A DNA stretch of 64,000 nt, from the NCBI RefSeq assembly GCF_003855255.1, contig NZ_CP034072.1, positions 1-64,000 on the forward strand. Direction: 5' to 3'. Numbering within the stretch: the first letter of the stretch is position 1; each line of letters starts with the position of its first letter. Position numbers and translations under genes: made by a program. This stretch comes from Mycolicibacterium nivoides (GTDB lineage Bacteria > Actinomycetota > Actinomycetes > Mycobacteriales > Mycobacteriaceae). Under the pieces are notes generated by a model. It saw only the letters and a list, made by a program, of their open reading frames with translations. It did not search any database and was not told where the DNA came from. This document shows positions 1-64,000 of this stretch, piece by piece.

Positions 1-71
1 GCTGACATAAGATAGCTTATCGGATCTTTAAACAGGTCTGAAATCAGGTCAGTAATATAGAACTCAAAACA

Positions 72-89
72 AGACCTAAATTTAGGTCT
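72..89. promoter_or_regulatory. 18-bp perfect palindrome, likely operator
   Basis: AGACCTAAATTTAGGTCT is a perfect inverted repeat 20 bp upstream of the first start codon of the Phd-like gene. Related half-sites AGGTCT (34-39) and AGGTC (46-50) lie just upstream, so the promoter holds several copies of the same recognition word. Antitoxins of the Phd/YefM type normally autoregulate by binding such palindromes; binding here is inferred, not seen. Confidence 0.6.
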
Positions 90-108
90 CTGGTGGTATC
101 GTCGCCTC

Positions 109-609
109 ATGGTCGTCTTGAACCCAACAAGAATGCGCTCGATCACCGATGCGAAGACGAAGTTCAACGCACTGGTCTCAGAAGCTCAGGCGGGACAAAC
201 TGCGCACATCGTCTCCGGTGCGAATGTCGTGGCCCACCTGGTGCCGGCTACCGCCCGGATCGTCGACGACGCCAACGTGCTGGCATCCATGCTCCAAGCG
301 CTAGTGCAGCGCGAGGTTGACTGGATCGTTGCGGACAGCAAGAAAAACGATGGTCAGTTTTACAGTGCCGGCGACGTCATGGGACGCGCTCTCGGCTGGG
401 CGTGGCGAACCGACGCGGCTCTGTTTATGCAGATTGTCACCGACTACATCGGCTTGTTGGCTGCTCGTATTGGTCGCCCGCTATGGCGTGATGAAAGTCG
501 GGCTCTGATCCGGGAGAGTCTCGGCGCGGCCCTAACCGATGGTGAAGTCGCTACGGCAGACGCCCATCTCGCGCGCAACTGGGATGAATGGATGTTGGAA
601 GCTCATTGA
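109..609 (+). CDS. Phd/YefM-like antitoxin-domain protein with long C-terminal extension
   Basis: The first 45 residues (SITDAKTKFNALVSEAQAG, then TAHIVSGANVVAHLVPA) fit the Phd/YefM fold: a short helix followed by strands that usually end in a 'vA.LvP' motif. The protein is 166 aa, about twice the usual antitoxin length, with an unrecognised helical C-terminal part. The start may be ATG at 109 or ATG at 133; 133 matches family N-termini better. No toxin gene follows: the next thing downstream is the IS3 element at 701. The domain call is by motif only. It could be a solitary DNA-binding regulator rather than half of a toxin-antitoxin pair. Confidence 0.6.
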   Translation: MVVLNPTRMRSITDAKTKFNALVSEAQAGQTAHIVSGANVVAHLVPATARIVDDANVLASMLQALVQREVDWIVADSKKNDGQFYSAGDVMGRALGWAWRTDAALFMQIVTDYIGLLAARIGRPLWRDESRALIRESLGAALTDGEVATADAHLARNWDEWMLEAH

Positions 610-742
610 CCAGACGGTCGGCGCGGGCAATGTCCGAATTTGATGTCACGTGACGAAACCATCGAAATGTCACTAAGTGGGGGTGGCGAGTCCCCGTTAC
701 TGAGTCCACCCGGTTCTAGAGTCGGGTTTGTTTGATCCGGAT

Positions 743-1582
743 TCAGTTGATCTGGCAGGCCATCGGGGTGTGGGTGTGCCTGCATGCCGCAGCGTACTCG
801 GCCGGGGTTCGGTAGCCCAGGGCTGAGTGCCGGTGGCGGTGGTTGTGGTCGTGCTTGAAGTCGCCGATGACCACCCGGGCTTCGAGCAGGGTGTTCCAGT
901 GGTTGCGGTTCAGGCACTCCTTTCGCAGTCGGTTGTTGAACGATTCGATGTGGCCGTTGTTCCACGGAGTGCCGGGCGGGATATAGACCATGCCCACCTT
1001 GTTCTCACAGAACTGTTGCAGCGCTTGGGAAATAAACTCCGGCCCATTGTCCATCCGCAGCACTCTCGGCGGGCCACCGGTCGCGGCGAACACGGCTTGG
1101 AGCTCATCGACGAGCCGGTCGGCGGTGATCGAGCGCTCCACCAGGTTCAGCAGCGAAACCCGGGTGTGCTCGTCGATCATCGACGCGATCTTGATCGCCT
1201 TGCCGTCGACGGTCGAGTCGTACTGGAAATCAATCGCCCACACCACATTCGGCGCATCGGCGACGATCGCCGGGATCGACGACACCCCGGCCCGCTTGCG
1301 CGGGCTGTGCACCCGCACCTGCAAGCCCTCCTCGCGCCACAGCCGGTGGACCTTCTTCTTGTTGACCTCACGGTGCTCGTCGTAGCGCAACGCCGCCCAG
1401 GCACGCCGAAACCCATGACACGGGTGTTTCGTGGCATAGGCGCGCAGCCAGGCCCTCATTTCAGCGTCGGGATCCTGTGGCGTCTGGGCCAGCGGCAGCC
1501 GGCGGCAGGTGGAACGGGCCAGCCCAACGGCCTTGCACGCCAACCGCTCCGACATACCCAACACGTCCTTGAGCATGTCCAC
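743..1582 (-). CDS. IS3-family transposase OrfB (DDE catalytic part)
   Basis: This is the catalytic integrase-core half of the transposase, with the DDE triad visible as WAIDFQYD, RMDNGPEF and HIESFNNRLRKE. The C-terminal HSALGYRTPAEYA is typical of IS3 OrfB. It is probably made mainly as an OrfAB fusion. The OrfA frame ends GGA AAA TTC TGA, and a -1 slip on the A-run at 1612-1615 continues as ILSPAAKRRAV into this frame. The GTG at 1582 would allow independent expression. The frame is intact, so the element could still be active. Confidence 0.9.
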   Translation of the reverse strand: MDMLKDVLGMSERLACKAVGLARSTCRRLPLAQTPQDPDAEMRAWLRAYATKHPCHGFRRAWAALRYDEHREVNKKKVHRLWREEGLQVRVHSPRKRAGVSSIPAIVADAPNVVWAIDFQYDSTVDGKAIKIASMIDEHTRVSLLNLVERSITADRLVDELQAVFAATGGPPRVLRMDNGPEFISQALQQFCENKVGMVYIPPGTPWNNGHIESFNNRLRKECLNRNHWNTLLEARVVIGDFKHDHNHRHRHSALGYRTPAEYAAACRHTHTPMACQIN

Positions 1583-1605
1583 GGCGCGGCGCTTGGCAGC
1601 TGGGC

Positions 1606-1896
1606 TCAGAATTTTCCCTTCGCGACCTCCCGCAGCGCGTCCTTTTCCAGTTCGGCATCGGCCAGCAGCTTCTTGAGCCTGGCGTTTTGCTCGCGCAGCT
1701 CCTTGAGCTCCTTGGCGGCGTCGGTGTCCATCCCGCCGTAGGTGCGCCGCCAGTTGTACAGCGTGGCCGGCGACACCTCCAGCTCGGCGGCGATCTGCTC
1801 ACCGGTCTTGCCCTCGGCAGCCAGCTCATCCGCGCGGCGCAACTTGCGCACGATGTCCTCCGCGGAATGCCGCTTGCGACCAGCCATGTGTTTCAT
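1606..1896 (-). CDS. IS3-family transposase OrfA (helix-turn-helix part)
   Basis: A 96-aa DNA-binding half of the transposase: GRKRHSAEDIVRKLRRADE, then the helix-turn-helix GEQIAAELEVSPATLYNWR, then a leucine-zipper-like region (ELKELREQNARLKKLLADAE) that mediates multimerisation in this family. ATG at 1896 is preferred because GGAAGGGA precedes it at a good distance; an in-frame upstream extension is possible but lies almost in the terminal repeat. The frame ends at the A-rich slippage site leading into OrfB. Confidence 0.88.
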   Translation of the reverse strand: MKHMAGRKRHSAEDIVRKLRRADELAAEGKTGEQIAAELEVSPATLYNWRRTYGGMDTDAAKELKELREQNARLKKLLADAELEKDALREVAKGKF

Positions 1897-1973
1897 CGTC
1901 CCTTCCGGCCCGACCTCGGGCCACAGGACTCTAAAACAAGCTGGACTCACTCAGTGGGAACACGCCAGGGGAA

Positions 1974-2567
1974 ATGGATACTTCAGCGGAAATGTGGGCA
2001 TTGGTCGGTAAGCTCATCGCACTTGTGGCAATACCGCACGCCGCTGCACAAGGCTTGTCAAAACTGGTAGCGATTTCCAACCGCCCCAGCTTCGTGGTTG
2101 TAGCCAAAACTATGGACGTGGCCACGTACGCCGCTCTGGCGATCGTATCTGCTCTGGTCGTGCGCACCTATCTTGTTGCTGCGCATCACAATCTGAGTAG
2201 TGCAGACATTGACGAAGTTCGTCGCTCTATCACATTGCAAATGGCGATAGGGCTATACGCCCTAGTTTACTGCGGTGTGCTCGCAGGATTGGGCACGGCT
2301 CTAAAGTCGGTGAATATCGCGCTTTACTCAACAAACTCTCAGGCCGTGAAACTGTCCTTTACAGCGCTTTCTATTGTTGCAGTCATCGCCTGGAACATAG
2401 CGCTGTTGCCAACAGGCAGAGCGATCCATCAACATCCTGCTGACGGCCCGGTTCTTGCCGCGTTGGTTGTACTCGGCCCACCGCTCCTCGGCGTGGTTGC
2501 GATTTGGGGTGCTCGCATGTGGCAGCAGACGCCAGCGCCGGCGCCGGCGGCCGACACCACCGACTAG
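1974..2567 (+). CDS. Predicted four-helix membrane protein of unknown function
   Basis: A 197-aa protein with about four hydrophobic segments, around residues 8-25, 48-66, 90-110 and 124-145, plus a further one near 163-180. It ends in a Pro/Ala-rich tail (TPAPAPAADTTD). AGGGGA just before ATG 1974 supports this start; ATG 1989 is an alternative. I do not recognise a family. The IS3 element ends only 24 bp upstream of the start, so the native promoter has probably been displaced and expression may depend on the element. Confidence 0.6.
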   Translation: MDTSAEMWALVGKLIALVAIPHAAAQGLSKLVAISNRPSFVVVAKTMDVATYAALAIVSALVVRTYLVAAHHNLSSADIDEVRRSITLQMAIGLYALVYCGVLAGLGTALKSVNIALYSTNSQAVKLSFTALSIVAVIAWNIALLPTGRAIHQHPADGPVLAALVVLGPPLLGVVAIWGARMWQQTPAPAPAADTTD

Positions 2568-2880
2568 CGGCACGACGTCGGGCCGGATCAGAGGCGCGGT
2601 CGGTGCTGGCGCTCACCTGCCCGCGCCATGTCGCGCAACACGCCTATTCCCGTTCGCAGGTGATCCCGAGCGGCCATCGGGGTGTCTAGGTGTGGTCTTT
2701 CGGCGAACCGGTCAACAGCGTGACGTAGCCGCCGAAAATCAGTGGCACTGCAACATGATTCGGCGACAACGAGATCCCTTCGGAGAGTTTCGAGCATCTG
2801 GTCACGAAGTCTGGTCATAGATGCCGACTGTATGCGGATCGTGCTACTCCCACCACTCACCCTGCGCGCAGCACCGATGT
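2568..2880. other. No confident gene
   Basis: About 310 bp between the membrane-protein gene and the broken hypothetical gene. A minus-strand frame from ATG 2818 to 2588 (MTRLRDQMLETLRRDLVVAE) is open for 76 codons and has plausible composition. It lacks a ribosome-binding site and any recognisable domain, so I do not call it. No repeat or terminator was noticed. Confidence 0.4.
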
Positions 2881-3249
2881 TCATTCCAGCGGCGCGATGG
2901 TGTCGGCTTCGAGCCAGAGCTGCATCGTCGTGTGCTCGTGTCCGTTGCCGCTTCTGATCGGAAGAAGGCACACCGCGATCCAGGCTCCGTCGTTAGCGCG
3001 CCGGATCCATGCGATTTGGCGCCCGGGCATCCACGGCCCTGTGATCGAGTACCCGCCGGCCTTCACCCACATCGGAAGTTCGTCGCGACGCGGTGCCGTG
3101 CCCAGAGCGGGGAAGGCCTTGGCCGTGTCGATGCGAACCGGCCGGTCCACCAGGTGCAGGGTCCGGTACCCGCAAATCTCGCCCGACCAGTCATCAAACA
3201 CGCCATCGAACACATTTTCGAGTATCTCAGCTTTCCTGCGGTGCGTCGA
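2881..3249 (-). pseudogene. 3' part of a hypothetical gene split by the IS481 element
   Basis: This is the larger fragment (about 120 codons) of a gene cut by IS481. It encodes features such as MWVKAGGYSITGPWMPGRQ and AWIRRANDGAWIAVCLLPI. The frame is open upstream through GTG 3213 up to the insertion point and stops only inside the element. If the element and one copy of the 14-bp target duplication (3236-3249 = 4675-4688) are removed, this frame joins in phase with 4751-4689. The result is a 143-residue protein. No family is recognised. A truncated product from GTG 3213 is possible. Confidence 0.65.
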
Positions 3250-4674
3250 TGTGATGTCTCAGGACATCGGTGACAGTTCTGCATCAGGACATGGGTGACA
3301 GTTGGTGTATCAGGACTTCGGTGACGGTTCTGTGGTCTTGGGGCGGGTTCCTGGGGGTCGGCCGTTGCCGACGTAGGTGATGCCGGGTGCGGGGCGGGTG
3401 TGCTCGGCGAGGACTTCGCCGTACAGGTCGGTGATGATGACCGCATCGCCGGTGTTGTTGCCGGTGCTGACGACGAGGACGTGCGCGAACGCGAGGTTCA
3501 CGTCGACCTTGTAGGACACCGAGTCCAGGCCGATAGTGCCTGATGTGGACACCGTTCTGAGGAGCGTGCCGGCAGGCAGGTCGGCGGGCAGCTGCGGTCG
3601 GGGGCGTTGGTGCCGGCTGGGGACGCGCTGGAAGATGGGTCGGTCAGGTTTCGGTCGGGGCGCATCGGCCTTGGGGGTCGCTTCCCACGCGGTTAGCGGG
3701 GTCACGCGGCCGGGCAGTGCTTGGTGGGGGCGTTCGGCGTTGTAAATGCGGTCGAATGTGTCGACCTGGGCTTGCAGTTCGTCGAGTGTCTCGGCGAGGG
3801 GTTGTTTGTCGAGGTAGCGGAACAGGGTTTGGTGGAAGCGTTCGTTCTTGCCTTGGGTGGTGGGCTTGTAGGGCTTACCCGTGATCGCCTCCACGCCCAG
3901 AGCGCCCACGTGGGTGACGAGTTGGCCGATGCACCCGCGCCGCGACGGGTTCAGCGCTGCTCCGTTATCAGACAGGAGCCGTTGGGGCACACCATGATTG
4001 GCGACAGCTTTGTCGAAGACGGTGATCGCAGCCTCGGCGGTTTCACCCCAGGCCACGTGCGAGGCCACGGCGTAGCGGGAGTGGTCATCGATGAGTTGGA
4101 AGACCACACACTTGCGTCCACGGGTCAAGACGTATTCGGTGGCGTCGAGTTGCCAGCACGCGTTCGGGGCCGGATACACGAACCGCCGCCAGGCTGAGCG
4201 GGGCTTTTTCTTCGGCTCCAGGCGTGCCACACCGGCCTCGCGGAAGATGCGTGCCAGTGACGCCGTGGACGGGACCTGCTCCAGGCCCATCACGCGCATC
4301 TTCTCGTGCACGCTGATCGGCCCGTGATCCAGACCGGACTGCTCAAGCGCGGTACGAACCTTGATGGCCTGATCCTTGATCTCATCGCTCCATGTCGACG
4401 GGCTGGTCTTCGGGCGTCGAGTCCTGGGTTCGAGCACTGCGGCCGGCCCGTCGACCTTGGCGCGTCTACGCAACGCGTAGAACGCCTTTCGAGAAATACC
4501 GTGCTCGGCGCAGAACGTCGTTACCGCCCCGCGAGGTGCATCGTCAGGCCACTGCGAGATGGCGAGGCGAACACGAGGATCGATAGGTTCATTAACGGCC
4601 ACCACCCGAGCCTGGAGCCAGAAGTGTCACCACCAAGACCACTGGAACTGTCACCGATGTCCTGAGACATAACA
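3250..4674 (-). mobile_element. IS481-family insertion sequence with 14-bp target duplication
   Basis: A 1425-bp element. Its 29-bp terminal inverted repeats differ at one base: TGTGATGTCTCAGG on the left, TGTTATGTCTCAGG as the complement of the right end, and both continue ACATCGGTGACAGTT. Immediately outside is the direct repeat CTGCGGTGCGTCGA at 3236-3249 and 4675-4688. A long duplication of this kind is within the range known for IS481 elements. A related sub-terminal repeat (ATCAGGACAT.GGTGACAG) follows at about 3283-3302. It interrupts a gene on the same strand as its transposase. Confidence 0.92.
3310..4605 (-). CDS. IS481-family transposase
   Basis: A 431-aa DDE transposase. The N-terminal half has a helix-turn-helix (FCAEHGISRKAFYALRRRA) and the HTH_29/HTH_32-type linker. 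The integrase core shows the catalytic residues in WQLDATEYV, LSDNGAAL and KNERFHQTLF. The C-terminal Mu-type beta-barrel-like part reads GTIGLDSVSYKVDVN. The start codon is GTG at 4605. The frame is intact and nearly fills the element, so recent or ongoing activity is plausible. It reads towards the broken hypothetical gene and might drive its 3' fragment. Confidence 0.92.
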   Translation of the reverse strand: MVAVNEPIDPRVRLAISQWPDDAPRGAVTTFCAEHGISRKAFYALRRRAKVDGPAAVLEPRTRRPKTSPSTWSDEIKDQAIKVRTALEQSGLDHGPISVHEKMRVMGLEQVPSTASLARIFREAGVARLEPKKKPRSAWRRFVYPAPNACWQLDATEYVLTRGRKCVVFQLIDDHSRYAVASHVAWGETAEAAITVFDKAVANHGVPQRLLSDNGAALNPSRRGCIGQLVTHVGALGVEAITGKPYKPTTQGKNERFHQTLFRYLDKQPLAETLDELQAQVDTFDRIYNAERPHQALPGRVTPLTAWEATPKADAPRPKPDRPIFQRVPSRHQRPRPQLPADLPAGTLLRTVSTSGTIGLDSVSYKVDVNLAFAHVLVVSTGNNTGDAVIITDLYGEVLAEHTRPAPGITYVGNGRPPGTRPKTTEPSPKS

Positions 4675-4751
4675 CTGCGGTGCGTCGACACCCCCAGAAT
4701 GGCGAGGTTTCGATATGGAATAACCCCAGGTCCAGGGCGAACATTGATCAT
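4675..4751 (-). pseudogene. 5' fragment of the IS481-split gene
   Basis: Reading leftwards from ATG 4751 this encodes MINVRPGPGVIPYRNLAILG, then VSTHR inside the target duplication, after which the IS begins. It is the 21-codon start missing from the fragment at 2881-3249. The start codon lies back to back with the nuclease start: CATATG at 4749-4754 serves ATG on both strands. A start further in is also possible, since two adjoining start codons leave no room for leaders. Confidence 0.55.
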
Positions 4752-5300
4752 ATGGTCCTGATTCGCCGCGCTGCTGTCCTCGTGTTTGCTCTGGGTTGCT
4801 GTCTACTGGTCCCCTCCTGCGCGCCCCTTGTTGGCAACGCTGACCCCGCCGGTGGGAGTAACGCCACGGTGGTCCGAGTGGTCGACGGCGACACCGTCGA
4901 CATCCGCCACGATGACCGTGGGCGACTTCGGATCCGGATCCTCGGAATCAACGCCCCCGAGACCCGCAAGCGAGGATGGACGGTCGGCTGTGGCGGCCCG
5001 GAAGCATCCTCATGGGCAAGCACGTTTCTCCCAGTGGGACAGCGTGTTTCGATGGTCACCGACCCGACCCAGGCCCAGACCGACCGATATGGTCGCACGC
5101 TTTCCTACCTCGACCTTCCTGATGGGCGCGATTTCTCGGTCGAATCGGTCCGGGCCGGCATGTCCCAGGTGGTCACCTACGGCAAGCGCCCGGTCCAGCG
5201 GTTCGCGGCACTCTCCGCGGCTCAGAACGAGGCGAAGAACCTGCACGTAGGCCTCTGGGGACCGCCCTGCTTTGGCGCGACAGAATCGGTTCCCGAGTAG
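4752..5300 (+). CDS. Secreted thermonuclease-family (SNase-like) lipoprotein
   Basis: A 182-aa protein starting with a lipoprotein signal (MVLIRRAAVLVFALGCCLL, lipobox LVPSC at about residues 19-23). A staphylococcal-nuclease-like domain follows: VVRVVDGDTVDI, RIRILGINAPETRK and DRYGRTLSYLDL are the signature strands holding the catalytic Asp/Arg/Glu set. It probably degrades extracellular nucleic acid from the outer face of the membrane. An upstream in-frame ATG at 4680 exists, but the signal peptide supports 4752. Similar nucleases are common on conjugative plasmids. Confidence 0.85.
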   Translation: MVLIRRAAVLVFALGCCLLVPSCAPLVGNADPAGGSNATVVRVVDGDTVDIRHDDRGRLRIRILGINAPETRKRGWTVGCGGPEASSWASTFLPVGQRVSMVTDPTQAQTDRYGRTLSYLDLPDGRDFSVESVRAGMSQVVTYGKRPVQRFAALSAAQNEAKNLHVGLWGPPCFGATESVPE

Positions 5301-5658
5301 GCGCAAGGTGCCGGCCACCCGTGATCAGGTGGTCGTAATTCGGTGCCGGCTGGTGGTGGTTGCGTCGAGCAGGTGACATGGCTGTTCTTGTGCCTTTTGC
5401 ACTTTCCGATTGTGGCGGGTGGCTCGCCTACGCGCCAAGACACCGGCCTCCGCTGCTGCGCGACGCTCCGGGCCCTGCGGGCTCGCAATGTCTTTCCCTG
5501 CGCTCGCCGCGGTCGCTGACGCTCCCGGTGGCTTCGCTGGGAAAGACATTGCGCCCGGGTCTTGCACTCCGGCTCCCCCACACCCGCCCAAATCTCCAGT
5601 GCCAAAAGGCAAAAAGAACGGGCGGCCTCCGGGTCGCTCCCACCTGAAAGGTACTGAG
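5301..5658 (+). promoter_or_regulatory. Structured leader of the ParB-like gene
   Basis: A 358-bp non-coding leader. It contains a 15-bp perfect inverted repeat, CGCAATGTCTTTCCC (5484-5498) with its complement at 5539-5553, around a 40-nt G/C-rich loop containing GCGCTCGCC. Two small hairpins sit next to the start: TGCC-AAAA-GGCA (5600-5611) and GGGCG-loop-CGCTC (5620-5638). They are separated by an AAAAGAAC linker and followed by the ribosome-binding site GAAAGG. The same 3' module precedes the DUF932 gene at 7624-7676. A frame open through this leader into parB is not conserved between the two copies. Confidence 0.6.
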
Positions 5659-7338
5659 ATGACCGACACCACCCAGCAGGACGTTGTTGAGACCGCACAG
5701 TTCGGGACGCTCGAACACCTCGATCCCGCAACGCTGGAAATCGGTGAGAACGTCCGCGACGAGGCGACCCTCGACAAGTCGTTCCTGGCCAGCATCGCCG
5801 AGAACGGCGTCCTGACGCCGATCACCGCCGTTCGCAGCGCGAAGGATCCCAACGTGATCCGGGTCCGCAACGGCCAGATGCGTACCCTTGCGGCCCGCGA
5901 ACTCGGCCTGGCCAGCGTGCCGGTGTACGTCCTGCCATCCAGCGCAGCCGACGCCAGCGAAGAAACCATCGAGCGCATCGTGCACCAGATCGTCACCAAC
6001 GATAGGTTCCATGCCATCACCGAGGCCCAGCGCGCACGTGGCATCCAGCAGATGCTCAACGCCGGAGTTTCGCAGACCAAGGTCGCCAAGAAGCTGTCGG
6101 TGAAACGCGACACCGTCAAAGCTGCTGCCGCAGCGGCCAAGTCGAACGCCGCCATGAATGCACTCGACACCGGCCAGCTCAGCCTGGACGAAGCCGCCGC
6201 ACTCAGCGAGTTCGACGGCGACGACGACGCAATCGAAAAGCTCATCGCCGTTGCCGGGACCACCAGGTTCGCCTTGCGTGTCGAGGAGCTGCGCCAGGCC
6301 CGCGAGCGTGACCGCGCATATGCCGCCGCCGTGCAGGACTTCACCGAACGCGGCTACCGCGTGATCGAGCACGACGAAGCACCCGCATGGGACGACATCA
6401 CCTGCGTGGCAATCGAATACCTGCTCACCGCAGAGGGAGAGCGCCCCACCGACGCCGTTGTCACCGAGCCTGCGCACTGGGCGGTCATGCTTTACGAAGA
6501 GGACGGCTACGCCGACGCCGAAACCGGCGAGATCGTGGACGAGGACTCGATCGACTGGGCCACCCGGGACGACGATGAGGCCACCCCGGAAGAGGGCCTG
6601 CGGCACGTCAACAGCGTGGTGCAAACGACGTTCTACTCGCCCGACTGGTACTGCCTGGACTGCCAAGCGGCAGGCCTGCAGCTGGGCCACCAGGTCTCGG
6701 CACGCGCCGAGCGTGACACCACTGTTCAGGCCGAGGCTGACGTGACCGACGCTGACGCCCAGCAGGCCCGCGACGACGCCGCTGCCGCAGAGGCCGAGCG
6801 GGCAGCGACCTTGCGGCGTGAACGGCGCAAGGTCATCGCCCTCAACCGGATGGCCGAGGCCGCCGCGCCCGTTCGCCAGGAGTTCGTGACCAAGCTGCTG
6901 TCCCGCAAAACCCCTCCGAAGGGTGCGGCGATCTTCGTCGCAGATTGCCTGGTCCGCGATCCCGGTCTCATCAAGGAGTTCCACGGGGCGACGCAGGCGG
7001 CCAAGCTGCTCGGGGTGGATTCGACCGCTGCGGTTCGGAAGCTGGTCAGCGACCTAGCGCCGACCGCTGATGGCCGCGCCCAAGTCGTCACCCTCGGGCT
7101 GGTACTGGGTGCGCTGGAAGCCCGCACACCCAAGGACTCCTGGCGCTACGGCGGGTACGACGTGGTCAAGCCCATCGACTACCTGCGCTTCCTGGTCGCC
7201 AACTCCTACGAGCTGGCCCCGGTCGAACAGGTCATCGCCGGTGAGCGGACCGCCGACGAAGTGTACGACGACAGCCTGCAGGCCGACGAGTCCGGAACCG
7301 AGGACCAGGACGACGAACCCGGCGAGGACGCCGACTAG
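5659..7338 (+). CDS. ParB/KorB-like partition or plasmid regulatory protein
   Basis: A 559-aa protein with a ParB N-terminal domain at about residues 20-110 (ENVRDEATLDKSFLASIAENG, then RVRNGQMRTLAARELG in place of the usual GERR box). A central helix-turn-helix follows (AGVSQTKVAKKLSVKRDTVKA, about 135-155), then a long acidic C-terminal region with one CLDC motif near residue 330. It likely binds centromere-like sites and nucleotide for plasmid partition or gene control; no parA is adjacent. ATG 5659 has GAAAGG upstream. The replacement in the GERRxxA box is notable, because that box binds CTP in canonical ParB. Confidence 0.8.
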   Translation: MTDTTQQDVVETAQFGTLEHLDPATLEIGENVRDEATLDKSFLASIAENGVLTPITAVRSAKDPNVIRVRNGQMRTLAARELGLASVPVYVLPSSAADASEETIERIVHQIVTNDRFHAITEAQRARGIQQMLNAGVSQTKVAKKLSVKRDTVKAAAAAAKSNAAMNALDTGQLSLDEAAALSEFDGDDDAIEKLIAVAGTTRFALRVEELRQARERDRAYAAAVQDFTERGYRVIEHDEAPAWDDITCVAIEYLLTAEGERPTDAVVTEPAHWAVMLYEEDGYADAETGEIVDEDSIDWATRDDDEATPEEGLRHVNSVVQTTFYSPDWYCLDCQAAGLQLGHQVSARAERDTTVQAEADVTDADAQQARDDAAAAEAERAATLRRERRKVIALNRMAEAAAPVRQEFVTKLLSRKTPPKGAAIFVADCLVRDPGLIKEFHGATQAAKLLGVDSTAAVRKLVSDLAPTADGRAQVVTLGLVLGALEARTPKDSWRYGGYDVVKPIDYLRFLVANSYELAPVEQVIAGERTADEVYDDSLQADESGTEDQDDEPGEDAD

Positions 7339-7684
7339 TTGACCGGGTGGGCTGTGGAGGACACCAACCTCTGCAGCCCGCTCGGCTCGGCGAAATGGAA
7401 GCGCCTGCGGCGCTGCAGGATACGTCGTCTACGCCTTGCGGCGTAGGCCCACGAAGTGGTTTGCCTTCCGGCCTCCGATCGTAACCGGCGGGCCGGCCGC
7501 ACAAGGGCACCGCTTCGGCCTACGGCTCGGCACCGGCTTCAGCGGCTCGCTGCGCTCACCGGTGAAACCGGCCCCGCCGGGCCCTTGCTGCTTACCCGGC
7601 CCTGATGCCGGTTCTCGATCTCCTTGCCGGACAGGCAAACAGAACGGGCGGCCCCGAGTCGCCCCCTCACGAAAGGTTCTCACC
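7339..7684 (+). promoter_or_regulatory. Structured leader of the DUF932 gene
   Basis: A 346-bp leader built like that of the ParB-like gene. A long imperfect inverted repeat (CCGGCTTCAGCGG near 7533 against CACCGGTGAAACCGG near 7557) encloses a GGCTCGCTGCGCTC loop. Near the gene are two tandem hairpins, TTGCC-GGACA-GGCAA (7624-7638) and GGGCG-loop-CGCCC (7646-7664), joined by ACAGAAC, then GAAAGG and ATG. The first stem has one more base pair than the parB copy, a compensatory T-A extension, which argues that the RNA structure matters. Confidence 0.6.
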
Positions 7685-8725
7685 ATGGCTCACCAACTCG
7701 ATTCCACCCGTGGCCGCGTCAGCTTCGCCGACTCGCAGACCGACGCCTGGCACCAGCTCGGCCAGCAAGTCGGCCACCTCATGACCTCGCAGGAGGTTCT
7801 GGAGGCCGCCCACCTCGCCCGATGGAACGTGCGCAAGGTGCCGTTGCAGGTCGCCCAGGATCCCATCGTGACCTCAGACGGCAGTGTCATCACCCCGGAC
7901 CCGCTGGTCGTCCCCGACCACTACGCCACCGTGCGCGATAACCCCATCATCCCCGGGCAGATCGACGTACTGGGTGTCGTCGGCAGCAAGTATCAGCCCC
8001 TGCAGAACGAGGCCTCGTGCGACTTCCTGACCGCCCTCATCGATGAGAGCGGCGCAGTGTTTGAGACCGCCGGCGCCCTCAATGGCGGCCGCCAAACGTT
8101 CGTCACCTTGAAGTTGCCCGAAACCATGGTGTTCGACGGCAAAGACGGCTCGAAAGACCGCACCGACCTGTATATCGCCGCGCTGAACTCACACGACGGC
8201 AGCGCAGCGTTCCGCGGCATCGTGACCCCAGTCCGCGTGGTGTGCGCCAACACCCAGACCGCAGCGATTCGCGAAGCCAAAGCCAGTTTCGCGATCCGCC
8301 ACACCGGCAGCGCCCGCATCGCCATTCAGCAAGCCCGCGAGGCCCTGAGGCTGGCGTGGCGCTACCTCGACGTGTTCCAGGCCGAGGCCGCCCACCTCTA
8401 CACGACGCCGATGGACACCGACGAGGTCCACGCCTTCGCCAACCGCCTGGTCGACGTCGACGGCGCAACCAGCCTGGCAGCCAAGAACGCTCGCCGCGAA
8501 CAAGCCAGCGGCATCGTCAAACTGTGGGTGTCCTCCCCCACCGTCGCACCGATCGCTGGAACCCGCTGGGGCGCATACAACGCGGTCACCGAGTACGTCG
8601 ACCACCACGCCAAAGTCCGCGGCCGCGGCAACCCCGAAGCAGTCCGCGCGCTACGGGCGGTGACCCTGGGCAGTAGTGCCCAGACGCTCAAGTCCAATGC
8701 GTTCATGATGCTGCAAACCCTCTGA
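7685..8725 (+). CDS. DUF932 (phage/plasmid-like TIGR03299) protein
   Basis: A 346-aa protein matching the DUF932 phage/plasmid-like family by its pattern: a tail-like N-terminus DAWHQLGQQV, VVGSKYQPLQNEASCDFLTA, then FVTLKLPETM, NSHDGSAAFRGIVTPVRVVC and SFAIRHTGSARIAI. The biochemical role of the family is unknown. Members sit on plasmids and conjugative elements of actinobacteria near ParB-like and relaxase genes, as here. The upstream open frame is the structured leader; ATG 7685 with AAAGG is the start. Confidence 0.8.
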   Translation: MAHQLDSTRGRVSFADSQTDAWHQLGQQVGHLMTSQEVLEAAHLARWNVRKVPLQVAQDPIVTSDGSVITPDPLVVPDHYATVRDNPIIPGQIDVLGVVGSKYQPLQNEASCDFLTALIDESGAVFETAGALNGGRQTFVTLKLPETMVFDGKDGSKDRTDLYIAALNSHDGSAAFRGIVTPVRVVCANTQTAAIREAKASFAIRHTGSARIAIQQAREALRLAWRYLDVFQAEAAHLYTTPMDTDEVHAFANRLVDVDGATSLAAKNARREQASGIVKLWVSSPTVAPIAGTRWGAYNAVTEYVDHHAKVRGRGNPEAVRALRAVTLGSSAQTLKSNAFMMLQTL

Positions 8726-8736
8726 CCGGAACAGTC

Positions 8737-8768
8737 CGGGCCCGCCGCGCAGCCAGCCGGCGGGCCCG
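8737..8768 (+). terminator. Hairpin after the DUF932 gene
   Basis: CGGGCCCGCC (8737-8746) pairs perfectly with GGCGGGCCCG (8759-8768), 11 bp after the DUF932 stop. There is no T-run, so it is a mycobacterial-type hairpin terminator or an RNA-stability structure. Confidence 0.55.
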
Positions 8769-9261
8769 CGACTCTCGGCCGACCACCGTGCGGAAACGCC
8801 TCCGGCGCTACCGATCTTTCACGCCACAGATCCATCACCGATTCGCCCGAAACAAGTAATTCGCGGCGCACCATCACAAACAAACAGCTCCCCGTTTCTG
8901 CAGTCGAAATTATGCGCTTGTTTCGGCGACTCCATGCAAGGCCATCGGCTCCGCATTCGCTGCGACCTCCGGCGCGAAAACTTTTCCGAGACGCTCGCTG
9001 CGCTCACTGAAAACTTTCCGCCCGAAACCTTGCACTACACGCCGCAACCAGCGATAACAAGCCTGCCAGAAACGGAAAAAGAATGGCAGCACACTACCCA
9101 TGATCAGGTGCGGGACGCATCGGAACGTAAGTAAGAATGGAGGCTGATAAACGATAGGAAAACGCAACAAAGTTCTTTTGAATAGGTGTGGCATAACCCT
9201 ATATCTGCCAGTAGAATCAGTGAATATAAACCCCGCCAAATCAATTTAACGGAGGCCTGAA
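8769..9261 (+). other. Unusually A/T-rich intergenic stretch before nrdH
   Basis: About 490 bp with no convincing gene and much lower GC than its surroundings from about 8850. It holds a repeat-like block around 8970-9020 in which GAAAACTTTT and GAAAACTTTCC flank GCTCGCTGCGCTC, the same loop word as in the leaders upstream. A possible promoter is TTGAAT (9178) with TATATC (9200) at a 16-bp spacing. The minus-strand frame through it is low-complexity and is rejected as a gene. Confidence 0.45.
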
Positions 9262-9501
9262 ATGTCGCAAATTACCGTCTACACCAAGCCCGCGTGCGTT
9301 CAATGCAACGCGACCTACAAGGCTCTCGACAAGCAGGGCATCGCGTACGAGAAAGTTGACATCACCCTCGACAGCGAAGCCCGTGACTACGTCATGGCAC
9401 TGGGTTACCTCCAGGCTCCCGTGGTTGTCGCCGGCGGCCAGCACTGGTCGGGATTCCGGCCCGACCGCATCAAGGCCGTGGCCGAGATGGCAGTGGCCTG
9501 A
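9262..9501 (+). CDS. nrdH: NrdH-type glutaredoxin-like redoxin
   Basis: A 79-aa thioredoxin-fold protein with the redox pair C12-V-Q-C15 after TKPA, and the NrdH signature WSGFRPDRIK near the end. NrdH reduces class Ib ribonucleotide reductase and is itself reduced by thioredoxin reductase. The start is well supported by ACGGAGG. No nrdI, nrdE or nrdF lies nearby, so this copy is an accessory one. It leads a run of genes with short gaps or 4-bp overlaps (9547 to 11651). Confidence 0.92.
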   Translation: MSQITVYTKPACVQCNATYKALDKQGIAYEKVDITLDSEARDYVMALGYLQAPVVVAGGQHWSGFRPDRIKAVAEMAVA

Positions 9502-9546
9502 CGGCCCGCCGCCACATGGCCAATCCAGTGAAAGGACCTTAACGAC

Positions 9547-9828
9547 ATGACAATTCACCCACTGCCCACCGTCACCGACTACGATGAGCACGCCGAACTG
9601 GTCGACCGCACACGCGCGACGCTTCTCACCGAGCTCGCCGACGGTATCTCCTCGTTTCAGCGTGCCTGCGAACAACTGGCCCAGCTGCGCGGACCAGTCG
9701 AAGACTCCGACTTCGTCGAAGGCCGTGACGGCCGCGACGTCGCCCAGTTCCTCGACGACGGCATCCGGATCGGCCGCGCTGCCTACGCCGTTGTGCACAC
9801 CATCATCGACAAGGAGATCCCGCGATGA
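9547..9828 (+). CDS. Small helical protein, paralogue of the 17473 gene
   Basis: A 93-aa acidic, helical protein of unknown function. Its C-terminal half (DSDFVEGRDGRDVAQFLDDG, then RAAYAVVHTI) matches DSAYVEGPQGADVASFINDS and RAAYAIAHPI of the protein encoded at 17473, so the two are paralogues within this element. The stop overlaps the next start by ATGA, so translation is probably coupled to the DnaB N-terminal-like gene. No enzyme motif is visible. Confidence 0.7.
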   Translation: MTIHPLPTVTDYDEHAELVDRTRATLLTELADGISSFQRACEQLAQLRGPVEDSDFVEGRDGRDVAQFLDDGIRIGRAAYAVVHTIIDKEIPR

Positions 9829-10466
9829 ACCCGAGTGTCGTACAGACCCTCGAACCGGGGACCGCGGTGTCTGGCGATGACTCTTGGCTGCGACTCAGCG
9901 ACAGCGACCTCGAGGAGCGCCCCACCGACGACTGGCGCGCCGAGGCATTCGTTGAGCAGACCGAACCCCAACACCAGCTGATCGGCGCCCTGTTGTGGCT
10001 GTCCGCAACCCGTGTCCGCGCCATCCTCGAGTTGGTTCCCAACACCGCGATCTGGCGACCCCGCGCCCGCTGGGCATACCAACTCATCCGCACACTCGTC
10101 GCCGCCGGCCACGATCCCGACCCCGTCGCCGTGCTCGACCTGGCGCGCACCCAGCCCAGCACAATCGCGCTGTGCCCCGATCGGCCGCCTACCGCACATC
10201 AACTCAAAGGCCTGGCCATCTACTTGTTCGACGCCTACCAGGACGCCATCGCGCCACGAGAGAACGCCGGCCAGTACGCCCGCGACGTTCTGGATGCCGC
10301 CTACCGCAACGCCTTCCACGACCACGCGATCCGGATGCAGGAACTCGCCGAATGCGACGTCGAACGCGAACTGCTCACCCAGCTGTTCATCGACACCCGC
10401 AACGACCTTGCCAACCTGCGGCGCCGCGCCGAGGCCGCAGCCAAGCCCGGATGGGACACGCCATGA
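9825..10466 (+). CDS. DnaB N-terminal-domain-like protein
   Basis: A 213-aa protein resembling the N-terminal domain of replicative helicase DnaB: EQTEPQHQLIGALLWLSA, then RPRARWAYQLIRTLVAAGHD and DPVAVLDLA. The helical layout and the 'A/H..iy..i..L...G..vD...v' pattern fit. There is no RecA-like ATPase part, so it may compete with or recruit DnaB or primase during element replication. It is bracketed by ATGA overlaps on both sides (9825 and 10463), which implies co-translation with its neighbours. Confidence 0.65.
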   Translation: MNPSVVQTLEPGTAVSGDDSWLRLSDSDLEERPTDDWRAEAFVEQTEPQHQLIGALLWLSATRVRAILELVPNTAIWRPRARWAYQLIRTLVAAGHDPDPVAVLDLARTQPSTIALCPDRPPTAHQLKGLAIYLFDAYQDAIAPRENAGQYARDVLDAAYRNAFHDHAIRMQELAECDVERELLTQLFIDTRNDLANLRRRAEAAAKPGWDTP

Positions 10467-10636
10467 CCGCCCCAATGCCCGACGCTGCGATCCTGCGCAA
10501 CACCGCGGCCGCCGTCGCCGTCATCCACCGCCACCGGGCCGCCGCCTCGACCGCCGGCACCTGGCTCGAAACGTTCAGTGTCCGCGCCCAACGGCACGCC
10601 GAACGTCATCTTCGCCGCCGCCGGAGGACCGCGTGA
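10463..10636 (+). CDS. Small basic protein, translationally coupled
   Basis: A 57-aa protein with a highly basic end (RHAERHLRRRRRTA). ATG 10463 overlaps the previous stop by 4 bp, and its own stop overlaps the GTG start of the protease (GTGA at 10633-10636). The tight coupling on both sides is the main support for it being real. No domain is recognised; the basic tail suggests nucleic-acid or membrane-surface contact. Confidence 0.5.
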   Translation: MTAPMPDAAILRNTAAAVAVIHRHRAAASTAGTWLETFSVRAQRHAERHLRRRRRTA

Positions 10637-11304
10637 AACCCTCCCGCCTCATCGCGGCGATCGCCACCGCGGCCGCGGCCCTGGCCACCGTTCCCGCAGC
10701 TCCTGCTGCAGCCGCGCTGCAGCTGGTCGAGCCCGGTGACCGCCTCGAAACCGCCAGCAACGCATGCACCCTCGGCTGGGTCTACATCGGCGACGACAAG
10801 AACACCTACGCCATCACCGCCGGACACTGCGCCACCCGCCCCGGCGAAACCATCCGAGACCAATACAGCGGCGCCACAGGCACATTCATCCGCACCCTGG
10901 TCGACCCGCCCGGCATCGGCGGAGCCGACTACGGACTCATCGACTTCGGCCTACGCACCCTTCCCGTGCCGTTCGTCGACGACCAACCCGTAACCGCTAA
11001 CAGCCACCCCAAGCCCCGGCCCGGACAGAAAGTGTGCCGCGCCGGCATCACCACCGGCATCGTATGCGGAGAAGTCACCCGCAGCTTCGGCGACCACCAG
11101 TACCTCACCGTCGGTATGACCCCAACCATCGGCGGCGACTCCGGTGGCCCCGTGTGGACCACCGACACCGGCGACGGAACAGTTCACGTCATCGGCATCT
11201 GGCTCGGCGGCCGCACCACCATCGCCGGCGGAAACTTCGGCCGATTCGCCAGCCTCAGCGACGCACTCAACGCCATCGGCACCCCACCGATCAGCCCCCA
11301 GTGA
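10633..11304 (+). CDS. Secreted chymotrypsin-like serine protease
   Basis: A 223-aa protein. A Sec signal peptide (residues 1-28, Ala-rich, ending PAAPAAA) is followed by a trypsin-fold domain with the full triad: H65 in ITAGHC, D99 in GADYGLIDF and S170 in GGDSGGPVW. Four cysteines (45, 66, 135, 145) are placed for two disulfides. GTG 10633 overlaps the preceding stop, so it is co-translated with a replication-like protein. A secreted protease on a mobile element could remodel the donor or recipient surface; that is inference. Confidence 0.85.
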   Translation: MKPSRLIAAIATAAAALATVPAAPAAAALQLVEPGDRLETASNACTLGWVYIGDDKNTYAITAGHCATRPGETIRDQYSGATGTFIRTLVDPPGIGGADYGLIDFGLRTLPVPFVDDQPVTANSHPKPRPGQKVCRAGITTGIVCGEVTRSFGDHQYLTVGMTPTIGGDSGGPVWTTDTGDGTVHVIGIWLGGRTTIAGGNFGRFASLSDALNAIGTPPISPQ

Positions 11305-11318
11305 CCACAGGAGCGCAA

Positions 11319-11651
11319 GTGAGTCGAGTTGTCGAAAGTCAGCCGCTGCCAGACGGCACCCACGAGGCCGGCCGGCACCCACGCAGGATCTTCGCCCGGG
11401 TGCTGCGACCAGCTGGAACCGTAGTGACGTCGGCTGGCCAATTCGTGGCGATCGCCGCATGCATGGTCCTCGCCGCCGCCCCGATGTCGTCGACGATCAC
11501 GAAACCCTTCGCGGTTACGCTGGCCGCCTGCACGATTGTGCTCGTCGGTGCGCTACTCGTGCACTTGGCCGACCGACTCGTGGGCCGGATTACTCACGAC
11601 GATAGCCACCGGCCGAGTCCCAAGCTCATCGAACGTGGAGGTCGAGGCTGA
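11319..11651 (+). CDS. Small membrane protein
   Basis: A 110-aa protein with two hydrophobic helices, near residues 38-56 (FVAIAACMVLAAAPM) and 62-80 (FAVTLAACTIVLVGALLV), and charged ends. GTG 11319 has CAGGAG at the right distance and follows the protease stop by 14 bp, so it closes the operon. The intrinsic terminator at 11681 lies 30 bp downstream. No family is recognised; it may partner the secreted protease. Confidence 0.6.
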   Translation: MSRVVESQPLPDGTHEAGRHPRRIFARVLRPAGTVVTSAGQFVAIAACMVLAAAPMSSTITKPFAVTLAACTIVLVGALLVHLADRLVGRITHDDSHRPSPKLIERGGRG

Positions 11652-11680
11652 GCCTCACCGCCCGGCTCTAACAGCTCGCT

Positions 11681-12054
11681 GGCCCGGCCGGCCCCGCTCG
11701 GGGTTGGCCGGGTCTTTTCGTGTTCCGGTGTGGTTGTGGTGGCGGCGCACTAGGTGCGACCGCCAGATAGCCCACCTACGGCGGGCTTTCGGGTTGGCAG
11801 CCTACTCACCTTCTTTTGCCTGTCAGCGTGTCTCAGTCTGACCGGCAGGGACCCGTCACGGTCAACCCACACGCGCGCTGGTGTCCGCCGGCCGAGTGAC
11901 CGTTTCGGCCCTATCAAGCTCGCTGCCGCTCGCGGGCCGAAACCCCGGCTCCCACCATCACGCGCTCTTCGGGGATTGACCGCGCCACCCTGCCGGTCCC
12001 CCTGATCCACACGCCAACCGGCGCAACCACTCCCGACCCGAACGGAGAAAAACC
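11681..12054 (+). repeat. Leader repeat L1 (type I)
   Basis: First of seven related leaders. In order it holds a terminator hairpin (GGCCCGGCC...GGCCGGGTC then TTTT), hairpin H2 (GGCGGCGCAC-TAG-GTGCGACCGCC), H3 (AGCCC-loop-GGGCT near 11777), H4 (GTTTCGGCCC 11902-11911 with GGGCCGAAAC 11934-11943, loop ending GCTGCCGCTCGC), a CCCCG/CGGGG stem, then GGAG and ATG. From about 11808 to 12066 it is nearly identical to L5 and L7, including the first codons of the gene. Confidence 0.85.
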
Positions 12055-12615
12055 ATGTCCAAAACCGAGATCACCGCGGCCGAGATGGGCCAGCCCACCG
12101 CCATCATCGCGAACTCCTTCATTCGCCTGCGCAGCACCCAGCGCGCCGACCTCACGGTCCACCACGCCCGTACCCGCAACGTCCGAGTCACTCTCGCCTG
12201 GGGTGGTGTCCTCATGACCTTCCTGAATGCCCAAGCAGCACAAGGTGTCCGCGAAGCCCTGTCGGCCGCACGCCCGACCATGGTGAACCTGCCCGTCGAC
12301 CTGGGCGCGCCCCAACCGACGGACGAAGACCCCTACGACCGGCCCACCATCGCGATCGACTGGACTCAACGCCCCACCTACGCCGTCATGCCGCGCGAGA
12401 GCCAACCGCAGCCCCACTACCGCATCGCCCGATGGACCGACGTCTACCTCGGGTCGCTCACCTTCCAGATCCTCGACCGCGCCGCGTTCGACTCCACCAT
12501 GGACATCCTCGAACTCGCGCACCACACCGCGATCGCCGTCTGCCTCGACGGCGAACAACACCGCGCAGACCCCACCACCGCCGGGTACCGAGCACTCGCC
12601 GACAACCCGCACTAG
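12055..12615 (+). CDS. Orphan protein downstream of L1
   Basis: A 186-aa soluble protein with no recognised domain. It begins MSKT, and those four codons belong to the shared leader repeat (also at 16795). A central stretch LTVHHARTRNVRVTLAWGGV looks like beta strands. Its composition is typical of the small cassette genes in this region. The stop is followed at once by a DnaA-box-like sequence. It is supported by leader, ribosome-binding site GGAG and steady third-position GC, not by homology. Confidence 0.6.
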   Translation: MSKTEITAAEMGQPTAIIANSFIRLRSTQRADLTVHHARTRNVRVTLAWGGVLMTFLNAQAAQGVREALSAARPTMVNLPVDLGAPQPTDEDPYDRPTIAIDWTQRPTYAVMPRESQPQPHYRIARWTDVYLGSLTFQILDRAAFDSTMDILELAHHTAIAVCLDGEQHRADPTTAGYRALADNPH

Positions 12616-12654
12616 TTATCCACAGGACACCCGCGAGGGTCGCAGTTGTCCACA
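12616..12654 (+). promoter_or_regulatory. Pair of DnaA boxes
   Basis: TTATCCACA (12616-12624, the canonical bacterial DnaA box) and TTGTCCACA (12646-12654, the mycobacterial form) lie in the same orientation. Their starts are 30 bp apart, about three helical turns. They occupy the 90-bp gap before the gene at 12706. They could mark a replication origin of the element or a DnaA-controlled promoter. Confidence 0.55.
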
Positions 12655-12705
12655 ACCGGACCTGCGGCCCTCGACGGGCCCGCGCAGAGGCGCGACGATA
12701 GCCCC

Positions 12706-12984
12706 ATGACGACCTGGACCCTGACCACCAGCGACGACACGAGCGAACGAGTAACCATCGGATCCGACGCCGATCCGCTTCGCGGCCGCCGCCAGCTCGT
12801 GGCCGCCGCCCAGAGCCAAATCCACCAGGGCGCAGCGGGAACACCCCGCTACGTCCTGCAGCAGGACGACGACCTCGTCGCCATCATCCAAACCGGCTAC
12901 ACCGACACCGGTTCACCCGATCACGCCGGCGCCGCCGAGATGCTGAACCATCTTGATCACCCGCGAAATCCATTCGAGTACTGA
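12706..12984 (+). CDS. Small orphan protein after the DnaA boxes
   Basis: A 92-aa soluble protein (MTTWTLTTSDDTSERVTIG...). The body has a predicted beta-alpha-beta character (YVLQQDDDLVAIIQTGY) and an acidic end. There is no long leader repeat upstream; instead the gene follows the two DnaA boxes. A terminator hairpin begins 12 bp after the stop. No family is recognised. Confidence 0.55.
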   Translation: MTTWTLTTSDDTSERVTIGSDADPLRGRRQLVAAAQSQIHQGAAGTPRYVLQQDDDLVAIIQTGYTDTGSPDHAGAAEMLNHLDHPRNPFEY

Positions 12985-12996
12985 GCAATCAAGCAC

Positions 12997-13395
12997 AGCC
13001 CAGCTGCCACCAGTTCACTGGCCGCTGGGCTTTTCTTTTGATCCGGCGGTAGGGGTGGTGCCGGCGCACTAAGTGCCGCCGGCAGATGGCCACCTACGGC
13101 GGCCCAAGTCCGTAGACACTCACCTTTATGCCTGTCAGCAGGTGCGCCCAGCGTAATCGTTGGGGCCCACCGCGGCTCAACCCACACCCGGGGCCGCACT
13201 ACGCAGGCCGAGTGACCCTTTCGGCCCAACGGGTGTGAATCCCCAAGGCGCTGCGCGCCGGCGATTCACCCCGGGCCGAAAGCCCTGCTGCGCCCCGGGC
13301 CCGGCCTCTTCGGAGTTGACCCACGGCACCCACCGATTCCGCCTGCACCTGTGCCAACCGGCACACACCGGCCACCGGAGCAGAACGGACACACC
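12997..13395 (+). repeat. Leader repeat L2 (divergent copy)
   Basis: It starts with a strong terminator, AGCCCAGC (12997-13004) with GCTGGGCT (13024-13031) and TTTTCTTTT. H2 reads GCCGGCGCAC-TAA-GTGCCGCCGGC and H3 GGCCACC-TAC-GGCGGCC. H4 is CTTTCGGCCC (13218-13227) with GGGCCGAAAG (13273-13282). The H4 closing pair is C-G where other copies have G-C, a compensatory flip. The H4 loop here is longer and carries its own hairpin (GGGTGTGAATC against GATTCACCCC). Confidence 0.8.
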
Positions 13396-13686
13396 ATGAC
13401 CATCAACAGCACCACCGCGGCGATCAGCGTGCAGCGCCCCACCATCCGGATGCGTCACATGAGCATGACGTGCGGCGGCGGCTTCGCCGACCGCCCCACC
13501 GAGACCACGTTCAGCGACGTCGACGGCGCGAACAACGTCCTCATCGCTCTCTCCAAGGAAAACGACCACGCCATGGGCGGAGTCATTCTCGAGCCTGACC
13601 TGTTCAGCCCTGTCACCGGCGCTTTCCACGTCGTCATCTACTGGGGCGCCACCTCCGACCGCTACCACCTCGACACCATCGACTAG
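13396..13686 (+). CDS. Orphan protein downstream of L2
   Basis: A 96-aa soluble protein of unknown function, with alternating strand-like segments (FSDVDGANNVLIALSKEND, FHVVIYWGATSDRYHLD). ATG 13396 follows the L2 leader and an AACGGA-type ribosome-binding site. A hairpin at 13703-13736 follows the stop. It reads as an independent monocistronic cassette. Confidence 0.55.
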   Translation: MTINSTTAAISVQRPTIRMRHMSMTCGGGFADRPTETTFSDVDGANNVLIALSKENDHAMGGVILEPDLFSPVTGAFHVVIYWGATSDRYHLDTID

Positions 13687-13702
13687 CGCCCTGACACCGC
13701 CC

Positions 13703-13736
13703 GTGCCCGGCCAGCCACCAGCAGCTGGCGGGGCAC
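13703..13736 (+). terminator. Hairpin between the 13396 and 13774 genes
   Basis: GTGCCCGGCCAGC (13703-13715) pairs with GCTGGCGGGGCAC (13724-13736) with one mismatch and an 8-nt loop. It has no T-run, so it may act as a terminator or as a partial attenuator before the next start. Confidence 0.45.
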
Positions 13737-13773
13737 AACCATCTCGACCACTGTCCCGAAGGGAACAAGACCG

Positions 13774-14124
13774 ATGACGCTCTACCTGCATCCGCACCCA
13801 GACGACTTCTGGGAACCACGCATCAAACACCCTCAGCCAGTCGACTGCATCAAACCCAAAGCCAAGGTCGACATCCGCGACGGCGTCAAATGGATCACCT
13901 ACCACGACGACCTGGGCCACGGCCGGCGCAAGAAACCAGTGATCGTCGAGATGCCCCAAGACGCGGCCACCAAGTCATGCCACGAAGGCCGCCACCACCA
14001 ATGCAACCACCGCCGCGGAGCTCGCCATGAAGGCGGCGTATTCCTGTCGGTGCGGCCGATGTTCAGATGGCGATGCGGCTGCCTGTGTCACAACCACCCC
14101 GAGCGAATCGGCCTGCTGTTCTGA
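13774..14124 (+). CDS. Small Cys/His-rich protein, possible zinc binder
   Basis: A 116-aa protein whose C-terminal half is rich in metal ligands: CHEGRHHQCNHRRGARHEGG and then RWRCGCLCHNH. Three or four Cys plus several His over 45 residues suggest a zinc-ribbon-like fold. The N-terminal half is basic and hydrophilic (KPKAKVDIRDGVKWITYHDD). The ribosome-binding site GAAGGGA precedes ATG 13774. No family is recognised. Confidence 0.6.
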   Translation: MTLYLHPHPDDFWEPRIKHPQPVDCIKPKAKVDIRDGVKWITYHDDLGHGRRKKPVIVEMPQDAATKSCHEGRHHQCNHRRGARHEGGVFLSVRPMFRWRCGCLCHNHPERIGLLF

Positions 14125-14139
14125 CCATCTCGAATCCGG

Positions 14140-14524
14140 GCCCGGCCAGGTTCTCCCCGTGGGAGCTTGGTCGGGCTTTCTTTTTGATCCGGCGGTTGTG
14201 GTGGTGGCGGCGCACGCGGTGCGGCCGTCAGATAGCCCACCTACGGCGGGCTTTCGGGTTGGCAGCCCACTCACCTTTTTAGCCGTCAGCAGGGGCGCCA
14301 AGCGTAATCGGGCCGGGGCCCGTCGAGGTCAACCCACGCCCGAGCTGGTGTCCGCCGGCCGGGTGACCGTTTCGGCCCTATCAAGCTCGCTGCCGCTCGC
14401 GGGCCGAAACCCCGGCTCCCACCACCCCGAGCTCTTCGGGGTTGACATCGCCACCCAGCCGATTGACCGCACCCCCAGCGCTGACCGGCGCAACCAGTCA
14501 CCACACCAAACGGAAGGACCAACC
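14140..14524 (+). repeat. Leader repeat L3 (type II)
   Basis: It begins with terminator GCCCGGCCAGG...CTTGGTCGGGC followed by TTTCTTTTT (14140-14185), then H2 (14206-14228), H3 AGCCCACC...GGCGGGCT (14234-14252), and H4 GTTTCGGCCC (14369-14378) with GGGCCGAAAC (14401-14410). A CCCCGAGCTCTTCGGGG hairpin and a 3' block containing CCCCAGCGCTGACCGGCGCA follow. L3 and L6 are near-identical over roughly 300 bp although their genes are unrelated. Confidence 0.85.
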
Positions 14525-14797
14525 ATGACCGCACAGATCACCGACCCCTGGGCCACCACCGACCACGACCCCATCAGCATCGTTGCCTCCGCCACCGCAG
14601 CCACCCTTGAAGAGGCCCGCTCCGACATCCACGCCGCCAACGCTGCGATCGACGATCCCCACCGGCGCAACCAGTACGCCCTCTCCGCACGAGACAACGC
14701 CGTCACCGTGCTCCTGGCTGGCGACGCCAATCCCGACGAGCTCCGCCACGCCGAGCACTACCTGGCCGATGCAGAAGCGATCATCGCCAACCCCTGA
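14525..14797 (+). CDS. Small helical orphan protein downstream of L3
   Basis: A 90-aa acidic, almost entirely helical protein (ATLEEARSDIHAANAAIDD, then ELRHAEHYLADAEAIIANP). ATG 14525 has GGAAGGA before it. The frame is open far upstream through the leader, but that part is repeat sequence and not conserved as protein. No family is recognised; two-helix proteins of this type often act through protein-protein contacts. Confidence 0.55.
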   Translation: MTAQITDPWATTDHDPISIVASATAATLEEARSDIHAANAAIDDPHRRNQYALSARDNAVTVLLAGDANPDELRHAEHYLADAEAIIANP

Positions 14798-14803
14798 ACC
14801 CAC

Positions 14804-14848
14804 GGTGCCCCGGGGTCGTGCCGAGCAATCCGCGGCCCCGGGCGCACC
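14804..14848 (+). terminator. Hairpin between the 14525 and 14893 genes
   Basis: GGTGCCCCGGGG (14804-14815) pairs with CCCCGGGCGCACC (14836-14848) with one bulge and a 20-nt loop, starting 7 bp after the upstream stop. It has no T-run. Confidence 0.4.
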
Positions 14849-14892
14849 ACCAAACCCACACCAGCACAGCCATTACCACGAAGGAGATCATC

Positions 14893-15246
14893 GTGTGCTA
14901 CTACACCACCACCATTTGCAAAGACGGAGACCACCACCAGGTCGTCACCCACTGGGACGACCACGACCCCAACCGATTCATCTACGCACCAGTGACCGTC
15001 ACCGGCGAGATGACCGAACAGAAACTCGCAGACACGGTCGCATCCCAGGGCTTTCGGATCGTCTCCAACGGATCCGACAACATCGGCCGCGGATGGGCCA
15101 TCGTCAAACGGCCTGATCACCGCTTCTACGACCCGATCAGCGGCGACTGGTACTCCTTCCTGAGCAACGAACAGAAAGACGCCATCACCGCCAAGTACCC
15201 CGACGCCGACGTGCCCGGTACCCACAACCGCCACCCAGCGCCGTAA
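14893..15246 (+). CDS. Orphan protein of unknown function
   Basis: A 117-aa soluble protein starting at GTG 14893, with an excellent AAGGAG upstream (MCYYTTTICKDGDHHQVVTH...). Two N-terminal cysteines, a conserved-looking aromatic stretch (RFYDPISGDWYSFLSNEQ) and mixed strands and helices suggest a compact domain. It shares a promoter region with the 14525 gene because only a hairpin, not a full leader, separates them. Confidence 0.6.
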   Translation: MCYYTTTICKDGDHHQVVTHWDDHDPNRFIYAPVTVTGEMTEQKLADTVASQGFRIVSNGSDNIGRGWAIVKRPDHRFYDPISGDWYSFLSNEQKDAITAKYPDADVPGTHNRHPAP

Positions 15247-15263
15247 CCACGACAATCCCGCGA

Positions 15264-15643
15264 GCCCGGCCGGACCCTCACCCCGAGGTGCCCGGTCGGG
15301 CTTTCTTTTGATCCGGCGGTTGGGGTGGTGCCGGCGCACGAGGTGCGACCGCCAGATAGCCCACCTACGGCGGGCTTTCGAGTTGGCAGCCCACTCACCT
15401 ACTTGCCGTCAGCAGGGGCGCGCAGCCTAATCGGCCGGGGGCCCGACCTGTCAACCCACGCCCGTGGCCGGCGCCGGCGGCGGAGGACATTTGCGGCCCA
15501 ACCGTGCTCGCTGCCGCTCGCGGGCCACAAATCCGCCGGCGCCACCCGCGGACTCTTCGGGGTTGACAGCCCACCCTCACCCGATTGACCGCACCCCCAG
15601 CGCTGACCGGCGCAGCCAATCACTACACAGAACGGACAACACC
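15264..15643 (+). repeat. Leader repeat L4 (divergent copy)
   Basis: It begins with terminator GCCCGGCCGG...CCCGGTCGGGC then TTTCTTTT. H3 is AGCCCACC-TAC-GGCGGGCT. H4 has drifted to ATTTGCGGCCC (15489-15499) with GGGCCACAAAT (15522-15532): the outer part of the stem has changed on both arms together, while the loop GTGCTCGCTGCCGCTCGC is kept. A GACTCTTCGGGGTTGACA block and the CCCCCAGCGCTGACCGGCGCA block follow before ATG. Confidence 0.8.
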
Positions 15644-16084
15644 ATGGACCACGAATTCGACCTCGCATTCGCACTTCTCGAAGAGGCCGCCGACCGAATC
15701 GGCCACCAGCAGTACGGAATCACCCGCATCCTCTTCCACGACTACGGGCCAATCCTGCTCACCACCGTCCACAACTACACCCGCGAAACCGGACACCACC
15801 TCGTCCTACTCGCCGCCGACGACTACGGACAAATGGTCGCCATCGAGGCCACCGCGCCCGACCTCGACACCGACCCGGTAACCCGGATCGTCCACGTCCG
15901 GGCCGGCGAATACACCTTCCACGCCGTAGACACCTGGAGCTTCCGCGCCACCGTTGAAGGCCACACCTACACCCTCACCGCCCAGCCCGGAACCGACACC
16001 TGGACCCTCACCGCCGACATCGCCCAGCCCACCGCGCACCACGACATCGACGAGGCCCTCACCGAGCTGCTCCACGCTGCATAA
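15644..16084 (+). CDS. Orphan protein downstream of L4
   Basis: A 146-aa protein, mainly beta strands (ILLTTVHNYTRETGHHLVLL, TVEGHTYTLTAQPGTDTW), flanked by N- and C-terminal helices. It has no signal peptide or enzyme motif. The start is ATG 15644 after the L4 leader with AACGGA. The strand-rich middle could be a small barrel, but no family is recognised. Confidence 0.6.
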   Translation: MDHEFDLAFALLEEAADRIGHQQYGITRILFHDYGPILLTTVHNYTRETGHHLVLLAADDYGQMVAIEATAPDLDTDPVTRIVHVRAGEYTFHAVDTWSFRATVEGHTYTLTAQPGTDTWTLTADIAQPTAHHDIDEALTELLHAA

Positions 16085-16092
16085 CCCACAAG

Positions 16093-16126
16093 GGGCCGGG
16101 CCGCCGTACACACGGTGGCCCGGCCC
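16093..16126 (+). terminator. Strong hairpin after the 15644 gene
   Basis: GGGCCGGGCCGCCGT (16093-16107) pairs with ACGGTGGCCCGGCCC (16112-16126), 15 pairs with a single G-T wobble and a 4-nt loop, 8 bp after the stop. It has no T-run. Confidence 0.55.
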
Positions 16127-16158
16127 ACCTCAACACACCGCCATCGGGAGGAAAGCCC

Positions 16159-16413
16159 ATGCTCCGCTACATCACTCGCACCGTCACTCGCACCGAGACC
16201 CGTCTGAACCCGCAACTCGACGGACTCACCGGCACCGAGTACCGCCGGATGTGCCGCTACCTCAGCTCGATCGGTGAGCTCCTTGTGACCCGCGAAATTG
16301 TTGAGGAGCTCCCCCCGAAGTACGCCTTCGACGAGCGCGGGGAACTGGTCTGGGTCAACCTCACCGGAGACGACATCCGAGCCGAGATCAACACGCTCAC
16401 TCCCCGGTCCTAA
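16159..16413 (+). CDS. Small orphan protein
   Basis: An 84-aa basic-to-acidic protein (MLRYITRTVTRTETRLNPQL..., ending INTLTPRS) with a central helical segment (TGTEYRRMCRYLSSIGELLVT). GGAGG lies 8 bp before ATG 16159. Only the hairpin at 16093 separates it from the upstream gene, so the two may share a message. No family is recognised. Confidence 0.55.
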   Translation: MLRYITRTVTRTETRLNPQLDGLTGTEYRRMCRYLSSIGELLVTREIVEELPPKYAFDERGELVWVNLTGDDIRAEINTLTPRS

Positions 16414-16423
16414 CAGTTCGCCT

Positions 16424-16794
16424 GGCCCGGCCGGCCCTGCTCGGGGTTGGCCGGGTCTTTTCGTGTTCCGGTGTGTGGGTGGTGGCGGCGCACTAGGTGC
16501 GGCCGCTGTGGCCACCTGCGGTGGCCATCGGGGTTGGGTGCCCGCTCACCTTTATTTGCCTGTCAGCGTTTCTCAGTCTGACCGGCAGGGACCCGTCACG
16601 GTCAACCCACACGCGCGCTGGTGTCCGCCGGCCGAGTGACCGTTTCGGCCCTATCAAGCTCGCTGCCGCTCGCGGGCCGAAACCCCGGCTCCCACCATCA
16701 CGCGCTCTTCGGGGATTGACCGCGCCACCCTGCCGGTCCCCCTGATCCACACGCCAACCGGCGCAACCACTCCCGACCCGAACGGAGAAAAACC
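16424..16794 (+). repeat. Leader repeat L5 (type I)
   Basis: It has terminator GGCCCGGCC...GGCCGGGTC then TTTT, and H2 GGCGGCGCAC-TAG-GTGCGGCCGC. H3 is GGCCACC-TGC-GGTGGCC, perfectly paired but with bases different from L1, so both arms changed. H4 is GTTTCGGCCC (16642-16651) with GGGCCGAAAC (16674-16683). From about 16560 to 16806 it matches L1 with one visible difference, and the identity continues through the first four codons of the gene. Confidence 0.85.
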
Positions 16795-17052
16795 ATGTCC
16801 AAAACCATCGTCGAAACCGACACCCAGACGTGGCACGTCGCCGGTGCCCATACCTGCGATGTCCTGCGCTGCCACCACGACGCCGACATCATCGCCGACA
16901 CCGTCGAGCACGAACGGTTCTGCGTCGACCACACCGACCTCGCCGCACTCATTCCCCAGCATCACCCGCACTTCGGCGGCTGGTACCGCATCACCGCCAG
17001 CAGCGCACCCATCCCCGGGCACGGCGTCATCTTCACCGTCCACCCGCTCTGA
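16795..17052 (+). CDS. Small Cys/His-containing orphan protein downstream of L5
   Basis: An 85-aa protein (MSKTIVETDTQTWHVAGAHT...). CDVLRCHHDADI and ERFCVDH together give three Cys and several His in a C-x4-CHH...C-x2-H arrangement that could bind a metal. The first four codons are identical to those of the 12055 gene because the leader repeat extends into the coding sequence; the rest is unrelated. No family is recognised. Confidence 0.55.
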   Translation: MSKTIVETDTQTWHVAGAHTCDVLRCHHDADIIADTVEHERFCVDHTDLAALIPQHHPHFGGWYRITASSAPIPGHGVIFTVHPL

Positions 17053-17097
17053 ACACCCCAACTCGCCGAACACCAAACCTCAAGAAAGGCAACACCA

Positions 17098-17406
17098 ATG
17101 GACATCGACTTCGCCCTCGCATGGAACTTCACCGAGACCCGCGACTACGACCGCCCGCGCCAGCTGCGGTTCCGCCACGACGACCAGCCCCCCGCCTCCG
17201 GTGCTATCACCGGTCAACTCGTCGCCGTCATCGCCGCCGCCACACGGGCCGACCACGGCGACACCCTGCCCATCAGCCGCCCCGACGTCTCCTACGACGA
17301 CATCGCCGCAGCCCTCGACGGCTGGCAGCACTGGGCACGGCGCAGCGACAACACCATCGACCTCGACCTCATCCGCCAGCGCATCCACACCGCCGGCCTC
17401 GACTAA
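17098..17406 (+). CDS. Small orphan protein
   Basis: A 102-aa acidic protein (MDIDFALAWNFTETRDYDRP...). A helical second half (YDDIAAALDGWQHWARRSDN, then IDLDLIRQRIHTAGLD) resembles a small regulatory or protein-contact domain. AAGAAAGG precedes ATG 17098, 45 bp after the upstream stop, so it is probably co-transcribed with the 16795 gene. A strong hairpin follows the stop. Confidence 0.55.
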   Translation: MDIDFALAWNFTETRDYDRPRQLRFRHDDQPPASGAITGQLVAVIAAATRADHGDTLPISRPDVSYDDIAAALDGWQHWARRSDNTIDLDLIRQRIHTAGLD

Positions 17407-17415
17407 CCACCCACC

Positions 17416-17449
17416 GGGCCCGCGCCGACCCCAACCCCGGCGCGGGCCC
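17416..17449 (+). terminator. Strong hairpin after the 17098 gene
   Basis: GGGCCCGCGCCG (17416-17427) pairs perfectly with CGGCGCGGGCCC (17438-17449) around a 10-nt loop, starting 9 bp after the stop. It has no T-run. Confidence 0.55.
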
Positions 17450-17472
17450 ACCACACCGAACGGAGAAAGCCC

Positions 17473-17721
17473 ATGTCCGCAACCGAACGCCAGCTCGCCA
17501 TCACAACCCACCAGATGGCCCTCGACGAAGCCCTCGACAACGCGCTCACCGCGCTCTACCGAGCCGCTCGCTCCATCACAGTGCTCACCCACAAGACCAT
17601 CAACGACAGCGCCTACGTCGAAGGACCTCAGGGCGCTGACGTCGCCAGCTTCATCAACGACAGCCTGCGCAACGTCCGCGCCGCCTACGCGATCGCACAC
17701 CCCATCCGCGAAAACATCTAG
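17473..17721 (+). CDS. Small helical protein, paralogue of the 9547 gene
   Basis: An 82-aa helical protein whose second half (DSAYVEGPQGADVASFINDS, then RAAYAIAHPIREN) aligns without gaps to the protein encoded at 9547. The shared D(S/F)xVEGxxGxDVAxF core is the only recurring protein motif among the cassette genes. GGAGAAAG precedes ATG 17473. The L6 terminator starts 8 bp after the stop. Confidence 0.7.
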   Translation: MSATERQLAITTHQMALDEALDNALTALYRAARSITVLTHKTINDSAYVEGPQGADVASFINDSLRNVRAAYAIAHPIRENI

Positions 17722-17728
17722 CCATCGA

Positions 17729-18101
17729 GCCCGGCCAGGTTCTCCCCGTGGGAGCTTGGTCGGGCTTTCTTTTTGATCCGGCGGTTGTGGTGGTGGCGGC
17801 GCACGAGGTGCGGCCGTCAGATAGCCCACCTACGGCGGGCTTTCGGGTTGGCAGCCCACTCACCTTTTTAGCCGTCAGCAGGGGCGCCAAGCGTAATCGG
17901 GCCGGGGCCCGTCGAGGTCAACCCACGCCCGAGCTGGTGTCCGCCGGCCGGGTGACCGTTTCGGCCCTATCAAGCTCGCTGCCGCTCGCGGGCCGAAACC
18001 CCGGCTCCCACCACCCGGACTCTTCGGGGTTGACATCGCCACCCAGCCGATTGACCGCACCCCCAGCGCTGACCAGCAGCGCACAACCGAAAGGGGAGAC
18101 C
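17729..18101 (+). repeat. Leader repeat L6 (type II)
   Basis: Terminator GCCCGGCCAGG...CTTGGTCGGGC with TTTCTTTTT, then H2 GGCGGCGCAC-GAG-GTGCGGCCGTC, H3 AGCCCACC...GGCGGGCT, and H4 GTTTCGGCCC (17958-17967) with GGGCCGAAAC (17990-17999). It matches L3 almost base for base through the CCCCCAGCGCTGACC block. It then diverges about 30 bp before the start codon, where each gene has its own ribosome-binding site. Confidence 0.85.
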
Positions 18102-18422
18102 ATGTCCATCAACGCCGCCACCGGCCGTGCCCGCCACCTGGGCGCTGCCCGAAACCTCGTGCACCGCAAGTCAGACGGCACGGTCGTCGACTTTTTCGGC
18201 CAGGCCGACCTGTACTTGCTCACCCCCGCGCTACGCGGATACACCACCGTGGTCGTATCCAGCACCGACCGCAGCGGACAACAAACCGACTTCGGTCCCG
18301 AAACCCTCATCTTCGGACTGGAAGGCGAAGGTCTGCTCTACGACGCCGACGACGTCGGCGGAGGACCCGGCATCCTCACCGCCACCGCGGCACTTGAGGG
18401 CGCCGGTTACACGATCGACTAG
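18102..18422 (+). CDS. Orphan protein downstream of L6
   Basis: A 106-aa protein of mixed strands (TTVVVSSTDRSGQQTDFGPE, TLIFGLEGEGLLYDADDVGG) with a basic N-terminus (GRARHLGAARNLVHRKSDG). AAGGGGAGA precedes ATG 18102. No family is recognised. A perfect hairpin (18437-18465) follows the stop by 14 bp. Confidence 0.55.
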   Translation: MSINAATGRARHLGAARNLVHRKSDGTVVDFFGQADLYLLTPALRGYTTVVVSSTDRSGQQTDFGPETLIFGLEGEGLLYDADDVGGGPGILTATAALEGAGYTID

Positions 18423-18436
18423 CCGCCCGTGAGCAC

Positions 18437-18465
18437 GCCCCGCCAGCTCCCACAGCCGGCGGGGC
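18437..18465 (+). terminator. Hairpin after the 18102 gene
   Basis: GCCCCGCC (18437-18444) pairs perfectly with GGCGGGGC (18458-18465) around a 13-nt loop. A second hairpin, CGACCC (18491-18496) with GGGTCG (18504-18509), opens the L7 leader. Neither has a clean T-run. Confidence 0.5.
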
Positions 18466-18486
18466 AGCTCGCCCTGCCGGCACACG

Positions 18487-18852
18487 CGGCCGACCCAGCA
18501 CCGGGGTCGACCGGGCCACTTTCGTCTTCCGGCGTGGTGGTGGCGGCGCACTAGGTGCGCCCGCTGTGGCCACCTCCGGTGGCCATCGGGGTTGGGTGCC
18601 CGCTCACCTTTATTTGCCTGTCAGCGTGTCTCAGTCTGACCGGCCGGGACCCGTCACGGTCAACCCACACGCGCGCTGGTGTCCGCCGGCCGAGTGACCG
18701 TTTCGGCCCTATCAAGCTCGCTGCCGCTCGCGGGCCGAAACCCCGGCTCCCACCATCACGCGCTCTTCGGGGATTGACCGCGCCACCCTGCCGGTCCCCC
18801 TGATCCACACGCCAACCGGCGCAACCACTCCCGACCCGAACGGAGAAAAACC
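18487..18852 (+). repeat. Leader repeat L7 (type I)
   Basis: A degenerate terminator region, then H2 GGCGGCGCAC-TAG-GTGCGCCCGCT. H3 is GGCCACC-TCC-GGTGGCC, perfectly paired. H4 is GTTTCGGCCC (18700-18709) with GGGCCGAAAC (18732-18741). From about 18610 to 18855 it matches L1 and L5 almost exactly. The type I leaders thus precede three unrelated proteins (186, 85 and 185 aa). Confidence 0.85.
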
Positions 18853-19410
18853 ATGTCGCACACCTACCGGCTCGCCGCCCAACTCCAAGCACTCGCGATC
18901 GACAACGTCGAACTCCGAGTCTTCGGAACCCACCGCATCGCCAGCCCCCAGGCCGGCCTCATCGCCACCGCCCGCCATCGACTGCACGACGGCCAGCACG
19001 ACGTCCTCATCGTCGCCCGAGACGACGCCACTCACGTGCTCGCATCCGCCGTCGCCTCCACCCCGATCGACGGCGGCGTCATCGACTCCCACATCTCGCA
19101 GTTCCGCAGTGCCGGACTGCTCTGGACCCGGGCCATCACGCCACCCGCGCACTGGTGGCAGCGCAGCACCGCAAACCCTGCCCAACCCGAGGCAGCGCCG
19201 CGCAACCGCATCGGATTCACCGCCGCGGGGACCGCCGAGTACTTCCTCAACCACGACTGGCTCGCCGGCCGCGATCCTCACAACACGCAATGGTCGCTGA
19301 GCTCCTGGACGCCCGCACGCGGGCTGCACGTCCTACTCGCCAACGTCGACATCGACGCCGCCACACGGCACGCCATCACCGTCGAGACCCAGGCGGCAAG
19401 TGTTGCTTGA
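18853..19410 (+). CDS. Orphan protein downstream of L7
   Basis: A 185-aa soluble protein with an N-terminal strand-rich part (TARHRLHDGQHDVLIVARDD, ATHVLASAVASTPIDGG) and a Trp-rich C-terminal part (AHWWQRSTAN, NTQWSLSSWTPARG). It is the last of the plus-strand cassette genes. A hairpin of CCGGGCCCG with CGGGCCCGG lies 18 bp after the stop, and the next genes face it. No family is recognised. Confidence 0.6.
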   Translation: MSHTYRLAAQLQALAIDNVELRVFGTHRIASPQAGLIATARHRLHDGQHDVLIVARDDATHVLASAVASTPIDGGVIDSHISQFRSAGLLWTRAITPPAHWWQRSTANPAQPEAAPRNRIGFTAAGTAEYFLNHDWLAGRDPHNTQWSLSSWTPARGLHVLLANVDIDAATRHAITVETQAASVA

Positions 19411-19427
19411 CGATTCCGCTCAACGTT

Positions 19428-19460
19428 CCGGGCCCGGCTCGCAACTCGGGTCGGGCCCGG
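19428..19460. terminator. Hairpin between convergent genes
   Basis: CCGGGCCCG (about 19428-19436) pairs with CGGGCCCGG (19452-19460). It sits between the last cassette gene (plus) and the HNH gene (minus), so it may end transcription from both sides. Confidence 0.5.
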
Positions 19461-19605
19461 CCTCATCACGCGCCGCGCCCACGCGACCCTCACACTCGGC
19501 AGACGGCCGTGGCCCATCGTTCGACGATCGGCCGGTGGCGGGTGACGCGCCGCGGCTCCGCCAGGCCTTCGGCCGGCGTCTCGCCTGCGCCGCGCGCCCG
19601 CGGTC

Positions 19606-20142
19606 TCACCACAGCGTCGGTTCGGGCGATCCCAGCAGCGCGACCGCGACCGCTTCTGCGTCCCACCCGTGCCGTACCGCTTCGCGCAGCGCTACCGCGC
19701 GCGCTCGCCGGTCGGCCATGCCGTGCTCGCCGCGGCGAACTGTCGTTCTGCCGCCGCCTCGCCCCGACCGGCCCATCATCTCCATGTTGTCTCGCTGCGA
19801 ACCGGTCACCAGATGCAGCAAACCGACCTCACCGGGCGTGCTCACGCGCACGCAGACCGGGTTGTCGCAGCCGTGCAACGCCCGTTCCCATGGTTCCAGT
19901 GGCACGCCTGGCCGCGCTGCGGCCAAGGCGTAGCGGTTGCCTCGCAGCATGATCCGGTCGCCGCCGTCACGTCGCACCCAAAATCTCGGGTAGCCATCGC
20001 CACCGATCGCGCCTGTCCAGATCGCACAGTCTTCCGGGCCCGGGCCGCGCACGATCTCCGCTTCGAACCGCTCCAATTCGTCGGCGTGAATCTTCGGATT
20101 CACCACCAGGCGTAGTGGTTGCGAAACCCCCACGGCGGTCAC
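19606..20142 (-). CDS. HNH endonuclease-like protein
   Basis: A 178-aa protein with an HNH-type core: [12 protein letters not shown] (H90, C92, C97), then [20 protein letters not shown] (H110, N119), preceded by a [15 protein letters not shown] strand pair seen in phage and plasmid HNH proteins. It probably nicks or cuts DNA; the role on the element could be homing, defence or conjugative processing. The start is GTG 20142. An Arg-rich loop ([14 protein letters not shown]) follows the core. It lies next to an HTH gene and the relaxase, on the opposite strand. Confidence 0.75.
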
Positions 20143-20257
20143 GGTCTCCTGTCACCCTAACGCGCCGGCCGAACTCCGGTTCGTACCGAACCGCGTCCCG
20201 CCTCGCGACATCGACTTCTGCGCCCACCATTGTGAAGGTCACCACCGACATGTGCGG

Positions 20258-20719
20258 TCAGCCAGCCGCGCGGACCTCAAATCCGCTCGTCTCGTCCGCG
20301 TCGGCCTGCGGCCTCGCATCCACGACCGGTTCCTCTTCGGTCCGGCCGTCCTGCTGCGCCGGCGGGGCCGGCTCCGCGGCCGGCTCGACCGCCAGCTTGA
20401 TCAGCTCACGGACCATCTTTTCGCCGACGCCGGCTATGCGGGCGATCTCGCGGACGCTTTCGCCGCGGTCCTGCATCGCCTTCAGCGCGACACCGCACGC
20501 GGTGCGCTCCTCGCCGCGGCGCTGCGTCGCACGCACCTTCAGCTCCTCGACCCTTTCGGCCAGCCAGTCGTCGACGTCGTCGACGCGCTGCTTGGCCGTA
20601 AAGAATCTCGCCAGATCCTCGACGTTCGCTTTCTGTCGCCGCGCCTGCTCTTCCTGCGCCGCAGCTGCAGCCTCGCGAGCCGCCTTACGTGCCGCCTTCG
20701 AAACTCTACTGTTCGCCAT
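20258..20719 (-). CDS. Coiled-coil/helix-turn-helix protein beside the relaxase
   Basis: A 153-aa protein. Residues 1-60 are a highly charged Ala/Glu/Arg helix ([19 protein letters not shown]), likely coiled coil. Residues 85-108 read [20 protein letters not shown], a resolvase/Spo0J-like helix-turn-helix, and the tail is acidic and Pro-rich. It is divergent from the relaxase with the C-rich candidate oriT between them. A relaxosome accessory or tra-promoter regulator is therefore a reasonable guess. ATG 20719 is preferred over the TTG/GTG codons upstream. Confidence 0.6.
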
Positions 20720-20960
20720 GCCGCCCACCATCCCCCCGACTTACCCCTTATGCCGCACCCAAACTCAACTTCCTTCCTCCGCCCTCCATCGCTCCCATCG
20801 CCTCCGCCCGTCCCCAGCCGCACCAGCCCTGCCGCACTTCCCAACAACCTCCACCCCACTACCGCACATCACACCTCTTGCATTCAGGTCACAAATTGGT
20901 AACGGCTGTCGTATAACTCCCCGACCGGCCTTTGGCTCAGACCCGGGTGATGACGCAGTG
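20720..20960 (+). other. C-rich, G-poor intergenic region, candidate oriT
   Basis: The gap between the divergent HTH and relaxase genes. Counted directly, positions 20761-20880 contain 65 C but only 12 G on the plus strand, a much stronger strand skew than anywhere else seen here. The right part (20890-20920) turns A/T-rich and contains TATAAC at 20912, a possible -10 element. Origins of transfer usually lie next to the relaxase gene and are often strand-skewed. No nick-site consensus was recognised. Confidence 0.4.
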
Positions 20961-23900
20961 ATGGGCTTGCACAAATTAAGCGCGGGCGACGGGTACATGT
21001 ACCTGATTCGCCAGGTCGCTGCGTCCGACGACACCCACCGCGGCAAATCGAGCCTGGCCGACTACTACAGCGAAAAAGGCGAAACCCCCGGCCGCTGGAT
21101 GGGCAGCGGCCTGCCCGGTCTCGGTGAGCCCGCAGGCCGCGACGCCACCGATCCGATGGTCGCCGAGCTGTGGTCGGTCCCCGAAGGATCCGAGGTCACC
21201 GAGGACCAGATGAAGGCCCTCTTCGGCGAAGGCCTGCACCCCAACGCCGACCGAATCACCGGGCGGCTCACCGGATTCGGACTCGGACACAACGGTGCCA
21301 TCGCCGCCGCCCGACTAGGCCGGCCGTTCCGCGTCAACAAGACCGACAACGAATGGATGCGCCGCCTTCGGGAGGGCTACGCCGACTTCAACGCCACCCT
21401 CGGCCGCGACCGTCAAGCCTCCCTCGAACCCGACCAACGTGCCCGCATCAAAACAGCGGTCGCCCGCGAAATGTTCGCCGACCAGTACGGTCGCCCACCG
21501 GCCGACGAGCGAGAACTGACCGGCTTCATCGCCCGCAAATCCCGCGCCCAAACCCAAGCCGTCGCCGGTTACGACCTCACGTTCACCCCGGTCAAGTCAG
21601 TATCGGTGCTGTGGGCTGTGGCGCCCCGGGAAATCTCGGAAACCATCCTCGCCGCGCACCACCAAGCCGTCGCCGACGCCCTCGCATTCCTGGAAGAACA
21701 CGCAGCGTTTTCCCGCATGGGAGCCAACGGAATAGCCCAGGTCGACACCACCGGATTCATCGCCGCCGCGTTCGATCACCGAGACTCTCGCGCCGGAGAT
21801 CCCAACCTGCACACCCACGTCGCGATCAGCAACAAGGTGCGGGTCATCGGGGCCGACGGAATTCCGCGCTGGCTGGCCCTGGACGGCGACCCCCTGCACA
21901 AGGCCGCAGTCGCCGCCTCAGAGCTCTACAACACCCGACTCGAGGCCCACCTCATGGCCGCACTCGGTGTGCAGTTCGCCGAAACCCGCGCCAAGAACGA
22001 CAAACGGCCGGTGCGCGAAATCGACGGAATCCCGGTCGAACTCATCGAGCGCTGGTCAGCCCGCCGCGCCGCGATCGAGCACCGTGTCGCAGACCTGGCG
22101 AAGGCCTTCCAAGTCGAGCACGGCCGTGAGCCCAGCGCCGTGGAAATGCTCGCGCTGTCCCAACAGGCCACCCTCGACACCCGGCAGGCAAAACACGAGC
22201 CGCGCAGCCTTGGCGAGCAGCGGCAGACGTGGCGAACCGAGGCCATCGAACTCATCGGCAGCCACCGCAAACTGGCTCGGCTGATCACCGACGTCACCCA
22301 CCGCGCGCGACCCCGCCGCCAGCCCGCCATCACCTCCGAATGGGTTGCCGAACAAGCCGAAGCAGTCATCGACCGGGTCTCACACGACCGGGCCGAATGG
22401 GGCATCAACCATGTCCGGGCCGAGGCTCAGCGGGTACTGCGGGGCACCGACCGCCACGGCCATCCCGAGACCCTCAAGCGGATCGTCAACCATGCTCTTG
22501 GCGCCTGCAGCATCACCATCACCACCCACGCCGACACCGAGATGAACGAGCCCACGGTGCTGCGCCGCCGCGATGGCGTCTCGGTCTATACCCGCCACGA
22601 TTCGACCCGCTACACCAGCGAAGCCATCCGGGCCGCCGAACGCCGCATCCTGGCAGCGGCCGAACAGTGTGGCGGCCGTGTCGCAGACGACACCAGCATC
22701 GGTTTGGCGATGCTCGAACAGCACGCCCAAAGCGGCTTGCAGCTCAACGAAGCCCAGCAAGCATTGGTGCGCGGCATGGCCACGTCCGGGGCCCGGCTCC
22801 AACTGGCACTTGCCCCCGCCGGCACCGGAAAAACCACCGCCATGTCCGTTCTCGCTGCCGCGTGGATCAACAGCGGCGGCAACGTCATCGGCCTGGCGCC
22901 AACCGCGGCGGCTGCCGAAGTCTTGGCCGAAGACGCCCACATCACCACCGACACCATGGCCAAATTCGTTCAACTTGCCGCCCCCACCGATCACCCCGTA
23001 GCGGCCAACGACCCGGCACTCAAGTGGTTCAACACCATCGGTCCCGACACCCTGTTAATCGTCGACGAAGCGGGTATGGCCTCCACCTTCGACCTCGACG
23101 AAATGATCACCCACGCGCTCGCACGAGGTGCCAGCGTGCGCCTCGTCGGCGACGATCAACAGCTGGCGTCGATCTCAGCCGGCGGCGTCATCACCGACCT
23201 GTCCACCCGCCCCGAAACCCTCACGCTCTCCACAGTGGTGCGCTTCCGCGACCCCGCCCAGAGCGCGGCCAGCTTGGCCATCCGCGACGGCGATCCCGCC
23301 GGCATCGCCTACTACATCGACCACGGCCGCGTTCACGTCGGAGCCGACCAAACAGCCGCCGACATGGCCTACCAAGCGTGGGCCGACGACATCAAAGCCG
23401 GACACCGCAGCGTCCTGTTGGCGCCCACCAACGATCTGGTCGCCGAACTCAACGAACGCGCCCGACTCGACCGGTTGCGCAATGCCAACGCCAAGACCTC
23501 ACGGACCGTCACGCTGGCCGACGGGCTGACCGCATCGGCCGGGGACTGGATCATTACCCGCAAGAACGCACGCTGGCTGCGACTGCCCAACGGCGCCTGG
23601 ATCAAGAACGGCCACCGCTACGAAATTCGCTCCGTACACCGCGACGGATCGATCACCGTCGCGCGCCTGGGCGCCGATCAGCGGGCCAAGACGATACGGC
23701 TTCCCGCCGACTACGTCACGGCCAACACCACCCTCGGCTACGCATCCACCATCAACGCCGCCCAGGGCCTCACCGCAGGCACCCAGAAGATCAAAGGCAC
23801 CTGCCATATCGTCGCCACCGATCACCTGACCCGCCAGCAGCTCTACGTCGCCGGCACCCGAGCCCGCGACGAAAACCACTTCTATTTCTCGACATCCGAA

Positions 23901-25718
23901 GCTGACCCGCACCGCATCCTCGCGCCCAAAGCCACCCACCCCCCGACCGCCGTCGACATCCTCTCGACGATCCTTCGCCGCGACGGCCGCCAGGTCTCGG
24001 CCACCACCGCAGCGCAAGCCGAACTCGACCCGTTCGGCCGGCTCCACGGCGCGGCAAGCATGTATGCCGACGCCCTCACCGCGGCCGCCGAAGTTCTCGC
24101 CGGGCCGGCCACCATGGCCCGCATCGACCAGGCCGCCACCGCCATCGTCGGTGACATCACCGACGCTGAAGCCTGGCCCGTCCTGCGGCGCAACCTAGCC
24201 CTGCTCGCCCTCGACGGACACGACCCCGTCGCCGCACTGCAGCACGCAGCGGCCAAGCCGCTAGGTGATACCGCCGACGTCGCCGCAGTGCTCGACTGGC
24301 GCCTGCCCACCCCCGAAGGCTCCGCAGCCGCCAATGTCGGACCGCTGCGCTGGCTGCCGGCCATCCCGACTGCCGTCCAACACAACCCGCAATGGGCCGA
24401 ATACCTCGGCGGCCGAGCGCGACTCGTGACCGAACTGGCCGACCAAATCCGCGATACCGCACGCGAGTGGACCCCGGCCACCACGCCGTCCTGGGCGCGG
24501 CCACTGCTCAACGGACAACCCCAGTTAATGGCCGAAATCGCCGTGTTCCGCGCCGCCCACGATGTCGATCCCGCCGACACGCGCATCACCGGCCGCGAGC
24601 AACACGCGAACCGCTCCGCAGCCTTCCAGAAACTTCTGCACAGCCGCGTCGACACCGCGATCCTGCACAGCCAAGACAGCGTCGCACGCTGGCGCACCAT
24701 GGCCGCGATGCTCAACCCGCACATTCCCAACGACCCCTACTGGCCGCGGCTGGCCGCCCACATCGACGACGCGGCCCGGGCCGGCGCCGACGTCGCGGGA
24801 ATGCTCGCCTCCGCGATGGCCGCCCACGGTCCGCTACCCGACGAACTGCCCGCAGCGGCCCTGTGGTGGCGACTGTCAGGCACCCTGGCCCCGCCGACAC
24901 TGGAACGCGCCAACCCCCGCCTGCGTCCTGACTGGACCCCAGAACTGCACCATCTACTCGGCTCCGAGCTCGCCGAAACCGTCATCGCAGACCCAGCGTG
25001 GCCCGGGCTCATCGCCGCCGTCACCGCATCCGGCTGGCCGCCGGCAGACCTGCTGGCAGCGGCCAGTGAACATCTGCGCGAGATCGCCGAAACCGAAGGC
25101 GGCCTCCGCCCCGACGAATACGCCCGTCTGCTCACCACCCGCATCGAACTGCTCATGCACGCGGCGACGGTCGACACCGACATTCCGCATCCCGCCGAAT
25201 GGGCAACCTCCGCTGCCAGCAGCCAGCTCGATCTGCTCGCCGAGCCGTCCCCCGAAGAAGCCGCCTACGCCGACCAGGACGCGCCCCCGGATCCCGCCGA
25301 CTTCTTTGTGCTGGATCGGTCGTTGCGGCCGGTGCCGGTGGGTGTGGTGGGTGAGTTGTATGTGGTCGGTGCTGGGTTGGGGTGTGGTTATTGGCGTCGT
25401 GGCGGGTTGACCTCGACGCGGTTTGTGGCGTGTCCGTTCGGTGGGAACGGTGCGCGGATGTATCGGACTGGGGATCTGGCTTCGTGGGGTTCTGATGGGC
25501 AGTTGCATTACCTCGGTCGTGCTGATGAGCAGGTCAAGATCCGTGGCTACCGGATCGAGCTGGGCGAGATCCAAACAGCTCTGGCTGAGGTTGACGGAGT
25601 GCAGCAAGCCGCGGTGATCGCGCGGGAGGACCGCCCTGGACGGGTTGAGCTGGTCGTATCGGGCTTTGAGCGATCATCTGGACGGGCCGATCATCGGGAT
25701 CAACCAAGTCCCACGTGA
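20961..25718 (+). CDS. MobF-type conjugative relaxase/helicase, 3' end replaced by NRPS sequence
   Basis: The relaxase part is residues 1-1447 (to 25301). It has catalytic Tyr candidates Y35-Y36 in [16 protein letters not shown], the metal-binding three-His motif [15 protein letters not shown] (H273, H284, H286), and [14 protein letters not shown] RecD/TraI-like helicase follows: Walker [11 protein letters not shown] (about 617-626), Walker [10 protein letters not shown], and a C-terminal motif [12 protein letters not shown]. It would nick oriT, stay covalently attached to the strand and unwind the DNA. After APPDPAD the frame continues into an NRPS adenylation domain (FFVLDRSL...) to a stop at 25718, so the native C-terminus is lost. 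Whether the chimera is active is unknown. Confidence 0.9.
25302..25640 (+). pseudogene. NRPS adenylation-domain C-terminal half (motifs A6-A8)
   Basis: In frame with the relaxase are [19 protein letters not shown] (A6), MYRTGDL (A7) and [19 protein letters not shown] (A8), ending near AREDRPG. Motifs A1-A5, the A10 lysine region and the carrier domain are absent. Codon use is visibly different from the relaxase, with many G/T third positions (GTGTTG, GGTTGGGGTGTG). The missing N-terminal half of such a domain is at 32002-33099. Non-functional alone. Confidence 0.85.
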
Positions 25719-26499
25719 TGGCGAGAACGAAGCCGAGTCCATACGCGATATGGCGGCCAACTACGCAGACCGTCTGCAAGCTTTCTATCCCGAGGGTCCC
25801 TACAAACTCCTGGGATGGTCCTTCGGCGGCGTCGTCGCCCACGCGATGGCGGTGGAGTTGCAGGCCCGTGGGTGTGAAGTCCAACAACTGGTTCTCTTGG
25901 ATCCCACGGTCAACATCAAGCGGGTTGTCTCATCGAATTTGTCGTGGGGTCAGAGTCATGTCCTCAAACATGTCTTGAAGGCCAGGGGTGTTGACATTCC
26001 TCGGCGGTGGGGACACCTTTCCTATCGGGACGTAGAGGAAATACTCCGTCGACACGGATCGGGCGAGCTTGCGTTGCCGCCCAATCAGCTGGTCGACTTC
26101 ATGACTCAAAGTCTCAATGCGAACTGGTCTCTGCTTCTGGGACATCAACCCGACATCTTCGACGGCGATATGGTCATCTTCTCTGCTGCGCGAAGGATAA
26201 AGATCCCGCGAATAAGAGTGCGACGCCCGGGAGTGCTGGCTCGAATGGCGTTCCGATACCAGCAACGAAGCTGGCGACCTTACGTCTCGGGAGACCTCAC
26301 CGAATATCCCGTGGACTGCACTCACTACGAAATGCTGGCCGCGTCATCGCTGAGTTCCTACGGAAACCAGTTGAAGGAAATTCAAGATCAGGAAATTCAG
26401 AATCCCACGCGGGAGGCGGTGCACGTTGGCGGTTTTCGCGGGCCCCGGAGCGGCATCCCGCACGGTGATCTGACCCAATGCCCGCCTCGACTCAGGTGA
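25645..26499 (+). pseudogene. NRPS thioesterase domain fragment
   Basis: A type I thioesterase domain that releases or cyclises NRPS products: [20 protein letters not shown], nucleophile Ser in LLGWSFGGVVAHAMA, QLVLLDPT, and catalytic His in DCTHYEMLA. It lies directly after the adenylation fragment but in a different frame, with no carrier domain between, so an internal deletion joined the two pieces around 25640. It has no proper start: the nominal TTG at 25645 is inside the domain. The tail after about residue 245 is not typical of the family. Confidence 0.85.
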
Positions 26500-26551
26500 G
26501 CTGGCGGGGTTCATCTCCGGCGGACGCTACGGACCGCTCAGGCTGGTTTCG

Positions 26552-27217
26552 TCACCAGACGCCGGGCACCAGGCGATGCGGGACTTCTTGCATGTAGTGC
26601 TGGTAACCGGCCAACTCTTCTCGGAGCAGTTTTTCTTCGTCGCGGATACGCAAGGCGAACACCAGTGGGGTGGGGATGGCGGCAACGAGTCCCCAGTAGG
26701 ACCCGAGCGCAAGAGGCGCGCCCACGGACATCAACGTGATGAAGGTGTACATGGGGTGCCGAACCATTCCGTACACGCCGGACGAGATCAGTGGTTGGTC
26801 TTCCTCCACCCGGACGGTGACGGCAGCATGGCTGTTTTGCGCAAAGACGACCGTTATTCCCCAGATTGCGATCACGGTCAGAACAAATCCGGCCACGCAG
26901 ATGGCCGTCGGGACTGATGACCAACCAAATCGGTGGTCAAGGGCGCTGACCACTACGATTGAAAACCAGCAGAAGCGTGTGGCGGCAGATAAGAATTTCT
27001 GTATCTGCCGAGGTTCGGAAGTCGGTATGCGACGTTCGAGTACCGCAGGGGCCCTGCGCAGGAGATAGAGGCTCGAAATCCACGACGAGACTGCGATCAC
27101 CGCGAAAAACAGCCACGCTTGCCAGTAGTTCAGCGTGCCGGCCGGTACGAACAGCAGTAACCAAAGGGCCAGCATTAGAAGGAAGCCCGACACCAGCATC
27201 TTGAGAATGGATTTCAT
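26552..27217 (-). CDS. Membrane methyltransferase of the isoprenylcysteine-methyltransferase/PEMT-like family
   Basis: A 221-aa integral membrane protein with about five hydrophobic helices. The family motif reads LISSGVYGMVRHPMYT, then a C-terminal RIRDEEKLLREELAGYQHYM, the SAM-binding RHPxY...EExxL pattern of ICMT/NnrU-type enzymes. The methyl acceptor is unknown. ATG 27217 has GGGAGGG upstream and is chosen over TTG 27229. It ends 53 bp past the thioesterase fragment on the opposite strand. Confidence 0.82.
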   Translation of the reverse strand: MKSILKMLVSGFLLMLALWLLLFVPAGTLNYWQAWLFFAVIAVSSWISSLYLLRRAPAVLERRIPTSEPRQIQKFLSAATRFCWFSIVVVSALDHRFGWSSVPTAICVAGFVLTVIAIWGITVVFAQNSHAAVTVRVEEDQPLISSGVYGMVRHPMYTFITLMSVGAPLALGSYWGLVAAIPTPLVFALRIRDEEKLLREELAGYQHYMQEVPHRLVPGVW

Positions 27218-27319
27218 GGACCCTCCCAAGGGCCTCGCAATGATTCGGCCGTGCCTAAGATTACATTGGCGAGTTCGGAGCGGCTGACGATTTCATGGCA
27301 TCAAGCCTTTTCTTTTGGC

Positions 27320-28657
27320 TCAAAGAAATGTTCCGTTGAGCGAGTACTCGCTCAACGCGATCGAAAGCTCCTGGTGCAGTTCATCTTTCGAGTTGATGCG
27401 GCCCGGGAGGTAGGAAATCAGCGAAACGAAAACCCTTCCCTGCACTGTTCCCGATAGCAAAGTCTGCAATCCGCCGTACTGCCGCATCGCCGGTGTGTCT
27501 ACGCCGAGGTGGTGGAGTCGGATGGCAAAGGAGTCGGCCTCTGTGCCATCTGGCCGGCTTGCGGCCGCATCGGTCACACCGACGTTGGATGCACCGACGA
27601 GGTTGAACGCGCTCACCCTGGTCGCGCCGCGGGCCGCTTTGAGCAGCCGCTTGGACAACAGGGGAACCAGAGCATTCAGCACCTGCGCGGGATCGGGTTT
27701 TTCCTGGTGGCGAATCAGCGCTTGCTTTACCGCGGCCCGGATCTCGCGCAGGTCTGTCGTCGCAGATTCGGTGTTGACGGTGGCGAGCACGCCGCTGATC
27801 GCGTTGGCGCGTGTGTCATCCGGGGTGCGCTCGTTGACCGGCAGTGTTACGACCACAGAACCGTCCGTAGCCACCCGCCCGGCTCGCTGGGCGAGGCGTG
27901 TCGCCAGTCCCACGAGCAGCGTATTGCTGGTCCCACCGAGTGAGCGCGCACGGGCATCCCACTCGTCGGCATTGACGAAGATCGTGGCGGTCGGGAGGTT
28001 GTGGGATTCGTCGGTTTCGGATGGCGGCGGAGGTGTATCGGTGGCCGGCGGGGCGGCGGCAGTGGCACCGTTGCGACTGGACCGGCCCAACTTCATCGCG
28101 GCGATGACGGCACGGCTCATGGCGGGGATGTCACTCACGGTCTGGCGGGCATCCTCGCGCAGGGCTTGCCACCGCCCGCGCGATGCGGCGTCCGGCCAGT
28201 CGATCGGGTCGTCGCGTCCAAGCGCCGCATCCGCCACCGCCTCCCACAGCCCGACGCCGTCGATGAGGCAGTGGTCGATGGTCAAGCTCACGCCGGCGCC
28301 GCCGTCGGTGAACGGGAGCAGCGCGAGGTGCCATGCCGGTCCGTGCTCGCAGTCCAGCGGGCTGTTGCTCTGCTCGTCGAGCCAGCCGTCGAAGGCCTCA
28401 CGCGGTCGGGCCGCCACGGCGATCTCGAGCTCGGGCGAATTATCGGGTGCCACCCAGCGGCTGCGGCCGAACGGCAGTGGGGAATGGGCGATGCAGCGAG
28501 ATAGCCGCCCACGCTCAAGATGGGCGTGGAACTGTCGCAGGCCGTCGATGTCGACCGGACGGTTGTACACCCAGACGCACTGCAGCCGGGTTGTCGATCC
28601 CGACGCTTGCGCATAGTCGAACATGGTCTGATCGAGCAGGTCGAGTACGTTGCTCAT
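27320..28657 (-). CDS. WS/DGAT or condensation-domain-like acyltransferase
   Basis: A 445-aa protein with the two-lobed CoA-dependent acyltransferase layout. The catalytic HHxxxDG motif is degenerate, with first His replaced by Asp: IDHCLIDGVG (D128, H129, D133, G134). A second conserved strand region, VVVTLPVNERTPDD, and AFNLVGASNVG match the C-lobe of wax-ester synthase/diacylglycerol acyltransferases. A Pro-rich linker lies near residue 205. The active His is kept, so catalysis is possible; the acceptor is unknown. It could act with the neighbouring NRPS. Confidence 0.65.
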   Translation of the reverse strand: MSNVLDLLDQTMFDYAQASGSTTRLQCVWVYNRPVDIDGLRQFHAHLERGRLSRCIAHSPLPFGRSRWVAPDNSPELEIAVAARPREAFDGWLDEQSNSPLDCEHGPAWHLALLPFTDGGAGVSLTIDHCLIDGVGLWEAVADAALGRDDPIDWPDAASRGRWQALREDARQTVSDIPAMSRAVIAAMKLGRSSRNGATAAAPPATDTPPPPSETDESHNLPTATIFVNADEWDARARSLGGTSNTLLVGLATRLAQRAGRVATDGSVVVTLPVNERTPDDTRANAISGVLATVNTESATTDLREIRAAVKQALIRHQEKPDPAQVLNALVPLLSKRLLKAARGATRVSAFNLVGASNVGVTDAAASRPDGTEADSFAIRLHHLGVDTPAMRQYGGLQTLLSGTVQGRVFVSLISYLPGRINSKDELHQELSIALSEYSLNGTFL

Positions 28658-28740
28658 TTTCGCTACGGTACGAGTCTGACTGCGGTTTCACCCCGCAAAT
28701 GCGACGAAACCGCACTCCGAAGCTGGTGGGATGACGCGAG

Positions 28741-30687
28741 TTACACAGTGCGTGCCAAGCGGTCGGCGAGTAGCCCGGCGAACTTGGCCGGGTCCTCGGG
28801 CACCTCGCCCTCGGCGAGAAGAGCCGTGCCGTACAGCAGTTCGGCAGTCTCGGCCAGACGGTGCATGTTCGCTTCTGGCACGTCCGCTTCGGCTGCGTGG
28901 GCCTCTCTCAAGCCGGTGACGAGCGAGTGCTTCGGGTTGAGCTCGAGTATCCGCTTGCCCGTCGGAATCACTTGCCCGGACGCTCGGTACATGCGCGCCA
29001 GAGCGGGCGTGATGCCGAAGGAGGGCGTTATCAGGCAGGCCGGAGACTCGGTCAGTCGATGGGACAGTCGCACTTCCGAGACGTGATCGCCCAGTGTCTC
29101 CGTCAGCCAGGCCAACAGGTCGGCGAACTCCTGCTGCTCAGCCTCGCGCTCGGCCTCGTGGTCTGCCCTGTCGGCATCGGAGTCGAGGTCGACCTCACCC
29201 TTGGCGACCGATTGCAGTGGCTTGCCGTCGAACTCCGGCACCGATCCGACCCATATTTCGTCCACCGGGTCCGTGAGCAACAGCACCTCGTATCCCTTGG
29301 CCCGGAAAGCCTCCAGATGCGGGGATTTCAGAAGTTGATCACGCGACGGTCCGGTGGCGTAGAAGATCTGTTCCTGACCGTCTTTCATGCGCTCGACATA
29401 TTCGGCGAGCGTGGTGAGTTCGTCGTCGCTCTGTGTGGACGAGAATGACGAAACCCGTAGCAACGTGTCCTGGTTGTCCGGGTCCGACATCAGGCCTTCT
29501 TTGAGAACCGCGCCGAACTGCGTCCAGAACGTGGAGTAGTCCTCTGGCTTCCCTGATTGCAGGTCTGCAATGGTCGACAGGATCTTCTTCGTCAGTCGGC
29601 GCCGGATGGCGGTAACCTGCCGATCCTGCTGAAGGATCTCCCGAGAGACATTGAGCGACATGCCTTGTGCATCGACGACGCCCTTGACGAAGCGCAAGTA
29701 TCTGGGCATCAGTTCGTCGCAATCGCCCATGACGAAGACGCGCCTGATGTAGAGCTGAACCCCGGTGCCGGCGTCCCGGGTGAACAGGTCGAACGGGGCG
29801 TGCGAGGGGATGAACAACAACGCCTGGTACTCGAAGGTACCCTCGCCTTTCATCGAGATGACCGTGAGTGGATCGTCCCAGGCATGGGCGATGTGCTTGT
29901 AGAACTCGTGGTATTCCTGCTCGGAGACCTCGTCTTTGGGCTTGGCCCACAACGCTTTCATCGAGTTCAGGGTCTGGGTCTCGACCGAGACGTTGTCCGC
30001 TCCGCCATCCTCGGTGGCCGGCGTCCGTTGCTCGACCTGCATTCGGATGGGCCAGGCGATGAAGTCGGAGTACTTCTTGACGAGCTCTCTGATCTTCCAC
30101 TGGGCGGTGTAGTCGTGAAGCTGATCCTCAACGTCTTCGGGCTTGAGATGGAGCGTGACAGTCGTGCCCTGTGGTGCGTCGTCAACGGACTCGATGGTGT
30201 AGGTGCCGTCGCCGCTCGATACCCATCGGGTGGCCCCGCTTTCACCAGCTTTGCGGGTGAGCAGTTCAACCCTGTCGGCCACCATGAACGTGGAGTAGAA
30301 GCCGACACCGAACTGCCCGATCAATTCCTCGGAGGCGGCCGAGTTCTTGGCTTCCCGCAGTTGCTGACGTAGCTGCGCGGTTCCCGACTTCGCGAGAGTG
30401 CCGATCAGGTCCACGACCTCGTCGTGCGTCATCCCGATACCGTTGTCGCGCACGGTAAGTGTCCGGGGCGCGTGCGCCACCTCGATGTCGATGTGGAGAT
30501 CGGAGGTGTCGGCTGTGAGGTCCTTGTTCCGCATCGTCTCGAGGCGCAGTTTGTCCAATGCATCGGACGCGTTCGAGATGAGCTCCCGCAGAAACGAGTC
30601 CTTGTCGGAGTAGACGGAGTGGACCAGCAGCTCCAGGAGTTGGCGTGCCTCAGCCTGAAACTCCAGCTGCTCGACGCGTGCAGACAT
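28741..30687 (-). CDS. htpG: HtpG, Hsp90-family chaperone
   Basis: A 648-aa ATP-dependent chaperone. The N-terminal GHKL ATPase has ELISNASDALDKLR, DNGIGMTHDEV and GQFGVGFYSTFMVADRV. The middle domain has LYIRRVFVMGDCDEL and LNVSREILQQ. The C-terminal dimerisation domain ends in ADRLARTV. Length and motifs are complete. ATG 30687 (MSARVEQLEFQAE) is the natural start; the 5 residues upstream are not typical. It is intact and independent of its damaged NRPS neighbours. Confidence 0.95.
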   Translation of the reverse strand: MSARVEQLEFQAEARQLLELLVHSVYSDKDSFLRELISNASDALDKLRLETMRNKDLTADTSDLHIDIEVAHAPRTLTVRDNGIGMTHDEVVDLIGTLAKSGTAQLRQQLREAKNSAASEELIGQFGVGFYSTFMVADRVELLTRKAGESGATRWVSSGDGTYTIESVDDAPQGTTVTLHLKPEDVEDQLHDYTAQWKIRELVKKYSDFIAWPIRMQVEQRTPATEDGGADNVSVETQTLNSMKALWAKPKDEVSEQEYHEFYKHIAHAWDDPLTVISMKGEGTFEYQALLFIPSHAPFDLFTRDAGTGVQLYIRRVFVMGDCDELMPRYLRFVKGVVDAQGMSLNVSREILQQDRQVTAIRRRLTKKILSTIADLQSGKPEDYSTFWTQFGAVLKEGLMSDPDNQDTLLRVSSFSSTQSDDELTTLAEYVERMKDGQEQIFYATGPSRDQLLKSPHLEAFRAKGYEVLLLTDPVDEIWVGSVPEFDGKPLQSVAKGEVDLDSDADRADHEAEREAEQQEFADLLAWLTETLGDHVSEVRLSHRLTESPACLITPSFGITPALARMYRASGQVIPTGKRILELNPKHSLVTGLREAHAAEADVPEANMHRLAETAELLYGTALLAEGEVPEDPAKFAGLLADRLARTV

Positions 30688-31643
30688 GTGATTCCATCCC
30701 ACAGATCGACCTACGTTGGATACCTCCGAGCAGAATACCGACCTGTCGGCGGCTCAGGGGTCAGCCATACACGGAGCGCTTGGACCGGACCTACTTCACC
30801 CGCCGTGCTGCCCTCAGGGCCCCCAAACGCCTCCAATCCATGAACGGCCTTTTGCGCGTGGTCCGAATTCGGTCTTGATGTGAGATTGCTGGAAATCTGT
30901 GACATCGAAAATTTGCCAGTTCTTGCAGTCGCAAATTTTGACGCAGACGATGTACCCCGCCCGGTCCGTGGGCGCTTTTGGCTAACTCGATATTCGTCAA
31001 TGCGGCCTGGAGGCACGCCGTGGGCATGGCGCACACGTACCTTGTCAGGTTTGCCAATCGATTGAAAGAGCTATCTACTTCCCGTCCCCACCGGGCATGC
31101 CGCAGGGTGTGCGGTTCCACTGCCGTCCAGTCCGATTCGCTGGATTGAACTACACCATTGTCGTGCGCGTCCCACGAACTGCCGCCGCCCGTAGAACCCT
31201 GAATTCCTGTATTTCGGTGCAGTTCAGGACTATCGGGGTTGCATCTGGGGTGCAGCCTCGCGGAGCATTTCGGTGCAGGTTGCGAACGATCGTCGTGTCG
31301 CCCGCGCCGGCGGGTCGACGGCCGGGGTGTTCGGCATGGCGAATCGCTGAATTGCGCATGGCGCGCGAGTCGGGTTCAGTCGGGATGAGGGCGGTGTGAA
31401 TTTGCCCGAAAGTTGCGCACGTGACAAATGGGGCGTTGAAGTGCGGAAGGGCAGCAACGGGATATTGCTGGATGGCCGATTTCTGCGCATTGCCAAAGCG
31501 AAGTGGATATGCTGACGCTCTGCAACCAGACATTCCATAGCTGTAGTCGGCCAAGACGGATATTTGGACGCCAAGTGGTATGTAGCCGCCCGGCGTCCTG
31601 ATCGTTGATTTTCGCTGGTCGACTCGGCGGTGGGGAGGACCAG
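30688..31643. other. Long intergenic region with no convincing gene
   Basis: About 950 bp between divergent htpG and mbtH. Several frames of 80-130 codons exist on both strands but show no ribosome-binding sites, no recognisable domains and Arg-rich shadow-like composition. GC is lower than in the flanks around 30860-30960. I saw no iron-box-like palindrome before mbtH, and no strong hairpin. It probably holds the htpG and mbtH promoters and possibly gene relics. Confidence 0.4.
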
Positions 31644-31874
31644 GTGAGCGTCAACCCGTTCGACGTCGACAACGGCAGCTTTCTCGTCTTGATCAACGAC
31701 GAGGAGCAACACAGTCTGTGGCCGACCTTCGCCGACGTACCTGCCGGCTGGGAGGCGGTGTTCGGCGAAGCGGATCGCGCTGCGTGTCTGGACTACATAG
31801 AGCGGAACTGGCCGGATATCAGGCCGAAGAGCCTGCGCGACAGATTGGCGCAGAGCCAGGGCTCCGATAGGTAA
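31644..31874 (+). CDS. MbtH-like NRPS accessory protein
   Basis: A 76-aa protein with the full MbtH signature: [33 protein letters not shown], and [19 protein letters not shown]. MbtH proteins bind and activate the NRPS adenylation domains encoded next to them. The start is GTG 31644 with GGGGAGGA upstream. The adenylation domain at 32002 follows by 127 bp, so it was the first gene of an NRPS operon that is now broken. Confidence 0.93.
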
Positions 31875-31930
31875 CGGGCGCGGGGGCGAACCGGAGTGGG
31901 GCCGGTAAGTCTGCGGGGATTGGAGGGACG

Positions 31931-32005
31931 GTGGAGTTTCGCACCGGTGTCTATCGCGGGGCGAGCGTTGTTCGGTTGATCAACGATGCGGAGGCATCGT
32001 CGTGA
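31931..32005 (+). pseudogene. Relic of an NRPS condensation-domain end
   Basis: The 24 codons from GTG 31931 (VEFRTGVYRGASVVRLINDA) resemble the last helix of an NRPS condensation domain, which normally runs into the TADLTRRLSSMDFLDE sequence starting at 32002. The frame ends in TGA overlapping the GTG of the adenylation frame. This suggests that an upstream condensation domain was deleted and the gene now begins mid-protein. The match is short and by eye. Confidence 0.35.
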
Positions 32006-33099
32006 CCGCCGATCTGACGCGGCGGTTGTCGTCGATGGATTTTCTGGATGAGGATGAGCACGACCTTCTGTTCGAGTGGGGTAATCGGGCGGCCTTGACC
32101 GAGTCGGCGTCTTCGTCGGTGTCGATTCTGGAGGTGTTCGCTGCGCAGGTGGCTCGCGCGCCTGAGGTGTCGGCGGTGACGTTCGAGGGTCGCTCGATGA
32201 GTTATCGCGAACTTGACCATGCATCGAATCAATTGGCCCACTGGTTGATTGGAATGGGCGCAGGCCCGGGCAAGCGAGTGGCAGTGCTCTTCCCCCGCTC
32301 CGCTGATGCGATCGTTTCGATTGTCGCGGTGTTGAAGTCGGGGGCGGCGTATGTGCCGATCGATCCGATGCATCCTGATTCGCGGATTCAGTTCATGCTT
32401 GCTGATGCCGAACCGGTCGTGGCGGTCACGACGACGGAGTTGGTCAGCCGCTTCGCCGGGTGCGATGTGGACGTCATCGATCTCAACGATGTCGGTCGTG
32501 GCGCCGAGCAGGGTGCAGGGTTGCCGATGCCGGCGGCTGATGATGTTGCGTATTTGATTTATACGTCGGGGACAACGGGTGTGCCGAAGGGTGTGGCGAT
32601 CACTCATCGGAATGTGACGGGGTTGTTGGGCACGCTTGATGCTGAGCTTGGTTTGTCGGGTCAGGTTTGGACGCAGTGTCATTCGTTGGCGTTTGACTAT
32701 TCGGTGTGGGAGATCTGGGGTGCGCTGCTGTTTGGTGGTCGGTTGGTGGTGGTGCCTGAGGTGGTGACGCGGGCGCCAGAAGACCTGCTGGCGTTGCTGA
32801 TCGCCGAACAGGTGACCATGTTGAGCCAGACGCCGTCGGCGTTCTATGCGCTGCAGGCTGTTGATGCGCTGGAGCCTGGGCCGGGTGGGCAGTTGAAGTT
32901 GGAGACGGTGGTTTTCGGTGGGGAAGCCCTTGAGCCTCAACGTCTTCGCGCATGGATGGATCGACATCCGGGTTCGCCCCGGATGATCAATATGTATGGG
33001 ATTACCGAGACGACGGTGCATGCGTCGTTCCGTGAGATCTGCGAGTCAGATGCCCTCGGTAGTGCGAGCCCTATCGGGCTGCCGTTGGTGCACCTTGGC
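32002..33099 (+). pseudogene. NRPS adenylation-domain N-terminal half (motifs A1-A5)
   Basis: Starting at GTG 32002, a condensation-to-adenylation linker (TRRLSSMDFLDEDEHDLL) leads into SYRELD (A1), LKSGAAYVPIDP (A2), LIYTSGTTGVPKGVAITH (A3), FDYSVWEIWG (A4) and NMYGITETTVHASF (A5). It ends at [11 protein letters not shown]. The frame then reads antisense nuoG to a stop at 33483. Motifs A6-A10 and the carrier domain are missing here. Joined to the half at 25302 it would read LPLVHL(G)FFVLDRSL, as in intact domains. Confidence 0.9.
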
Positions 33100-35085
33100 G
33101 TCGGCGGCTTCGGGTCCGGTCAGGCCGAGGTCGACGCCGATCTCGTCGGCCAGGTATTGCAGCACCCGCAGGTCGGGGATCGCGTTGGTCTGCAGTGCCG
33201 GATTGAACGGACGAATCCGGCCTTCCCAGTTGAGGTATGCGCCGCCCTTCTCCACCACCGGCGCCACGGGGAAGACCACGTCGGCCAGTTCGGTGACCTC
33301 GCTCTCGCGCAGTTCGAGGCTCACCACGAACGGAGTGGCGCGCAGCGCAGCCAGCGCCGTGGCCGGGTCGGGCAGGTCGGTGACCTCGACGCCACCGACG
33401 ATGAGCGCCGAGAGCCGTCCGTCGGCGGCCGCGGCCAACATGGCACCGGTGTCGCGGCCCGCGGCGTCGGGCAGGTCGGATGAGTTCCACACCGCGGCGG
33501 TCTGGTTCCGGGCCTCGGCGTCGTCGACGGGGCGCCCGCCGGGCAGCAGGTTCGGAAGGGCACCGGCCTCCAGGGCGCCGCGTTCGCCGGCCCGGCGGGG
33601 AATCCAGGCCAGCCGGGCGCCGGTGGCCGAGGCGAGCCGAAGCGCGGCCGACAGCGCACCTGGTGAGGTGCCCAGTCGCTCACCGACCAGGATCACCGCG
33701 CCGGGGCGTCGCAGCCGCTCGTCGGTCTCCAGCGCATCCAGTGCGGCAGCTTCGGTCCCGGGGACGGTCGGAACCAGGGTGCCCGCCATCTTGGTCAGCC
33801 CACGGCTGGCGAACGGTGCCACCGCCAGTACCTGCTGGCCGTTCTTGCGGGCGGCCTTGCGCAGTCGTAGGAAGACGATCGGGGATTCCTCTTCGGGCTC
33901 CAGCCCGGCGAGCAGCACCGTCGGCGCCTTCTCCAGCTCGGCGTAGCGCAGCGTCATGGGCTGTCCGGCGATGCGTGCCGCGAGGAAATCTGCCTCCTCG
34001 GCGGAGTGCGGCCGGGCACGGAAGTCGATGTCGTTGGTGCCCAGCACCATTCGAGCGAACTTCGAGTAGGCGTAGGCATCCTGCACCGTGGTGCGTCCGC
34101 CCACCAGTACACCGGTGTTCGCGCCTGCGGCCAGCAGTTCCGCCCCCGCCACCGTCAGCGCCTCCGACCACGAGGACGGCCGCAATACGCCGTCCTCACG
34201 GATCAACGGTGTGGTGATCCGGTCGCCGACCGTCGCGTAGCTGAACGCCCATCGGCCCTTGTCGCAGTTCCACTCCTCGTTGACCTCGGGATCGTCGCCG
34301 GCCAACCGGCGCAGTACTTTCCCGCGTCGATGGTCGGTGCGCTGGGCGCAACCCGACGCGCAGTGCTCACAGACACTGGGGCTGGAGACGAGGTCGAACG
34401 GCCGGGCACGGAACCGGTAGGCCGTCCCGGTGAGGGCGCCGACCGGGCAGATCTGCACGGTGTTGCCGGAGAAGTACGACTGCAACGGTTCGCCCGGGGC
34501 GATGCCGACCTGTTGCAGCGCACCGCGTTCCAGCAGCTCGATGAACGGGTCTCCGGCGATCTGCGCCGAGAACCGGGTGCAGCGCGCGCACAGCACGCAC
34601 CGTTCGCGGTCCAGCAGTACCTGCGCGGAGATGTTGATGGGCTTCGGGTAGGTCCGTTTGACGTCCTCGAACCGGGTTTCCGGGCGCCCGTTGGACATCG
34701 CCTGGTTCTGTAGCGGACATTCGCCGCCCTTGTCGCAGACGGGGCAATCCAGTGGATGGTTGATCAGCAGCAGCTCCATCACGCCGCGCTGTGCCTTGTC
34801 GGCCGCTTCGGAGCTGTACTGGGTGTGCACCACCATGTCCGGGCTGACCGTGGTGGTGCACGAGGCCATCGGTTTGCGCTGGCCCTCGACCTCGACGAGG
34901 CACTGCCGGCAGGCGCCGACCGGATCCAGAAGCGGATGGTCGCAGAACCGGGGGATTTGGACGCCCATCAGTTCGGCGGCGCGGATCACCAACGTGCCCT
35001 TGGGGACACTGATCTGTTCACCGTCGATGGTCAGCGACACCATCTCCACCGGCGGGGTGTCCTTGGTCGGCTCAGCCAATGTCAT
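33046..35085 (-). CDS. nuoG: NADH-quinone oxidoreductase subunit G, C-terminally truncated
   Basis: The large peripheral-arm subunit of complex I. The N-terminal 2Fe-2S ferredoxin domain has [19 protein letters not shown] 4Fe-4S region reads [14 protein letters not shown], then [10 protein letters not shown] and CEHCASGC, followed by a molybdopterin-oxidoreductase-like domain. Native sequence runs to about codon 662 (LTGPEAADA); the last residues are the antisense of an NRPS gene, with a stop at 33046. The M. tuberculosis protein is about 800 residues, so roughly 140 are missing. All Fe-S motifs remain, but assembly is doubtful, and nuoH is not downstream. Confidence 0.93.
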
Positions 35086-35116
35086 TTGCGGCCCCCTTTC
35101 CTGCGGTGAGAGTCAT

Positions 35117-36433
35117 CTACGCACCCGCTCCTTCGGTCGCCATCAATGTCGAGGCGTGCGGATCGAACGGGCAGCCCCCGTCCAGGTGCGCCAGGTACTC
35201 GTCACGGAAATGCTGGATCGAGGACATGATCGGGCTGGCCGCACCGTCTCCCAGTGCGCAGAACGACTTTCCGAAGATGCCGTCGGCGATGTCGAGCAGC
35301 TTGTCGATGTCAGCCCGGCTACCCGCACCGGTTTCCAGCCGGGCATAGATCTGGGCCAGCCAGTAGGTGCCCTCGCGGCAGGGTGTGCACTTCCCGCAGG
35401 ACTCGTGGGCGTAGAACTGCGTCCACCGCCGTACGGCCCGCACCACACAGGTGGTCTCGTCGAAGATCTGCAGCGCTTTGGTACCGAGCATGGACCCGAC
35501 GGAGGCCATGCCCTCGTAATCCAGTGGCACGTCGATGTGTTCGGCGGTCAGCAGCGGTGTCGACGAGCCGCCCGGGGTCCAGAACTTCAGAGAATGGCCA
35601 GACCGGACCCCGCCGGCGTAGTCGAGCAGTTCGCGCAGCGTGATCCCGAGCGGCGCTTCGTACTGGCCGGGCCGGTTGACGTGACCCGACAGCGAATACA
35701 ACGTGAAGCCAGGCGATTTCTCCGATCCCATCGACCGGAACCAATCCACACCGTTGACGAGGATGGGCGGGACGCTGGCGATGGACTCGACATTGTTGAC
35801 GACGGTCGGGCACGCGTAGAGGCCGGCGACGGCGGGAAACGGTGGGCGTAGCCGCGGCTGTCCGCGCCGGCCCTCCAGGGAATCCAGAAGTGCGGTCTCC
35901 TCGCCGCAGATGTAGGCGCCCGCCCCGGCATGCACCGTCAGTTCCAGATCGACGCCCGAGCCCAGGATGTTGTTTCCGAGATATCCGGCCGCATACGCTT
36001 CGTCGACGGCTGCCTGCAGGCGCCGTAGCACGGGCACCACCTCACCGCGTACGTAGATGAACGCATGGCGGGCCCGGATCGCGTAGGCCGCGATGATCAC
36101 GCCCTCGACCAGGAAGTGCGGAGTGGTCAGCAGCAGCGGAATGTCCTTGCACGTACCGGGTTCGGACTCGTCGGCGTTGACCACGAGGTAATGCGGTTTG
36201 GCGCCCGCCCCGTCTTCACCCTGCGGGATGAACGACCACTTGGTCCCGGTCGGGAAACCGGCGCCGCCGCGTCCACGCAGCCCGGAGTCCTTGACCAGCG
36301 CGATCACGTCGTCCGGCCCCATCGCCAGGGCCCGCTCCAGCCCGCGGTAACCGTCGTGGCGGCGGTAGGTGTCCAACGTCCACGGTTCTGGTTCGTCCCA
36401 GAATCGGCTGAGTACCGGGGTCAGCGCGGTCAT
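35117..36433 (-). CDS. nuoF: NADH-quinone oxidoreductase subunit F
   Basis: The 438-aa NADH- and FMN-binding subunit of complex I. Present are GLRGRGGAGFPTGTKW, the FMN/NADH site (NADESEPGTCKD), AYICGEETALLDSLEG, and the N3 cluster ligands ESCGKCTPCREGTYW with a distant Cys in FCALGDGAA. It takes electrons from NADH and passes them to NuoE and NuoG. ATG 36433 overlaps the nuoE stop by 4 bp (translational coupling); nuoG starts 31 bp after its stop. Confidence 0.97.
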   Translation of the reverse strand: MTALTPVLSRFWDEPEPWTLDTYRRHDGYRGLERALAMGPDDVIALVKDSGLRGRGGAGFPTGTKWSFIPQGEDGAGAKPHYLVVNADESEPGTCKDIPLLLTTPHFLVEGVIIAAYAIRARHAFIYVRGEVVPVLRRLQAAVDEAYAAGYLGNNILGSGVDLELTVHAGAGAYICGEETALLDSLEGRRGQPRLRPPFPAVAGLYACPTVVNNVESIASVPPILVNGVDWFRSMGSEKSPGFTLYSLSGHVNRPGQYEAPLGITLRELLDYAGGVRSGHSLKFWTPGGSSTPLLTAEHIDVPLDYEGMASVGSMLGTKALQIFDETTCVVRAVRRWTQFYAHESCGKCTPCREGTYWLAQIYARLETGAGSRADIDKLLDIADGIFGKSFCALGDGAASPIMSSIQHFRDEYLAHLDGGCPFDPHASTLMATEGAGA

Positions 36434-37158
36434 GCGATCGGACCTGCCTCAGGAGTGGACATTCCGCGTTTCCGGGCCTCGCGCAGGCCGGCCAGGGTGG
36501 CCGTCCCGGGGGCGCCGCCCGGCACATGCGGATTGGTCAGGCCGGCCAAGGTGCGAGCCGTTTCCCGGAAGGTGCACAGCGGTGCCCCGCGGGTCGGTGC
36601 CGGGGGTGTCCCGCCGCGTAGGCCGTCCACCAGATCCCGTGCCGACGACGGAGTCTGGTTGTCGTAGAACTCCCAGTTCACCATCACCACCGGGGCGTAG
36701 TCGCATGCCGCATTGCACTCGATGTGTTCGAGGGTGACCCGGCCGTCCGCAGTCGTTTCCCCGGCGTGGATGTCCAGATGGTCCTGCAGTGCGTCCAGGA
36801 TCGCGTCGCCGCCCATGATCGCGCACAACGTGTTGGTACACACGCCGACGAGATAGTCGCCGGTAGGGGTGCGCCGGTACATCGAGTAGAACGTGGCCAC
36901 CGCTGTGACCTCGGCATCGGTCAGTCCCAACAGCCCTGCGCAGAAACCGATTCCGGCGGGGGTGAGGCAACCGTCCTCGGCCTGCACCAGATGCAGCAGC
37001 GGCAACAGTGCCGAGCGGGCGTCGGGATAGCGGGCGGTGATCTGCTCGGCGTCGGCAGTGAGCCGGACCGTCACCTCTTCCGGATACGCGGCGGGCCCGT
37101 TGATCGGCGGGCCCGCTTCATCGGGGCGTTGCCCCAGTTGAATGAATACGTCGCTCAT
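36430..37158 (-). CDS. nuoE: NADH-quinone oxidoreductase subunit E
   Basis: A 242-aa thioredoxin-like 2Fe-2S subunit, partner of NuoF. The N1a ligands are visible as CTNTLCAIMG and ECNAACDYAPVVMVN. ATG 37158 (MSDVFIQLGQRPD) is chosen; the open frame upstream reads through the 20-bp repeats. The C-terminal extension past residue 190 (Pro/Gly-rich) is longer than in E. coli but usual for actinobacteria. Confidence 0.95.
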   Translation of the reverse strand: MSDVFIQLGQRPDEAGPPINGPAAYPEEVTVRLTADAEQITARYPDARSALLPLLHLVQAEDGCLTPAGIGFCAGLLGLTDAEVTAVATFYSMYRRTPTGDYLVGVCTNTLCAIMGGDAILDALQDHLDIHAGETTADGRVTLEHIECNAACDYAPVVMVNWEFYDNQTPSSARDLVDGLRGGTPPAPTRGAPLCTFRETARTLAGLTNPHVPGGAPGTATLAGLREARKRGMSTPEAGPIA

Positions 37159-37168
37159 CCGTGCTGTC

Positions 37169-37250
37169 TCCTCTTCGCGCAAGCGCTCATCCGTGCCATC
37201 TCCTCTTCGCGCAAGCGCTCCTGCCCGGTTTCCTCTTCGCGCAAGCGCTC
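37169..37250 (-). repeat. Three 20-bp direct repeats between nuoD and nuoE
   Basis: On the minus strand GAGCGCTTGCGCGAAGAGGA occurs three times without change (37231-37250, 37201-37220, 37169-37188), separated by 10 and 12 bp. The array starts at the nuoD stop (TGATGAGCGC) and ends 10 bp before nuoE. It stays open in one frame as short ERLREEE-like repeats. The position recalls MIRU-type elements that link stop and start codons in mycobacterial operons. Confidence 0.8.
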
Positions 37251-37251
37251 A

Positions 37252-38556
37252 TCAGCGGTCAACTCCGCCCATGACCGGATCGATCGACGCCACCGCCGCA
37301 ATGGCATCGGCCACCATGCCGCCTTCGCACATCGCCGCCACAGCTTGCAGATTCGTGAACGAGGGGTCGCGGTAGTGCACGCGGTAGGGCCGGGTGCCAC
37401 CGTCGGACACCATGTGCACCCCGAGCTCCCCGCGCGGGGACTCCACCGCGACGTACACCTGCCCGGCCGGTACCCGGATGCCCTCGGTGACGAGCTTGAA
37501 GTGATGGATCAGCCCCTCCATGGAGCGGCCCATGATCTTGGCGATGTGCTCGGGGGAGTTGCCCAGCCCGTCGGGGCCGAGCTTGAGATCGGCCGGCCAG
37601 GCCAGCTTCTTGTCGGTGATCATCACAGGGCCAGGGCCGAGCTTTTCCAGCTTGTCCAGGCACTGCCCGACGATCTTCAACGACTCGCGCATCTCCTTGA
37701 CCCGGATGATGTACCTGCCGTAGGAGTCGCAGCGGTCATCGGTGATGACGTCGAATTCGTAGTCCTCGTAACCGCAATACGGTTGTGCGCGACGCAGATC
37801 GTGGGGGAGCCCGGTGGAGCGCAGTACCGGGCCGGTGATCCCGAGCGCGATGCACCCGGTCAGATCCAGATATCCGACACCGACGGTGCGCGCCTTCCAG
37901 ATGTAGTTCTCGTTGAGCAGATCCTCCAAGTCCTGCAAGCGTTTCGGCATCGCGTCGATTAGTGCCCGGACCTGGCTGACCGCGTCGTCGGGCAGGTCGG
38001 CGGCCAGCCCGCCCGGCCTGATGTAGGCATGGTTCATACGCAGGCCGGTGATCAACTCGAAGACCTGCAGGATCTCTTCGCGTTCCCGGAACCCATAGAA
38101 CATGGCCGACATCGCACCCAACTCCATACCGCCAGTGGCCAGCGCCACCAGATGTGAGGAGATCCGGTTGAGCTCCATGAGCATCACCCGCACGACGGTG
38201 GCCCGCGGCGGAATGTCGTCGGTGATGTCCAGCAGCTTCTCCACACCCAGGCAGTACGCCGTTTCGTTGAAGAACGGCGAGAGATAGTCCATCCGGGTGA
38301 CGAAGGTGACGCCCTGCGTCCAGTTGCGGTATTCCAGGTTCTTCTCGATGCCGGTGTGCAGATATCCGATGCCGCAACGGGCTTCGGTGATGATCTCGCC
38401 CTCGATCTCCAGGATCAACCGCAGCACCCCGTGGGTCGATGGATGCTGGGGACCCATGTTGACCACGATGCGTTCGCCGGCGTGCTCGCGGGCCGCGGCC
38501 ACCACGTCGTCCCAGTCCTGTCCGCCGACCACCACGACGGGGGATTCGGTGCTCAT
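37252..38556 (-). CDS. nuoD: NADH-quinone oxidoreductase subunit D
   Basis: A 434-aa, 49-kDa-type subunit lining the quinone pocket. [20 protein letters not shown] carries the quinone-site His pair. [14 protein letters not shown], the [21 protein letters not shown] helix and the closing [20 protein letters not shown] are all typical. Its ATG overlaps the nuoC stop by 4 bp. Length is full. Confidence 0.97.
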
Positions 38557-39263
38557 CAGTTGTAGGACCTCCGCTGATCGGGCGGCGGAATCTGCGCGCC
38601 GTGGTACTCGACGGGAATACCGCCCAGCGGATAGTCCTTGCGCTGGGGATGGCCGACCCAGTCGTCGGGCATCTCGATCCGGGTCAACGCCGGATGCCCG
38701 TCGAACACGATGCCGAAGAAGTCGTAGGTCTCGCGCTCGTGCCAGTCAGTGGTGGGATAGACCGAATACAGCGACGGAATGTGCGGATCCCCGTCGGGCG
38801 CCGCGACTTCCAGCCGGACCCGGCGGTTGTGGGTGATCGACATCAGCGGGTAGACCGCATGGAGTTCGCGGTCGGTGTCGTCGGGGTAGTGGACTCCGCT
38901 CACACCGAGGCACAGCTCGAACCGCAATTGGGGATCGTCGCGAAGGACGCTGGCCACGGCGGGTAGCTGGACCCGGCTGATCTCCAGAGTCAGCTCATCT
39001 CGATGAACCACCACGCGCTCGATCGAGACCGCATAGCGTTCTTCGCCGAGGAGTTCGGCGACCCGGTCGACCACTTCATCGAAATACCCGCCGTAGGGCC
39101 GAGGGGAGCTGCCGGGCAAAGCCACCGAACGCACCAACCGGCCGTATCCCGACGTGTCGCCCGTGCCCGTGGCGCCGAACATGCCGCGGCGCGTCCCGAT
39201 CACCTCGGGGCCCTGATCGGTACCCGCGTCGGTGCCCTCGCCGCTCCCGTTGACCGTGCTCAC
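38556..39263 (-). CDS. nuoC: NADH-quinone oxidoreductase subunit C
   Basis: The 235-aa, 30-kDa-type subunit. The core reads [20 protein letters not shown], then [20 protein letters not shown] and the highly conserved [20 protein letters not shown]. The N-terminal 50 residues (Gly/Thr-rich) are the usual actinobacterial extension. GTG 39263 overlaps the nuoB stop (GTGA). The open frame continues far upstream but only as antisense-type sequence. Confidence 0.95.
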
Positions 39264-39814
39264 CGCAGCAGGCCCTTGAGTTCGATGGTGGGTGTGACGG
39301 CCAGTGCGGCCTGTTCGGCTTCCCGGATGGCCTCCTCGCGGTTCACCCCGAGCGGCATCTGCTGAATCTTGTCGTGCAGCTTCAGGATTGCGTGCAGCAG
39401 CATCTCCGGCCGCGGTGGGCAGCCGGGTAGGTAGATGTCCACGGGAACCACGTGATCGACGCCCTGGACCACCGCATAGTTGTTGAACATCCCGCCCGAG
39501 GAGGCGCAAACCCCCATGGCCAGCACCCATTTCGGCTCGGCCATCTGGTCGTAGATCTGTCGCAGCACCGGCGCCATCTTCTGGCTCACCCGGCCCGCCA
39601 CGATCATGAGATCGGCCTGTCGCGGCGTCGCGGAGAATCGTTCCATGCCGAACCGGGCGATGTCGAAGCGTGGTCCGGCCGTCGACATCATCTCGATGGC
39701 GCAGCAGGCCAGGCCGAACGTGGCGGGCCACAACGACCCCTTACGCACGTAGCCTGCGACTGCCTCCACCGTCGACAGCAGGATTCCACCCGGTAGACGT
39801 TCCTCTAGTCCCAA
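39260..39814 (-). CDS. nuoB: NADH-quinone oxidoreductase subunit B
   Basis: The 184-aa subunit holding cluster N2, the last Fe-S centre before quinone. Ligands are in [10 protein letters not shown] (adjacent Cys pair), [11 protein letters not shown] and [13 protein letters not shown] 39814 ([17 protein letters not shown]) is chosen as start because it gives the family length of 184 aa, and nuoA ends at that point with a 10-bp overlap. A longer frame upstream lies in nuoA. Confidence 0.95.
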
Positions 39815-40173
39815 TTCAGGCCCCCTCGCCGCCAGACATAGGCGTACGCCACGAACACCGTGAGCATGAACAGCAGCATCTCCACCAGCGCGAACAAACC
39901 CAGACTGTCGAACGCCACAGCCCACGGGTAGAGGAAGACGATCTCGATGTCGAACACGATGAACAACATCGCGGTGAGGTAGTACCGGATCGGCATGCGC
40001 TGGCCGGTCACGCCGGCGGCTCCGGGCTGCATCGGCTCGATCCCGCATTCGTAGGCCTCGAGTTTGGACCGGTTGTAACGGCGCGGGCCGATCACGAGCG
40101 CGATCCCCACGGAACCCACGGCGAACACGGCCGCGATCGCTCCGAGAACCAGGATGGGCGTATATAAATTCAT
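39805..40173 (-). CDS. nuoA: NADH-quinone oxidoreductase subunit A
   Basis: A 122-aa membrane subunit with three helices (about residues 5-28, 66-86, 93-115). The conserved loop [11 protein letters not shown] contains the quinone-site Cys, and [13 protein letters not shown] is the helix-2 signature. It is the first gene of the nuo operon; the promoter must lie in the 170 bp upstream, before the response-regulator-like gene. Confidence 0.95.
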
Positions 40174-40346
40174 GCCACTTATCGCTCCCTCGCTGGGCTG
40201 TCGATGTGAGCTAACCCACAGCCTAGCGAGGTTTGCGGCCTGTGCCACACATTTTGGTTAGTATCGTTTCATATCGGGGCAGCGTGTCGCTGCGGCCACA
40301 GCCATGCCGCGAACAATCAACGGCAACAGGGCAATTCGCGGAGAAG

Positions 40347-40745
40347 TTACTGGACTGGGGTGCGCAACAGTGACACCACCGCATCGCCCAGCCGGATCGG
40401 GTCGATCGGGTGTGGCACAGCCGCCTCGGCCTGTGACCAGCTAGCCAGCCAGGCATCGTCGGGCCGCCCGGTGAGCACCAGGATCGGCGGGCACTTCGTG
40501 ACCTCGTCCTTGAGCTGTTTGGCCACTCCCATGCCCCCGGCGGGGGTGGCTTCACCGTCGAGGATGGCCAGGTCGATACCCCCGGCGTCCATCCGCGAGA
40601 CCACCATCGGCGCGGTGGCGATCTCCACGTATTCCAGTTCGGGCAGTTCCGGATGCACCCGTTTGCCCAGTGCGAGACGTACCTGTTCGCGGGTGCGCGG
40701 GTTGTCGCTGTACACCAGGATGTGCAGCGGCGCGGGGCCGGCCAT
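40347..40745 (-). CDS. Response-regulator receiver-like protein (Rv3143-like)
   Basis: A 132-aa stand-alone receiver domain. The N-terminal HILVYSDNPRTREQVRLALG replaces the acidic pair, the phospho-acceptor strand is DLAILDGEATPAGGMGVAKQ, and PPILVLTGRPDDAWL holds the conserved Thr. It has no output domain. M. tuberculosis has the same type of gene (Rv3143) next to nuoA, so a link with complex I control is possible but unproven. ATG 40745 is chosen; the frame open upstream is unrelated. Confidence 0.85.
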   Translation of the reverse strand: MAGPAPLHILVYSDNPRTREQVRLALGKRVHPELPELEYVEIATAPMVVSRMDAGGIDLAILDGEATPAGGMGVAKQLKDEVTKCPPILVLTGRPDDAWLASWSQAEAAVPHPIDPIRLGDAVVSLLRTPVQ

Positions 40746-40809
40746 GACGCCGATGCTACTGCGCAGGGCGTCGTAGGCCGGACAACTCAGCGAATTCTGT
40801 TGCGGGGCA

Positions 40810-41325
40810 TCAGACTCGGGTGAACACAAGTTCACCCGACAGGACCGTCGTCGGACCGACCATCCCGAGCAGGTCTCCCGACACGCCGAAGTCGTCTCGC
40901 TGAACCTCACACCGGCCTGACAATCGCAGCGCTCCGTCGTCGAGGGCCTCCACGTCGACCGGCAATTCGACGGGTTTCGACACTCCGCGAACCGTCAGGA
41001 CCGTCGTCAACCGCACGCTGTCGTCGGACGGCTCCAAACCTGTCACCTGCACGGTGATATCGGGGTGCGCCTCGACATCGAAGAAATCGGCCGAGCGCAG
41101 ATGGTCGTCCCGCTTACCGATCCCGGTGCGGACCGATGCCGCTGCGATCACCACCCGGCCGTTCACCCCGGCGCCGGCGGATCCTTCACCGGTGAACTCG
41201 GTGAACTTCCCGGTGACCGTTGCCAGGCCCCACAGCGTCTTGTTCCGGAACGTCACTGTGGACCGGTCCGGAATCAGCGTCCAGTTTCCGGCGCTTGCGG
41301 TCAGGATGTCGCTGGTCGTGGCCAT
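40810..41325 (-). CDS. YceI-family lipid-binding-like protein
   Basis: A 171-aa lipocalin-like YceI domain: NWTLIPDRSTVTFRNKTLWG, VTGKFTEFTGEG, IGKRDDHLRSADFFDVEAHP and LTVRGVSKPVELPVDVE. Family members bind polyisoprenoids or amphiphiles. There is no signal peptide, so it is probably cytoplasmic. ATG 41325 has GGAGG upstream on the minus strand. Confidence 0.9.
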   Translation of the reverse strand: MATTSDILTASAGNWTLIPDRSTVTFRNKTLWGLATVTGKFTEFTGEGSAGAGVNGRVVIAAASVRTGIGKRDDHLRSADFFDVEAHPDITVQVTGLEPSDDSVRLTTVLTVRGVSKPVELPVDVEALDDGALRLSGRCEVQRDDFGVSGDLLGMVGPTTVLSGELVFTRV

Positions 41326-41363
41326 GACACCTCCATTTTCGTCGGTTCGGTTCAGGTCAACGT

Positions 41364-41756
41364 TCAGGTGAACAGGGGCGCGATGTCCTTCGGATCGAAA
41401 TACTCGTCGATGCGATGGATCAGACCGTCGGTACCCACTCTGATCACGATGCACACCCGCAGTGTGATCAATGTGCCATCACGGGCGCCGGCGTGCAGGA
41501 CATGTTGCTGGACGAGTCCGCCGTCGAAGAACTGCCGGTCCAGCACCTCATAGCGGCGCTCGCGGGTGGCGTTGATGAACCAGTCGATGACCTTCAGCGC
41601 GCGGGTCCGGTCGTTGTCCTTCGGGTCGCCGGTATGCCATACCGCGACGTCGTCAGCCCACAGCTGGGCCACGCCCGCCTTGTCGCCGCGCTCGATCGCA
41701 GCGAACAGTCGGTGCGCAACGTCGTCGACGACTGCGACTTCGGCAGGGGACATCAT
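41364..41756 (-). CDS. SnoaL-like/NTF2-fold protein
   Basis: A 130-aa cone-shaped NTF2-fold protein: VVDDVAHRLFAAIERGDKAG, VAQLWADDVAVWHTGD, and DGLIHRIDEYFDPKDIAPL, the common C-terminal strand of SnoaL-like proteins. It could be a small hydrolase/isomerase or a ligand-binding protein. GAGGAG lies 5 bp before ATG 41756. It is divergent from the methyltransferase gene with 54 bp between. Confidence 0.8.
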   Translation of the reverse strand: MMSPAEVAVVDDVAHRLFAAIERGDKAGVAQLWADDVAVWHTGDPKDNDRTRALKVIDWFINATRERRYEVLDRQFFDGGLVQQHVLHAGARDGTLITLRVCIVIRVGTDGLIHRIDEYFDPKDIAPLFT

Positions 41757-41810
41757 CGGCTCCTCGGTAGGGCTTGACCTCAATGGCTATTCAGGTTTCA
41801 GACTCGAATC

Positions 41811-42446
41811 ATGAACTCCACGCCCGCACATTCGCTGTTCGACGAAGCCTACGAGTCCCGTTCCGCGCCGTGGGTCATCGGCGAACCGCAACCGGCCATC
41901 GTCGAGTTGGAACGCACGGGCCGCCTGGGCGGCAAGGTGCTCGATGTCGGCTGCGGCGCCGGCGAACACACCATGCTGCTGACCCGGCTCGGCTATGACG
42001 TGCTCGGAATCGACTTCTCCGAACATGCCGTCGCCCAGGCCCGTGAGAACGCCGCGCAGCGGGGTGTCGACGCGAATTTCGCCGTCGCCGACGCGACCCG
42101 CCTGGGCGAGTCGCCGGGCCCGCGTTACGACACCATCGTCGACAGTGCGCTGTTCCACGTCTTCGACGATGCCGACCGGCCCCGCTATGTGGCCAGCCTG
42201 CACCGAGCGGCCCGGCCCGGTGCGTCGGTGCACGTGCTGGCACTGTCCGACGCGGGCCGTGGATTCGGGCCGCAGGTCAGTGCCGAGGTGATCCGCCAGG
42301 CCTTCGCCGAGGGCTGGGAACTGGAGGCCCTGGACACCACGACGTACCGTGGCGTGGTCGGCGCGGCTCATGCGGAGGCGCTGGGCGAGCAGGTCGGAGC
42401 CCGGGTGGACGAGCCGGCGTGGCTGGCCCGGATCCGCAGGCTCTGA
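41811..42446 (+). CDS. Class I SAM-dependent methyltransferase
   Basis: A 211-aa Rossmann-fold methyltransferase. Motif I is VLDVGCGAGEHTMLLTRLG, the acidic SAM-ribose contact is VLGIDFSEHAVAQAR, then NFAVADATRL and YDTIVDSALFHVFDD. The N-terminal FDEAYESRSAPWVIGEPQPA matches small-molecule methyltransferases of the thiopurine/tellurite-like type. The substrate is unknown. Confidence 0.87.
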   Translation: MNSTPAHSLFDEAYESRSAPWVIGEPQPAIVELERTGRLGGKVLDVGCGAGEHTMLLTRLGYDVLGIDFSEHAVAQARENAAQRGVDANFAVADATRLGESPGPRYDTIVDSALFHVFDDADRPRYVASLHRAARPGASVHVLALSDAGRGFGPQVSAEVIRQAFAEGWELEALDTTTYRGVVGAAHAEALGEQVGARVDEPAWLARIRRL

Positions 42447-42451
42447 CGGGT

Positions 42452-42808
42452 TCACTGCTCGTCGTAGCCCGGATGCGCGGCGGCAAGCCGTTGACGTACC
42501 AGGGTGCGCAGGCAGGCGGTGACGTCGTCGGCTCGGTCGTCGAGTTCACCGGCCCGGATCGCCGCGGCCAGCCCGGCCTCATCGGTGAACCCGAGATCAG
42601 CCAGGGCCGTGAACGAGGCGGTGGCGGCCCCAGGGGTGTCGGTGGCCAGCAGTTCGCGTTCGACCATGCGTAGCGCGTTCGCCGCGACCCTGGCCTGAAA
42701 TTTCACCGGAGCCGCGACCGTCTCGCTGTCGCGCACCTCGGTGTCGAGGAATTCGGCGACGGCGGCGACGAGCTCGGCCGCCGTCGGCCGTCCGTACAGG
42801 TTGCTCAC
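42452..42808 (-). CDS. DUF6285-type small protein
   Basis: A 118-aa helical protein (MSNLYGRPTAAELVAAVAEF, then RVAANALRMVERELL and DDVTACLRTLVRQRLAAAHP). Such proteins are typically encoded after a phosphotransferase and an acyl-CoA dehydrogenase in actinobacteria, exactly as here. GTG 42808 overlaps the phosphotransferase stop (GTGA). It is probably an accessory subunit; no catalytic motif is seen. Last gene of the operon that begins at 50122. Confidence 0.8.
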   Translation of the reverse strand: MSNLYGRPTAAELVAAVAEFLDTEVRDSETVAAPVKFQARVAANALRMVERELLATDTPGAATASFTALADLGFTDEAGLAAAIRAGELDDRADDVTACLRTLVRQRLAAAHPGYDEQ

Positions 42809-43785
42809 CAGCTGCTCCCGTCCAGCAGACCCAACAGGTCCCACTCGGTCTCGCAGACCCGACGGCCGATCGTCGCCAGCTCCACCGACCGGGTCTGCCC
42901 GCTCAGGTGACGTTCGGCCTGATAGCGGCAGATGACGCCCCAGCGCAGCGTGGCGAGCACGAGCCACCATCGGATCGCGGACCTGTCGAGGGTGGCGCCG
43001 CCGGCTTCCTCATAGGCGTTCAGAAAGCTCTCGATGCTGCCCAGTCCGCCCGCGCCGAGGGCGGCCGGGGCCCCGAACCGCCAGGCCCGGATGCAGAACC
43101 AGGTCAGGTCCTCGTACACCTCGCCGAGGTGCACCAACTCCCAGTCCAGCACCGCGGCCAGGCCCGAGTCGTCGACGATGACATTGCCCATCCGGAAGTC
43201 GCCGTGCACCAGCCGCGGTGGCGAAGCGGGCGGCCGGTTGGCGGCCAGCCAGCGAAACGCCCACTCGAAAGTGGCCGTGGTATCACCCATCTCATCGAGC
43301 TGTTCGCGCCACTGGGACAGCTGGTCCTGCTCGGCGAGACCGGATAGCGCGGGCGGCTCGGCTCGGTGGATGGCGGCCAGCGCCTGTGCGCACTGGGTGA
43401 GCAGCCGGGCCCGGCCGGCATCGTCGAGCTTGCGTTGGATGCGCCGCACGATGGTCTCGCCACCGATGAAGTCACAGATCAGGAAGGGATCACCCAGCGC
43501 GGCAACGGAATTGTCGGCGACCAGAACGTGGGGGACCGGCGCCCCGGCCAGAGCCGCCGCCTGTTGGGCGCCGGCCTCCAGTTCCATCCCGGCATGTATC
43601 TCGTCGGGCGCGCCGGTGCGCAGGATCAGTGGACGCCGAGCCGAGTCCGTGACGGCGTCGAAGGACCAGGTGGTGCGGCTGGCTCCGCCGGTCAGCTCGC
43701 GCAGGTTCTCCACCACCAGTTCGTCGCCCAGCACCGGGGTGAGGACATCGACCAGCCGCGGAACGAGGAGGGCGGCCTCGCTCAC
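42805..43785 (-). CDS. Aminoglycoside-phosphotransferase-fold kinase-like protein
   Basis: A 326-aa APH/choline-kinase-fold protein. The catalytic loop is LVHGDFRMGNVIVDD (Asp and Asn present) and the metal-binding strand is AVLDWELVHLG. The N-lobe Gly-rich loop is LTGGASRTTWSFD and the ATP-lysine position is PLILRTGAP. Members beside acyl-CoA dehydrogenases (ACAD10/11-like pairs) phosphorylate hydroxyacyl-CoAs before dehydration, which suggests the same role here. Coupled at both ends by 4-bp overlaps. Confidence 0.85.
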   Translation of the reverse strand: MSEAALLVPRLVDVLTPVLGDELVVENLRELTGGASRTTWSFDAVTDSARRPLILRTGAPDEIHAGMELEAGAQQAAALAGAPVPHVLVADNSVAALGDPFLICDFIGGETIVRRIQRKLDDAGRARLLTQCAQALAAIHRAEPPALSGLAEQDQLSQWREQLDEMGDTTATFEWAFRWLAANRPPASPPRLVHGDFRMGNVIVDDSGLAAVLDWELVHLGEVYEDLTWFCIRAWRFGAPAALGAGGLGSIESFLNAYEEAGGATLDRSAIRWWLVLATLRWGVICRYQAERHLSGQTRSVELATIGRRVCETEWDLLGLLDGSSW

Positions 43786-45026
43786 CGCTTGGCCTTGCCG
43801 AACCCGAACAGTCGCTGCGCCACCCGACGCATCTGGATTTCCTCGGCACCTTCGGTGATGCGGTAGCGACGATGGTGGCGGTAGATGTGCTCGAACGGTT
43901 CGTGACGGCTGTAGCCGATGCCACCGTGCACCTGCATGGCCCGATCGGCGGCTTCGCACACCAGGCGGTTGGCGCGGTAGTTGGCCATCGACACCTTGTC
44001 GGACACCTCCATGTGGTGGTTCTGGTCCAACTGCGTTGCGGCGTAACGGACAAGCAGCCTGACCATCTGCGCCTCGGTCTGCAGTTCCACCAACGGCCAC
44101 TGCACGGCCTGGTTCACCGCCAGCGGCTTGCCGAAAACCATGCGCCGGTTGGCGTAGTCCACCGCGCGGTCGATACAGAACTGGGCCGCACCCAGGCTGC
44201 TCGCCGCCTGACGAATCCGGTTCTCGTGCAAGAACGTCTGCCCGACCTCCAGGCCGCGGTCGATCTCGCCGAGCACCGCATCGGCGGGCACCCGCACGTT
44301 GTTCAACTCGACCTCGCCGTGATCGGTGGGCATGTTGAACGTCCACCAGTAGAACGGGACGGTGAAGCCCGGCGAGTCGGTGGGCACCAGGAATGCGCTG
44401 ATGCCACGGGCCTGCCCGGGTTCGCCGGAGGTCCGGGCGAAGATCAGATCATGGGTGGCGCGATGTACTCCGGTGTTCCACCGCTTGCGACCGTTGATGA
44501 TCCAGCCATCCCCGTCAGGTATCGCGGTGGTCTCCAGCCAGGTGGCATCCGAACCGTGGTCGGGCTCGGTCAAACCGAACGCCATCGAACGCTTGCCGGT
44601 GAGCATCGCCTCGACCCATTCGGACTTCTGCGCCTCGGTGCCGAACCGGTCCATCATGACCACCTGGGGGAAGTTGCCCACGATCGAGGACTCGTCCTGC
44701 AGGTCGTTGTGCAGGCCGAGGCCCTTGTGCGCCAGGTGTTCCCGGATGACGGCCATGTCCAGGTTGCTGCCGTCACGCCCGCCGAACCGGGCGGGCAGGC
44801 CGTACCGCAGCCAACCGGCGGCATCGGCACGTCGACGCATCTCGTCGAGCAGATCTTCCCAGGCCCGGGCGGGCACTCCGCCGTTCTCCCAGTCGGTGCG
44901 GGCATATTCGCGACGCTGGTCGAAGTACTGCATGTGTTCACGCTCAAGCGGCTTGATCTCGGCCTCGATGAACTCGTCCATCTCGGTGAGAACAGTCGAA
45001 AGATGTTCGGGCAAAGCGAAATCCAC
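43782..45026 (-). CDS. Acyl-CoA dehydrogenase
   Basis: A 414-aa FAD-dependent acyl-CoA dehydrogenase: SMAFGLTEPDHGSDATWLET (FAD/substrate loop), INGRKRWNTGVHRATHDLIF, and C-terminal QVHGGIGYSRHEPFEHIYRH, ending RRYRITEGAEEIQMRRVAQR. The position in front of the phosphotransferase fits an ACAD10/11-like two-step handling of hydroxyacyl-CoA. ATG 45026 follows the TetR stop by 20 bp. Confidence 0.92.
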   Translation of the reverse strand: MDFALPEHLSTVLTEMDEFIEAEIKPLEREHMQYFDQRREYARTDWENGGVPARAWEDLLDEMRRRADAAGWLRYGLPARFGGRDGSNLDMAVIREHLAHKGLGLHNDLQDESSIVGNFPQVVMMDRFGTEAQKSEWVEAMLTGKRSMAFGLTEPDHGSDATWLETTAIPDGDGWIINGRKRWNTGVHRATHDLIFARTSGEPGQARGISAFLVPTDSPGFTVPFYWWTFNMPTDHGEVELNNVRVPADAVLGEIDRGLEVGQTFLHENRIRQAASSLGAAQFCIDRAVDYANRRMVFGKPLAVNQAVQWPLVELQTEAQMVRLLVRYAATQLDQNHHMEVSDKVSMANYRANRLVCEAADRAMQVHGGIGYSRHEPFEHIYRHHRRYRITEGAEEIQMRRVAQRLFGFGKAKR

Positions 45027-45046
45027 GATGATCTCTCTTTCTCGGG

Positions 45047-45658
45047 TCAGAAGCCGTACAAGGTTCTCTTCCAGATGGTGGACAAGGTGGCGATGGCGTC
45101 GGCATCGCCGATCTCGATGCCGAGACCGGACTGGCCGACGAAGACCGTGGTGAAGTTCTCGAACAACAAGGCGATGGCTGCGCCCACGTGTTCCGGCTGC
45201 AGTCCTTGAGCGTGGCCCTGCTCCTGCGCGTGGCGCACCGACGCGATGACGATGTCGATGCCGAACCGCCGGAACTTGTTCTGCACGTCGGCGAATCGCT
45301 GCTGGGTGGCCGCCAGCTGGGCGACCGCGATCATGATGCCGATGTTCTGCTTGAAGATGTTCCAGTAGCCGGTGACCACCGTGGTGAAGAAGTCGGTGTC
45401 GTCGGGGGAGTCCGGCAGGTGCAGATTCAGTCCGGATGGTTCCACGACGTCGTGCAGGAACGATTCGGCCAGCGCTGCCAGTAGATCCTCCTTGTCGGTG
45501 AAATACCGATAGAACACCGCCGGGCTCTTGCCCGCGGCCGAGGTGATGTCGGACAAGGTGGTGCCGTGAAAGCCTCGCTCGGCGAACAGTTTCCGCGCGG
45601 CCAACTCAATGGCAGACCGCGTCTGGCGGCCCTTGGTGCCCAGCTCGGCGGCGGTCAT
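45047..45658 (-). CDS. TetR-family transcriptional regulator
   Basis: A 203-aa repressor: helix-turn-helix ELAARKLFAERGFHGTTLSD, ITSAAGKSPAVFYRYFTDKE, then an all-helical ligand domain. It is embedded in the operon between the lyase and the dehydrogenase, so it probably controls the whole cluster in response to a CoA-ester or aromatic ligand. A candidate operator lies before the first gene at 50156-50166. ATG 45658 is chosen; the upstream extension is inside the lyase gene's end. Confidence 0.9.
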   Translation of the reverse strand: MTAAELGTKGRQTRSAIELAARKLFAERGFHGTTLSDITSAAGKSPAVFYRYFTDKEDLLAALAESFLHDVVEPSGLNLHLPDSPDDTDFFTTVVTGYWNIFKQNIGIMIAVAQLAATQQRFADVQNKFRRFGIDIVIASVRHAQEQGHAQGLQPEHVGAAIALLFENFTTVFVGQSGLGIEIGDADAIATLSTIWKRTLYGF

Positions 45659-45665
45659 CGATGCC

Positions 45666-46568
45666 TCAGCCCAAGATCCGGTCGCCGGCCCGCAGCAGTG
45701 CGCTGGGAAGCTCATGACCCACGGCGTCCTGGGCGATACGGGCCGCGTCGATGGCTGCGGTCAGTTCGACATCGACGGCGATATCGCTGTCGCGCAACAT
45801 GTAGACCAGGTCTTCGGTGGCGATGTTGCCACTGGCACCCGGCGCGAACGGGCAGCCGCCCAACCCGCCGACCGACGCGTCCAGGCGGGTGACGCCGGAC
45901 TGGACGGCCGCGTAGGCACTGGCCAGTCCCGCTCCGCGGGTGTTGTGGAAGTGTGCGCCCAGCGGCAGGTCACCGATCAGCGGGCGGACCTTCGCGACCA
46001 ACGCACTGACCCGGCGCGGGGTGGTGGTGCCGATGGTATCGGCGATCGCAATCCGGTTCACACCGAAACCGACGGCAGCCGAGGCGATGTCGAGCACCCG
46101 CTGCGGATCGGTCGGGCCGTCGAACGGGCAGTCCCACGCGGTGGCGATGATCAGCTCCACCGAGGTGTCGCTGTCACCCGCGATGGCCACGATGTCGGCG
46201 ATCTGTGCCGTGGCCTCGGCCGAGGTGCGTCCCACATTGGCATGGGAGTGAGCATCCGAAGCGGACACCACGTACTCGATGGAACGCAGGCCGGCACCGA
46301 TGGCGCGTTTGGCGCCGTTGGGGCTGGCCACCAGTGCCGAGAATTCCACCTCGGGAAACCTGTGCAGTTCTTCGGCGAGTTCGGCCGCGTCGGCCAGTGC
46401 CGGCACCTTCGAGGGGGAGACGAATGCCGTGGCCTCCACCTCCCGCACCCCCGTGGCGACGATGGCTTCCAGGATCGCAACCTTGGCGGACAACGGAATC
46501 GGCGTCTCGATCTGCAGGCCGTCCCGCAGGCACACCTCGCGGAGATCGACCTTCGCCGGCAGGTTCAT
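45666..46568 (-). CDS. Hydroxymethylglutaryl-CoA-lyase-like protein
   Basis: A 300-aa TIM-barrel HMGL-like enzyme. The metal/substrate motif is VDLREVCLRDGLQIE, then ATAFVSPSKVPALAD, the metal ligand strand GAHFHNTRGAGLASAYAA, and the signature Cys loop GGLGGCPFAPGASGNIATED. It cleaves or forms a C-C bond on a 3-hydroxy-3-methyl-acyl-CoA. The CoA-transferase stop lies 1 bp before its start. With the neighbouring genes it suggests breakdown of a branched acyl-CoA. Confidence 0.9.
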   Translation of the reverse strand: MNLPAKVDLREVCLRDGLQIETPIPLSAKVAILEAIVATGVREVEATAFVSPSKVPALADAAELAEELHRFPEVEFSALVASPNGAKRAIGAGLRSIEYVVSASDAHSHANVGRTSAEATAQIADIVAIAGDSDTSVELIIATAWDCPFDGPTDPQRVLDIASAAVGFGVNRIAIADTIGTTTPRRVSALVAKVRPLIGDLPLGAHFHNTRGAGLASAYAAVQSGVTRLDASVGGLGGCPFAPGASGNIATEDLVYMLRDSDIAVDVELTAAIDAARIAQDAVGHELPSALLRAGDRILG

Positions 46569-46569
46569 C

Positions 46570-47772
46570 TCACAGCACCCCCTCTGTACGCAGGGTTTCC
46601 AGGTCTTGTGCACTGCGCCCGAGCAGGTCGCCGTACACCTCATCGTTGTGCTGGCCCGGCCGGGCCGAGCCGGCGTTGCGGATCGTGCCAGGTGACTCGG
46701 AGAGCACCGGGACCACGCCCGGGCCTTTCACGGTCCGTCCGATCCGCTCGTCGAAGTGGTCGGCGATCATGCCACGGGCTTGCAGTTGCGGATCCCGCAC
46801 GACCTCGGCCACGGTGTTGATCGGCCCACTGATCACTCCGGCCTGCGACAGGGTTTCGATGATCTCCTCCGGCTGCCGCTTGCCGGCCCAATCGCCGATG
46901 ATCTTGTCCAGCTCGTCCTGATTGCGGCCACGGGCAACGTGATTGGAGAACCGGTCGTCGGTTGCCAGCTCCGGGGTCCCCATCGCCGCGCACAACCGGC
47001 GGAACACGGTGTCCTGGTTGGCGGCGATCACCACCCAGCTGCCGTTGGCGCTCTGGTAGATGTTCGACGGCGCGATACCTTCCAGCCGCGTGCCCGACGG
47101 CCCGCGTACCACCCCGCCGATGTCGTAGTCGGGGATGGTGGATTCCTGGATCGCCAGGCAACTTTCGGTCAGCGCGGTGTCGACGATCTGTCCCTCGCCG
47201 GTGACGGTCCGCCGGTACAGTGCGGCCAGGGCGCCCTGGGCGGCGAACATGCCGGCCAGGCTGTCGCCCAGCGACAGGGCCAGCCGCGGTGGGGGGCCGC
47301 CGGGGAACCCGTTCATGTGCCGCAGCCCGCTCGACGCCTCGGCCACCGAGGCATAGCCGGCCTTGCCGGCGTCCGGCCCGGTCTGTCCGTATCCGGATAC
47401 CCGCACCAGGATGATGCCCTTATTGCGTTCGCGCAGAACGTCGTAGCCCAGATTCCACTTCTCCAGGGTCCCGGGCCGGAAGTTCTCCACGATGATGTCC
47501 GACTGCTCGACCAGCTCTAGAAATAAATCTCGGCCAACTTCCTTGCGAAGGTCCAGGGTGACGGCCTTCTTGTTGCGGGCGTGCACGGTCCAGAAGAAGT
47601 GGTGCCCGTCGAGTTCGGCCTGCCCCCAGGTGCGCAGCGGATCCGGGGTGGCCGGAAGTTCGATCTTGATGACCTCGGCGCCCATGTCGCCGAGCAGCCT
47701 GCCGGCGAACGGGCCGGAGATCAGGGTGCCGAGCTCGATCACCCTGATGCCGTCCAAAGCTCCGGTTGTCAT
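46570..47772 (-). CDS. CaiB/BaiF family (type III) CoA-transferase
   Basis: A 400-aa formyl-CoA-transferase-like enzyme: IRVIELGTLISGPFAGRLLG, DMGAEVIKIELP, and the catalytic-Asp region SLGDSLAGMFAAQGALAALY, then GQIVDTALTESCLA. It swaps CoA between acids. Start ATG 47772 overlaps the hydrolase stop (ATGA). In this operon it probably activates the substrate that the lyase and dehydrogenase then process. Confidence 0.92.
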   Translation of the reverse strand: MTTGALDGIRVIELGTLISGPFAGRLLGDMGAEVIKIELPATPDPLRTWGQAELDGHHFFWTVHARNKKAVTLDLRKEVGRDLFLELVEQSDIIVENFRPGTLEKWNLGYDVLRERNKGIILVRVSGYGQTGPDAGKAGYASVAEASSGLRHMNGFPGGPPPRLALSLGDSLAGMFAAQGALAALYRRTVTGEGQIVDTALTESCLAIQESTIPDYDIGGVVRGPSGTRLEGIAPSNIYQSANGSWVVIAANQDTVFRRLCAAMGTPELATDDRFSNHVARGRNQDELDKIIGDWAGKRQPEEIIETLSQAGVISGPINTVAEVVRDPQLQARGMIADHFDERIGRTVKGPGVVPVLSESPGTIRNAGSARPGQHNDEVYGDLLGRSAQDLETLRTEGVL

Positions 47773-49004
47773 GCCGGATCCAGCGACTGTGTTGATCCCC
47801 GGTCGCTTCGCTCCTGCCCTCCGAATCCGTGCCGGTGCAGCCAATCCGTGCAGATCGCGACGGCCTGGCGCAGGGTGCCGCGCTGATCCGGGCCCGAGTA
47901 GTAGTGGTTGGCGCCGGGGATCTCGTGCATCTCCTTGTCGGAGTGGCCGATCGCTTCATAGAGCCGGCGGGTGTGACTGGGCGTGCAGGCGTCATCGGCC
48001 AGGTTGCCGACCACCAGGGCGGGGACCGCGATATCCGGCCCGGCCTTGACGGCGTCACCGTTGGCGTCGTCGTAGCTCCACTGCGACAGCCAGCTGCGCA
48101 GCGTGCAGAATCGCGCCAGGCCGACAGGGCTCATGTTGACCACCTGGGGATCACCCAGATAACAGGTTCCGGGCTTGCGATCGTTGGGATCGACAGTGGG
48201 GTCCAGCCAGCGCGGGTCCGCCATGGTGCCGTGCACGACGAACGCGAACTCGTCATCCGGCCGCCCGGCGGCCCTGAGCTCGGCCAGCTTCTCTTTGACC
48301 CACTTGGTGATTCGCCGGTTGCGGGCGATCTGGGCCTGGTGGTAGCGCTCCAGGAACTCCGCGGTGTAGGGCGGCTGGTTGGGATTGTCCGGGTTGTAGA
48401 GATCGAGTTCCGGGTCCCGCTTGGTCGGGTCGTTCTCGTCGAGGATGGACGCGTCCATCCATTCGGTCATGGTGCCGTGCCGGCTGATGTGCGCGGCCAG
48501 CAACATGATTCCGTCGGCGGGGATCAGGTCGAGCTTGGTGAGGTCGGGCCCGTCACCGGACGGGCTCGCCGTCACGGTGGGGTTCTGCGCCTGCTGCTGG
48601 TAGAACACCGACAGCGACCCACCGCCGCTCCACCCGGCCAGCACCACCTTGTCGTAGCCGAGCCGGTTCTTGGCGTCCTTGATGCACTCGCCGAGATCCT
48701 CGACCACCTTCTCCATGAGCAGTGCCGAGTCGGTGCCCCGGAACCGGCTGTTGCAGTAGATGACGTGGTGTCCGGCGCGGGCCAGGGCATTGATCATCGG
48801 CAGGTACGCGCCGCCGCCGATCGGGTGCATGAACACCAGCACCGTATCGGAAGGTTTCGATTTCGGCCGCAGCAGGTAGCTCTCCAGCACCACGAGCTCG
48901 GCGACACCGCCGTACACGTCGCGCACCGACGAGTTGTTCTGGTAGGCAACCAGATACGGGATGCGGTCGTACTCGTGCTTCACAGGTGCTTCAACAGTTG
49001 TCAT
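47769..49004 (-). CDS. Alpha/beta-hydrolase
   Basis: A 411-aa hydrolase. The nucleophile elbow is VVLAGWSGGGSLSVFYQQQA, the oxyanion strand is TVLVFMHPIGGGAYLPMINA, the acid is in VGNLADDACTPSHTRRLYEA and the His in EIPGANHYYSGPDQRG. An insert of about 120 residues after the nucleophile forms a large cap. The substrate is unknown; the operon suggests an ester or ring-cleavage product. It starts 3 bp before the dioxygenase-like stop. Confidence 0.87.
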   Translation of the reverse strand: MTTVEAPVKHEYDRIPYLVAYQNNSSVRDVYGGVAELVVLESYLLRPKSKPSDTVLVFMHPIGGGAYLPMINALARAGHHVIYCNSRFRGTDSALLMEKVVEDLGECIKDAKNRLGYDKVVLAGWSGGGSLSVFYQQQAQNPTVTASPSGDGPDLTKLDLIPADGIMLLAAHISRHGTMTEWMDASILDENDPTKRDPELDLYNPDNPNQPPYTAEFLERYHQAQIARNRRITKWVKEKLAELRAAGRPDDEFAFVVHGTMADPRWLDPTVDPNDRKPGTCYLGDPQVVNMSPVGLARFCTLRSWLSQWSYDDANGDAVKAGPDIAVPALVVGNLADDACTPSHTRRLYEAIGHSDKEMHEIPGANHYYSGPDQRGTLRQAVAICTDWLHRHGFGGQERSDRGSTQSLDPA

Positions 49005-49006
49005 CT

Positions 49007-50122
49007 CTAGTGCTGCCCCAGATCGTTGGCGAGGATTTCGGCGGACGGGATGAGACGGCGACGGGTGTCGATGGCGATCACCGACCAGTCGACCCGGTCG
49101 TAGTCGTCGAACTTGCGGCGGGCCCGTTCCCGAGCCTTCTCGGGGGCCCCGTGGTGAACACCCTGCGGCGCATGGGAGACCAGGCCGGGCGGCATCGGGA
49201 TGCCGTAGAGCGAACCGCTGTGGAAGAACGCGATCTCGTCGTAGTCGACGTTGCGGTGATACCACGGTGTGCGCTCGGTGCCCGGCACGCTCTCGGCGGG
49301 CTTGGGTAGGAAGTTCATCACGTACACACCGGTGGCCTGCATGAAGAGGTGCACGGTCGGTGGCAGGTGCACGCTCTCGGACGTGATGACGGTGTAGTCC
49401 TCGATATTGAAGGTGAACGGGAAGTTGTCGCCCCGCCAGCCTTCCACGTCGAGGGGATTGTGTTGGTAGAACAAAGATGTGGAGCCCGCCCCGTCAATCT
49501 CTGAGTGGATCAACCGGACCTCGTACTCGCCGTCGGTATGCGGCCCGACGCCGTCGTCGATGGGCTGCGGTTCGGGAATGGTCACCTGCGCCGGGTCGAA
49601 GGGGAAGTGGCGGCCCAGGGTGCCCGCTGGCGGGACCCGGAAATCGTCGGTGGCCTGGATCATGAGCCAGGTGCTCTCGGTTTCGGGCACCTGGCGGAAC
49701 GTGCAGGCCTTCGGGATGTAGACCCAGTCGCCCTCGCGGTAGCGCAGTGGGCCGAACTCGGTCTCCAGCAGGCCCGATCCCTTGTGTACGAACAACAGCA
49801 GGTCGCCGTCGACGTAACGGACGAAGAACGGCATCTCCTCGGTGCGCCGGCTCAGCAGGACCTGGCAGTCGGTGTTGGAGAACATGAGCAGCGGGCCGCC
49901 CTGGGCGTCGGTGGCGTCGCTGGGCTTGAGCTCACTGGACAGCACGTCGGTGGGGCGCAGCGGGCCGACCGAGCGGTAGGCGGTGGGGTCGTTGCGCCGG
50001 TACATGTTGGCGGTACGGCCGACAAAACCGCCGCGACCGAGTTCGTCGTCCTTGAGGCCGTCGAGGTCGGCATGCACCCGTTTCGGGGTCTTGCCTTTAC
50101 GCAGGTGGACGAAGGATTCCAT
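49007..50122 (-). CDS. Homogentisate 1,2-dioxygenase-like cupin protein
   Basis: A 371-aa protein of the HmgA-like bicupin fold: LLLFVHKGSGLLETEFGPLR, YREGDWVYIPKACTFRQVPE, and the C-terminal metal-site region DYDEIAFFHSGSLYGIPMP, then VSHAPQGVHHGAPEKAR. Shorter than classical HmgA (about 440 aa), so it may act on a different hydroxylated aromatic or be a family variant. It is the first gene of the eight-gene operon; no maleylacetoacetate isomerase or fumarylacetoacetase is present. Confidence 0.78.
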   Translation of the reverse strand: MESFVHLRKGKTPKRVHADLDGLKDDELGRGGFVGRTANMYRRNDPTAYRSVGPLRPTDVLSSELKPSDATDAQGGPLLMFSNTDCQVLLSRRTEEMPFFVRYVDGDLLLFVHKGSGLLETEFGPLRYREGDWVYIPKACTFRQVPETESTWLMIQATDDFRVPPAGTLGRHFPFDPAQVTIPEPQPIDDGVGPHTDGEYEVRLIHSEIDGAGSTSLFYQHNPLDVEGWRGDNFPFTFNIEDYTVITSESVHLPPTVHLFMQATGVYVMNFLPKPAESVPGTERTPWYHRNVDYDEIAFFHSGSLYGIPMPPGLVSHAPQGVHHGAPEKARERARRKFDDYDRVDWSVIAIDTRRRLIPSAEILANDLGQH

Positions 50123-50155
50123 GCTCGACTCCTGAAGGGTGCGGGCCTAAAACTG

Positions 50156-50166
50156 AAAGTGACTTT
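50156..50166. promoter_or_regulatory. Candidate operator before the catabolic operon
   Basis: AAAGTGACTTT is an 11-bp palindrome 34 bp upstream of the dioxygenase-like start, in a short A/T-rich patch that continues ACTTTTTGTTAC. Position and symmetry fit a TetR-type operator for the regulator encoded at 45047, but short palindromes in A/T-rich DNA can occur by chance. Confidence 0.35.
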
Positions 50167-50297
50167 ACTTTTTGTTACGGCCGGTGACAAGGGGGTGAAG
50201 GACTGAACTTCCGCGTTTCGGGCTCGGCTTCCCGGGGTAGCCCTCGCGTGGGCGCCCAGGCTCACTGCTGCCCGTCGGTGTCAACGAAAGGACTGTC

Positions 50298-50855
50298 ATG
50301 AGAAAGGAATTGGAAGGTCGCAGGGTCGGCATCCTTGCCGCCGACGGTGTGGAGCGCATTGAACTCGAGCAACCGCGCGCGGCCGTCGAGAACGAGGGTG
50401 GCCACGTCGAGCTGCTGTCGCTGCGGGCCGGCGAAATCCAGGCCCGTGATCACGATCTCGAACCCGCGGGCACCTTTTCGGTGGACCGCACGGTAGCCGA
50501 GGCGAAGGTCGATCAGTTCGACGCGCTGATCCTGCCGGGAGGGACCGTGAACCCGGACAAGTTGAGGATCGACAAGACCGCGGTGGCCTTCGTCCGCGAT
50601 TTCGTCCGGTCGGGCAAGCCCGTCGCGGCGATCTGTCACGGTCCGTGGACCCTGGTGGAGGCGGACGTGGTGCGCGGCCGCACGCTGACCGGCTATCCGA
50701 GTATCCGTACGGATCTCGGCAACGCCGGTGCCACCGTGGTGGATCGGCAGGTCTGCATCGACGGCAACCTGATCACCAGCCGCGCTCCCGGCGATCTGCC
50801 CGCGTTCTGTGAGGCGATCACCGAGGCCTTGGCGTGTACTCCGGCCCAGACCTGA
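50298..50855 (+). CDS. DJ-1/PfpI-family protein
   Basis: A 185-aa protein of the PfpI/YhbO type: VGILAADGVERIELEQPRAA, FDALILPGGTVNPDKLR, and the nucleophile elbow VAAICHGPWTLVEADVVRGR (active Cys), then LTGYPSIRTDLGNAGA. Relatives act in glyoxal/protein-deglycase or stress protection. AAAGGA precedes ATG 50298. It is divergent from the catabolic operon and convergent with the azoreductase gene. Confidence 0.9.
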   Translation: MRKELEGRRVGILAADGVERIELEQPRAAVENEGGHVELLSLRAGEIQARDHDLEPAGTFSVDRTVAEAKVDQFDALILPGGTVNPDKLRIDKTAVAFVRDFVRSGKPVAAICHGPWTLVEADVVRGRTLTGYPSIRTDLGNAGATVVDRQVCIDGNLITSRAPGDLPAFCEAITEALACTPAQT

Positions 50856-50862
50856 GCGCCGG

Positions 50863-51486
50863 TCAGGCCCCGGTGGTGCGGGCGACTTCCCGGGCCAGCT
50901 CGACGGCCTCCGCGCGCATCTGTTCCCGTTCGGCAGCTGTCCACCGCGTGGTGGGCTCCACGACAAGGGTGTCGACGCGGTAGCCCAACATCCCGAACAC
51001 GTACTCCAGATACGGCTTGTGGAAATCCTGCAGCTCGGGGTGGCGCCCGTCGTAGGCGCTGCTGCGGGTGAGGATGAGCTGCAACGGTTTTCCCTCGCCG
51101 AGGGTACCGACGTGTTCGCCACGCTCGTTGAGGGTGAAGCTGGCCACCGGTTGCACGATGACGTCGATCCACGCTTTGAGCGCATGCGGCACATGCCAGT
51201 TCCACATGGGGGAGGACACCACCAGGCGGTCGAAGCCGCGCACCCGCTCGATCTCCCCGAGCACCTGCTGCCAGACCGCCTGCTGATCCTCGGTGATCGG
51301 TTCGCCGAACAGTTGCGCGAACTTCGCGATCGCCGCGTCCCGGCCGAACCGCAGCACATCGTCGTCCCACACCGAGAACCGTTCCACCTCGCCGGCCCCG
51401 TGCGCGGCATCAAGATAGGCCTGTGCCAATTGTGAGGACAGCGCGTCGTCCCCTTTCGGGCTGGCCTCGATCCACAGAGTCCGCAT
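50863..51486 (-). CDS. azoR: FMN-dependent NADH-azoreductase/quinone reductase
   Basis: A 207-aa flavodoxin-fold enzyme: TLWIEASPKGDDALSSQLAQ (phosphate-binding loop), VVSSPMWNWHVPHALKAWID (the FMN signature of AzoR) and LTRSSAYDGRHPELQDF. It reduces quinones and azo dyes by two electrons and protects against thiol and quinone stress. It ends 8 bp after the PfpI gene on the other strand. Confidence 0.9.
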   Translation of the reverse strand: MRTLWIEASPKGDDALSSQLAQAYLDAAHGAGEVERFSVWDDDVLRFGRDAAIAKFAQLFGEPITEDQQAVWQQVLGEIERVRGFDRLVVSSPMWNWHVPHALKAWIDVIVQPVASFTLNERGEHVGTLGEGKPLQLILTRSSAYDGRHPELQDFHKPYLEYVFGMLGYRVDTLVVEPTTRWTAAEREQMRAEAVELAREVARTTGA

Positions 51487-51513
51487 CAGATCCCTTCGGT
51501 CAGATCAACTCAG

Positions 51514-52680
51514 TCAGATCATGGACGTACGGGGGATCTTCATCCCCAGGGCCAGTGCCCCGGCCAACTCGCGACTGGTGTCGTAGTCGAACACCACGTG
51601 GCCCGACAGGACGTCGACATCGCGCTTGAACCGCTGCAGTGGGCTGGACAGGAAATGGATGCTCGCACCCCCTGCGCCAAGAAGGTCGGCGATCACCGCC
51701 CTGGACTCGCTGACGATGTGCGCGGCCGACAGCCGGGCCTGTGCGCGCACCGGCTTGTCCACCGCGTCGCCCGACGCCACGATGGCCTCGATCTCGCCGA
51801 CGGTGTCGGCCAGCAGGGCGCGCAACGCGCGCACCCGCACCTGTGCCCCGGCCAGATGGGCCTGCGCGATCGGCTTGTCCTTCTGTGTGACGCCCTCGTA
51901 GGGCAGCACGCGTTCGCCGAGGCGCTGCGCGTAGATCTCGGTGACCCGCTCGACGCTGCCCAGGGCGGGCATCGCCGCCAGCAGGGCCAGGGCGGGCACC
52001 ATCGGCCACCGGTAGGTGGTGCTGTCGTGCAATCCGGCGCCCGGGGCCGTGCCGGAGTAGATGTCGAGCACTTTCACCAGTCGGTGCGCCGGCACGAAGA
52101 CATCGGTGGCGGTGGCGTCGTTGGAGCCGGTGGCCCGCATGCCATCGGTGTGCCACACGTCGGCCACGGTCACATCGCTGATCGGCAGCAGCGCCAGCGC
52201 CGGGTACAGCGCGTCGTCGGGTCCGCACAGTGCGGCGACGATGATCCAGTTCCCGTGCATGAGGCCGGTGGCCCAGGACCACCTACCGGTCAGGCGGATG
52301 CCACCGTCGACCGGCAGCCCGCGCCCGGTCGGCGCGAGTGGGGCGGGGGCGAGGAACGGGCGGCTCGCGAATGCCTCCTCCTGGGCCTGCTCGCCGAACA
52401 GCGCCAGCATCCAGTTGTGCAGAGCCAGGAAGCCGATGGTCCAGGCGCTCGACGTGCAGCCGTGCGCCATCCGGCGCACGGGATCCAGGATCGCCGGGAA
52501 ATCGGCCTGCCGGCCGCCGAAACGGGCGGGCACCAGGAGTTCGGTGAAACCGGACTCGACAAGGTCGGTGACCGTGGCATCGGGAAGCCGGCGCAACTCC
52601 TCGGCTTCAGCGGCGCGGTCGGCCAGTCGTGCGACGAATTCGGGGCTGATGACGCAGTCGGTGGTGGGGGGCGAGATCAT
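51514..52680 (-). CDS. Acyl-CoA-dehydrogenase-like flavin monooxygenase (HsaA/DszC-like)
   Basis: A 388-aa protein with the acyl-CoA dehydrogenase fold but a two-component monooxygenase pattern: LRRLPDATVTDLVESGFTEL, MAHGCTSSAWTIGFLALHNW, IRLTGRWSWATGLMHGNWII, and C-terminal GGASIHFLSSPLQRFKRDVD, then LSGHVVFDYDTSRELAGAL. It would hydroxylate an aromatic or similar substrate using reduced flavin from a partner. ATG 52680 is chosen. A palindrome at 52694 lies 13 bp upstream. Confidence 0.82.
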   Translation of the reverse strand: MISPPTTDCVISPEFVARLADRAAEAEELRRLPDATVTDLVESGFTELLVPARFGGRQADFPAILDPVRRMAHGCTSSAWTIGFLALHNWMLALFGEQAQEEAFASRPFLAPAPLAPTGRGLPVDGGIRLTGRWSWATGLMHGNWIIVAALCGPDDALYPALALLPISDVTVADVWHTDGMRATGSNDATATDVFVPAHRLVKVLDIYSGTAPGAGLHDSTTYRWPMVPALALLAAMPALGSVERVTEIYAQRLGERVLPYEGVTQKDKPIAQAHLAGAQVRVRALRALLADTVGEIEAIVASGDAVDKPVRAQARLSAAHIVSESRAVIADLLGAGGASIHFLSSPLQRFKRDVDVLSGHVVFDYDTSRELAGALALGMKIPRTSMI

Positions 52681-52693
52681 GGCCCGAAAGCTA

Positions 52694-52711
52694 CCATACT
52701 TTTTAGTATGG
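52694..52711. promoter_or_regulatory. Palindromic operator upstream of the monooxygenase
   Basis: CCATACT-TTTT-AGTATGG, two perfect 7-bp arms around a T-run, lies just before the ATG at 52680, where it would overlap the promoter or leader. TetR- or MarR-type regulators bind such sites. The rest of the gap (52712-53142) up to the antigen 85 gene shows no other clear feature. Confidence 0.5.
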
Positions 52712-53118
52712 TCCGGTTTCGGGGCCGTGGGAGGGCTCCGGGCGGGCATTTCGAAAACCGGTTGGCGACGATCGGATAACCCTCCGGACACCAGTTGTGA
52801 ACGGAAAGGCATCGGTGTTGTTCGAGTGCGCCGGGTGCGGACCAGGGGTTCACGGCGTTTTCCCAGGTAGATCAACCGTGCACGAGTGATAGATAAAGCC
52901 GAATTCACTTTTTTGAATCCGTAGATATGCAGTTCGGCGGCGCGCGGCGGGTTTTCCCTCGTCGTGAGCCCGTGATTTACTCATGGCGCAACAACTGAAT
53001 TCTTCGGTCCGCTCTTCAGAGGCACCGGCTCAGGCGAGCGGGCGTGACAGTGCAGTGACTCCGTCGCTGCGGTGTCGCTTGGCGATGCTGATCGCTGATC
53101 GCGCAAATCGCGTAATGA

Positions 53119-54120
<1,002 letters not shown>

Positions 54121-54138
54121 GCCGAACAACACGCGATA

Positions 54139-54179
54139 ACGAAATCGCCCAGAACACTTGGTGTTCTGGGCGATTTCGT
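54139..54179 (+). terminator. Perfect 19-bp terminator hairpin
   Basis: ACGAAATCGCCCAGAACAC (54139-54157) and its exact complement (54161-54179) around a TTG loop, 18 bp after the antigen 85 stop. It also ends the facing fadB4 gene, so it may work in both directions. Confidence 0.85.
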
Positions 54180-54201
54180 TTGTGTGCGGGGCGTCCCGGT
54201 T

Positions 54202-55200
54202 CTAGAACCCGCCGGCCACCTTCACCACTGCGCGGCCGGAGTACCGGCCGGCACGGACCTCGTCGAGCACCTCGACGACATCCTTGACGTCGACCTCACG
54301 GGTGAGCTCATCGAGGTGACGCGGTTTGAGCGGTCCGCCCAGCTGTGCCCACAACTCGCGCCTCGGCTCGATGGGTAGCTGCACCGAATCGATGCCCAGC
54401 AGCGATACCCCGCGCAGGATGAACGGCATCACCGTGGTGTTCAGGGCCGCGCCGCCCGTCAGCCCGCTGGCCGCCACAGCCCCGCCGTACTCCAGGGTGC
54501 TCAGCACATCGGCCAGCGTGGCACCGCCGACACAGTCCACCGCCGCCGCCCACCGGGTCCGGCCGAGGGGACGGGGCTTGGCGTCGGGGTCGGCCGGGAG
54601 GCGGCCGATCACCTCGGATGCCCCCAGCGCGCGAAGGTGATCGGCCTGCTCGGGCTTTCCGGTCGACGCCACCACCTGATAACCCGCCGCAGCCAGCAGG
54701 TCCACGCTCACCGAACCGACCCCGCCGGTAGCACCGGTCACCACGATCGGTCCGTGCGGCGGCTTGATACCGCGGCCGACGAGAGCGAGAACGCTCATCG
54801 CCGCGGTGAATCCTGCCGTGCCGATCGCCGCACCCTCGCGGGGGCTCAGTGCGCCCAGTGCAACGACCTGATCGGCGGGCAGCCGCGCGTATTCGGCGTA
54901 GCCGCCGTGATGGCCGGTGCCGATCTGGTAGCCGTGGGCCAGCACGAGATCGCCGGGCACGAAGTACGGGGACTCCGAGCTCACCACCTCACCGGTGAGG
55001 TCGATGCCCGGGACGATCGGATAGTCGCGCACCACACCGCCTTTGGGGGTCAGCGCGAGCGCGTCCTTGAAGTTGACGCTGCTGTACAGCACCCGGATGG
55101 TGACCTCGCCGGCAGGCAGATCAGATTCCTGCAGTGTTTCGACCGCCGCGACGATGCCGTCGCCGTCCTGCCGCGCTACCAGTGCTTGAAACGATTCCAT
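54202..55200 (-). CDS. fadB4: Acrylyl-CoA reductase/quinone oxidoreductase (FadB4-like)
   Basis: A 332-aa MDR-family NADPH oxidoreductase of the YhdH/AcuI type: VLYSSVNFKDALALTPKGGV, YPIVPGIDLTGEVVSSESPY, the nucleotide loop VVTGATGGVGSVSVDLLAAA, and the C-terminal GRYSGRAVVKVAGGF. It has no zinc ligands. M. tuberculosis Rv3141 (fadB4) lies at the same place beside fadE23/fadE24. ATG 55200 is chosen over an upstream in-frame start. Confidence 0.88.
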   Translation of the reverse strand: MESFQALVARQDGDGIVAAVETLQESDLPAGEVTIRVLYSSVNFKDALALTPKGGVVRDYPIVPGIDLTGEVVSSESPYFVPGDLVLAHGYQIGTGHHGGYAEYARLPADQVVALGALSPREGAAIGTAGFTAAMSVLALVGRGIKPPHGPIVVTGATGGVGSVSVDLLAAAGYQVVASTGKPEQADHLRALGASEVIGRLPADPDAKPRPLGRTRWAAAVDCVGGATLADVLSTLEYGGAVAASGLTGGAALNTTVMPFILRGVSLLGIDSVQLPIEPRRELWAQLGGPLKPRHLDELTREVDVKDVVEVLDEVRAGRYSGRAVVKVAGGF

Positions 55201-55229
55201 GCCTGGAACGCTAGTCACCTTAGTTGGCC

Positions 55230-55285
55230 GAGCAGACGCAAAACTGCCCAAAACCAGGCGGTTTTGGGCAGTTTTACGTCTGCTC
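55230..55285. terminator. Long hairpin between fadE23 and fadB4
   Basis: Arms of 26 bp with one mismatch (GAGCAGACG then CAAAACTGCCCAAAACC on the left, complement on the right) around an AGGC loop. It lies 12 bp past the fadE23 stop and 30 bp before fadB4, all on the minus strand, and probably ends the fadE24-fadE23 message. No T-run follows. Confidence 0.7.
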
Positions 55286-55296
55286 GCGCTGAAGAG

Positions 55297-56517
55297 CTAC
55301 TTGAGCTCGGCCGAGGACAGTCCCAGCAGGCGACGGGCGACCACCAGCTGCTGGATCTGCTGCGTGCCTTCGAAGATGTCGAGGATCTTGGAGTCGCGGG
55401 CCCACTTCTCCAGCAGGGTCTGCTCGGAATAGCCGGTGGTACCGGCCATCTCGACGGCCTTGAGGGTGATGTCGCTGGCCACCCGGGCGGCCTTGGCCTT
55501 ACCCATCGAGGCTTCCTTGGAGTTGGGGATGCTGTTGTCGGCCTGCCATGCGGAGCGGACTGTCAACAGGTAACCGGCCTCCCAGTCGGCCTCCATCCGC
55601 AGGAACTCCGCCGCGGCAGCGCTCTGCGCATGGGCCGGCTTGTCATACGAGATCTCGATGCCGGCATCGGTGAGGATCGCGCGCAGGTCCTCCAGCGCGG
55701 CCCGGGCGATGCCCACCGCCATGGCCGCCACGATCGGCCGGGTGTTGTCGAAGGTCTCCATGACCCCCGCAAAACCCTTCTCCACGTGGATCTCCGGATC
55801 GCCCAGCAGGTTGTCCTTGGGGATGCGGGCGTTCTCGAAGCGGATCACCGCGGTGTCGGACGCCTTGATGCCCAGCTTGTGCTCCAGGCGCTCGACGGTG
55901 ACGCCGGGGTGCTCACGCGGCACGATGAACGACTTGATCGCGGCCCGGCCCAACGACTTGTCGAGCGTTGCCCACACCACGATGTGGGTGGCCCGTGAAC
56001 CCGCGGTGACGAAGATCTTCTCGCCGTTGATCACGTACTCGTCGCCGTCCAGCACGGCGGTGGTGGTCACCGCCGCCGAGTCGGAGCCGAATCCGGGCTC
56101 GGTGATGGCCATCGCGGCCCACACGTCCTTGCCCAGGCGCTCGAGCTGATCGGGGGTGGCCACCGAGGAGATGGCGGCGTTGCCCAGGCCCTGACGCGGC
56201 ACCGACAGCAGCAGGGCGACGTCGCCCCAGCTGATTTCGAGGGCGTTGAGCAGGGCGGACATGTTGGCGCCGTTGACGGTGACCTTCTCGCCCTTGGTGT
56301 TGGCGTCGTCGCGGAACGCCTCGGCGCCGGCGAACGAGATCGTCTTGGCTTCCGAGATCCCTTCGAAGAGCGTGGCCAGGGTGTCCAGCTCGACGGGGTA
56401 GGCGTGCTCGGCCAGATCGTATTTGCGCGAGATCGGGCGAAGCATCTCGGCGGCGCCCTGGTGGCCCTTCTCGATGACCGCCTGCAACTTGCGGGGCATT
56501 TCCAGATTGATTGCCAT
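55297..56517 (-). CDS. fadE23: Acyl-CoA dehydrogenase FadE23
   Basis: A 406-aa acyl-CoA dehydrogenase: AMAITEPGFGSDSAAVTTTA (FAD/substrate loop), INGEKIFVTAGSRATHIVVW, and the C-terminal EMAGTTGYSEQTLLEKWARD, then DIFEGTQQIQQLVVARRLLG with the usual ending. It follows fadE24 by 38 bp; in M. tuberculosis the pair Rv3140/Rv3139 is co-transcribed and such pairs can form heteromeric enzymes. Substrate unknown. Confidence 0.92.
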   Translation of the reverse strand: MAINLEMPRKLQAVIEKGHQGAAEMLRPISRKYDLAEHAYPVELDTLATLFEGISEAKTISFAGAEAFRDDANTKGEKVTVNGANMSALLNALEISWGDVALLLSVPRQGLGNAAISSVATPDQLERLGKDVWAAMAITEPGFGSDSAAVTTTAVLDGDEYVINGEKIFVTAGSRATHIVVWATLDKSLGRAAIKSFIVPREHPGVTVERLEHKLGIKASDTAVIRFENARIPKDNLLGDPEIHVEKGFAGVMETFDNTRPIVAAMAVGIARAALEDLRAILTDAGIEISYDKPAHAQSAAAAEFLRMEADWEAGYLLTVRSAWQADNSIPNSKEASMGKAKAARVASDITLKAVEMAGTTGYSEQTLLEKWARDSKILDIFEGTQQIQQLVVARRLLGLSSAELK

Positions 56518-56555
56518 GATTAGTCTTTCAGCTCAGGAAGAGTAATGACACCGGG

Positions 56556-57953
56556 CTAGATAACGACGACACCCTCGGCGACGCCGATGGCCCGCAGATC
56601 GCGGTACCAGCGCTCGACCGGGTGCTCCTTGGTGTAACCGTGACCGCCGAGCAGCTGCACGCCGTCCAGGCCGATCTGCATGCCCTTGTCGGTGCCGAGC
56701 TTGCGCGCGAGTGCGGCCTCACGGGCGAACGGCAGACCCTGCTCGGCGCGGGCGGCGCCGCGCCAGGTGATCAGCCGCAGGCCGTCGAGCTCGATGGCGA
56801 TGTTGGCCGTCATGAACGCCACCGACTGACGGTGGGCGATCGGCTCGCCGAATGCCTGGCGCTCCTTGATGTACGGGATGACGTAGTCGAGCACCGCGTG
56901 CGAGGTGCCGACCGCCAGGGCGGCCCAGCCCAGCCGGGACAACGCGATCGCCTCGCTGTAATCCTGGTCGGTGGCACCGTCTTCGCCGAGGCGGTTGGCC
57001 AGGGGCACCGCTACGTTGTCGAGCTCGATCTGGCCGAGGGCGGCGGCACGGATGCCCATGCTCGGATCGGCCTTGACCGTGAGTCCCGGTGACGAGGCCT
57101 CGACGATGAACAATGCCGGCTTGCCGCTCAATTGTGCTGCCACGATGAACAATTCGGCGTCGGCGGCGGCGGGCACCAGCGACTTGACGCCGGACAGGCG
57201 GTACCCGCTGGGGGTACGAACCGCGGTGGTCTTGAGCGCGGTGGGGTCGAACAGCGCGTGCGGTTCGGCGATGGCCACGCAGGCCTGCGGCACGTTCTCG
57301 CCGGCGAATTCCTTGAGGTAGGTGGCCTGCTGGTCGGCGCTGCCCCAGTGGGTGAGTGCCGCGGCGACACCACCCGGCGCCAGGATCGGCAGGGCCAGGC
57401 CCATGTCGCCGTAGGCCAGTGCTTCCGCGACGAGCGCATTGGTCACGGTGCTGCGGTGTTCGGCGATGCCGTCGAAGTCCTCGGGGACGTTCACGGCGGT
57501 GATGCCCAGTTCAGCGGCCTTGGCGATGAGATCCGCGGGGTAGGCCGCGGCTTCGTCGGCGTCGTGCGCTGCGGGGCGCAGGATCTCCTCGGCGAACTCT
57601 TTGACCGTCTCGACGATCATCTGCTGATCTTCGTCGGGGGTCAGGTCGAAGTAGTCGGCCCCGCTGGCCTTGAGTCGGGTCGGTGCCTTGCCCAGGCCCT
57701 GGACCCGCTGGAACTGCCGGGTGGCCGCGCCTGCGGCGGAAAACACCTGCTTCACACCGTATTTCAGGCCGCGGTTGAGCGGATCGCGCAGGCCGTAACG
57801 GTCCAGAAATTCCTGGCCGACGATGGGCGTGATCAGCGCCAACCCGATGTCGGTCGCTGTCCGCTTGTGCTTGTGCAGTCCGACAGCGCTTTGCTGGCCG
57901 GAGCTGGAGGGACGGGAGGGGGTGCCGTTCTTGGACGGCAGGGTGTTGGTCAT
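56556..57953 (-). CDS. fadE24: Acyl-CoA dehydrogenase FadE24
   Basis: A 465-aa acyl-CoA dehydrogenase-like protein with a 90-residue N-terminal extension (HKHKRTATDIGLALITPIVG..., KTA-like repeats absent). The core is QMIVETVKEFAEEILRPAAH, then LGVAITAVNVPEDFDG-type sequence, VALTHWGSADQQATYLKEFA and LLGGHGYTKEHPVERWYRDL. The last is the region that closes the active site. It is the first gene of the fadE24-fadE23 message, with a perfect palindrome upstream at 57996. Confidence 0.92.
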   Translation of the reverse strand: MTNTLPSKNGTPSRPSSSGQQSAVGLHKHKRTATDIGLALITPIVGQEFLDRYGLRDPLNRGLKYGVKQVFSAAGAATRQFQRVQGLGKAPTRLKASGADYFDLTPDEDQQMIVETVKEFAEEILRPAAHDADEAAAYPADLIAKAAELGITAVNVPEDFDGIAEHRSTVTNALVAEALAYGDMGLALPILAPGGVAAALTHWGSADQQATYLKEFAGENVPQACVAIAEPHALFDPTALKTTAVRTPSGYRLSGVKSLVPAAADAELFIVAAQLSGKPALFIVEASSPGLTVKADPSMGIRAAALGQIELDNVAVPLANRLGEDGATDQDYSEAIALSRLGWAALAVGTSHAVLDYVIPYIKERQAFGEPIAHRQSVAFMTANIAIELDGLRLITWRGAARAEQGLPFAREAALARKLGTDKGMQIGLDGVQLLGGHGYTKEHPVERWYRDLRAIGVAEGVVVI

Positions 57954-57995
57954 GTCAGCTGCCTCTGCTGGTCGTGGCGACGCATCTGACCGTAT

Positions 57996-58011
57996 CTTAC
58001 TCCGGAGTAAG
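57996..58011. promoter_or_regulatory. Perfect 16-bp palindrome, operator for fadE24
   Basis: CTTACTCCGGAGTAAG lies 43 bp upstream of the fadE24 start; the symmetry extends with one mismatch to TATCTTACTCCGGAGTAAGG and beyond. It is a strong candidate for a TetR-type fatty-acid regulator site. The HxlR gene ends 37 bp to the right, so the site belongs to fadE24. Confidence 0.65.
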
Positions 58012-58047
58012 GTACGGCATCTGTTACCAACTTCACACCATCTGGGA

Positions 58048-58497
58048 TCAGGATTCCGCCGGCGAAATCCGGTCGTACCGATCGCGGTTGAGGCGTACTT
58101 CGTCCATGTGTGCCTCGGCCCACGACTTGATCCCGACCATCAGCTGGTGCAGGGAAAAGCCCAGTTCGGTGAGCTCGTAGGTGACCGTGACCGGCACGCT
58201 CGGGGTCACTGTCCGGGTGAGCAACCCGTCACGTTCGAGGGAGCGAAGCGTCTGGGTGAGCATCTTCTGGCTGACCCCGGCGAGGCGCCGGGCGAGCTCG
58301 GAGTAGCGCATGGGACGCGGTTCGCCTGCGTGGCCGCCCCCGGGGCGCGGACCGTCGCCGCCGAGGGCGGCCAGGATCAGCGCGACCCATTTGTCGCTGA
58401 TCCGGTCGAGCAGTTGGCGGCTGGGGCAGTTCGCCAGGAAGGCGTCGTACTCCAACTTTGCTCGCGCCCGCTTCTGGGCCGCGGTTGTCGTCGGCAC
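58048..58497 (-). CDS. HxlR-family transcriptional regulator
   Basis: A 149-aa winged-helix regulator: ANCPSRQLLDRISDKWVALI (the C-P..-DKW signature with sensor Cys), RYSELARRLAGVSQKMLTQT and LRSLERDGLLTRTVTPSVPV. It carries an insertion of about 16 Gly/Pro-rich residues after LAALGG. HxlR proteins sense electrophiles or quinones and control an adjacent divergent reductase gene, as here. Confidence 0.92.
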   Translation of the reverse strand: MPTTTAAQKRARAKLEYDAFLANCPSRQLLDRISDKWVALILAALGGDGPRPGGGHAGEPRPMRYSELARRLAGVSQKMLTQTLRSLERDGLLTRTVTPSVPVTVTYELTELGFSLHQLMVGIKSWAEAHMDEVRLNRDRYDRISPAES

Positions 58498-58525
58498 GTC
58501 TGCTCCTTTCGATCCGAGGTGAGTT

Positions 58526-58543
58526 ACGCACTTCCGAGTGCGT
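58526..58543. promoter_or_regulatory. Palindrome in the HxlR/oxidoreductase intergenic region
   Basis: ACGCACT-TCCG-AGTGCGT, perfect 7-bp arms, is flanked by a looser GTT/TAC extension. It sits in the 125-bp gap between the two divergent genes and is the likely HxlR operator for both. Confidence 0.6.
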
Positions 58544-58622
58544 ACTTCCCATTGGAGAGTTACCTATCCATCGTGGAGTAGGAGAGCAGTTCGCCACAAG
58601 GTTCTAGAAGGAGTGAATTTTC

Positions 58623-59540
58623 ATGTCTGTTGCCACGTTTCGTACCGCGGTTGTCCGGACTCCGGGCGGACCGGACTCGATCGAGATCGTCGATGTCCCG
58701 GTGGTCGAGCCAGGTCCCGGCCAGGTGCGGGTAAAGGTCGCCGCGGCGGCGGTCAACCCTGTCGACCTCGGTGTGGTCGCCGGCGTCTTCCACGATCTCG
58801 GGCTGGTGGACCAGCCGAATTGGACCGGGCTCGGCTGGGATTTCGCGGGCACCGTCGAGTCTGCCGGTCCTGGCGCGGGTCTGGCCGTGGGCACACGGGT
58901 CGCCGGGGTGGTGGCGGGATTCGACCGGGACTACGGCACCTACGCCGAGCGCTTGGTGGTGTCCGCCGCAGACGTTGCTGTCGTGCCCGACGGGCTGGGC
59001 TCGATCGCCGCATCGACGGTGCCGCTCAACGGATTGACCGCAACGCAGATCCTCGATCTGCTCGGCGACGCGCCCGCCGACAGTCGCCGCCTCTTGATCA
59101 CCGGTGCCGCCGGCGCGGTCGGGGGTTACCTCGTCGTGCTCGCCCAGGAGCGCGGCTGGGAAGTGACCGGTCTGGCCCGAGATCATGACGAGGAGTTCGT
59201 CCGCAGCCTCGGAGCGGAATTCACCGCCGACGCCGAGCGGGGGTGGGACGCGGTCGCGGACGCCGGTGCGATGCAGCAGGCGGCGCTCGCGCTGGTCCGC
59301 GACGGCGGGCGGTTCGTCGGGGTGCAGCCGAGTTCCGAACTGCCGACCGAACGCGGCATCGCCGTCGCGGCCGTGGTGGCACACCCAGATGGCACCCGGC
59401 TTGCCGACCTCCTGGCCCGTACGGTGTCCGGGCAGCTGCCTGCTCGGGTGCATTCCGTGCTGCCGTTGGATCAGGCGGCTGATGCCCACCGGACGCTCGC
59501 CAAAGGCGGTGTACGTGGCCGGATCGTCATCCAGCCGTGA
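58623..59540 (+). CDS. MDR-family NADPH:quinone oxidoreductase
   Basis: A 305-aa zinc-independent MDR enzyme: VVRTPGGPDSIEIVDVPVVE, VRVKVAAAAVNPVDLGVVAG, GLGWDFAGTVESAGPGAGLA, and the NADPH loop LLITGAAGAVGGYLVVLAQE. It probably detoxifies quinones or alkenals under control of the divergent HxlR gene. AAGGAG precedes ATG 58623. It ends 2 bp before the convergent hisN stop. Confidence 0.9.
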   Translation: MSVATFRTAVVRTPGGPDSIEIVDVPVVEPGPGQVRVKVAAAAVNPVDLGVVAGVFHDLGLVDQPNWTGLGWDFAGTVESAGPGAGLAVGTRVAGVVAGFDRDYGTYAERLVVSAADVAVVPDGLGSIAASTVPLNGLTATQILDLLGDAPADSRRLLITGAAGAVGGYLVVLAQERGWEVTGLARDHDEEFVRSLGAEFTADAERGWDAVADAGAMQQAALALVRDGGRFVGVQPSSELPTERGIAVAAVVAHPDGTRLADLLARTVSGQLPARVHSVLPLDQAADAHRTLAKGGVRGRIVIQP

Positions 59541-59542
59541 GC

Positions 59543-60325
59543 TCAGTTGCCTGCGAGCCGGTCCAGCACGGCGGCGTGGAGCGGCCCGTTGGTGGCCAGC
59601 GCACTGCCCCCGTGCGGGCCCGGGGCGCCGTCGATGCTGGTGAAGGTGCCGCCGGCCTCACGGATGAGGATGTCGAGCGGGGCGATGTCCCACAGTTTCA
59701 CCTCGGGCTCGCAGGCGATGTCGACCGCGCCCTCGGCGACCATGCAGTACGACCAGAAGTCGCCGTAGGCGCGTACCCGCCACACCGCGTCGGTGAGTTC
59801 GACGAACCGGTCCCGACGGTGCTCCCAACCCGTCGTCAGGTCCGAGTACGACAGGCTTGCCGACGCGAGGTCCGTGACCCCGGACACCGACAACTTGCGG
59901 GTCGCCCCGGCGAACGCGCCGAACGCGCCCTGACCGAGCCCGGCCCACCACCGCCGGGCGAGCGCCGGCGCGCTGACCACTCCGATGGTCGGGACGCCGT
60001 CATCGAGCAGTGCGATCAGCGTGCACCACACCGGGACACCGCGGACGAAGTTCTTGGTTCCGTCGATCGGGTCGATCACCCACTGGCGGCCGGTCAATGT
60101 CGTTGTGCCACCGAACTCTTCGCCGAACACCGTGTCGTTCGGGCGGGCCGCCGCCAGTGCGGCGCGCAGTGCTTCCTCGGCGCCACGGTCGGCGTCGGTG
60201 ACCGGGGTCAGATCGGGTTTGGTCTCGATATGCAGATCCAGGGCGCCGAAGCGATCCATGGTCAGTGCGTCGGCCTGGTCGGCCAGTTCGAGGGCCAATG
60301 CCATGTCATCTGCGACGGAACTCAT
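59543..60325 (-). CDS. hisN: Histidinol-phosphatase HisN (inositol-monophosphatase fold)
   Basis: A 260-aa metal-dependent phosphatase: [10 protein letters not shown] (metal Glu), [20 protein letters not shown] (Asp-Pro-Ile-Asp-Gly-Thr signature) and [20 protein letters not shown] (second metal Asp). M. tuberculosis Rv3137, in the same neighbourhood, is the histidine-pathway phosphatase HisN, which supports the name over inositol phosphatase. ATG 60325 is chosen over a 28-residue extension that overlaps the divergent gene. Confidence 0.88.
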
Positions 60326-60348
60326 GGCTGCAGTCCTACCATGGCCTC

Positions 60349-60696
60349 GTGTGGGAATTCGGCATACTCCTGTTGCTCGTGGGTGCTCTGGTGCTGTTAC
60401 TGGCGCCACGGATCATGCGGCGCCGGGGAATTCGCGGTGAACTGGCGCACGGCACCTTGCTCGTGACCGGGGTGAGCCCGCGTCCGGAGGCGACGGGGGA
60501 GCAGTACGTCACCATCACCGGCGTCATCACCGGACCGACGGTCAACGAGCACGTCGTGTATCAGCGGATGGCCGTCGACGTGAACAACTGGCCGGCCATG
60601 GGAACCCTGTTCCCGGTCGTCTACTCACCGAGCAACCCGGACAAGTGGGCCTTCGCGCCCGCGGAGCCCCCGCCGGGCGGACCGCCGCCGGCCTGA
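60349..60696 (+). CDS. Small membrane-anchored protein
   Basis: A 115-aa protein with one N-terminal transmembrane helix ([20 protein letters not shown]), then a basic stop-transfer RRRGIRGE and a strand-rich domain ([20 protein letters not shown]). It ends in a Pro-rich tail. GTG 60349 is 23 bp from the divergent hisN start. The soluble part resembles small OB/DUF3592-like modules but no family is firmly recognised. Confidence 0.65.
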
Positions 60697-62067
60697 TCAG
60701 GCGTGTGCGACCCGGAGCAGCTCGGCCACGCTCGCCAGCTTCACCCGGGGGCGGCCCACCGATTCGCCTGCGGCGCGCTCATGCGCGTCGATCAGCTGCC
60801 AGTGCTCGCCGGTGACCAGGGCGGGCTGGTGTTCCAGCAGCCATTCGGCCAGTTCGCGGCCGTACTCGGAGCCGCGCTCGCCGACTCCGCCGGCCCGAAG
60901 ATCTTCCAGCAGGGTGTCGACGGTGTCCTGGGAGTCCTTCTTGTTGCTGCCGATCACGCCGGACGGTCCCCGCTTGATCCAGCCGACCACGTATTCGTTG
61001 CTGCTGCCGTCGATGCGTCCGCCGGTGTGCGGAATGGTGCCGGAGCGTTCGTCGAACGGCAGCCCCGGTGTGGGCACGCCGCGGTAACCGACCGCCCGCA
61101 CCACCAGTTGGACGGGTAGCTCTTCGCGCTCGCCGGTGTCCTTGGCCACCATGCGGCCGTCCGCGTCACGGACAAGTTCGTTGCGGCCCAGCACAATCGA
61201 CTCGACACGATCCTCGCCGCGCAATTCGATGGGGGAGGTGCAGAAGCGGAACACGATGCGCCGCTTGGCTTCTCGTGGCTGTTCGTCGACGTACTTGCGC
61301 AGCACCCTGATGTTCTGCTTGACGGTCTTGCCCGCCGCCTCGAGGTCTTCGTCGGTGATGTCGTCGAAATCGGCCGGGTCGAGGATGACGTCGACGTCGC
61401 CCAGCCCCTCAAGGTCACCGAGTTCGCGGAGTTCCAGCGTCGTGAACGTCGCCTGCAACGGTCCGCGGCGCCCGATCACGACGACCTCTTCCACCCCACG
61501 GGTGTCCAGCGAGGCCAGCGCGTGGTCGGCGATGTCGGTGTTGGCCAGGGCCTGTGGGTCGCTGACCAGGATGCGGGCCACGTCCAGGGCGACGTTGCCG
61601 TTGCCGACCACCACCGCGCGTCCGCCCGCCAGATCGGGTGCCATGCCGTCGAAATGGGGATGAGCGTTGTACCAGCCGACGAAGTCCACCGCGGCGACGC
61701 TGCCGGGCAACTCCTCTCCGGGGATGTGTAGCGCCCGGTCGGATTGCGCACCGATGGCATAGACCACCGAGTCATAGCGCTGTGCCAGTTCGGCCGGAGT
61801 GATGTGCTCGCCGACCTTGATGTTGCCGAAGAACCGGAACCGGGGATCGGCCGCGGTCTTGTCGAACTGCGCGCTGATCGACTTGATCTTGGGGTGGTCG
61901 GGCGCCACGCCCGAACGCACCAACCCCCACGGGGTCGGCAGCATTTCGAGCATGTCGACTCGCACATCGCGATCGGAGTCGGGCAAATCGGCGAACTTGA
62001 GCAACGATGCGGCAGCAAAGAAACCCGAGGGGCCGGAGCCGACGATCGCTACATGATATGGGCGCAT
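60697..62067 (-). CDS. fprA: NADPH-ferredoxin reductase FprA
   Basis: A 456-aa adrenodoxin-reductase-type flavoenzyme, the same length as M. tuberculosis FprA. FAD loop: YHVAIVGSGPSGFFAAASLL. The next segment is TPWGLVRSGVAPDHPKIKSI. NADPH loop: AVVVGNGNVALDVARILVSD. The C-terminal FAD contact is VGWIKRGPSGVIGSNKKDSQ. It passes electrons from NADPH to ferredoxin for cytochromes P450. ATG 62067 is chosen; the frame stays open far upstream only as antisense of prfB. Confidence 0.95.
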   Translation of the reverse strand: MRPYHVAIVGSGPSGFFAAASLLKFADLPDSDRDVRVDMLEMLPTPWGLVRSGVAPDHPKIKSISAQFDKTAADPRFRFFGNIKVGEHITPAELAQRYDSVVYAIGAQSDRALHIPGEELPGSVAAVDFVGWYNAHPHFDGMAPDLAGGRAVVVGNGNVALDVARILVSDPQALANTDIADHALASLDTRGVEEVVVIGRRGPLQATFTTLELRELGDLEGLGDVDVILDPADFDDITDEDLEAAGKTVKQNIRVLRKYVDEQPREAKRRIVFRFCTSPIELRGEDRVESIVLGRNELVRDADGRMVAKDTGEREELPVQLVVRAVGYRGVPTPGLPFDERSGTIPHTGGRIDGSSNEYVVGWIKRGPSGVIGSNKKDSQDTVDTLLEDLRAGGVGERGSEYGRELAEWLLEHQPALVTGEHWQLIDAHERAAGESVGRPRVKLASVAELLRVAHA

Positions 62068-62217
62068 ACCCTGCCTTCTTACGAGCGGAAAAGCCATCAC
62101 AGCCCGACTCAACTGCGTGCTGTGACGGGTACCACCCGATGCTAAACACAGATCGTCGGCGGTGCCGCCAGTCGGAGAGAACTGCCGCCGAAATGCCGCC
62201 GGGTACCCTGAACATTC

Positions 62218-63336
62218 GTGGATCCAGACCGCCAAGCAGCCGTAGCCGCACTCGACACCACCCTGACGACCGTGGAGCGGGTGCTCGACATCGATGGCCT
62301 GCGCCAGCGGATCGACATGCTCGAGCAGCAGGCCTCCGACCCGAACCTCTGGGACGACCAGTCGCGGGCGCAGAAAGTCACCAGTGAGCTCTCGCATGCG
62401 CAGAGTGAGATGCGCCGGGTGCAGGACCTGCGTCAGCGCGTCGACGACCTGCCGGTGCTGTTCGAACTGGCTTTTGAAGAAGCCGGAGCAGAAGGTGACG
62501 ATGCGGTCGCCGAGGCCGACGCCGAACTCGCCAAGCTTCGCGAGGAGATCGAGACCCTCGAGGTCCGCACCCTGCTCTCGGGTGAGTACGACGAGCGCGA
62601 GGCCGTCGTGACGATCCGCTCCGGCGCCGGTGGCGTCGACGCCGCGGACTGGGCCGAGATGCTGATGCGGATGTACATCCGATGGGCGGAGAAGCACGAC
62701 TACCCGGTCGAGGTGTTCGACACCTCCTACGCCGAGGAAGCCGGGATCAAGAGCGCGACCTTCGCCGTGCACGCCCCGTTCGCCTACGGCACCCTCTCGG
62801 TCGAGCAGGGCACCCACCGGCTGGTCCGGATCAGCCCGTTCGACAACCAGAGCCGGCGCCAGACGTCGTTCGCCGACGTCGAGGTGCTCCCCGTCGTGGA
62901 AACCACCGACCACATCGACATTCCCGAAGGGGATCTGCGCGTCGACGTGTACCGCTCCAGCGGTCCCGGCGGGCAGTCGGTGAACACCACCGACTCCGCT
63001 GTCCGGCTCACCCACATCCCCACCGGTATCGTGGTGACCTGTCAGAACGAGAAGTCCCAGCTGCAGAACAAGGTCGCGGCCATGCGCGTGCTGCAGGCAC
63101 GGCTGCTGGAGCGCAAGCGATTGGAAGAGCGCGCCGAGATGGATGCGCTCAAGGGCGACGGTGGCAGCTCGTGGGGTAACCAGATGCGGTCCTATGTTCT
63201 GCACCCCTATCAGATGGTGAAGGATCTGCGCACCGAGTACGAGGTCGGAAACCCGGCCACGGTGCTGGACGGAGACATCGACGGATTCCTGGAAGCAGGG
63301 ATCAGATGGCGCAACAGAAAAGATGACGACGACTAA
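62218..63336 (+). CDS. prfB: Peptide chain release factor 2
   Basis: A 372-aa class I release factor reading UGA and UAA. The peptidyl-hydrolase motif is [20 protein letters not shown] (GGQ). [20 protein letters not shown] marks the family, and the N-terminal helical domain starts [16 protein letters not shown]. The start is GTG 62218. The gene is a single open frame, without the in-frame stop and programmed +1 shift known from E. coli prfB. It is divergent from fprA, as in M. tuberculosis. Confidence 0.97.
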
Positions 63337-64000
63337 TACGGTGCTAGCCCTTCCCCTCGCCGAGCGCTGGCACGATTTCTGGCACGGCGAGATCGGCGTG
63401 TGGATCCTGACCACCGGGCTGCACATCGCCCTGCTGCTGATCGGCGGCCTGCTCGCCGCGCGCTTCATCAACTGGGCCGCGCAACGCGTCGTGCGCCGGA
63501 TCGACGCCGAGTATCAGGAAAGCGACGCGCTGGTGCGCTCGGAGAGCGCCAAGCACCGGCAGGCCGTTGCCTCGGTGATCTCGTGGGTGTCGGTCGCAGT
63601 CCTTTTCATCATCGTGCTCGTCGAGGTCACCGATGCCCTCCAGGTGCCGGTCGCCTCCCTGGTCGCCCCGGCCGCCGTGCTCGGTGCCGCGCTCGGTTTC
63701 GGTGCGCAGCGCATCGTGCAGGACCTGCTCGCGGGTTTCTTCATCATCACCGAGAAGCAGTACGGCTTCGGTGACCTCGTCAGGCTGACGATCGCTGCCG
63801 CCAACGAGGCGGAGGGCACGGTCGAGGACGTCACGCTGCGCGTCACCAAGCTGCGGTCATCCGAGGGCGAGATGTACACCGTGCCCAACGGCCAGATCGT
63901 CAAGGCGCTGAACCTGTCCAAGGACTGGGCACGCGCGGTCGTCGACATCCCGGTCCCGGTGAGCGTCGACCTCAACCTGGTCAACGACGTGCTCAATGAC
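63323..64000 (+). CDS. MscS-family mechanosensitive channel, 3' end outside the window
   Basis: 226 codons are present. Two or three membrane helices are visible ([40 protein letters not shown]), then the pore helix and gate [40 protein letters not shown], and the beta domain [36 protein letters not shown]. It releases solutes on hypo-osmotic shock. ATG 63323 overlaps the prfB stop by 14 bp, so translation is coupled. Confidence 0.88.

Follow-up and report, generated by a model that had tools for sequence, protein, structure and literature searches.

A probable array of single-stranded-DNA promoters in the candidate leading region of a mycobacterial MOBF plasmid-derived element

Introduction

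Single-stranded-DNA promoters have been described from enterobacteria, for example from the F plasmid of E. coli. Frpo1 and Frpo2 of F and ssi of ColIb-P9 are non-coding repeats of the leading region for which the transferred strand is the template; each forms a single long imperfect stem-loop in whose stem the −35 and −10 elements are rebuilt, and the genes served are directed to oriT, with ParB-type and DUF932 genes as neighbours in the F leading region. Frpo reportedly acts in priming as well (Masai and Arai 1997). The locus described here, in the first 64,000 nucleotides of a Mycolicibacterium nivoides contig (the window), would resemble Frpo and ssi in its repeats, template strand, stem-loop, rebuilt elements, gene direction and neighbours. 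Unlike them, its folded units (hereafter rods) measure ~210 nt rather than ~330, reach 12 copies per stretch and occur in GC-rich actinobacteria, and no SSB-annotated gene was present in the five plasmid stretches included here. By sequence comparison, the rods are Frpo-like yet without detectable similarity to Frpo: model R1 (3 of 43 distinct cores removed beforehand as too long) gave no match at E≤1 in 12 Frpo-bearing stretches, and BLAST of the rods against E. coli genomes gave none either.

Among Gram-positive bacteria, the EGeRS of pLS20-family Bacillus plasmids are likewise long repeats upstream of establishment operons. The authors of PMC8708921 judge it highly improbable that these act as single-stranded-DNA promoters, given that nicking affects the non-template strand, whereas the candidate nicked strand of the rods is the template strand. 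Among the open-licence literature matches listed, no title deals with such promoters in mycobacteria or other actinobacteria; one listed paper, PMC12614216, names both terms.

Results

Seven related blocks precede small genes

The window holds seven related blocks (L1–L7), each between an upstream gene and the start codon of a small gene, just as a preliminary description of this DNA had placed them. Every block contains a core of ~210 nt that folds as a single long imperfect rod and carries −10 and −35 elements:

11681–12054, minus strand: block L1, rod core 11816–12024; −10 CAGACT (complement of AGTCTG) 11835–11840, minus strand; −35 as left-arm complement of GGTCAA 11860–11865 and right-arm TTGACC 11976–11981
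12997–13395, minus strand: block L2, rod core 13131–13364; −10 TACGCT 13150–13155; −35 left-arm TTGAGC 13175–13180, right-arm TTGACC 13316–13321
14140–14524, minus strand: block L3, rod core 14282–14491; −10 TACGCT 14301–14306; −35 left-arm TTGACC 14327–14332, right-arm TTGACA 14442–14447
15264–15643, minus strand: block L4, rod core 15405–15613; −10 TAGGCT 15424–15429; −35 left-arm TTGACA 15449–15454, right-arm TTGACA 15563–15568
16424–16794, minus strand: block L5, rod core 16556–16764; −10 CAGACT 16575–16580; −35 left-arm 16600–16605, right-arm TTGACC 16716–16721
17729–18101, minus strand: block L6, rod core 17871–18079; −10 TACGCT 17890–17895; −35 left-arm 17916–17921, right-arm TTGACA 18030–18035
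18487–18852, minus strand: block L7, rod core 18614–18822; −10 CAGACT 18633–18638; −35 left-arm 18658–18663, right-arm TTGACC 18774–18779

A search of the organism's own genome returned the seven blocks plus one 30-base match, and no rod matches were found in phages and viral contigs. Identity is 90–99% among L1, L5 and L7 and 98% between L3 and L6; thus most of the variation within the window comes from L2 and L4, and the copies are not independent. A terminator scan detected a plus-strand hairpin followed by a T run at the opening of L1 (11681–11714) and was also positive at L3 (14138–14178), L5 (16424–16457) and L6 (17727–17767), with no flag at L2, L4 and L7. The genes that follow are:

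12055–12615, plus strand: gene after L1, 186 aa, no Pfam family
13396–13686, plus strand: gene after L2, 96 aa, no Pfam family
14525–14797, plus strand: gene after L3, 90 aa, no Pfam family
15644–16084, plus strand: acidic gene after L4, 146 aa
16795–17052, plus strand: gene after L5, 85 aa, no Pfam family
18102–18422, plus strand: gene after L6, 106 aa, no Pfam family
18853–19410, plus strand: gene after L7, 185 aa, no Pfam family

The family of the L3 gene occurs behind rods in 20 stretches, and that of the L4 gene is the commonest (37 of 221 downstream proteins). The latter yields a confident structure model (pLDDT 91), for which neither PDB nor the viral models gave a match at E≤0.001. Pfam names were obtained for few cargo proteins (DUF4192, DUF932 and DUF7280).

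The rod covaries

Alignment A3 consists of the best 150 of 239 model matches, 128 of them distinct after removal of 22 identical rows; as the other 89 lie outside A3, outlying genera are absent from the wobble test below. Changes on both sides were found in 35 of 73 pairs, and the covariation score was 0.157 compared with 0.053 for shuffled alignments, of which none in 500 reached it, and no more than 0.049 with slid arms, where the structure derives from the same sequences and the shuffles ignore relatedness. One of five measures, further pair types, did not exceed chance: these numbered 65 against 61.1, a level reached by 67 of 500 shuffles. The earlier claim that both arms change together is therefore upheld in this larger alignment, although two of the examples cited for it, H3 GGCCACC/GGCGGCC and H4 ATTTGCGGCCC/GGGCCACAAAT, hold a plus-strand A·C or C·A. 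Read from the minus strand, these mismatches become G·T wobbles, which provides the key to the strand under selection.

The same description recognised no known riboswitch or leader class, in agreement with Rfam, which gave nothing credible for the blocks either at gathering or at E≤5. The best Rfam match, DUF1874 RNA on the minus strand, scored 23.3 bits, under its cut-off of 42, and was rejected.

Selection acts via the minus strand

Across 63 conserved pairs in the 128 distinct rods, wobble-type mismatches read on the plus strand comprised 397 A·C cells and 12 G·T cells (other mismatches, 255 cells), a plus-strand A·C being a minus-strand G·T wobble. RNase P RNA, put through the same procedure, was reversed, with 11 A·C and 117 G·T (3 of 30 loci left out as too short). 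When events on a tree were counted, the rods showed 104 A·C and 14 G·T versus 71 and 110 in unpaired columns (Fisher 4.9e-18, for copies that are not independent), and the bias persisted at <90% identity (129 versus 3; 39 sequences). In the block's 5′ portion (the H2/H3 region, with 168 of 215 sequences retained) it was weak, at 112 A·C to 53 G·T, or 49 to 26 events with 427 to 360 in loops. As DNA, the minus strand is the better-folding one in 128 of 128 rods, against 0 of 27 RNase P sequences; for the one rod compared with shuffles, L3, folding energy was only modestly better than theirs (z −2.25 on the minus strand and −1.85 on the plus). Selection on the fold acts via the minus strand.

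These results bear on the functional RNA leader proposed initially. The conserved, covarying structure upstream of small genes is genuine, and its location between terminator and start codon would suit a plus-strand leader or riboswitch. However, G·U is almost missing on the plus strand while abundant in RNase P, the plus strand is the worse DNA fold, no Rfam family matches, and the promoter elements described below also speak against plus-strand RNA, leaving such a leader barely credible.

The main rival is instead a structured minus-strand RNA, either an antisense RNA or a 6S-like RNA-polymerase decoy. A bias of such strength is also expected from minus-strand RNA and equals that of true RNA, while Frpo, a proven single-stranded-DNA promoter, shows none in a small test (20 A·C and 16 G·T in 12 close sequences of low divergence, the partial L158 being omitted from 13), so that Frpo cannot serve to validate the strand test on single-stranded DNA. 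Moreover, the left arm alone offers a minus-strand TTGAC-19/20-NANNNT.

Promoter elements are rebuilt in the rod

The −35 (TTGAC) is paired within the rod, its helix forming in 125 of 128 rods, and adjoins a conserved, mostly unpaired bulge, CTCT[TA]CG, which hints at a dedicated recognition factor. At −11 the base is A in all 128, with a mean unpaired probability of 0.88; predicted folds leave the −10 segment open only in part (0.40 versus 0.28 overall). With the 46 of 240 hits lacking a −35 pattern dropped, 97 of 102 distinct non-template arms carry NANNNT (first base T, C or G; mostly TANNNT or CANNNT) after an 18–20-nt spacer; looser picking left 31 of 240 hits unscored and 94 of 112 arms fitting. 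On the 95 distinct gene-sense arms, even with spacers of 12–24 nt, NANNNT was found three times and TANNNT never. We read the non-template spacer of 19–20 nt as long, one of 16–17 nt being available from the template arm only. The −35 and −10 are rebuilt in the stem, as in Frpo and ssi, and a start codon follows at a median of 30 nt past the rod (207 of 211 rods). A scan for sigma-70-type promoters gave 0 on both strands, a zero that says little since shuffles yield only 0.5.

Rods lie upstream of a MOBF relaxase

Downstream and upstream of the array, the following features were identified:

20961–25718, plus strand: MOBF (TrwC) relaxase-helicase gene, its 3′ end running into what we take to be an NRPS-like tail
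20860–20905, minus strand: candidate oriT core, with hairpin GTTAC-N6-GTGAC (20903–20888) and then GAGGTGT^GATGTG
7436–8725, plus strand: DUF932 protein (E 1.6e-58)
5410–7338, plus strand: ParB_N-like protein (17.5 bits, under the Pfam cut-off of 26.3)

In the 25 relaxase-bearing stretches among 55, 125 of 125 rods lie upstream of, and co-directional with, a related MOBF relaxase. By analogy with F, the nick would fall between 20871 and 20870 of the minus strand (positions counted by hand), with the genes on the plus strand as in F. An oriT-like core with F oriT polarity occurs at 15 of the 25 relaxase loci; at the remaining 10 the pattern search did not find it. Given this F-like polarity, transfer would carry over the minus strand, and the array would form the leading region, where Frpo and ssi lie; the long imperfect stem-loop of the candidate transferred strand is likewise a property of that class. 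In the window itself the element lies next to chromosomal genes and looks truncated.

A minus-strand RNA would leave unexplained where the rods lie and which way they face with respect to the relaxase, the fixed ~30-nt gap to a plus-strand start codon and a −35/−10 polarity that serves the downstream gene; furthermore, the four strong terminators at block starts are all on the plus strand and the minus-strand ones are short. We thus regard it as unlikely.

Folded single-stranded DNA might also serve mainly for priming of complementary-strand synthesis (ssi) or as an attC-like cassette recombination site. The folded strand would be the transferred one, multiple copies stand among small orphan genes, and Frpo reportedly primes too; integron attC sites are also a folded single DNA strand in arrays of small orphan genes. 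But a recombination site would not be expected to have the −35/−10 signature, the strict orientation or, unlike attC, a constant position ahead of start codons, and priming may be compatible with promoter function. Either as the main role is very unlikely.

Discussion

The strand of the mismatches, the DNA fold, the position, the polarity of the candidate oriT and the promoter elements together point to a promoter formed from the transferred single strand; the rod, the selected strand, the element positions and the orientation to the relaxase were established by computation. The seven blocks are probably Frpo-like single-stranded-DNA promoters, arrayed along the candidate leading region of an element derived from a MOBF plasmid.

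On this model, the transferred (minus) strand would enter the recipient single-stranded and each core would fold into an imperfect rod of ~210 nt, whose 5′ arm runs on into the gene as template and whose 3′ arm, as the non-template strand, would provide the −10 (NANNNT). The −35, as duplex, would sit closer to the apex and so aim RNA polymerase down the rod, off its base and onto the single-stranded gene. Once the complementary strand is made, the gene-sense strand of the double-stranded DNA would retain a −35 and only very rarely a −10, leaving the promoter incomplete and silent. We infer that RNA polymerase recognises the rods, that expression is transient and that the small genes function in establishment: the switch would be active only while the plasmid enters as a single strand, turning on small early genes.

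By a slight balance of probability, actinobacterial single-stranded-DNA promoters evolved independently of those of enterobacteria, with a −10 confined to the distal arm of the transferred strand in its folded form, and their arrays make the whole leading region an entry-only regulon of ~30 families of mostly uncharacterised establishment or anti-defence proteins.

The strand of wobbles offers a simple probe for which strand of a conserved structure is selected. If the promoter reading is true, it would explain how mycobacterial plasmids could activate early genes upon entry; the 222-position model would be a marker of leading regions and of transfer polarity, and about 30 gene families would become candidates for anti-defence or establishment functions.

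Distribution of the blocks

The seven blocks L1-L7 (11681..18852), each preceding a small plus-strand gene, are present as the preliminary description had them, in unequal copies with near-identical groups L1/L5/L7 and L3/L6. Across the complete 6.9-Mb genome, the search returned these seven plus one 30-base match. By BLAST, a block matched at 231 places in 39 plasmid records (Mycobacterium, 30; Mycolicibacterium, 8; Mycobacteroides, 1), 33 of which are assigned a mobilizable type, and none of the phage records searched matched. The core of each block, the rod, is a long imperfect fold of ~210 nt; 43 distinct cores were cut from 49 blocks (the window and five plasmid stretches), and 40 of them were used to build a covariance model of 222 positions, R1. 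Matches to R1 were found in 47 of 297 genomes of the genus and in 18 of 301 of the family, 12 of these 18 lying outside the genus with weak scores (34-51 bits). An exact 24-base pattern retrieved 62 named stretches with the rod pattern, hosted by Mycobacterium, Mycolicibacterium, Rhodococcus, Rhodococcoides, Williamsia, Gordonia, some unnamed MAGs and two odd records. Over the window and 54 fetched stretches R1 gave 239 matches, two being low-scoring reverse readings of rods in one stretch, L013. The odd records are a 4-kb contig carrying the label Mesorhizobium and one labelled Kitasatospora (L209; L173 and L216), where the rod pattern is likely due to contamination or mislabelling.

Strand under selection

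Covariation was assessed on A3, an alignment of the 150 best R1 matches (128 distinct rods). At 73 consensus pairs it greatly exceeded that of shuffled and slid controls by four of the five measures. A plus-strand RNA tolerates G·U mismatches, and this expectation fails: plus-strand mismatch cells comprise 397 of A·C type versus 12 of G·T (besides 255 other mismatches), and the plus-strand A·C and C·A mismatches so tolerated correspond to G·T on the minus strand, the putative transferred strand. Counted as tree events, the ratio in rod pairs was 104 to 14 (Fisher on events, 4.9e-18), while unpaired columns lacked such an excess (71 A·C-type versus 110 G·T-type). The rod pairs were taken from plus-strand RNA folds, a choice that favours the opposite result, and pairs from minus-strand DNA folds gave the same direction (430 versus 19), as did sets thinned to <95, <90, <85 and <80% identity (196:6, 129:3, 73:2 and 24:4; n=64, 39, 23 and 11). 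The control, RNase P of the same genus (27 of 30 loci), showed 117 G·T versus 11 A·C, and minus-strand DNA energy was lower in 128 of 128 rods versus 0 of 27 RNase P. Twelve close sequences of Frpo, the single-stranded-DNA promoter of plasmid F, were without wobble bias (20:16); thus the wobble test alone cannot separate single-stranded DNA from the chief rival, that the rods are minus-strand RNA.

Predicted promoter elements in the folded strand

The reading of the rods as Frpo-like promoters draws on elements of the fold. The -35 helix formed in 125 of 128 folds of the transferred strand, whose 3′ arm carries, from the apex outwards, a near-invariant, paired TTGAC. A NANNNT element beginning with T, C or G follows at a distance of 18-20 nt in 97 of 102 distinct arms, and spacers of 15-17, 21 and 22 combined account for only 5 occurrences; a looser arm choice gave 94 of 112. 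All 128 rods of A3 have A at -11 and T at -7, the -11 base with a mean unpaired probability of 0.88 and the remaining -10 only partly open. On our reading of the alignment the template-arm spacer is about 16-17 nt, near the typical 17. In 95 distinct arms of the gene-sense strand, scanned 12-24 nt past the right-arm TTGAC, TANNNT was absent and NANNNT occurred 3 times, so that the predicted promoter would be complete only in the folded single strand. A sigma-70-type scan of the duplex returned 0 promoters versus 0.5 expected by chance and hence carries little information. By our reading, most of 15 rods from other genera fold as the same rod type with TTGAC and NANNNT, whereas the best fold of one stretch, L108, is without it. 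Columns 215-222 of A3, in the right (template) arm beside the -35, hold a CTCT[TA]CG bulge that is almost invariant and mostly unpaired.

The predicted polarity of the elements would carry RNA polymerase off the rod base and into the gene. A start codon lies beyond the rod in 207 of 211 cases (205 ATG; median 30 nt away), with a Shine-Dalgarno-like stretch in 99% by a lenient pattern. A strong terminator-like site on the plus strand stands at the start of four of the seven blocks in the window, so at least those units need their own promoter. Between terminator and rod lies a second conserved hairpin domain, H2/H3 (11738-11830; alike in other blocks), which has weak strand bias and is possibly a priming or protein-binding site.

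Neighbourhood and candidate oriT

In the window, ParB-like, DUF932 and NrdH genes precede the rods with their small genes, followed by two minus-strand genes and a MOBF relaxase; a similar arrangement of rods with ParB-type, DUF932 and NrdH genes is seen in the five plasmid stretches, and in F the ParB-type, SSB, PsiB and DUF932 genes point to oriT. Further genes are:

10630-11304, trypsin-like peptidase gene inside the putative leading region
19606-20142, minus strand, gene between array and relaxase
20258-20731, minus strand, gene between array and relaxase

Relatives of the gene at 19606-20142 occur in 157 plasmid records, most of them from actinobacteria to judge by the listed names; the gene may encode a relaxosome or oriT-linked protein. 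At 20961-25718 and onward, the relaxase frame continues into an NRPS-like tail, and genes for HSP90 and NuoG come next; the element appears to be an integrated, truncated one that adjoins chromosomal genes.

All 125 rods in the 25 of 55 stretches having a homologous relaxase lie upstream of it and co-directional, the other 115 of 240 being in stretches where none was found. TrwC relaxase occurs in 6 of 12 genomes of outlying genera, where on the three contigs with rod and relaxase all six model matches precede the relaxase and point the same way. The region ahead of the relaxase was aligned for 15 of the 25 loci, those with the closest relaxases, and a core is common to all 15: on the minus strand, a hairpin GTTAC/GTGAC (G·T variants), then mostly ..AGGTGTGATG. 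Among the loci searched, the pattern from this core matches these 15 only and was not found at the other 10 relaxase loci. F has GCAAAAACTTGTTTTTGCGTGGGGTGTGGTGC, its nick region, on the minus strand and genes on the plus, the same polarity as the core; since spacing and hairpin differ from those of F oriT, the core is a candidate only. By analogy the nick would lie near 20870, and the minus strand would enter the array first.

Known systems and cargo

F Frpo folds as a single long stem containing -10 and -35 boxes and is required for early expression (PMC9849209); the rods resemble it in predicted function and show no detectable sequence relation. For the pLS20 repeats, single-stranded-DNA promoters were judged unlikely on strand grounds (PMC8708921). 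Term searches of mycobacterial plasmid papers (PMC8190616, PMC12803027 and PMC11877719) returned neither a leading region nor a promoter. A survey of PLSDB for Frpo worked from known and candidate Frpo sequences, and its text has zero words beginning mycobacteri or actinobacteri (PMC12826799).

The 221 downstream proteins (near-identical copies counted) form 31 families with a median pI of 5.2, named ones being DUF4192, DUF932 and DUF7280. The commonest family, represented by a 146-aa acidic protein (15644-16084), has a confident helix plus beta-sheet model, with no relative among solved structures at E<=0.001. From a leading-region survey (PMC11541004), we infer a possible anti-defence role for the cargo.
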